From a virus: 26,253 nucleotides of DNA. A program made the translations under genes and the position numbers. Every line of letters starts with the position of its first letter. Position 1 is the first letter of the stretch. Under the pieces are notes generated by a model. It saw only the letters and a list, made by a program, of their open reading frames with translations, ran no database searches and was not told the origin of the DNA. Below are positions 1 through 26,253 of this stretch, piece by piece. The stretch spans positions 1-26,253 of the IMG/VR virus record IMGVR_UViG_3300028394_002134. One strand, given 5' to 3'.

Positions 1-48
1 GGACTGTTAATCCGTGTGTCGGTGGTTCAAGACCATCTCGGGGAGCCA
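1..48 (+). tRNA. tRNA-Asn (anticodon GTT), 5' part cut off by window edge
   Basis: The window opens inside the anticodon arm. The 7-base loop CTGTTAA gives anticodon GTT. The T stem GGTGG/CCATC (21-25 with 33-37, one G-T pair) closes the loop TTCAAGA. The 3' acceptor strand TCGGGGA, discriminator G and an encoded CCA end at 48. The D arm and 5' acceptor strand lie outside the window. It heads the tRNA cluster of this phage, and the next tRNA begins 4 bases later. Confidence 0.9.
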
Positions 49-51
49 AAT

Positions 52-126
52 GCAGAAGTTAGTTTAGTGGTAAAACCTCGGATTGTGATTCCGATATCAA
101 GGGTTCAATCCCCTTACTTCTGCCCA
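52..126 (+). tRNA. tRNA-His (anticodon GTG)
   Basis: A complete cloverleaf can be drawn. The acceptor CAGAAGT/ACTTCTG has an extra 5' G at 52 facing C at 123, the G-1:C73 pair typical of histidine tRNAs. The D stem is GTTT/AAAC with GG in the loop. The anticodon stem TCGGA/TCCGA holds the loop TTGTGAT. The T stem AAGGG/CCCTT encloses TTCAATC. CCA is encoded at 124-126. The G-1:C73 pair supports histidine identity independently of the anticodon. Confidence 0.95.
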
Positions 127-294
127 CAGATAACATTTCATCTAATATAAAATGTTTTTCTGTTTTTGTAAAAGATGAAGTAAATTCTCTCGTTGTTGTA
201 GAGAATTTATGTTCTATATATGGAAGTTGTTGTGCAATTTTCCATAGTTCGAGGTCTACTGTTTTTTGAATTGTTGCCATATGTAGATATTTAT

Positions 295-369
295 CTGGCG
301 TTAGTATAATGGATAATACAGTAGCCTTCTAAGCTATCAATAGTGGTTCGATTCCACTACGCCGGACCA
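295..369 (+). tRNA. tRNA-Arg (anticodon TCT)
   Basis: The acceptor CTGGCGT pairs with ACGCCGG (one T-G pair), followed by discriminator A and an encoded CCA. The D stem is GTAT/ATAC. The anticodon stem GTAGC/GCTAT holds the loop CTTCTAA, giving UCU, which reads AGA and AGG. The T stem AGTGG/CCACT encloses TTCGATT. An AGA-reading tRNA is a common phage acquisition and suits an AT-rich genome. It sits 168 bases after tRNA-His; I see no convincing gene in that spacer. Confidence 0.95.
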
Positions 370-377
370 AATATGTA

Positions 378-403
378 AACCATTATTTACAAAAATGATG
401 GTT
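378..403 (+). other. 9-bp stem-loop between tRNA-Arg and the metallophosphatase
   Basis: AACCATTAT (378-386) pairs over all nine positions, with one T-G pair, with ATGATGGTT (395-403) around an 8-base loop. It lies 8 bases after the tRNA and 22 bases before the next start codon. There is no T-run after it, so it is not a typical intrinsic terminator. It could be an RNA processing site separating the tRNA from the mRNA, or a 5' stabilising hairpin. The role is inferred. Confidence 0.4.
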
Positions 404-425
404 ATTGTAAAGAATAGGAGACATT

Positions 426-1001
426 ATGCCAGCAATATTTTTAGTATCAGACACACATTTTGGCCATACTGGTGTGTGTCGATTTATGCGTAATGACGGA
501 GTAACTAAGTTACGTCCATGGGATAATGCCGATGAGATGGATGAAGAAATGGTAAAGCGTTGGAACGAAACAGTTCGGCCTAACGATAAAGTATACCATC
601 TTGGTGATGTTGTTATCAACCGCAAAGCATTGAAAACCTTAGGTCGCCTGAATGGTGACAAGGTATTGATTCGTGGTAACCATGATATCTTCCGTGATGA
701 TGAATATAGACAATACTTCCGTGAGCTCAGAGCATATCATGTAATGAACGGAATGATTCTATCACATATACCAATTCATCCAGAAAGTCTTGGTCGTTTT
801 GGTACAAACATCCACGGCCATCTCCACGCAAATCGTGTGATGGCTGAAATATGGGGCAAATGGGAAATTGATCCAAGATATCATTGTGTTTGTGTTGAGC
901 AAACGGATTATAGACCAATACTATTTGAAGATGTTATCAAACGAATCAAAGAAGAAGGTGGTGAGATTGGTTTCAAAAATGGAAACGGCCCCGCTATGTA
1001 A
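426..1001 (+). CDS. Calcineurin-like metallophosphoesterase
   Basis: The 191-residue product has the full set of metal-binding motifs of calcineurin-type phosphoesterases: D9-x-H11 in SDTHFGH, GD at 60-61, GNHD at 84-87, H114 in SHIPIH, and GHLH at 131-134. These normally bind two metal ions and cleave phosphomono- or diesters. The substrate cannot be told from the sequence. The compact length matches the small phage versions often seen near tRNA and nucleotide-metabolism genes. The ATG is supported by AGGAG at 416-420. It sits among tRNA genes, so an RNA-end or nucleotide phosphatase role is possible but unproven. Confidence 0.85.
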   Translation: MPAIFLVSDTHFGHTGVCRFMRNDGVTKLRPWDNADEMDEEMVKRWNETVRPNDKVYHLGDVVINRKALKTLGRLNGDKVLIRGNHDIFRDDEYRQYFRELRAYHVMNGMILSHIPIHPESLGRFGTNIHGHLHANRVMAEIWGKWEIDPRYHCVCVEQTDYRPILFEDVIKRIKEEGGEIGFKNGNGPAM

Positions 1002-1022
1002 AGGTATACCTTTCAAAAGGCC

Positions 1023-1051
1023 TTGACTTTAGAATAAACATCATATATAAT
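1023..1051 (+). promoter_or_regulatory. Sigma70-type promoter for tRNA-Gly and rubredoxin-like gene
   Basis: TTGACT (1023-1028), a 17-base spacer and TATAAT (1046-1051) match the host vegetative consensus at 11 of 12 positions with ideal spacing. The expected transcript start at about 1058 lies just before the tRNA-Gly gene at 1062. The 14 bases TCATATATAATATA around the -10 recur exactly at 2322-2335, before the Sm-like/polymerase genes, which suggests a shared class of phage early promoter. Confidence 0.75.
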
Positions 1052-1061
1052 ATATACATCA

Positions 1062-1135
1062 GCGGAATTAGTTTAATGGTAAAACTGGAGATTTCCAATC
1101 TCCTGTTGTCAGTTCGATTCTGGCATTCCGCTCCA
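1062..1135 (+). tRNA. tRNA-Gly (anticodon TCC)
   Basis: The acceptor GCGGAAT pairs with ATTCCGC, followed by discriminator T (usual for bacterial glycine tRNAs) and an encoded CCA. The D stem is GTTT/AAAC with GG in the loop. The anticodon stem GGAGA/TCTCC holds the loop TTTCCAA, reading GGA and GGG. The T stem GTCAG/CTGGC encloses TTCGATT. It starts close to the predicted transcription start of the promoter at 1023-1051. Confidence 0.95.
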
Positions 1136-1143
1136 AGTTTTAT

Positions 1144-1211
1144 GCGGCAAATGTAATAACATCACAAGATACCCTCTTGTGACGGCTGTGGGAATCAGTC
1201 TTGCCGCTCCA
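1144..1211 (+). ncRNA. Degenerate tRNA-like RNA with encoded CCA, possibly Gly-type
   Basis: A 68-base cloverleaf can be drawn. The acceptor GCGGCAA/TTGCCGC is perfect, followed by T and CCA. The mini D arm is ATGT-AATA-ACAT. The anticodon-like arm CACAAGA/TCTTGTG can open to the 7-base loop ATACCCT (anticodon ACC if 7-base register is used). The T arm GGCTG-TGGGAAT-CAGTC follows. Positions 8-9 are missing, the D loop lacks the GG pair, and the T loop has TGG instead of TTC, so both sides of the D-loop/T-loop contact are gone together. The acceptor and T73 resemble the tRNA-Gly 8 bases upstream, with paired changes in the stem. It may be a non-translating glycine tRNA, a tRNA mimic or a decaying duplicate. 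Confidence 0.6.
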
Positions 1212-1227
1212 TTTTAGAGGTACTATT

Positions 1228-1383
1228 ATGTCTGTTGAACTTAATCATATATGTACGACTTGTGAACATATACATAATGAGGAAAAAGAAGGTGTTTGGG
1301 AAGAATTATCCGACAACTTTATTTGTCCTGTATGCGGCACATTTAAAGAAGACTACAAAATAGACCTCTGGTATTCAGTTTAA
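1228..1383 (+). CDS. Rubredoxin-like zinc/iron protein, 51 aa
   Basis: The short product carries C-x2-C (residues 9 and 12) and C-P-x-C-G (residues 33-37), with W, EL and D placed between them as in rubredoxins (pattern W-E-x-L-x-D-x-x-x-C-P-x-C-G). Rubredoxins bind one iron through four cysteines and carry single electrons; related phage proteins may instead hold zinc. The start at ATG 1228 is chosen because AGAGG lies at 1216-1220; an upstream TTG at 1201 would start inside the tRNA-like RNA. The gene is wedged between that RNA and the next tRNA (1 base away), so it probably shares the promoter at 1023-1051. Confidence 0.7.
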   Translation: MSVELNHICTTCEHIHNEEKEGVWEELSDNFICPVCGTFKEDYKIDLWYSV

Positions 1384-1384
1384 T

Positions 1385-1458
1385 AGCGGGATAGTAAAAC
1401 GGTATTACAGAGGACTCATAATCCTCAGTTCTTGGTTCGATTCCAGGTCCCGCAACCA
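1385..1458 (+). tRNA. tRNA with anticodon CAT (Met or Ile2), A1/A72 mismatch
   Basis: The D stem is GTAA/TTAC with GG in the loop. The anticodon stem GAGGA/TCCTC holds the loop CTCATAA. The T stem CTTGG/CCAGG encloses TTCGATT. Counting from these arms, the acceptor is AGCGGGA against TCCCGCA, then A73 and encoded CCA, so the first pair is an A-A mismatch. An unpaired 1-72 position is the hallmark of bacterial initiator tRNA, but the three G-C pairs expected in an initiator anticodon stem are absent. Elongator Met, lysidine-modified Ile and an initiator-like species all remain possible. Confidence 0.85.
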
Positions 1459-1462
1459 TAAT

Positions 1463-2245
1463 TTATCTACCCACATATATTTGCGGTTGAGCTTCTTCTC
1501 TACGTTGCCGCTCAGTTTTAGGTATTAAACCATCACCATACTGTGGATATTTTTGTTGTCTATCATAAGCTATCCACATAAACAATCCAGCCATTGTTAT
1601 CATTATGACGATGATGAGAACACCCCATATTGCTTGTTCATTCATTTGTCTTCTTCTTGCGGCTCTTCTTTTTTCCGCAACTTCTTTTCTTTTCATTTGG
1701 GTAACAATTAAGGCTTTTTGTTGTTCACCCATTTTCTCCATCATTTCATTAACTTCAGTCCAAAGAGCACCCAATTCTGGAGGACTTTGATAAATCATTA
1801 TTTCTTGTAACTCTGTACCCATTTGTTCTAACTGCTTACGCATCAGTACACGTTGAAGAGCACGTTTACCTAAAGAAGCATCACCTGTGTATATTTCAGT
1901 TTTGCTTTTTCTTTCCTCTTCTTCAAATATTGCAATACATTTATTAAGATTGTCATAGTATGCACCAAGATGTTCACCAATTTCCTGATACACACCAGTG
2001 TGTTGTCCTGATTCCGCTTTTTTGTTTAACTCAATTACTTCATTCTTTTGCTTAATGTATTGATTACGTTGTTCTGTTGTCGCTGGTTTTTCTGGTGGAT
2101 GTAACTTTTGAAATTGCTCGTCAAGATCCTTGAGAACGTCTTTAACTTCTCCTGCGGCACCTTTAATATCTTTGTATAATTTACAACCAGCTTTAACCGC
2201 AGAAACAGCGGCATTGGCCATCGCAAATAGGGTAATTGGATCCAT
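1463..2245 (-). CDS. Unknown coiled-coil protein with C-terminal membrane segment
   Basis: I do not recognise this 260-residue protein. It has an Ala/Lys-rich amphipathic N terminus, long charged helical stretches (about 30-115 and 125-200), a very basic patch at 185-199, and one strong hydrophobic segment at about 205-227. The final 33 residues are polar. This is the layout of a tail-anchored protein, probably with the long N-terminal part in the cytoplasm. It is the only minus-strand gene in the window. A T4-type late promoter at 2340-2347 faces it, so it may be made late as a virion, assembly or lysis-related protein. Its stop lies 4 bases from the 3' end of the CAU tRNA, so the two transcripts converge. 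No good ribosome site is visible before the ATG. Confidence 0.75.
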   Translation of the reverse strand: MDPITLFAMANAAVSAVKAGCKLYKDIKGAAGEVKDVLKDLDEQFQKLHPPEKPATTEQRNQYIKQKNEVIELNKKAESGQHTGVYQEIGEHLGAYYDNLNKCIAIFEEEERKSKTEIYTGDASLGKRALQRVLMRKQLEQMGTELQEIMIYQSPPELGALWTEVNEMMEKMGEQQKALIVTQMKRKEVAEKRRAARRRQMNEQAIWGVLIIVIMITMAGLFMWIAYDRQQKYPQYGDGLIPKTERQRREEAQPQIYVGR

Positions 2246-2296
2246 TTAATATAGTCGTGGAGTACATGAAAACGTTGGCAGACATAACACTAACAC

Positions 2297-2313
2297 AGAT
2301 ACATTGCGTATCT
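2297..2313. promoter_or_regulatory. Inverted repeat AGATAC-n5-GTATCT in the divergent control region
   Basis: AGATAC (2297-2302) and GTATCT (2308-2313) are perfect 6-base arms. They overlap the likely -35 of the rightward promoter and fall in the expected 5' leader of the leftward late transcript. It could be an operator for a dimeric regulator or a leader hairpin in the late mRNA. Short inverted repeats occur by chance in AT-rich DNA, so the role is tentative. Confidence 0.35.
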
Positions 2314-2332
2314 AAACGAAGTCATATATAAT
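2304..2332 (+). promoter_or_regulatory. Sigma70-like promoter for Sm-like gene and gene 43
   Basis: A perfect TATAAT lies at 2327-2332, with TTGCGT 17 bases upstream as a weak -35. The start codon of the next gene is 35 bases downstream. The surrounding 14 bases are identical to the -10 region of the tRNA promoter at 1023-1051, which strengthens the call. It is the best visible promoter for the long rightward array of replication genes. Confidence 0.6.
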
Positions 2333-2339
2333 ATACTAT

Positions 2340-2347
2340 TATTTATA
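2340..2347 (-). promoter_or_regulatory. T4-type late promoter facing the minus-strand gene
   Basis: TATTTATA on the plus strand reads as TATAAATA on the minus strand, the exact consensus of T4 late promoters recognised by the gp55 sigma factor. It would give a leader of roughly 85-90 bases before the ATG at 2245. It lies only 7 bases downstream of the rightward TATAAT, so early rightward and late leftward transcription would compete for the same DNA. Confidence 0.6.
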
Positions 2348-2367
2348 AACTCTTGATAAGGATCAAA

Positions 2368-2682
2368 ATGACAAATCTACTCGTAATAAAACTGACAAAT
2401 AATGAAGAAATCCTTGGTGAGGTGTCAGAAACCGGTACAGGTTACCGAATTCTTAATCCTATTGGTATTGCGGTTGTACGTGACCGAGATGGTAAACCCA
2501 ATATCGGATTTGCACCTTGGCCAGTATACTCAGATACGGAAAAGAAGGACCGGACGGTTGACATAGACCGTGATTCTGTGTTATACTCCTATGAACCAGC
2601 AAAAGACTTTGTAGACAACTACAATAGTATCTTTGGTTCTGGCATCATTATTCCACCACAAAAAACTTTAATTACAGGCTAA
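2368..2682 (+). CDS. Sm-like (LSm-type) phage protein
   Basis: The 104-residue protein begins with a short run of beta strands built around VIKLTNNEEILGEV, followed by a turn and an ILNPIGIAVV strand. This matches the small Sm-like protein family of T4-type cyanophages, one member of which has a crystal structure described as a novel Sm-like protein of putative cyanophage origin. Sm folds form rings and often bind RNA, but the phage role is unknown. ATG 2368 is preferred over TTG 2353 because AAGGA lies at 2358-2362. The stop is directly followed by the gene 43 start, so translation is probably coupled. Confidence 0.7.
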   Translation: MTNLLVIKLTNNEEILGEVSETGTGYRILNPIGIAVVRDRDGKPNIGFAPWPVYSDTEKKDRTVDIDRDSVLYSYEPAKDFVDNYNSIFGSGIIIPPQKTLITG

Positions 2683-2683
2683 A

Positions 2684-5221
2684 TTGAGTTCATTTTATAC
2701 AAACGTACAAAGTTTCGGTAACAACATATTATACCGAGGCATCTTAGACGGCAAGAAGGTGAAGCAGAGAATTGAATATTCTCCTTCACTCTATTTACCT
2801 TCCAAAAAACTAACCAATTTCACCTCACTTGACGGTGACTATCTCGACCAGAAAATCTTTGGTGATATTCGTTCAGCCAAAGACTACATCAAGCAATTTG
2901 ATGAAGTATCCAATGCACCAAAAATCTATGGCCAAACTAGATTCGAATATGCCTTCATTGCAGACCAACATAAGGGTATGGTTGACTATGATTTCGATAG
3001 AATTTCAGTTGCTGTAGTTGACATTGAGGTTGGTTCAGAGAATGGTTTCCCTGATCCATATCTTGCGAATGAACCAATTACTGCCATTGCTATTAAGTAT
3101 TTGAATGGTCCAATTTATGTGTTTGGTTGTGGTGACTATGTTACACAAGGTAAAGAAATCTATGTTAAGTGTAGAGATGAACATTCTCTATGTAAACAAT
3201 TCATGGCATTATGGACTAAGAAATGTCCTGATATTCTAACTGGTTGGAATACCAAGTTCTTTGATGAACCTTATTTGATTAATCGTTTTCGTAAAATCAT
3301 TGGTGAAGATGAAGCCAAGAAACTGTCACCCTGGAATTATATTGGTGAACGTAAGACTGTAATTAATGGCCGTCAGATGATTGCCTATAACATTATGGGT
3401 GTTGAATCACTAGACTATATTGAACTATACAAATGGTATGCTCCTGGTGGAAAGTCACAAGAGAGTTATCGTTTGGATGCTATTGCACAAGTAGAACTCG
3501 GTGAAGGCAAGATTTCATATGATGAATATGATAACCTTCATGCACTCTATCGTTTGAATTATCAAAAGTTTATTGAGTATAACATCAAAGACGTTGAACT
3601 GATTATTAAACTGGAAGATAAGTTAAAGTTAATTGAGTTGGGTGTGACTCTTGCGTATGACACCAAAACAAACTTTGAAGATATTTTTGCACAAACTCGT
3701 ATGTGGGATTCACTTACTTATGCCTATCTGTTTGAGAAAGGTATCATTGTACCACCAAGAGAAATCAAAGAGAAAGATTCGGCATTTGAAGGTGCCTATG
3801 TCAAAGATGTACAGGTCGGTAAACACGATTGGGTTGCATCGTTTGACTTAAATAGTTTGTATCCACATCTGATGATGCAGTATAACATTTCACCTGAGAC
3901 ATTGATTGATCCACAAGATTACACAGATGAAATGCGTGAGGTACTTTCTTCTGGTGTTTCGGTTGAGAAACTATTAATGCGCCAAGTAGATACTTCGGGG
4001 CTGGCCAATGTTACACTTACACCTAACGGCCAATTCTTTCGCACTGATATGCAAGGTTTCTTACCTAAGATGATGGAAGAAATGTATACTGACCGTAGCA
4101 AATTCAAGAAGATGATGTTGCGAGCAAAGCAGACGTATGAAGATGAAACAGACGAATCGAAAAAATATGAAATTGAAAAACGAATTGCCAAGTATAACAA
4201 CATACAACTTGCAAAGAAGGTTTCTCTTAATTCTGCTTATGGTGCTCTTGGTAGCCAGTATTTCCGCTTTTATGATTTACGAATGGCTCTTGGCGTTACT
4301 ACTGCTGGCCAGTTGTCTATTAGGTGGATTGAAAATAAGATAAACGAATACATGAATAAGTTATTGGATACAAGTGACAAAGATTATGTCGTTGCTTCCG
4401 ATACAGATTCAATCTATCTCCGTATGGGAGAATTGGTCAATAAATTCATCAAAGATACCTCAGACAAACAAAAGGTAATCTCACTCATGGATAAAATCTG
4501 TGAAGATAAACTACAACCTTATATTGACAAATCGTATGAGGAGCTGGCTGTTTATGTTCACGCCTATCAACAAAAGATGGAAATGAAACGTGAAGGTCTT
4601 TCTGATAAGGGTATCTGGACTGCCAAGAAACGATACATTCTAAACGTATATAATAATGAAGGCGTTCAATATAAAGAACCACAGATGAAGGTGATGGGTT
4701 TAGAGATGATTAAGTCCTCTACACCTGCCGCTATCCGTGAAAAGATGAAAGAAGCGATTCAGCTTATGGTGAATGGCACAGAAAATGATATCCATAATTT
4801 CATTAGTAAATTTAGAGAAGACTTTAGAAAATTACCACCAGAAGACATCTCTTTTCCACGGGGCTTGAATGGTTTAAATAAATACTCCGATGCTCTAACT
4901 TTATATAAATTAGGTACTCCAATTCATGTCAAGGGTGCCATTCTATATAACAATTTTTTAAAACAAAACGGTCTCACCAAGAAGTACCAACTCATCCAAG
5001 AAGGTGAAAAGATTAAGTTTACCTACCTGAAGATGCCAAATCCATTTAAAGATACCGTTATTTCTTATCCAACAAGACTACCCACAGAGCTTGGGCTTGA
5101 CAACTTCATTGATTATGATTTACAATTCGACAAAGCATTTTTGGAACCTATTAAAGTTATCTTGGATTGTATGCAATGGACAACTGAGAAGGTAAGTACA
5201 TTAGAGGACTTTTTCGCATGA
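2684..5221 (+). CDS. 43: DNA polymerase, family B (T4 gp43-like)
   Basis: This is the replicative polymerase with 3'-5' proofreading. Visible exonuclease motifs are D113-I-E115, the TGWNTKFFD segment with D194, and YNIKDV with D303. Polymerase motifs are A (DLNSLYP, 388-394), B (KKVSLNSAYG, 511-520), C (DTDS, 573-576) and KKRY (648-651). The C terminus LEDFFA resembles the T4 sliding-clamp-binding tail. The length of 845 is slightly below the 898 of T4. The TTG start at 2684 is well supported: the N terminus SSFYTNVQSFGNNI aligns with the T4 start KEFYISIETVGNNI, and no in-frame ATG follows for about 100 codons. It begins one base after the upstream stop. Confidence 0.97.
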   Translation: MSSFYTNVQSFGNNILYRGILDGKKVKQRIEYSPSLYLPSKKLTNFTSLDGDYLDQKIFGDIRSAKDYIKQFDEVSNAPKIYGQTRFEYAFIADQHKGMVDYDFDRISVAVVDIEVGSENGFPDPYLANEPITAIAIKYLNGPIYVFGCGDYVTQGKEIYVKCRDEHSLCKQFMALWTKKCPDILTGWNTKFFDEPYLINRFRKIIGEDEAKKLSPWNYIGERKTVINGRQMIAYNIMGVESLDYIELYKWYAPGGKSQESYRLDAIAQVELGEGKISYDEYDNLHALYRLNYQKFIEYNIKDVELIIKLEDKLKLIELGVTLAYDTKTNFEDIFAQTRMWDSLTYAYLFEKGIIVPPREIKEKDSAFEGAYVKDVQVGKHDWVASFDLNSLYPHLMMQYNISPETLIDPQDYTDEMREVLSSGVSVEKLLMRQVDTSGLANVTLTPNGQFFRTDMQGFLPKMMEEMYTDRSKFKKMMLRAKQTYEDETDESKKYEIEKRIAKYNNIQLAKKVSLNSAYGALGSQYFRFYDLRMALGVTTAGQLSIRWIENKINEYMNKLLDTSDKDYVVASDTDSIYLRMGELVNKFIKDTSDKQKVISLMDKICEDKLQPYIDKSYEELAVYVHAYQQKMEMKREGLSDKGIWTAKKRYILNVYNNEGVQYKEPQMKVMGLEMIKSSTPAAIREKMKEAIQLMVNGTENDIHNFISKFREDFRKLPPEDISFPRGLNGLNKYSDALTLYKLGTPIHVKGAILYNNFLKQNGLTKKYQLIQEGEKIKFTYLKMPNPFKDTVISYPTRLPTELGLDNFIDYDLQFDKAFLEPIKVILDCMQWTTEKVSTLEDFFA

Positions 5222-6246
5222 CATTTCTAACATTACTTTGTGCCTTAGCACTTTCAGGTATTGCTGCCTACTATTCTATTATTGGATTGGCAGCTATATT
5301 TACTGGTGCATTTTGGCCAATCGTTTTTATGGGCAGTGTTCTTGAGGCCAGTAAATTGGTCACTACATCATGGTTATATCGTAATTGGAAGACCTGCCCA
5401 TTTCTATTAAAAACATATCTCACTACATCTGTTGTAATTCTAATGTTAATTACAAGTATGGGTATTTTTGGTTTTCTTTCTAAAGCACATATTGATTCAA
5501 CATTAGATTCTGGTGCAAATACAGTTGAGGTGAAAACTCTTAATGCACAAGAGAAGATTACTAAAGAAAGATTGGAATACTTATTATTGCGAGCCAAGGA
5601 TCCATCAACGGCAAGTAATAGATTAGATAAGCAAATTCAGGACACACAAAAAGAACTGAATGAAATTACCAAGAAAAAATTACCACTATTAAAAGAATCT
5701 AACAAATTGATTGCTGAAGTTGGACCAATCAAATATGTGGGTGATATGATTTATGGTGTAGAAGATGATAATGCCATAGATAAAGCAGTTCGTTTGGTAA
5801 TCATGTTAATAATGGTTGTATTTGACCCATTAGCTGTGTTATTATTGATTGCTGCTAATATGAACATGAAACCGAAGGAAGAAATTATTGATACGGTTGT
5901 TGAAGTTAAACAAGAACCCGAAAAAGTAGTTGAAACACCATATGATATTCCTGTCTTTGTAGAAGAACCTAAACAAGATATACCCAAAACGAAAGAAGAT
6001 ACAATAAGAGTGGCTGCTGAAAACATTACAAGAATTGAAGAACCACAACCTATTGTTATTGATAATGTTAATGGTGAAACAATTCCTCCACTTGGTCAAT
6101 CACCAGGAGTTCAGATAACAACTGAAGAATTTGATGAGACTGAAGGTTCATCTAAGAAACGTGGATTTCCCAACCGTAAAAGTAAGATAGATAGTATGTA
6201 TGTAGATGATGCTGAATTGGCATTTCGTAAAAAGGAAAATAAATGA
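5218..6246 (+). CDS. Unknown multi-pass membrane protein with acidic tail
   Basis: I do not recognise the family. Three hydrophobic segments lie at about 4-24, 28-45 and 68-88. A charged helical, probably coiled-coil stretch covers 105-165, and a fourth strong membrane segment covers 191-214. The last 125 residues are acidic, proline-rich and end in a basic patch. The ATG overlaps the polymerase stop by 4 bases, with AGAGGA at 5203-5208, and the end overlaps uvsX in the same way. Coupling to two replication genes hints at a role at the membrane during replication, but nothing in the sequence proves it. Confidence 0.8.
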   Translation: MTFLTLLCALALSGIAAYYSIIGLAAIFTGAFWPIVFMGSVLEASKLVTTSWLYRNWKTCPFLLKTYLTTSVVILMLITSMGIFGFLSKAHIDSTLDSGANTVEVKTLNAQEKITKERLEYLLLRAKDPSTASNRLDKQIQDTQKELNEITKKKLPLLKESNKLIAEVGPIKYVGDMIYGVEDDNAIDKAVRLVIMLIMVVFDPLAVLLLIAANMNMKPKEEIIDTVVEVKQEPEKVVETPYDIPVFVEEPKQDIPKTKEDTIRVAAENITRIEEPQPIVIDNVNGETIPPLGQSPGVQITTEEFDETEGSSKKRGFPNRKSKIDSMYVDDAELAFRKKENK

Positions 6247-7316
6247 GTATACTTGAAAAAATTAAAAAGAATAGTTCAATCAAAGATTCGGCTATTCTGG
6301 CGAAATCAAAATTCTTTAACAACAAAGATATGATTCAAACGGCTGTGCCAATTATTAATGTGGCACTTTCTGGTAAGTTAGATGGTGGTCTAACTCCAGG
6401 TCTTACAATGTGGGCTGGTCCATCCAAGCATTTTAAGACAGCATTTTCGTTATTGATGGCCAAATCTTATATGGACAAATATCCTGATGCAGCGCTTCTA
6501 TTCTATGATTCTGAGTTTGGTACACCACAATCCTACTTTGACAGTTTCGGTATTGATACTAACCGTGTTTTGCATACTCCCCTTACTGATATTGAGCAGC
6601 TAAAGTTCGACATAATGTCACAGTTGACCAATCTTGAACGTGGTGATAAATTAATTATCGTCATTGATTCAATTGGTAACTTGGCATCCAAGAAAGAAGT
6701 TGATGATGCACTTGATGGTAAATCGGTTGCTGATATGTCCAGAGCAAAACAGGTCAAGTCCTTGTTCAGAATGGTGACACCACATCTATCGTTAAAAGAT
6801 ATTCCTATGGTTGTTGTCAATCATACATACATGGAAATCGGTATGTTCCCCAAAGCAATCGTTGGTGGTGGTACAGGTTCTTATTACTCTGCTGATAATA
6901 TCTTTATTATTGGCCGCCAGCAAGAAAAAGAAGGTACCGATGTTATCGGTTATAACTTCATTATTAATGTGGAGAAGTCTCGTTATGTTAAAGAGAAATC
7001 TAAAATCCCTGTTACTGTTTCTTTTGATGGCGGCATTTCTAAGTGGTCTGGTCTACTTGACCTTGCACTTGAGTCCAAGCACGTGGTCAAACCAACGAAT
7101 GGCTGGTACAGTAAAGTTGATCCAAACACCGGCGAAGTAGAAGAAAAGAAATATCGCATCAAAGATACAGATACAAAAGAATTCTGGATGCCTATCATCA
7201 AAGATAAAGCATTCCAAGATTTTGTTGAGAACAAATATCGTGTTGCTTCTGGTAATATTATGTCGAGCGATATACATGAAACATTTGAGGTAGAAACAAC
7301 CAACGGAGTTGAATGA
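6243..7316 (+). CDS. uvsX: UvsX-like RecA-family recombinase
   Basis: The protein forms ATP-dependent filaments on single-stranded DNA for recombination-driven replication and repair. Walker A reads AGPSKHFKT (58-66), very close to the T4 UvsX form. The catalytic glutamate is E91 in FYDSEFG. Walker B is LIIVIDSIG with D142. A VVNHTY segment and a GGGTGSYYSAD loop follow, as in UvsX. The length of 357 is slightly below T4 UvsX. The start overlaps the upstream stop by 4 bases and has AAGGAAAA at 6231-6238. It sits between gp43 and gp41, the expected company for this protein. Confidence 0.95.
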   Translation: MSILEKIKKNSSIKDSAILAKSKFFNNKDMIQTAVPIINVALSGKLDGGLTPGLTMWAGPSKHFKTAFSLLMAKSYMDKYPDAALLFYDSEFGTPQSYFDSFGIDTNRVLHTPLTDIEQLKFDIMSQLTNLERGDKLIIVIDSIGNLASKKEVDDALDGKSVADMSRAKQVKSLFRMVTPHLSLKDIPMVVVNHTYMEIGMFPKAIVGGGTGSYYSADNIFIIGRQQEKEGTDVIGYNFIINVEKSRYVKEKSKIPVTVSFDGGISKWSGLLDLALESKHVVKPTNGWYSKVDPNTGEVEEKKYRIKDTDTKEFWMPIIKDKAFQDFVENKYRVASGNIMSSDIHETFEVETTNGVE

Positions 7317-7564
7317 TGAGTAATGAAGAAAGTAGAATCAAGCATTCGAAACGAATTCTGAAAACAGAAAACATAATTAAGAAACAAACTAAGATTGCCA
7401 AAACGCATGGTGTGAAAATTAAAGAACCACATAAGTTAGCTAAACATCATGCACTAGATTGTGGTGTACCAAATTGTCCTATGTGTTCTTCACCACGAAA
7501 AGTAACTGGTGAAAAGACAATACAGGAACAATCTTTTGAACAAACGGAGAAATGGAATGATTGA
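7313..7564 (+). CDS. Small basic protein with clustered cysteines
   Basis: The 83-residue product has a lysine-rich helical first half and then HH-x-L-D-C-G-x-x-N-C-P-x-C (residues 43-56). This His/Cys cluster could bind zinc. I know no assigned function. Small proteins of this look are common between recombination and helicase genes of T4-type aquatic phages. The start lies in ATGATGA overlapping the uvsX stop, and the end overlaps the next gene by 8 bases. T4 has gene 40 in this interval, but I see no clear likeness to it. Confidence 0.7.
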   Translation: MMSNEESRIKHSKRILKTENIIKKQTKIAKTHGVKIKEPHKLAKHHALDCGVPNCPMCSSPRKVTGEKTIQEQSFEQTEKWND

Positions 7565-7877
7565 AGGTGTAGATTATTGTTTTATCTATCCAAAGAATGA
7601 TGGTACATCGGTACACATTAGGTTTTTGGATGGACCATATAAAGATACCATATTTAAATATGGTAAGGTAAAGTTTGAAGAAAAGAATGACCAAGTCTAT
7701 TTACTTTTTGCTTATGATGTGTTAGAATCTCCAGTAGACAAGCCCAAGAAATTGGAAAAAGATGAGAAGTTTAAAAATTACCTAGGTGATTTACTTGTTG
7801 AAATTATGGGTAATAATATAGAACAGGAAGTGGCTGATGAAACTGGAACAAGCGATACTAAAGAATTTGGTCTATAA
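7557..7877 (+). CDS. Unknown 106-aa protein between uvsX and gene 41
   Basis: I do not recognise this protein. It starts with a beta-rich region (VDYCFIYPKND, then VHIRFLDGPYKDTIFKYGKVKFEE) followed by a charged helical C-terminal half. The ATG at 7557 is chosen because CGGAGA lies at 7545-7550; longer versions of this frame would start inside the previous gene. Its 3' end overlaps the helicase start by 41 bases, a deep overlap that argues for translational coupling. By position it may serve helicase loading or recombination, which is inference only. Confidence 0.7.
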   Translation: MIEGVDYCFIYPKNDGTSVHIRFLDGPYKDTIFKYGKVKFEEKNDQVYLLFAYDVLESPVDKPKKLEKDEKFKNYLGDLLVEIMGNNIEQEVADETGTSDTKEFGL

Positions 7878-9225
7878 TGAAGAATACTTGAGAAAAGTAT
7901 TACCTTTTTTAAAACCAGAATATTTCTCAGATAGAACTGAAAAAACAATATTCAATGAAATTACATCATTCACAGAAACTTACAATACTACACCGGCGAT
8001 TGAAGCAATCGGTATTGCCGTCAAAGAGAGGAATTCTCTTACAGATGACGAAGTGGAGAAGTGCCAAACTTATCTCAAAGAGATTGAATCTAATAAGGAA
8101 ACAAGTACCGAGATACAATGGCTTGTTGATAAAACCGAAAAGTTTTGCCAAGAAAAAGCGATTTACAACGCAGTATTGGGGTCTATTTCTATTCTCGATG
8201 GGAAAGACAAGACCAATGACAAAGGTACGATTCCCAAAATATTATCGGACGCCTTGGCGGTAAGTTTCGATACAACTGTTGGTCACGATTATTTGGAGAA
8301 CTCTGATGAACGATATGAATTCTATCACAGAAAAGAAGAACGAATCCCCTTTGACTTGGAATACTTTAACAAGATTACAAAAGGCGGACTACCTGCTAAG
8401 ACCCTTAACATTGCTCTTGCTGGCACTGGTGTCGGTAAGTCTCTTTTTATGTGTCACGTTGCCGCTGGCGCTATGGTACAAGGTAAGAATGTCTTGTACA
8501 TCACACTTGAAATGGCTGAAGAAAAAATTGCAGAACGTATTGATGCAAATCTCCTTAATGTTACATTGGATGATTTGATTGAATTACCGAAAGATATGTA
8601 TGATAAAAAGGTTGCTAGAGTCCGTGAAAAGACCACAGGCAAACTAATCATCAAAGAATATCCAACAGCTTCAGCATCCACAACTCATTTTAGGACTTTA
8701 CTCAATGAACTTAATCTCAAAAGGTCTTTCATTCCTGATATTATCTTTGTGGATTATCTTAATATCTGTTGTTCTTCTCGTATTAAGGCTGGTGCAAATA
8801 TTAACTCTTACACCTACGTCAAGTCTATCGCAGAAGAACTTAGAGGTCTTGCGGTTGAACATAATGTTCCTATTGTATCTGCGACTCAAACTACCCGCAG
8901 CGGATTCACTTCGTCTGATCCTGGTTTGGAAGATACGAGTGAATCGTTCGGGTTGCCTGCTACCGCCGACTTAATGTTTGCTTTGATTTCTTCTGAAGAA
9001 TTGGAAGAACTCGGACAAATTATGGTTAAACAATTAAAGAATCGTTACAATGACCCAACATATTATAAGAGATTTACTGTCGGCATCGACCGTTCTAAAA
9101 TGAAATTATTTGATATTGAACAATCAGCACAAACGGGTCTTGCTGATGCAGGCCACGATAAACCATTAAACACATTTGGTAATCGTGAAACAGTTAAGAA
9201 GAAATTTGAAGGATTTAAAGTATGA
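7837..9225 (+). CDS. 41: Replicative DNA helicase (T4 gp41, DnaB-like)
   Basis: This is the hexameric 5'-3' helicase of the phage replisome and partner of primase. The N-terminal helical domain covers roughly residues 1-150. The RecA-like motor shows Walker A AGTGVGKS (195-202), the catalytic glutamate E225 in YITLEMA, Walker B PDIIFVDYLN with D306, and the SATQTTRSG segment typical of DnaB-type helicases. The length of 462 is close to T4 gp41. The start lies inside the previous gene after an AGGAAG ribosome site. No primase (gp61) is visible in this window. Confidence 0.95.
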   Translation: MKLEQAILKNLVYNEEYLRKVLPFLKPEYFSDRTEKTIFNEITSFTETYNTTPAIEAIGIAVKERNSLTDDEVEKCQTYLKEIESNKETSTEIQWLVDKTEKFCQEKAIYNAVLGSISILDGKDKTNDKGTIPKILSDALAVSFDTTVGHDYLENSDERYEFYHRKEERIPFDLEYFNKITKGGLPAKTLNIALAGTGVGKSLFMCHVAAGAMVQGKNVLYITLEMAEEKIAERIDANLLNVTLDDLIELPKDMYDKKVARVREKTTGKLIIKEYPTASASTTHFRTLLNELNLKRSFIPDIIFVDYLNICCSSRIKAGANINSYTYVKSIAEELRGLAVEHNVPIVSATQTTRSGFTSSDPGLEDTSESFGLPATADLMFALISSEELEELGQIMVKQLKNRYNDPTYYKRFTVGIDRSKMKLFDIEQSAQTGLADAGHDKPLNTFGNRETVKKKFEGFKV

Positions 9226-9416
9226 TGCTCAATAAAATAAAAAATGTAAATATTAAATTTCATGGCGAATGGAATCCAAAAACACATCAGGTCATATTAA
9301 GATATGATCCAAGGTCTAATTTAGGATTTAGTGTATCTATGGTTTCTATTAATGAAGAACCACCAATTAACAATTTTGATTTGGCTAACAAAGCATTAGA
9401 AAAATTTAGAATATGA
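9222..9416 (+). CDS. Small hypothetical protein, 64 aa
   Basis: A short open frame bridges gp41 and the next gene with 4-base overlaps at both ends, which makes it more likely to be real. The product looks like a small beta-rich domain (NIKFHGEWNPKTHQVILRYD, then GFSVSMVSI) followed by one helix. I do not recognise it and see no motif or membrane segment. Confidence 0.6.
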   Translation: MMLNKIKNVNIKFHGEWNPKTHQVILRYDPRSNLGFSVSMVSINEEPPINNFDLANKALEKFRI

Positions 9417-10522
9417 ATCTGTTAAGAGAGGATGCCTTGTATTGTGCCAAGGCATTTAATGATTACTTTGCCAACTTTGGTGACATTGAACAATATATGA
9501 GAGATGAGAAGTTGAAATCTGTTGCTCAACTTCCATCATCATTGTTTCCACCTGAAGACGATTTGTTTTCAGATTTTTCTATGCATCCAAATGATATGGA
9601 TATTGAAGTATGTGAGATACCAAATGATACATGGGAAACATTACTTGCCATTACCAGTTCTCATGTCAATAAGGCACCAGTCGGAAGAAACATTCAATTG
9701 GCAGTCAAAGAAAAGAACACAGGAAAGATTCTAGGATTCATTCGTTTGGGTTCACCAGTAATCTATATGAAACCAAGAAATGAATTGCTTGGACAGGTCT
9801 GGATTCAGAATCCTGATACATCTAAACGATTCAATGAGTCTACTATCATGGGATTCGTAATTGTACCATCGCAGCCATTTGGTTTTAATTATCTTGGTGG
9901 TAAACTTCTATCTGCTATCTGTACCAGTCATACAGTAAGAGAAATCTGTAATAAGAAATATGGTATGAATCTTTGTTTGTTTGAGACAACCAGTTTGTAC
10001 GGTTCAACTAAACAAGTATCACAGTATGATGGTATGAAACCTTACATTCGATTTAAAGGTCTTACCGAATCTGATATGGTACCAATGATGCACGGTCCAA
10101 GATATATTGAATTAAAAGACTATGTGGAAGATAAAGTTGGTGATTTATTAGGTGGTGATGAATCTACCACTTCTAGAAAACTTAGAACCTTTACCAAGAT
10201 TATTGCTTTGACTAAAGCATCCTTAAAAGGAACATCTGAAGGGGAGGCATTCCAGCTAACGATTGAGAACGCTAAAGGGTTGACAGAAAAGAAAAGATAT
10301 TATGTTTCTGATTATGGATTTAAAAATACAGTAGAGTATATGGGTTGTAAAACTGATACACTTTTACCAGGAGAAAATTACCATAAACATGAACTACAGA
10401 ATATTGTTGCATGGTGGAAAAATAAAGCTATAAATAGGTACGAAACTCTCAAATCTGAGGGTAGATTGCGTACCGAACTAGAAGTTTGGACTTCAGGAAA
10501 ACACATAGAGATTATTAGGTGA
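9413..10522 (+). CDS. Putative DruA/DUF4338-like protein
   Basis: I do not know an assigned function. The central part has GRNIQLAVKEKNTGKILGFI (91-110), RLGSPV, FGFNYLGGKLLSAICTSHTV (156-175) and CLFETTSLYGST (188-199). This order (a substrate-like greeting loop, an LGG-K-L segment with SHxxR, then FET-S-x-YG) resembles the DUF4338 family that includes DruA of the Druantia defence system, from memory. T4-type aquatic phages carry proteins with the same pattern. The C-terminal third is basic and mixed helical. The gene follows gp41 in the same transcript, so a DNA-related role is plausible. Confidence in the family is moderate only. Confidence 0.5.
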   Translation: MNLLREDALYCAKAFNDYFANFGDIEQYMRDEKLKSVAQLPSSLFPPEDDLFSDFSMHPNDMDIEVCEIPNDTWETLLAITSSHVNKAPVGRNIQLAVKEKNTGKILGFIRLGSPVIYMKPRNELLGQVWIQNPDTSKRFNESTIMGFVIVPSQPFGFNYLGGKLLSAICTSHTVREICNKKYGMNLCLFETTSLYGSTKQVSQYDGMKPYIRFKGLTESDMVPMMHGPRYIELKDYVEDKVGDLLGGDESTTSRKLRTFTKIIALTKASLKGTSEGEAFQLTIENAKGLTEKKRYYVSDYGFKNTVEYMGCKTDTLLPGENYHKHELQNIVAWWKNKAINRYETLKSEGRLRTELEVWTSGKHIEIIR

Positions 10523-10525
10523 TAA

Positions 10526-11767
10526 ATGGCAGACGAAACCTCAAAAGCTGAATCGGCTCAAGCATTATTTTGTGCTCTGGCGGATTATCTCGGATCTAGT
10601 ACAATAAATGAAGTATTCGATTTAAATAAATTTCCAAATTATTTGTCTTTCAAAAAAAATTGGAATCAAAATTATTCCGCAGCAAAAATTGAAAGCACTT
10701 TTAAATCTCATGTTGACGCTGATGCCAGTTTAACTGAAGTTGAACAATTATTATCTGGTACAAACTCATCAAATCCTAAAACTAAAGATGATTGGTATAA
10801 ATCATCACTATTAATTGCTAAAAAATTAATTCAGGATATTAATTCAATTAGTAAAGAATTTTCAAGTATTAAACAACCTTCTTGGTCATCTATTTTTTAT
10901 GTTCGTGGTGATAAAGATGTTATGGCAAATATTGCCGAATTATATAAAAGAGCAAATGATACACAAAAGATATTGATTAAAGAAGGTTCTAGTGGTATTT
11001 CTTTTTCCAATATTAATAAATGGTCTCCAGCTGACATATACTTTGCTTCACCTAAAGCAAAAAAAGAAATATCCGATGAAGTTTCTAGTAATAAGAAAAT
11101 GACTTTTTCTGTTTTAAATAAAATGATTAGTAAAATGATATCTGACGGTCAATTATTACCACTATCATTAAAGAAGCAAACAAAAGAAGTCAAGCTTGAG
11201 AAGGTCAATTTTAATCGACCATCTGAACTTAAAAAACTTAAAAATATTGAATTTGGTGGAACAAACAATTGGAAAATATATACAAAACCAAAACCAGGAG
11301 AAAAAAAGATTGCCAGGTATTTTGCAATATATTTAAATAAAGATGAAACAGAAGAAATAACATTCAGACATGATCCTTCAGGATCTGGAGGATTTAAAGC
11401 TGAAATTAAAATTGCAGGCATGGAAGCAAGAAGCGGTAGTTTAAGTCAAGGTCCACTTGTTAGTATTTTTAGTCTTGTTGATTCCGGTTTTGCATCAAAA
11501 TTTGATAGAACAGTAAATGATGCAATGAAAGAATTTAGAAAAAATAAAGTATTTTATAGACAACAATATGATAAAAAAGTAATAGATAGAAAAGAATATG
11601 ATTTTGAAGTTGGAGCTTTAAGTGCTTTGGATGTAACCAACAAAGTTATTCCATTGATTATAGAATGGTTGAAAAATAAAAAATATGCTGATGAATTTGC
11701 TCGTGTTGTGTATCAATATGCAACATCTCGATCTGAAGATTCATCAAAATTCGTAATAGCAAAATAA
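10526..11767 (+). CDS. Unknown 413-aa protein, possible nuclease-like fold
   Basis: I do not recognise a named family. Two motifs stand out: NKWSPADIYFAS (164-175) and LLPLSLKKQ (210-218). Tryptophan-x-P-x-D-I followed about 45 residues later by S-L-K-K recalls the aspartate and lysine positions of PD-(D/E)xK nucleases, but the middle acidic residue is replaced by serine, so this is weak. The gene is richer in A and T than its neighbours, with many AAA, ATT and TTA codons, which may mean later acquisition. It starts 3 bases after the previous stop. Confidence 0.5.
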   Translation: MADETSKAESAQALFCALADYLGSSTINEVFDLNKFPNYLSFKKNWNQNYSAAKIESTFKSHVDADASLTEVEQLLSGTNSSNPKTKDDWYKSSLLIAKKLIQDINSISKEFSSIKQPSWSSIFYVRGDKDVMANIAELYKRANDTQKILIKEGSSGISFSNINKWSPADIYFASPKAKKEISDEVSSNKKMTFSVLNKMISKMISDGQLLPLSLKKQTKEVKLEKVNFNRPSELKKLKNIEFGGTNNWKIYTKPKPGEKKIARYFAIYLNKDETEEITFRHDPSGSGGFKAEIKIAGMEARSGSLSQGPLVSIFSLVDSGFASKFDRTVNDAMKEFRKNKVFYRQQYDKKVIDRKEYDFEVGALSALDVTNKVIPLIIEWLKNKKYADEFARVVYQYATSRSEDSSKFVIAK

Positions 11768-11776
11768 AAGTTAATA

Positions 11777-12082
11777 ATGGCACTAATAGATTTTGATAAA
11801 CTATCCAAAGAGTTTGATGGCGTTGATGACTTTGGTTTTTCTGCCGTATCTGAGGAAGAATATAAAGCGGTTATTACGAATGCAGCCAAAGATGCAGAAT
11901 ATGAAGCATCTTCATTAACTGCTAGCAATTACAGAAGTCAACTATTGGAATTGGAGAAGATGATTATACCATTTCTCACCAAACTACATTCTACTGGAGA
12001 CAAAGAATATATATATTGGCCTAACCGCAAACCAGTAATAGAGAAACAAATAGAAAATATATTGAAACTGACTAGAGGATAA
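11777..12082 (+). CDS. Small acidic conserved-looking protein, 101 aa
   Basis: The product has an acidic N terminus (DGVDDFGFSAVSEEEY), a helical middle (LLELEKMIIPFLTKL) and a C-terminal stretch YIYWPNRKPVIEKQIENI. I recall similar small proteins, with the YIxWPNR segment, in many T4-type aquatic phages, but without a function. It lies 9 bases after the previous gene and one base before the first glycosyltransferase, so it marks the border between the replication block and the glycan block. Confidence 0.7.
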   Translation: MALIDFDKLSKEFDGVDDFGFSAVSEEEYKAVITNAAKDAEYEASSLTASNYRSQLLELEKMIIPFLTKLHSTGDKEYIYWPNRKPVIEKQIENILKLTRG

Positions 12083-12083
12083 T

Positions 12084-12797
12084 ATGAGTGCTACCGTGAT
12101 TATACCAACTACGGGTTCACCGGAGTTGAGAAAGGCTGTTCAAAGTGTACTTGAACAAACCTATGAAACAAAATGTTATATTATTTCGGATGGGTTACAA
12201 AACCATTCTAGGACAAGGAATATTGTTGATTCTTTTCCTGGTAAGAATATAGAAAAATGTTATTTGCCTTTGAATGTTGGTGCCAATGGATTTTATGGCC
12301 ACCGTATCTATGCCGCTTTCACACACCTAATTAACACCGAATATGTACTATATTTGGATCAAGATTGTTGGTTCGAAAAAGACCATGTAAAGAACTGTAT
12401 TGAGAAGATTGAAATTGATAAAAAAGATTGGTCATATTCATTAAGAAACATAACTAACAAAGATGGCAACTTTCTATGTAAAGATGATTGTGAATCTTTA
12501 GGTAGATGGCCAGTATTTTCTGGTGATTATAGTCATATAGACACAAATTGCTATTGCCTTAAAACTCATCATGCTATACAATTAGCATCTGTCTGGCACG
12601 GTGGTTGGGGACAAGATAGAGTTTGGTTTGATGTATTATCACGGAACTTACCTAACTATAATTGTACAGGTGAATATACTGTGAATTATCGTGTTGCTGG
12701 AAATGAAGGTTCTGTTGTACCAGAATTCTTCTATCAAGGCAATCAAATTATGAATGAAAAATATAATGGAGTATTACCATGGCGAAAGAAAATCTAA
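12084..12797 (+). CDS. Family 2-like glycosyltransferase (GT-A fold)
   Basis: The N terminus SATVIIPTTGSPELRKAVQS is the classic opening strand of GT2 enzymes. The metal and nucleotide-sugar motif is LDQD (91-94), and GGWGQDR (173-179) occupies the acceptor/catalytic region. The 237-residue length fits a single GT-A domain with no membrane segment. The enzyme should move a sugar from a nucleotide donor to an acceptor; neither is predictable. It opens a run of glycan genes and overlaps the next one by 19 bases. Confidence 0.85.
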   Translation: MSATVIIPTTGSPELRKAVQSVLEQTYETKCYIISDGLQNHSRTRNIVDSFPGKNIEKCYLPLNVGANGFYGHRIYAAFTHLINTEYVLYLDQDCWFEKDHVKNCIEKIEIDKKDWSYSLRNITNKDGNFLCKDDCESLGRWPVFSGDYSHIDTNCYCLKTHHAIQLASVWHGGWGQDRVWFDVLSRNLPNYNCTGEYTVNYRVAGNEGSVVPEFFYQGNQIMNEKYNGVLPWRKKI

Positions 12798-13645
12798 TTA
12801 TTGGTGGATTTACCAACTATAACTACAATCAACTTAAACCTTGGGTTGAATCAATTTGCGAAGTAATGCCGGATGCACATAGAGTTATGTGTGTCGGTAA
12901 TGCAACAGATGAAACCAAATCAATTTTAGCTAACAAAGGATTTGAACTGGTTGATATGCCAGAAGCCAATATTCCTGTACACGTTTTAAGATTCCTTTCC
13001 ATCTATGATTATCTTTCTAAGAATTGGCAGAAATATAACCATGTCATTACAACAGATGTGAAAGATGTTTATTTTCAGACAGACCCATTTGAATGGTTAG
13101 ACTACCACAATATTGGTGTTAAAGATATGAAACAACTTGTGGCAGGTGCAGAATCTATTCGTTACAAAGATGAATCATGGGGCAACCAAAACTTAATGGA
13201 AACTTATGGCGGTTACATCTATAGTAAATTTAAAGATAATGAAATCTACAACGTAGGAGTACTCGCAGGTTCATCCGAATATATTAAAGACTTGGTGTTC
13301 AACATCTTCAGTAATGCAGTTAACCGACCTATTCCTATCGTTGACCAGGCGGTCTATAATGTATTGATTCAAACTCAACCGTATAAGAATGTTGTTCACT
13401 ATACAAAACAACATGAAGCTTGGGCTGTACAGGCAGGAACAGTTGCTGATCCATCTAAGATTGATGGTTTCAGGCCGAATTTAACCGACCTTGAACCTGT
13501 ATTCCATGATGGTATTGTTTCTAATTCATTAGGTAAACCTTTCTGTATTGTACATCAATATGACCGTGTGCCTGAATGGAAAGAATTTGTACAGAAGAAA
13601 TTCAAACAGGATGACCCATCACAGTTCTTTACATACAAGGTTTAA
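12779..13645 (+). CDS. Putative glycosyltransferase (GT-A type)
   Basis: The 288-residue protein has a Rossmann-like start (LIIGGFTNYNYNQLKPWVES), then HVLRFLSIYDYL (68-79) and TTDVKDVYFQTDP (91-103), where D93 and D96 replace a DxD motif. A YNVGVLAGS stretch and DQAVYN in the second half are also typical of GT-A enzymes handling acceptor sugars. The donor is unknown. The start lies inside the previous gene, 19 bases before its end, so the two are probably co-translated. Confidence 0.7.
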   Translation: MAKENLIIGGFTNYNYNQLKPWVESICEVMPDAHRVMCVGNATDETKSILANKGFELVDMPEANIPVHVLRFLSIYDYLSKNWQKYNHVITTDVKDVYFQTDPFEWLDYHNIGVKDMKQLVAGAESIRYKDESWGNQNLMETYGGYIYSKFKDNEIYNVGVLAGSSEYIKDLVFNIFSNAVNRPIPIVDQAVYNVLIQTQPYKNVVHYTKQHEAWAVQAGTVADPSKIDGFRPNLTDLEPVFHDGIVSNSLGKPFCIVHQYDRVPEWKEFVQKKFKQDDPSQFFTYKV

Positions 13646-13646
13646 T

Positions 13647-14456
13647 ATGAATGAAATTAGTATTGTGACGGCCTTCTTTGATATAGGCCGAGGTGATTGG
13701 ACTCCAGAAAAAGGACTACCACACTATCTACAAAGAACAAATGATACATACTTTGAAAGATTTGCCAATATGGCAAGTTTGGATAATACTATTGTTGTTT
13801 ACACATCTGAAGATTTAGCCGAAAAAGTTTGGGAAATTAGAAAAGATAAAACGGACAAAACAGTTGTTATCACAATAGATTTTGAGGACCAATTTGGTGA
13901 ATATCGTGAAAAGATTAGAAAGATACAAAACAATCTCGAATTCTTGGCTATGATTAATCCGAATCAAGTTAAAAATCCAGAGTATTGGTCATCAGATTAT
14001 GTACTTGTGAATTTTCTTAAATCACATTTTGTTAATCATTCAATTGGTGCTGGTGTATTTGATACTGATTTAATTGCATGGTTGGATTTTGGATACTGCC
14101 GTGAACCATCTACACTAAACAATGTTAAATTGTGGGAATATCCTTTTAATAAAGATAAAATACATCTATTCAATATCAAAGACTTTAATCCCAATACTCC
14201 AATAACTAGTATCATATCTAATAATGATGTACATATCACTGGACCTTGTATTGTTTCAAGTCAAAAGATGTGGCCTGAATTGGAGAGATTAATGAATCAG
14301 AGCTTTGATGAATTGATATCCAAAGATTTGATTGATGATGACCAAACACTATTGTTAATGTCCTCATTAATTGAACCCGACAAATTTGAATTACACCCAA
14401 TCTCACCTAATGATTGGTTTATTGCTTTTAGGAAATATAATGAAAATATATCTTAA
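13647..14456 (+). CDS. HtrL/YibB (WlaTC)-family glycosyltransferase-like protein
   Basis: The opening IVTAFFDIGRGDW and the following YFERFANMASLDNTIVVYTS are the signature of the HtrL/YibB family, linked in bacteria to lipopolysaccharide or lipooligosaccharide clusters (for example WlaTC of Campylobacter). WLDFGYCRE in the middle probably replaces the DxD site. ATG 13647, two bases (AT) after the upstream stop, is chosen because it places the family's conserved N terminus at the start; longer in-frame options lie inside the previous gene. The product is 269 residues. Confidence 0.75.
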   Translation: MNEISIVTAFFDIGRGDWTPEKGLPHYLQRTNDTYFERFANMASLDNTIVVYTSEDLAEKVWEIRKDKTDKTVVITIDFEDQFGEYREKIRKIQNNLEFLAMINPNQVKNPEYWSSDYVLVNFLKSHFVNHSIGAGVFDTDLIAWLDFGYCREPSTLNNVKLWEYPFNKDKIHLFNIKDFNPNTPITSIISNNDVHITGPCIVSSQKMWPELERLMNQSFDELISKDLIDDDQTLLLMSSLIEPDKFELHPISPNDWFIAFRKYNENIS

Positions 14457-15186
14457 TGGAACTGCCAATCTCGGCGACTTTTTGAACGCACTGCCTGTCA
14501 TGTCGGGTATTAGTAAAACGTATGGTAAATATTCTTTAACTATCAAAAAAGAAATGAGAAAGTTTAAAGGACTTGTAGAATTCCTAATGCATCAGGACTT
14601 ATTCACAGATGTTATGTTTGATGATGAGGTGTTTATGTATGGTGATATCATGCAAATGAGTTCTTGGCCTATCAGAGAAGATAAGAAGGATCCAAATAGA
14701 CCAATTGAAACTTGTCGTTATGAAAATTTTATGAAAGATAATTTTGGAATGACATTTGATGTTGATGATAATTTCATCATCAAGACTCCAGAATTCGATA
14801 TTGAAATTAAAGACAAATATTATGTTGGTGATAGGTGGGCTATTGGTGAAATTGATACACGTAGGAAAACCCATATACTTTCACATTTAAGTAATTGTGA
14901 ATTTATTGATTTTGATAGAACTATGTTAGAAAATGCTTACATTATTAAAAACTTAAATAAACCATTTATTACCAATTTTACTGGCGTCGGTATTATGGCC
15001 GACTTACTCAATAAAGAATTATATTGTGTATGGAAAGCAGAAGATTGGAATCCAGAATTCAGAGTTGGTGATGATATATCTTGGGATAACGGTAAAAACA
15101 TTGACAAAATATTTGAAAAGCATTTTTATCTGAATCGTAATGCTCGTTTAATTCATGCAAATCGTTTGGAAGGTATGATGACATGA
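14440..15186 (+). CDS. Putative GT-B type glycosyltransferase
   Basis: The 248-residue product starts with MKIYLNGTANLGDFLNALPV, close to the GD-x-L-x-x-LP opening of family 9 (heptosyltransferase-like) enzymes. Near its end GVGIMADLLNKELYCVW resembles the donor-site segment in which such proteins recognise the nucleotide sugar. It is shorter than typical family 9 enzymes (over 300), so it may be a reduced phage form. ATG 14440 is preferred because it gives this N terminus; it overlaps the previous gene by 17 bases. Confidence 0.55.
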   Translation: MKIYLNGTANLGDFLNALPVMSGISKTYGKYSLTIKKEMRKFKGLVEFLMHQDLFTDVMFDDEVFMYGDIMQMSSWPIREDKKDPNRPIETCRYENFMKDNFGMTFDVDDNFIIKTPEFDIEIKDKYYVGDRWAIGEIDTRRKTHILSHLSNCEFIDFDRTMLENAYIIKNLNKPFITNFTGVGIMADLLNKELYCVWKAEDWNPEFRVGDDISWDNGKNIDKIFEKHFYLNRNARLIHANRLEGMMT

Positions 15187-15869
15187 ATATAGTATCTAAA
15201 GACACAGCAATATTAATTACTTCTTATACTGGAGGTAATGATCCAGAACACCATAGTTGTGGAGATTATTCAATCGTACAAAGAAAACGAAGAATGCTCC
15301 GTACTTTGGTAAAATATTTAAAAGAAACTGGTTATTATATCTGTCTTTCTTCACACTCAATATTAGACGAAGAAACACAGAGTTATTGTCATTCATCAAT
15401 TTATGATTCAGACAATCGTTGGCAAATAGATGGTGTGCCAACTAGACCAAATCATGGCGTTGCTGAAATGACAGCTATACACAATGGTCTAAATTTATTG
15501 AATCGTTATGAATTTAAAAATGTATTGAAACTTTGTTATGACCAACATCCAGATTTGGATTATTCAAAACTAATTAAAAAATTTGAATCACTAGATAAAA
15601 AACTTATAACATTACAAGACAATTATGGTGTTGGTACATTATGTTTCTTTGGTAATATTCAGTTTATTAGAGACACGTTTTCTATGAATGAAATTTGGAG
15701 ATGTGAAAGTGCTGTAGAAAGAGCATGGCTTGGTTCTATCAGAGACAAAAAATTAACTGAACAAATTTATGGTTATTCAACTTATGATGAAATGTTAGAA
15801 TTACCACCTAACTCAGTACATCATTTCGCTTCTATGGATGGAAATACATTACATGACTACAATTATTGA
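15183..15869 (+). CDS. Unknown protein in glycan cluster, possibly a glycosyltransferase
   Basis: The 228-residue protein begins with a strand and loop (AILITSYTGGNDPEHHSCGD) followed by RKRRMLRTLVKYLKETGYYI, the alternating strand-helix layout of a GT-A or similar nucleotide-binding fold. NHGVAEMTAIHNGLNLL (about 90-106) and WRCESAVERAWLGSI (177-191) are the most distinctive parts; the second resembles the acceptor-site region of viral GT-A enzymes. There is no clear DxD. The start overlaps the previous stop by 4 bases. Function is inferred mainly from the neighbours. Confidence 0.5.
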   Translation: MNIVSKDTAILITSYTGGNDPEHHSCGDYSIVQRKRRMLRTLVKYLKETGYYICLSSHSILDEETQSYCHSSIYDSDNRWQIDGVPTRPNHGVAEMTAIHNGLNLLNRYEFKNVLKLCYDQHPDLDYSKLIKKFESLDKKLITLQDNYGVGTLCFFGNIQFIRDTFSMNEIWRCESAVERAWLGSIRDKKLTEQIYGYSTYDEMLELPPNSVHHFASMDGNTLHDYNY

Positions 15870-16578
15870 TATTAAACCTGGAACTTTTGGTGGTGCTTTA
15901 CGTAATGGTGATATGATTGGTGTTGCTAATGTTGTTGAGTATCTAAGAAAGATTAGAAAAGATCCAACAATTAAGTTTAACATAATACAAGAATGGCCAG
16001 GAATAAGTTCTGAAAAATATTGCCAAGATTTCTATCAATTCTTATTAAACGCAACAGACTATTTCACAATTCTTCCTGGCCAAGAAACTTTGCCTTGGCG
16101 TAGAGTTAATTTGTGGGACTTTAGAGATATATCCGGCGACTTGGTTAAGATACCAAACAAAGTGGAAATGAAAAAGAAGATTGTAGTATTTCCACTATTT
16201 GATGCTCCATACAACACATATCGAAATTGGCCAAATATTCTATTTGAAGACATACTTGACAAATATAGTACCAATGAATATCATGATTATGAAAAAATTA
16301 TTTGTGTAAAAGATAGACATAATAGACCGGACTATAAAGAGTGGAAATATTCATATGATTTCATGGATAATATTCACCACATCCAAGAGGCAGAAATCTT
16401 TGTTGGTGGTGATACTGGTACTAGCCACTTTGCATGGGCTCTTGACAGGGGACCAGCAGAACTGATATACTACAACTCTAGTCGTGGACTTGTTCACACT
16501 TTACCGTTTTATCTAATTCAAGGTAAAGGTAAATTGAATACATATTGGTTGGATTTTGAGAGTACACAATGGCAATAG
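15853..16578 (+). CDS. Putative GT-B / family 9-like glycosyltransferase
   Basis: The 241-residue protein has GGALRNGDMIGVANVVEYLR near its start and, late in the sequence, FVGGDTGTSHFAWALDRGPA, which matches the donor-binding G-x-D-T-G-x-x-H-x-A element of family 9 heptosyltransferases and the related ADP-heptose:LPS enzymes. ATG 15853 is used; another in-frame ATG at 15838 is possible. Either way the start lies inside the previous gene. The short length and lone C-terminal half of the signature suggest a divergent enzyme. Confidence 0.6.
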   Translation: MTTIIDIKPGTFGGALRNGDMIGVANVVEYLRKIRKDPTIKFNIIQEWPGISSEKYCQDFYQFLLNATDYFTILPGQETLPWRRVNLWDFRDISGDLVKIPNKVEMKKKIVVFPLFDAPYNTYRNWPNILFEDILDKYSTNEYHDYEKIICVKDRHNRPDYKEWKYSYDFMDNIHHIQEAEIFVGGDTGTSHFAWALDRGPAELIYYNSSRGLVHTLPFYLIQGKGKLNTYWLDFESTQWQ

Positions 16579-17249
16579 GAATTACTTGCATTGATACATT
16601 ACACTATACGCCCACCATTGATGCTTTAAAAAGAACAATACAAACTCTAGGAGATAAAATCACTAGAGTTTATTGGTTTTCGGATATTGATTTTCCTGAA
16701 GACATTGGTGTACCAGTTACATGGATAGTCATACCTAAAATACAAATATATAATGATGATTATAGTCATATTACTTTAAAATTGTGTCCTGAAGTTTGTA
16801 CAGAAGAATATAATCTAATCATACACGGAGATGGATTTGCAGTTAATGCTGATGCTTGGACTGATGAGTTTTTGAATTATGATTATATTGGTGCTCGTTG
16901 GGGTGACGGCTTAGTTGGTAACGGTGGTTTCTGTTTACGTTCACGTAAACTTTATGATGTGTTTCTAAGTCTGAAGATAAAAAATCTTAGTTCAGATTAT
17001 ATGGACTATATGAACGACATATCTGCTTATGTTATCGATGGTGAAGGTAAGAAGTGGATTCCAGAAGACAATATTATTTGTAAGATACATAGATACACAC
17101 TAGAAAGTATTTACAATATTAAATTTGCTCCACCAGAATTGGCAGACAGATTTAGTATAGAACACAATTATGGTTCACCTTGGTTAGGTAAGAGTTTAGG
17201 GTTTCACGGCAAACATGGTATTGCCGAATATTATGGAGTTAAATTATGA
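16569..17249 (+). CDS. DUF5672-type glycosyltransferase-like protein
   Basis: The signature is strong: LIIHGDGFAVNADAWTDEFL, then YDYIGARWGDGLVGNGGFCL (105-124), W-I-P-E-D in the second half, FAPPELADRFSIEH, and a closing GFHGKHG. These mark the DUF5672 group found in sugar-transfer clusters. HGDGF supplies the acidic metal site. It overlaps the previous gene by 10 bases and the dehydratase by 4 bases. The transferred sugar is not known. Confidence 0.8.
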   Translation: MAIGITCIDTLHYTPTIDALKRTIQTLGDKITRVYWFSDIDFPEDIGVPVTWIVIPKIQIYNDDYSHITLKLCPEVCTEEYNLIIHGDGFAVNADAWTDEFLNYDYIGARWGDGLVGNGGFCLRSRKLYDVFLSLKIKNLSSDYMDYMNDISAYVIDGEGKKWIPEDNIICKIHRYTLESIYNIKFAPPELADRFSIEHNYGSPWLGKSLGFHGKHGIAEYYGVKL

Positions 17250-18277
17250 GTAAGAATGTTTTGATTACAGGTGGTGCTGGCTTTATTGCGCATCATGTGA
17301 TTGATAAGATGCTTAGAGAAACAGATTGGAAAATTATTTGTTTAGATAGATTAGATATTTCAGGTAATTTAAATCGATTGCATGATATGTTACAAGACCA
17401 TGACTCAAAGGTTGTGTCTAGTAGATTACGTATTGTGTTTCATGATTTGAAAGCGGAACTAAATGAAATGATTATCAAAGACATTGGTCCTGTTGATATC
17501 ATCCTACATTTAGCAGCCGGCAGTCACGTAGACCGTAGTATTGAATTTCCAATGGAGTTCGTACAAGATAATACAGTTGGCACAGTTAATATGCTTGACT
17601 ATGCTCGTAAACATCTTCCTAATCTGGAACGATTTGTATATTTCTCCACAGATGAAATCTTTGGCGTGGCACCTCCTGGTGTTTCATACAAAGAATATGA
17701 CCGATACAACTCTACAAATCCATACTCAGCATCCAAAGCTGCAGCAGAAGAATTTTGTGTTGCTTATGAAAACACCTATAAGATGCCAATCGTTGTTACA
17801 CACACAATGAATGTGTTTGGTGAGCGTCAACATCCAGAGAAGTTTATTCCTATGTGTATTCAACGTGCCAGAGATGGTGAAAAGATATTCATTCATGCTG
17901 ACCCAACCAGAACACAGGCAGGTACTCGTATGTACATTCATGCAAAAGATGTTGCAGAAGGCTTAATGTTTATTCTAGGACTTAAAGATTATAAACACAC
18001 AGGCGATTATGGTCACGCTCATTGTCCTAAATTCAATCTTGTTGGTACCGAAGAAATAGATAATCTAACATTAGCACACATGATTGCTGATGCACAAGAT
18101 AAAGAACTTGTTTATGAAATGGTTGACTTTCACGGCAGTAGACCTGGACACGATTTACGATATGCCTTAGATGGTGGTTTATTGAAGTCACTTGGCTGGG
18201 AACCTAAGATTAAACTGAGTGAACGTATTAAAGAGATGACATTATGGACACTAGAAAATAAAAGGTGGTTGAAATGA
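17246..18277 (+). CDS. NAD-dependent sugar-nucleotide 4,6-dehydratase
   Basis: This short-chain (SDR) enzyme binds NAD through GGAGFIA (9-15). It has the dehydratase triad T135-D136-E137 in STDEIFG, the catalytic YSASK (Y160, K164), then NVFGERQHPEKFIP and SRPGHDLRYALD near the end, all as in RmlB-type dTDP-glucose 4,6-dehydratases. TDE separates dehydratases from plain epimerases, so it should produce a 4-keto-6-deoxy sugar nucleotide, the entry point for the dehydrase at 20769 and the methyltransferase at 19580. CDP- or dTDP-glucose are both possible; the N terminus looks more RmlB-like. No nucleotidyltransferase that makes the substrate is visible, so the host may supply it. Confidence 0.88.
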   Translation: MSKNVLITGGAGFIAHHVIDKMLRETDWKIICLDRLDISGNLNRLHDMLQDHDSKVVSSRLRIVFHDLKAELNEMIIKDIGPVDIILHLAAGSHVDRSIEFPMEFVQDNTVGTVNMLDYARKHLPNLERFVYFSTDEIFGVAPPGVSYKEYDRYNSTNPYSASKAAAEEFCVAYENTYKMPIVVTHTMNVFGERQHPEKFIPMCIQRARDGEKIFIHADPTRTQAGTRMYIHAKDVAEGLMFILGLKDYKHTGDYGHAHCPKFNLVGTEEIDNLTLAHMIADAQDKELVYEMVDFHGSRPGHDLRYALDGGLLKSLGWEPKIKLSERIKEMTLWTLENKRWLK

Positions 18278-18852
18278 TTAAAGAAGTAGGCAAACACACT
18301 TATGGAACCGACACTTACACAACAACGGTAAGAGAATTTATCTCTTATGCTGACCCAACAAGACCTTCTGTCAACATTGGTGCTTTTACTGGAATAGGAT
18401 TAGGATGTAGATTTTTTCCATCCGAAGGTGTTGCACATAATCCTAAAGCTTGTACGAATTATGCATTTGGTAATTTAGGTCCAAGAAACGAAATATTCAA
18501 CAACATTGCAATTCTACCAAAAGTTCAAACTAAAGGAGATATCAATATTGGTTCTGATGTTTGGTTTGGAGAATCTGTTACTGTCATGTCTGGTGTTACT
18601 GTTGGCCATGGTGCTGTTGTCGCAACAAACTCTCATGTATTTAAAGACATTGAACCATATGCAATATATGGTGGCAATCCAGCAAAATTAATAAAATTCC
18701 GTTTTGATAAAGAAATTATTGATGCTCTTTTAGAAATGAAATGGTGGGATTTGCCAGACGAAATGATTAATAAAATTCTACCATTGTTACAACAAGAACC
18801 TACGATGGAAATTATTAATCAAATAAATCAAATTATCAAAGGCGGAAACTAA
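18274..18852 (+). CDS. Left-handed beta-helix (hexapeptide) acetyltransferase
   Basis: The 192-residue protein has imperfect hexapeptide repeats (INIGSDVWFGESVTVMSG, VTVGHGAVVATNSHV) and the closing YGGNPAKLIKFRF seen in CatB/xenobiotic-type acyltransferases, which transfer acetyl groups from acetyl-CoA. The catalytic histidine is probably one in the FPSEGVAHN region or at VGHGAVV. In this setting it most likely O- or N-acetylates a sugar. ATG 18274 overlaps the dehydratase stop by 4 bases and follows AGGTGG; an upstream start at 18265 is less likely. Confidence 0.82.
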   Translation: MIKEVGKHTYGTDTYTTTVREFISYADPTRPSVNIGAFTGIGLGCRFFPSEGVAHNPKACTNYAFGNLGPRNEIFNNIAILPKVQTKGDINIGSDVWFGESVTVMSGVTVGHGAVVATNSHVFKDIEPYAIYGGNPAKLIKFRFDKEIIDALLEMKWWDLPDEMINKILPLLQQEPTMEIINQINQIIKGGN

Positions 18853-19580
18853 TGGCTTCATTAGGCATATATCATTGGAACAAAGATAATAAATCCGGAT
18901 TAGACGCCTCGATTGCCTCTTTTCGTAAGTATCATCCAAATGCACCATATTTTGTTGCTTGTGATGCTGCTGGTGGTTCACACTATGATGTATGTAGAAA
19001 ATATAATGTAAACTATCTTCACGCAGATTTTGATTTAGGTTATCCATCACCACATTGGGGTTTCGATAAACTACGTGTATTTAATTTTGTTAAACGAATG
19101 ATGATGGCTGCTATTTGTATGAATACAACACATTTTATTATTTCTGAAGATGATGTGATTTGTTTGAATGAGATACAATTTGATGAGACTTGGGACGTTG
19201 CTTCATATGATATTACTGTTGGAAATTATATCAATCAGGATATATTAGATACCTGTGAGAGAATCTCTGGTGTTAAACCAGACAGAAAACAATATGGTGT
19301 TGGTGCAGGAACAATTATGAAAACGTCAACATTCATTCAAAATTTTTATAGATTTGTTGAATTTCTAGATAAAGATTTTGATAGACTACACCAAAACCAA
19401 TCACAACTAGGATGGAATGATTGTTTTCTACAAGTTTACTTCTTCCTATGTGGTGTTAAATATAATGTTAATCCAAGATTACACAATATTTTTCCAGAAA
19501 ATCCAAATCTGGATTTGAATGAGATGAAGAATCATTATGATATGGTTCACAACTATAAGAATTTTTATGAAGGTAGATAA
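18852..19580 (+). CDS. Putative glycosyltransferase (GT-A type)
   Basis: The 242-residue protein starts with a strand, then SIASFRKYHPNAPYFVACDA as in GT-A enzymes that act on sugar chains. HFIISEDDVICLNE (near residues 94-107) provides the acidic metal site in the E-D-D form. GVGAGTIMKTSTF and LGWNDCFLQVYF follow in the expected acceptor region. The start codon shares one base with the previous stop, and the stop shares one base with the next ATG, so the whole segment is compressed. Donor and acceptor are unknown. Confidence 0.65.
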   Translation: MASLGIYHWNKDNKSGLDASIASFRKYHPNAPYFVACDAAGGSHYDVCRKYNVNYLHADFDLGYPSPHWGFDKLRVFNFVKRMMMAAICMNTTHFIISEDDVICLNEIQFDETWDVASYDITVGNYINQDILDTCERISGVKPDRKQYGVGAGTIMKTSTFIQNFYRFVEFLDKDFDRLHQNQSQLGWNDCFLQVYFFLCGVKYNVNPRLHNIFPENPNLDLNEMKNHYDMVHNYKNFYEGR

Positions 19581-20767
19581 TGGACTTAACTGAAATTAAA
19601 AGATGTTTGGCTTGTGACTCGGATCAATTAGTTCCGGTACTTGATTTAAATGACCAGCCGTTGGCTAATTCCTACAAAAAGAATAAAGATGACCACGAAG
19701 ATTCATACCCATTAAAAATTCACAGGTGTGAAAATTGTTATCATGTGCAGTTGACTCACGCTGTTAATCCAGACCTAATCTATAAAAACTACCTGTATGT
19801 GAGTGGAACTACCAGTACCTATGTTGAATATATGGATTGGTTTGCCGATTTCTGCCTTGAAAAGTATGGTAGAATCACACCATTCACAGTATTAGATATT
19901 GGTTGTAATGACGGTTCACAGTTGAATAAATTTAAAGCCCGTGGTATTAAAACATATGGTGTTGATCCAGCTGAGAATTTACATAGCCTATCTTCTGCCA
20001 ACCATGAAGTTGTGTGTGGATATTTTGATGAGACTTATTCAAATAAGGCCGATATCATTGTTTGTCAGAATGCTTTTGCTCATAATCCTAATCCAATTGA
20101 GTTTTTAAAGAACTGTAAAAGGAATTTAGAACATTCAGGATTAATCTTTATTCAAACATCTCAAGCGAATATGATTCTGAATAATGAATTTGATACAATT
20201 TACCACGAACATATTTCATTCTACAATATTCATTCGATGAAGTTATTGTGTAGAAGAGCGGGGTTGAACCTGATTGATGTGGTGAAAACACCCATTCATG
20301 GCATAAGTTATATATTTGTTATTAGTGCAGATAAAACTGCCGAAGCTACTGTTAAAAATCTAATTGATATGGAAGCAGTTGCTGGTTTATACAAGACAAA
20401 GACTTATTGGGAATATGAAAGTAAATGTTTGAACATGGTTAGTTCGTTCAGCACGTTTGTTGACTACTGTAGAGACCAGGGATATAAGATTATCGGTTAT
20501 GGTGCACCAGCCAAAGGTAACACGTTGTTGAATTTCTCAAAAGTAAAAATGGATATGATTATTGATGATAATCCATTGAAACAAGGTCTGTATACTCCAG
20601 GTTCTTCTATTGGTATAGTTGGTTCAGATGTATTGAAATCTTTCACAGAAGATGATAAACTAATGTTTGTACCTTTGGCATGGAACTTCTTTGATGAGAT
20701 ACGTAAACGTATTCTGGCACAAAGAAACAATCCAAATGATAAATTTTTAAACTTGAAAGACTTGTAA
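19580..20767 (+). CDS. SAM-dependent sugar C-methyltransferase
   Basis: The 395-residue enzyme has the three-part layout of sugar C-methyltransferases such as TylC3 and NovU. There is an N-terminal zinc site (C9, C12, C50, C53), a Rossmann core with VLDIGCNDGS (104-113) for S-adenosylmethionine, the YHEHISFYN catalytic segment (208-216), and a C-terminal domain with IIGYGAPAKGNTLLN. The family adds a methyl group to C3 (or C5) of a 4-keto-6-deoxy sugar nucleotide. That substrate would come from the dehydratase at 17246. The start overlaps the previous stop by one base. Confidence 0.88.
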   Translation: MDLTEIKRCLACDSDQLVPVLDLNDQPLANSYKKNKDDHEDSYPLKIHRCENCYHVQLTHAVNPDLIYKNYLYVSGTTSTYVEYMDWFADFCLEKYGRITPFTVLDIGCNDGSQLNKFKARGIKTYGVDPAENLHSLSSANHEVVCGYFDETYSNKADIIVCQNAFAHNPNPIEFLKNCKRNLEHSGLIFIQTSQANMILNNEFDTIYHEHISFYNIHSMKLLCRRAGLNLIDVVKTPIHGISYIFVISADKTAEATVKNLIDMEAVAGLYKTKTYWEYESKCLNMVSSFSTFVDYCRDQGYKIIGYGAPAKGNTLLNFSKVKMDMIIDDNPLKQGLYTPGSSIGIVGSDVLKSFTEDDKLMFVPLAWNFFDEIRKRILAQRNNPNDKFLNLKDL

Positions 20768-20768
20768 G

Positions 20769-22052
20769 ATGGAATATAGTGATATGATTCAGGCTCTATC
20801 GAAGAATAGGCCCGCTTATGCAAAGAACTATGATAACTATGAAGAAGGACAATTTGTTCAATATTCAGGTCAATTGTGGGACGAAAATGAAATGTATGCT
20901 GCCATGGATACATTACTGAATGGTAAGTGGATTACCTCAGGCGAAAAAGTAGCACAGTTTCAAATGAAGTTCAGTAAAAAGTTCCAAGTGAAGAATTCTC
21001 ACATGGTCAATTCAGGTAGTTCCGCTAACTTGGTGATGATTACTGCATTGAAACATTATATGAAATGGAAGAACGGTGATGAGATTATTGTGTCACCTGT
21101 GGGATTTCCAACAACAATTGCACCTATTGAACAGAATGGTTTGAAGGCAGTCTTTATTGATATTGAATTAGACACACTTAACTTTGACCTCACCAAGATT
21201 GAAGAAAAGATTACACCAAAAACCAAAGGTATCTTTGTGTCTCCAGTTCTTGGTAATCCTCCTAATATGGACATTTTACGTGATATTTGTACAAAATACG
21301 GAATTCTATTGATTGGTGATAACTGTGATTCGTTAGGTTCTAACTATGATGGAAAAATGTTGACAGACTATTACTACTGTTGGTCTACATCATTCTATCC
21401 CGCACACCATATCTCTACAGGTGAAGGTGGAATGGTTTGTACTAATGATGATGGTCTGATTAATATCATGCGTTCCGTGTCGTGGTGGGGTCGTGACTGT
21501 TACTGTATTGGTTCTAACAATCTATTGGAATGTGGTACTTGTGGTAATCGATTTGATACCTGGTTGAATAACTATGATGGTGTTGTTGACCACAAATACG
21601 TGTTCTCTACAATGGGATATAATCTGAAACCACTAGACCTACAAGGTGCTATTGGTATTGAACAGTTGAAAAAGTTTGAATATATTGATGAGAAACGCCG
21701 TGAATATAAAAACAAAGTTCAGAAGTTTATTGAAGATAATGTAAAAGAGGTAAGAGTAATTAATGCCTTACCTAAAGGTGACCCATCTTGGTTTGGTGTG
21801 CCAATCTATTGTGAATCACAAGAAGTAAAAGAAAAGTTAGTTGCTCACTTTGAAGCTAATAAAATTCAAACTCGTAATTACTTTAGTGGCAACATCTTAA
21901 TACATCCTGGTTATGAACACTTAGATAATTATAAAAACTATCCTAATTCCAATTTAGCACTCAGTAATGTATTTTTTGTTGGTTGTTCTCCTCTGTGGAA
22001 CGATAAGATTCTAAATTACATTGAAAAGGTGTGTAAGAAATGGAAAAGTTAA
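20769..22052 (+). CDS. RfbH/E1-type sugar-nucleotide 3-dehydrase (PMP, iron-sulfur)
   Basis: The fold is DegT/DnrJ/EryC1/StrS aminotransferase. In SFYPAHHISTGEGG (208-221) the usual cofactor-binding lysine is replaced by histidine (H213), the diagnostic change of CDP-6-deoxy-4-keto-glucose-3-dehydrase (E1/RfbH) and ColD. Cysteines 186, 244, 246 and 255 give C-x57-C-x1-C-x8-C, nearly the [2Fe-2S] spacing reported for E1 (last gap x7), which favours RfbH over ColD. The enzyme removes the C3 hydroxyl to give a 3,6-dideoxy-4-keto sugar. E1 needs electrons from a flavin/iron-sulfur reductase (E3), and none is in this window. It starts one base after the methyltransferase. Confidence 0.88.
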   Translation: MEYSDMIQALSKNRPAYAKNYDNYEEGQFVQYSGQLWDENEMYAAMDTLLNGKWITSGEKVAQFQMKFSKKFQVKNSHMVNSGSSANLVMITALKHYMKWKNGDEIIVSPVGFPTTIAPIEQNGLKAVFIDIELDTLNFDLTKIEEKITPKTKGIFVSPVLGNPPNMDILRDICTKYGILLIGDNCDSLGSNYDGKMLTDYYYCWSTSFYPAHHISTGEGGMVCTNDDGLINIMRSVSWWGRDCYCIGSNNLLECGTCGNRFDTWLNNYDGVVDHKYVFSTMGYNLKPLDLQGAIGIEQLKKFEYIDEKRREYKNKVQKFIEDNVKEVRVINALPKGDPSWFGVPIYCESQEVKEKLVAHFEANKIQTRNYFSGNILIHPGYEHLDNYKNYPNSNLALSNVFFVGCSPLWNDKILNYIEKVCKKWKS

Positions 22053-22876
22053 TCAATCTATTTGGTGGCTCTGGCTTCGTGGGTGGAAAATATGAAGAAC
22101 TGACACCAAATATTTTATGGTCAAATGAAAGAAATGATTATAAAGTAAAATCAAACAATACTCATCCACTTGATATTGTATATTTCATTTCGACCATCGA
22201 TAATTATAACGTACATACCGACCCGTTCATAGATATAGATACTAATCTAACCACTCTGATAAAGGTCTTGGAATCTTGCAAGAATAAGAATGTCTGTTTC
22301 AACTTTATAAGTTCTTGGTTCGTTTATGGCGATGTAGAGTTGCCAGCCAAAGAAGACTCACATTGTGACCCAAAAGGATTCTATTCAATTACCAAAAGAA
22401 CTGCCGAACAGTTGTTAATTTCATATTGTGAAACGTTTGGTATTCAATGGAGAATCTTACGTTTAGGTAATGTTCTCGGTAAAGGTGACAAGAAAGTATC
22501 CAAGAAAAAGAATGCCTTACAATATCTGATTAATGAGATTAAAGAAAACCGTGATATTAACCTATATGACGGTGGAGATTTATATCGTGATTACATCCAT
22601 GTGGATGATGTAGTACAGGCTATCAATCTAGTGATAGAAAAAGGACCTGTCGGTGAAATCTATAACATAGGTAATGGTGAGAAAGTGTATCTAAGAAATT
22701 CTTTGGAATATGTGAGAACCCGTCTTAATTCTATCTCCAAGTTCAACAGTATTGAAATTGTTGACTTTCATAAAAAAGTCCAAACCAAAAATATGGTCCT
22801 GGACATATCTAAAATTCAGCAGCTAGGGTATGTGCCTAAGTACAATACAGAACAAATGCTGGACAGTCTACTTTAA
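22040..22876 (+). CDS. NAD(P)-dependent sugar epimerase/reductase
   Basis: The 278-residue SDR-type protein has the nucleotide-binding GGSGFVG (9-15), serine in SSWFVYG (91-97), and the catalytic Y115-SIT-K119. It lacks the TDE of dehydratases, so it more likely epimerises or reduces. YIHVDDV and YNIGNG follow as in the NAD-dependent epimerase family. In 3,6-dideoxyhexose routes a protein of this type (RfbJ, RfbS) reduces the 4-keto group as the last step, which would fit directly downstream of the E1-like dehydrase. It overlaps that gene by 13 bases and is the last gene before a late promoter. Confidence 0.78.
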   Translation: MEKLINLFGGSGFVGGKYEELTPNILWSNERNDYKVKSNNTHPLDIVYFISTIDNYNVHTDPFIDIDTNLTTLIKVLESCKNKNVCFNFISSWFVYGDVELPAKEDSHCDPKGFYSITKRTAEQLLISYCETFGIQWRILRLGNVLGKGDKKVSKKKNALQYLINEIKENRDINLYDGGDLYRDYIHVDDVVQAINLVIEKGPVGEIYNIGNGEKVYLRNSLEYVRTRLNSISKFNSIEIVDFHKKVQTKNMVLDISKIQQLGYVPKYNTEQMLDSLL

Positions 22877-22947
22877 AAGCCAACAATCTCGTCACTATGT
22901 ATCTAACCGAATCTTTGTAAGGTTTGACTACGATAGGTTAAATGTTG

Positions 22948-22955
22948 TATAAATA
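22948..22955 (+). promoter_or_regulatory. T4-type late promoter (TATAAATA)
   Basis: An exact TATAAATA lies in the only sizeable gap (22877-22999) on the right side of the window. The transcript should begin near 22961-22963 and give a leader of about 38 bases before the ATG at 23000. It separates the glycan module from three genes that look virion-related, so it probably makes them late. The rest of the gap shows no clear terminator. Confidence 0.75.
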
Positions 22956-22963
22956 AGTAACCG

Positions 22964-22981
22964 GCAACCAAAGTGTGTTGC
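22964..22981 (+). other. 5' leader hairpin after late promoter
   Basis: GCAAC (22964-22968) and GTTGC (22977-22981) form a 5-bp stem around an 8-base loop. It falls within 1-3 bases of the predicted late transcript start and ends just before the ribosome site AAGGG (22987-22991). A hairpin at the extreme 5' end can protect mRNA from 5'-dependent decay; that role is inferred. Confidence 0.35.
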
Positions 22982-22999
22982 AATCTAAGGGAAAAATTA

Positions 23000-24193
23000 A
23001 TGCAATCGTTTTCAACATTCTTAAAAGAAGAATCCGGCGAAGGTTCGGAACTGAAGCACATCCACCATGCGGAAGATAGACCTTTGATGCATGGCCATGC
23101 CGGTTTTGAACACGCTCATGCTGCTTTAATGAAGGCACACGCTAATATGACATCTGGTGCCAAAAGTAGTAATCTAACGATGAAGTATGACGGTTCTCCA
23201 TCAATCGTATTCGGACACCACCCTAAGAATGGTAAATTCTTTGTTGCTACTAAATCTGCCTTCAACAAGAATCCAAAGATTAACCACACAGAAAAAGATA
23301 TTGACAAGAACCATGGCCATGCACCAGGTCTTGCTCATGCTCTAAAACACGCTCTCAAACATCTACCAAAAGTATCACCAAAAACTGGTGTATATCAAGG
23401 TGATTTGATGCACCATGCTGATACAAAGGTATTGAAAGAAGAATATTTGTTTGAAGCAGAAAAAAATAAAGTCTCTTTTACACCAAATACAATAACCTAT
23501 ACTGCTCACGGTAAAGAAGCAGACAAGATTAAAAGGTCTAAGGTTGGTGTAGTGGTTCACAGTAAGTATAGTGCTGACATGAAAAGTGCTTCACCTCATG
23601 TCGACCATGGGAATTTTAAAGAGCATCCAGATGTTCATATTCATGGCGCAGAACACGATACTTCTAAAGTAAAACACTCAGCTGCCAATGAAACAGGATT
23701 TCAAAAACATATGGCAGCCGCCAAAGAAATCCACGATACTCACGGCCACAAGATGTATGATTCTATTCATCCATCACATTCTGGTGAACATGGCCACCTT
23801 TCAACTTATATCAATAAAACAGTTAGACATGATGAAGTTCCTTCTGTCAAAGGTTTCAAAGAACACATAAAAGATGTACATGAGAAACAAGCAGCCAAAG
23901 TGAAGACCGAAAAGTCTAAATCTGAAAAAACTGGTGAAGGCGCCAAACAAATTAGCCACGTTGAAAAACACAAAGCACATTATGGTAATTTATTGACTAT
24001 GCATCATCACCTAGCACAAGCTAAGAATCACTTGGTTAATTCATTAGAAACTCATGAGGGTAATTATCAACATCACATTGGCGGCAAGAAATCTAAACCA
24101 GAAGGTTTTGTTGTACACCACGATAATCAACCTACTAAGTTGGTTAATCGTCCAGAATTTGCCAAACAAAATCTATTAAAAGTACGTAAATGA
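23000..24193 (+). CDS. His-rich protein with ligase-type nucleotidyltransferase motifs
   Basis: The 397-residue protein shows motifs in the order of covalent nucleotidyltransferases (RNA/DNA ligases). K62-Y-D-G65 stands in the place of motif I, whose lysine takes the nucleotide. Y-x-GDLM (132-137) resembles motif III, VGVVVHSKY (182-190) motif IIIa, EGFVV (368-372) motif IV, and a lysine-bearing stretch (380-389) motif V. Histidine makes up about 50 of 397 residues. It begins MQSFSTFLKE, the shape of T4 capsid-targeting peptides. ATG 23000 follows AAGGG; an upstream non-ATG start at 22973 would overlap the leader hairpin. It could be an injected RNA ligase or a diverged relative with another substrate. 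No experimental function is known to me. Confidence 0.6.
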   Translation: MQSFSTFLKEESGEGSELKHIHHAEDRPLMHGHAGFEHAHAALMKAHANMTSGAKSSNLTMKYDGSPSIVFGHHPKNGKFFVATKSAFNKNPKINHTEKDIDKNHGHAPGLAHALKHALKHLPKVSPKTGVYQGDLMHHADTKVLKEEYLFEAEKNKVSFTPNTITYTAHGKEADKIKRSKVGVVVHSKYSADMKSASPHVDHGNFKEHPDVHIHGAEHDTSKVKHSAANETGFQKHMAAAKEIHDTHGHKMYDSIHPSHSGEHGHLSTYINKTVRHDEVPSVKGFKEHIKDVHEKQAAKVKTEKSKSEKTGEGAKQISHVEKHKAHYGNLLTMHHHLAQAKNHLVNSLETHEGNYQHHIGGKKSKPEGFVVHHDNQPTKLVNRPEFAKQNLLKVRK

Positions 24194-25890
24194 AATCTTT
24201 TTTAGAAGTTGTACAGGAAGAAAATAGTGGTGGTACACATCACGTTTTCACCTATGGTCGGATGAATCCGCCTACGACCGGACATTTAAAATTAATTGAT
24301 AAAGTCAAAGAAGTTGCTGCAAAACATAGTGCTGGTCATACTGTTATAACTTCACATAGCCAAGATAAGAATAAGAATCCATTATCTGCAACACAAAAGA
24401 TTAAACACCTAAAGAGATATTCTCCTGGTACTAATTTTAAGTCATCAGATAAAGAACATCCTTCATTTTTACACCAAGCTGCTAAGTTACACAAACAAGG
24501 TGTGACACACCTTCATATGGTTGTTGGTTCCGACCGTGTGAAAGAAATGAAGGATAAGTTACAAAAATTTAATGGTACGCACACTGGTGCCTTGTATAAT
24601 TTTAAAAAGATTCATGTACATTCTGCTGGCCAGCGTGATCCTGATGCTGAAGGCACAGAAGGTATGTCTGGTACCAAGATGCGTGCACACGCTAAAAGTA
24701 ATGATGTTTCTAAATTTAAACATGGCGTTCCAAGTCATGTTTCTGATACACACGCAAAAGAATTGATGCACGATACTCGTAAGGGTATGGGTATTCACGA
24801 ATCTTATAGTCACGGATTGTTTAGAGCAATCTTTGTAACTGGTGGTCCAGGTTCTGGTAAAGATATTGTTATCCGTGAAGCTATTGCTGAATCTAAGATT
24901 GTAGAATTAAATTTCATTCAAGCACAAGACTATTTGAATGACAAACAGAAGTTGGCGGAGAAGACTGGTGACCTCCGTAGAGAAGGTATTCGTAACCGTG
25001 GTCCACTTATTATTAATGGTCCGGCAGACGATAGAGATAGAATTGCTTTTATCAAAGAAGAATTGGAAGAACTTGGTTACGATACAATGATGATTTTTGT
25101 TGAAACCAATAATGAAACCAGTCAAAAGAGAAACTCATTATTGTCTAAAATGATGACGGAATCAATCAGACATGACAAGTGGATGAAGTCACAAGAAAAT
25201 ACTAAATATTTCAATGAGTCCTTTAAAACATTCATTTATTTTGACAATACTGGTGACCTAGATAGTAAAGAGGAAGATATACATTCAGTATACGAGTCAA
25301 CAAGTGAATTTTTGGGTTCTGAAACTTTAGGAGAGACAGCCGAAGATTGGCTGAATCGTAGAAGTGGTTCTTTATTTAAGGAAATTAAAAATGTTAAAAG
25401 CAATTTTAGGAATATTCAAGAAAACGCCCCAGGTCAACAACTCCAGCGAAAACTCGGAAAAGTTGATAGCGTCAAAGACGGAGACGTTAAGTACAACTCC
25501 AGTTACACCTTTAGAGCCTACAGTGAAGACGGTGGCCCCAAAGTCCAAGTCCTCCCCGAGCCAAAAGAAGCCAACTTCTCCAAGGACAAGGAAAAAGTAA
25601 AGTCTAAAAAGTTCTATAATAGAATGTTTGGTATGAATACTCAAGGTGTCGGTGTTGGGCCAACATTCAGTTCACGTTCTGGTTTACCAGCCGGTCTAGG
25701 TGACCAGACATACAAAGAACAAAAAGAATTTAGGAATTTTAGAAAAGTAATAGAAGCGATTGATGACCCAGGAGCAAATGATATGGGTGTCGGTGGCGTT
25801 CTTGGTGGTGGTAGTAATAAAGAGCCTCTAGTCACACCTAACGATAATAAAGTAAGAGTTTCGGAAATAACCAAAAAGAAAAAGAAATAA
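24190..25890 (+). CDS. Nucleotidyltransferase (HIGH family)-kinase fusion protein
   Basis: Residues 17-200 form a cytidylyltransferase/NMN-adenylyltransferase-like domain: GRMNPPTTGH (23-32) is the nucleotide-binding motif, GSDR (113-116) follows, and MSGTKMRA (159-166) is the ISxTxxR-type motif. Residues 211-380 look like a P-loop kinase domain with GGPGSGKD (218-225). The last 180 residues are polar, Gly- and Lys-rich. NadR also fuses an NMN adenylyltransferase to a kinase, so NAD-related chemistry is possible, but the substrate is not shown. The N terminus MKSFLEVVQE resembles a capsid-targeting sequence. The start overlaps the ligase-like gene by 4 bases. The 566-residue length is typical of the phage fusion. 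Confidence 0.7.
   Translation: MKSFLEVVQEENSGGTHHVFTYGRMNPPTTGHLKLIDKVKEVAAKHSAGHTVITSHSQDKNKNPLSATQKIKHLKRYSPGTNFKSSDKEHPSFLHQAAKLHKQGVTHLHMVVGSDRVKEMKDKLQKFNGTHTGALYNFKKIHVHSAGQRDPDAEGTEGMSGTKMRAHAKSNDVSKFKHGVPSHVSDTHAKELMHDTRKGMGIHESYSHGLFRAIFVTGGPGSGKDIVIREAIAESKIVELNFIQAQDYLNDKQKLAEKTGDLRREGIRNRGPLIINGPADDRDRIAFIKEELEELGYDTMMIFVETNNETSQKRNSLLSKMMTESIRHDKWMKSQENTKYFNESFKTFIYFDNTGDLDSKEEDIHSVYESTSEFLGSETLGETAEDWLNRRSGSLFKEIKNVKSNFRNIQENAPGQQLQRKLGKVDSVKDGDVKYNSSYTFRAYSEDGGPKVQVLPEPKEANFSKDKEKVKSKKFYNRMFGMNTQGVGVGPTFSSRSGLPAGLGDQTYKEQKEFRNFRKVIEAIDDPGANDMGVGGVLGGGSNKEPLVTPNDNKVRVSEITKKKKK
25391..25600 (+). CDS. Possible overlapping gene inside the fusion protein (+1 frame)
   Basis: A 69-codon frame lies wholly within the fusion gene, in the +1 frame. 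Its ATG is preceded by AAGGA at 25378-25382, a good ribosome site at 8-base spacing. The product would have a hydrophobic-basic N terminus (MLKAILGIFKKTPQ) and a Ser/Thr/Pro/Lys-rich tail ending RTRKK. The main frame in 25420-25580 uses more C/G-ending codons than the rest of the gene, as dual coding could cause. It may equally be chance. Confidence 0.25.
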   Translation: MLKAILGIFKKTPQVNNSSENSEKLIASKTETLSTTPVTPLEPTVKTVAPKSKSSPSQKKPTSPRTRKK

Positions 25891-25902
25891 ACGGAGAAAA
25901 AT

Positions 25903-26253
25903 ATGTTTGCAAAATCTAAAGTGTCACAATCAATGATTGATGCGGTTAACAAAATACTTGGTGAACAACCGGCACAGCCAACTCAACCAGTTCAACCGAC
26001 AGAAGTCAAGGGAGAACTTCTTAAAGAGGGTTGGGACGATATGCTAGCTGACGTTAAGAAACGTAGTGGACCACAACCATCAGGTGGTGCCGGCAAAAAA
26101 GAAGGTTCACGTTATGGTGGTTCCAAACAAAAAGATGAGAAACCAGTCAAAGAAGAACTAAAAGGTAGCCAACACAAGATTGACAAAAACAAAAACAATA
26201 AAATTGATGCAGAAGACTTCAAACTCTTACGTAAAGAGGAACTAAAAGGTAGC
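25903..26253 (+). CDS. Protein with EF-hand-like repeat, 3' end beyond window
   Basis: At least 117 residues are present. The first 40 hold a helix SQSMIDAVNKILGE and a Gln/Pro stretch, followed by KGELLKEGWDD and a Gly/Lys/Ser-rich basic linker. Then DKNKNNKIDAED (residues 92-103) fits the 12-residue EF-hand/dockerin calcium loop, with D, N, N and D at the ligand places and D at the end. KEELKGS occurs on both sides of it, 28 residues apart, suggesting that the loop repeats past the window. ILGE and LLKE are shaped like T4 prohead protease sites (L-x-E). The ATG at 25903 has GGAGA at 25893-25897. It is probably a late, head-related protein; function is unknown. Confidence 0.65.
   Translation, partial: MFAKSKVSQSMIDAVNKILGEQPAQPTQPVQPTEVKGELLKEGWDDMLADVKKRSGPQPSGGAGKKEGSRYGGSKQKDEKPVKEELKGSQHKIDKNKNNKIDAEDFKLLRKEELKGS
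26155..26253 (+). repeat. 84-base coding repeat, second copy cut off
   Basis: GAACTAAAAGGTAGC at 26155-26169 recurs exactly at 26239-26253, 84 bases later, in the same reading frame. The unit would be 28 codons and includes the EF-hand-like loop. The window ends at the start of the second unit, so copy number cannot be seen. Confidence 0.55.

Follow-up and report, generated by a model that had tools for sequence, protein, structure and literature searches.

A glycan assembly island of variable gene content at a fixed site in freshwater T4-type phages

The target of phage glycan clusters is an open question, and the virus record IMGVR_UViG_3300028394_002134 raises it again: what does the glycan assembly island of this genome make, and to which acceptor would the product be attached? 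The island and its relatives narrow the question: their site is fixed, late-promoter motifs flank it, membrane steps are not evident and the likely sugar can be named. The window, that is, the whole stretch analysed (26,253 nucleotides), contains the island at positions 12084-22876, where 13 genes (A to M), all on the + strand as are all features given below, abut one another at spacings of about -19 to +1 nt. Its contents are seven supported glycosyltransferases, five sugar-modifying enzymes and gene E. The first-pass annotation, which was made from the sequence alone, had read this array as a sizeable operon of a T4-type phage that serves glycan assembly and comprises about eight sugar-transfer proteins and five tailoring enzymes. 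The operon was borne out, as were the five tailoring enzymes (H, I, K, L and M), whose family assignments are firm; seven of the sugar-transfer proteins (A, B, C, D, F, G and J) have support, whereas E matches nothing. The genome is indeed T4-type: the replication genes gp43, UvsX and gp41 are present in order, gp43 and gp41 are 49.8% and 61.6% identical to those of syn9, and the gp23 capsid protein was found in five relatives (E about 1e-145).

The left landmark of the site is the gp41 helicase gene (7837..9225) and its right flank is a DUF6267 gene (23000..24193); the slot ahead of the island holds an ORF with a weak partial match to the syn9 gp182 region (10526..11767) and a small conserved gene (11777..12082). 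Relatives of L were present in 517 stretches of IMG/VR, 80 of which were fetched for comparison, and the gp41-DUF6267 slot holds the island in every fetched stretch (n = 80) whose contig spans the slot. Since the array recurs at the same site in these relatives, it is not a product of chance. The same slot contains just one or few genes in HTVC008M (one), Melnitz and syn9. The 34 complete islands fall into 19 gene orders with a fixed core of A, C, D, L and M. A hydropathy scan of 684 island ORFs revealed no evident membrane protein, the sole marginal segment being in four K proteins. The carriers are a family of freshwater T4-type phages; a cyanobacterial host was considered and rejected, with psbA absent from ten relatives.

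Among the putative sugar-transfer genes, A (12084..12797) encodes a family 2 glycosyltransferase (PF00535, 42.8 bits) and was present in 34/34 complete islands, and B (12779..13645) encodes a GT-A-like transferase with a conserved DxxD and weak GT8/Nucleotid_trans matches. C (13647..14456; 34/34 complete islands) is an HtrL/YibB-family protein (210 bits), which scored 272.6 bits against PRK11346 (cut-off, 342). D (14440..15186), also in all 34 complete islands, had no match among 50,697 phage records; it was assigned as a compact GT9-like GT-B transferase on the basis of the top rows of its structure matches (Z = 13.7 for a Veillonella GT9 protein, 13.5 for WaaC and 11.8 for TibC) and their full-length coverage. 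Non-transferases also occur among the structure matches of D, two of them at Z of about 11 (NDH-PSI complex chains). F (15853..16578; 32 of the 34 complete islands) is a weak GT9-like candidate, with a PF01075 score of 18.3 bits, below the cut-off of 22. G (16569..17249) is a DUF5672 protein (47.7 bits), and seven of its eight phage-record matches were to phages that also encode L; it is likely the transferase for the dideoxysugar discussed below. J (18852..19580) is predicted to adopt a GT-A fold (pLDDT 88.9) and matched the PDB 234 times at E <= 1e-3, with GT-A transferases making up nearly all of the best 50 of the 234; the modelled fold makes it a likely glycosyltransferase. E (15183..15869) is an unassigned ORF for which neither a family match nor a structure match was obtained, and nothing useful came of profile searches of solved structures with B, E and G.

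As for the sugar-modifying enzymes, H (17246..18277) is an NDP-glucose 4,6-dehydratase that matches the dTDP-glucose 4,6-dehydratase 6bi4 (E = 8e-48) and carries the STDE and YxxxK motifs, as does S2, the 4,6-dehydratase of some relatives. By score, H is closer to the dTDP type than to the CDP type, and its 232.9 bits against TIGR01181 are under the cut-off for dTDP-glucose 4,6-dehydratase (365.1). I (18274..18852) is a hexapeptide O-acetyltransferase. K (19580..20767) is a sugar 3-C-methyltransferase, its nearest relatives being C-3-methyltransferases, and it matches the D-mycarose 3-C-methyltransferase 4rv9 (E = 4.5e-58), with the Methyltransf_13/23/14 architecture of MtmC/TcaB9 and with YHEH in 27/27 relatives. 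L (20769..22052) is an RfbH/E1-type 3-dehydrase, the closest solved relatives of which are the E1/ColD 3-dehydrases. Its SFYPAHH aligns to E1, with the catalytic His replacing the PLP-binding Lys, and this His is kept in 81/81 full-length phage L proteins; a four-Cys motif, a candidate for the [2Fe-2S] ligands of E1, was found in the same 81, with a spacing unlike that of 3bcx in the alignment. Because L scored 368 bits against the curated PRK15407, under the cut-off of 423, we name it RfbH-type and not an RfbH equivalog. M (22040..22876), an SDR reductase, nearly always adjoins L (L then M in 79 of the 81 phage loci) and is likely the 4-ketoreductase; M-L pairs were found in bacteria too, and L, M and H are clustered in a Pirellula MAG. 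The E3 reductase partner that E1 requires was not seen in the island. The island has in common with the RfbH/E1 3,6-dideoxyhexose pathway the catalytic His, along with a four-Cys motif of deviating spacing, whereas it adds a C-methyltransferase, its H has a dTDP-type score, and no glucose-1-phosphate cytidylyltransferase was found in it.

These families and catalytic motifs are apparent from sequence or fold, and they point to a C-methylated 3,6-dideoxyhexose as the likely product. In the order of steps that we propose, an NDP-glucose would first be converted to the NDP-4-keto-6-deoxy sugar by a 4,6-dehydratase, which is H in this island, S2 in some of the relatives and presumably the host enzyme in the others, the 3-hydroxyl would be removed by L, a methyl group would be added at C-3 by K (in this island variant), the 4-keto group would be reduced by M, and O-acetylation of the product by I may occur. 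The 3,6-dideoxyhexose would probably be transferred by G, and the remaining transferases would attach more sugars to form a short chain.

Candidate late promoters of the T4 type flank the unit. The motif TATAAATA is located at 10429..10436, in the 3' end of a druA-like gene and 97 nt before the ORF at 10526, and again downstream of the island at 22948..22955, where it is exact in 73 of 78 relatives. The upstream motif NATAAATA stands 26-115 nt from the slot in 21 of the 24 loci that span the slot and is missing in two divergent relatives (L069 and L070). The exact late motif occurred at none of 577 island gene starts, and in a 163-kb relative all of the exact late motifs (8/8) lie 7-92 nt ahead of genes. 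Scans for sigma-70 promoters and terminators gave results near chance. From these promoter motifs we infer that the island is expressed late, with read-through from the replication genes being possible. At first, we assumed a middle (replication-phase) unit from the abutting gp43-uvsX-gp41, and this assumption was dropped because of the second late motif at the gp41/druA end. We consider it improbable that the late promoters are not in control and that the island is transcribed mainly in the middle phase together with gp43-uvsX-gp41, with an early target: the packing of the genes from gp43 to M with almost no gaps and the two relatives that lack the upstream motif would fit such a unit, but the position of the motif directly ahead of it in most loci, and of each exact motif of the 163-kb relative before a gene, argue against it.

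The acceptor, above all, must be proposed rather than read from the genes. We lean, at somewhat less than even confidence, to late, cytoplasmic glycan assembly with virion proteins, made concurrently, as the most likely acceptors, by analogy with chloroviruses. This suits a system that is late, soluble and largely self-supplied, and it has a precedent in PBCV-1, in which unusual glycans are likewise made by virus-encoded cytoplasmic machinery; PBCV-1 differs in being a eukaryotic algal virus whose capsid acceptor is proven, and the island is likened to it by analogy (PMC7826918). Against virion proteins stand the tie of HtrL/YibB to LOS biosynthesis (PMC4172580) and the resemblance of D and F to LPS heptosyltransferases, D also resembling the protein heptosyltransferase TibC. 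Moreover, 3,6-dideoxyhexoses are classically LPS sugars. Nearly as likely, and still short of an even chance, is that the products of the island act on the cytoplasmic side of the inner membrane to extend the lipid A-core (LOS/LPS core) of the host, as those of an LOS outer-core locus do; the altered surface would then prevent new phages from binding to debris and would shut out rival phages. The membership of C in a family of LOS loci and the GT9-like D and F agree with this, core extension requires peripheral transferases only, which fits the absence of membrane proteins, and, like serotype loci, the islands differ in gene content while their flanks stay the same. The outer-core (OC) loci of Acinetobacter baumannii are likewise variable sets of transferase and sugar-modification genes with fixed flanks, and one OC form has an HtrL/YibB gene, but they are on a bacterial chromosome and their acceptor is lipid A-core (PMC4172580); for pelagimyophages, Zaragoza-Solas et al. 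prefer O-chain modification (PMC7029224). However, late motifs flank the unit, yet a lytic change of the host surface is expected to begin early, little new LPS synthesis would be expected at a late stage, and the GT9 fold modifies proteins too, as in TibC.

Placement of the glycan on virion DNA is very unlikely, though T4 glucosylates its DNA and virus-encoded DNA-hypermodifying transferases are known, according to a reference cited within PMC12619734. The size of the sugar-making set better suits a surface glycan. The first-pass annotation had noted that no nucleotide-hydroxymethylating enzyme lies in the window, and this held outside the window as well: the thymidylate-synthase/dCMP-hydroxymethylase family was found in 0 of 10 relatives (which may be incomplete, and include contigs of 160,983 and 163,380 bp), with the positive controls ringing, and no C5 cytosine methylase was found in these ten; a Tet/JBP search was uninformative, as its control rang nowhere. 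DNA modification was rejected on these absences, and DNA, already disfavoured in that annotation, ranks as the least likely of the virion, host-surface and DNA targets that it named. Dideoxyhexose pathways are a usual component of O-antigen clusters. An O-antigen or capsule-like polymer exported across the membrane is nevertheless scarcely credible as the product, since there is no evident membrane protein among the 684 island ORFs, so that the islands show no gene for a flippase, a polymerase, a priming phosphoglycosyltransferase or an oligosaccharyltransferase.

Returning to virion proteins, it is possible, although we would sooner doubt it, that widespread T4-type phages coat their virions with a self-made dideoxysugar glycan by means of a cytoplasmic system that is for the most part their own, and that these phages, although otherwise syntenic, differ from one another in the manner of serotypes; if true, this would be a bacteriophage counterpart to giant-virus glycosylation. 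The nameable sugar provides a mass-spectrometric signature to seek on virions, host LOS and DNA, and the 19 gene orders form a natural series for relating gene content to glycan and to phage-phage competition.

Glycan islands in phages are already known. In the literature, we came across no account that combines this set of enzymes with the fixed site and the variability, and the search returned nothing on RfbH in T4-like phages or on P-SSM2 LPS genes. Pelagimyophages, T4-type myophages that are likewise aquatic, also have numerous transferases in a variable region, but many of these are with tail-fibre genes (host recognition cluster) and not in the gp41-DUF6267 slot as here, and freshwater pelagimyophages were reported to be without LPS-related genes (PMC7029224). 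The clusters of the marine T4-type cyanophages S-SM2, S-B05 and S-CAM7 are likewise large, with the genes for transferases and nucleotide-sugar enzymes on one strand; they are located elsewhere in the genome, after nrdB and tRNA genes in S-SM2 and by tail-fibre/endosialidase genes in S-B05, and the L relatives of such clusters are just 27-55% identical. S-B05 carries homologues of L, M and G, and H shares 65% identity with a family of cyanophage proteins.

The sequence analysed was one entire IMG/VR record (26,253 bases), in which tRNA genes come first, followed by gp43, uvsX and gp41 (7837-9225); because these three genes are present, the window was placed among T4-type phages. Thirteen genes (A to M in order) occupy one strand from 12084 to 22876 with overlapping or abutting junctions (about -19 to +1 nt), and in this context the glycan operon in a T4-type phage proposed by the first-pass annotation was borne out. 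A scan of viral contigs with L (20769-22052) gave 517 relatives, of which the best 80 were fetched. Wherever a fetched contig covered the region, the array lay between gp41 and the DUF6267 gene (23000-24193), with an optional DruA-like gene after gp41. Between gp41 and DUF6267, syn9 has MazG plus a few further genes, and HTVC008M and Melnitz have a single gene each; in S-SM2 and S-B05, in contrast to this island, the glycan cluster is at another genome location. Given a slot of just one or a few genes in the former three phages and clusters elsewhere in the latter two, gene order indicates that the island is an insertion at a constant location in the lineage studied. Aquatic T4-type phages were already known to carry large glycan islands, and to these the present one adds a variant that has a fixed site, late-promoter motifs on both sides, serotype-like variability and a product that can be named; the decorated target is one that we infer. 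The DruA-like gene (9413-10522; PF14236, 32.5 bits with a cut-off of 27; phrog_19197), whose namesake is a known component of the Druantia defence system, lies in the gp41-island gap of many relatives. The protein encoded at 5218-6246, between gp43 and uvsX, has hydrophobic stretches towards its N-terminus and matches tetraspanin/coiled-coil families weakly; a 41% identical counterpart is at the same position in a 163,380-base relative.

L was nearest to E1 3-dehydrase and ColD (3bcx, E = 3.8e-70), and in the alignment with these relatives a histidine occupies the PLP-lysine position; this histidine and a four-cysteine motif were kept in 81/81 full-length phage L proteins, and the L score was below the curated RfbH cut-off. 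H (17246-18277) was assigned as a 4,6-dehydratase from the closest structures and the motif, M (22040-22876) as an SDR enzyme that lacks the dehydratase motif, and I as a hexapeptide acetyltransferase; K (19580-20767) was nearest to D-mycarose 3-C-methyltransferase, with YHEH in 27/27. We infer NDP-3-C-methyl-3,6-dideoxyhexose as the product of H, L, K and M; alternatively, K could serve a separate branch to a 3-C-methyl-6-deoxy sugar. Bacteria carry the M-L pair too (L about 50-58% identical, e.g. a Nitrosomonadaceae genome and Prochlorococcus single cells), and L (43%), M and H are together in a Pirellula MAG; these groupings support a joint pathway and gene exchange between phages and bacteria. 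psbA was absent in the ten relatives examined.

The 34 complete islands showed 19 gene orders (10 to 16 genes, 7.9 to 12.7 kb), with A, C, D, L and M in 34/34, B in 33/34 and F in 32/34; M directly followed L in 79/81 cases, and S2 (a second dehydratase type) directly preceded L in 14 loci. Such counts are of non-independent events, since the 80 loci include many close relatives of one another. Islands without any dehydratase were also found, and would be reliant on the host. Within 17246-22052, H, I, J and L were 88-91% identical to those of the related locus L014, against 55-58% for A and B farther upstream; in L009, L was 93% and the neighbouring M 68% identical, suggesting allele swapping within the island.

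About eight sugar-transfer proteins had been proposed; seven stood (A, B, C, D, F, G and J) with uneven support, and E (15183-15869) gave zero matches in family and structure comparisons. A, C and G (16569-17249) matched glycosyltransferase family 2, HtrL/YibB and DUF5672, respectively; F had a weak family 9 match, and B had weak GT8-type matches with its DxxD motif kept across 22 relatives. Family assignment was sought for D (14440-15186) and J, and none was obtained. The confident model of D (pLDDT 88.8) matched heptosyltransferases of family GT9 from end to end (Veillonella GT9, Z = 13.7; WaaC, 13.5; TibC, 11.8), and that of J (pLDDT 88.9) has a predicted GT-A fold. Only eight phage records matched G, 7/8 being from L-encoding phages (in one of the seven, L was on a different contig of the same single cell). 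G adjoins L in S-B05, S-H68, RB11-B and RN05-S, and is within 2 kb of L in a 642-kb phage. Because G goes with L, this distribution suggests that the sugar transferred by G is the one made with the help of L.

The T4-type late-promoter motif, TATAAATA, was found as an exact match before DUF6267 in 73/78 relatives (76/78 when NATAAATA was allowed), and at 0/577 gene starts inside the islands. In the 163,380-base relative, TATAAATA was rarer than expected (eight copies on both strands vs 17), and all eight were 7 to 92 nt upstream of a gene, one after gp41 and ahead of the unit and another ahead of DUF6267. At the left boundary, NATAAATA was 26 to 115 nt from the first gene in 21/24 loci (eight exact). 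Some of these matches overlap a TAA stop codon and could thus arise by chance more readily. The island was initially read as a middle unit; the late motif upstream of the unit overturned this reading.

As for the acceptor, DNA had been disfavoured for want of a nucleotide-hydroxymethylating enzyme in the window. This argument was upheld, since neither a thymidylate-synthase-type hydroxymethylase nor a C5 methylase was found in ten relatives (two >160 kb). Evident membrane proteins were 0/684 among the island ORFs (a single marginal hydrophobic segment was seen in four K proteins), and a lipid-carrier pathway of the cassette's own was therefore excluded. Virion proteins are tentatively favoured as the acceptor because of the predicted late timing and the chlorovirus precedent. 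Transfer to lipid A-core, to which the HtrL/YibB and GT9 relationships point and which agrees with the view held for pelagimyophages, is only slightly less likely.

Directly downstream of the late-promoter motif is a conserved leader element, GGCAACCAAAGTGTGTTGC (22956-22999), that could fold into a short hairpin and the core of which, AGTGTGTTGC, was found in 43/77 relatives. Between M and the late promoter (22877-22947), CACTATGTAT was found in 16/77 relatives, with no other copy in the 1.1 Mb of loci. The proteins encoded at 23000-25890 (DUF6267 and cytidylyltransferase-kinase), like neighbours in relatives, have an M-K-x-F-x-x-F-L-x-E-like N-terminus, which resembles the targeting sequences of T4 head-internal proteins; proteins with such starts may be packaged and ejected.
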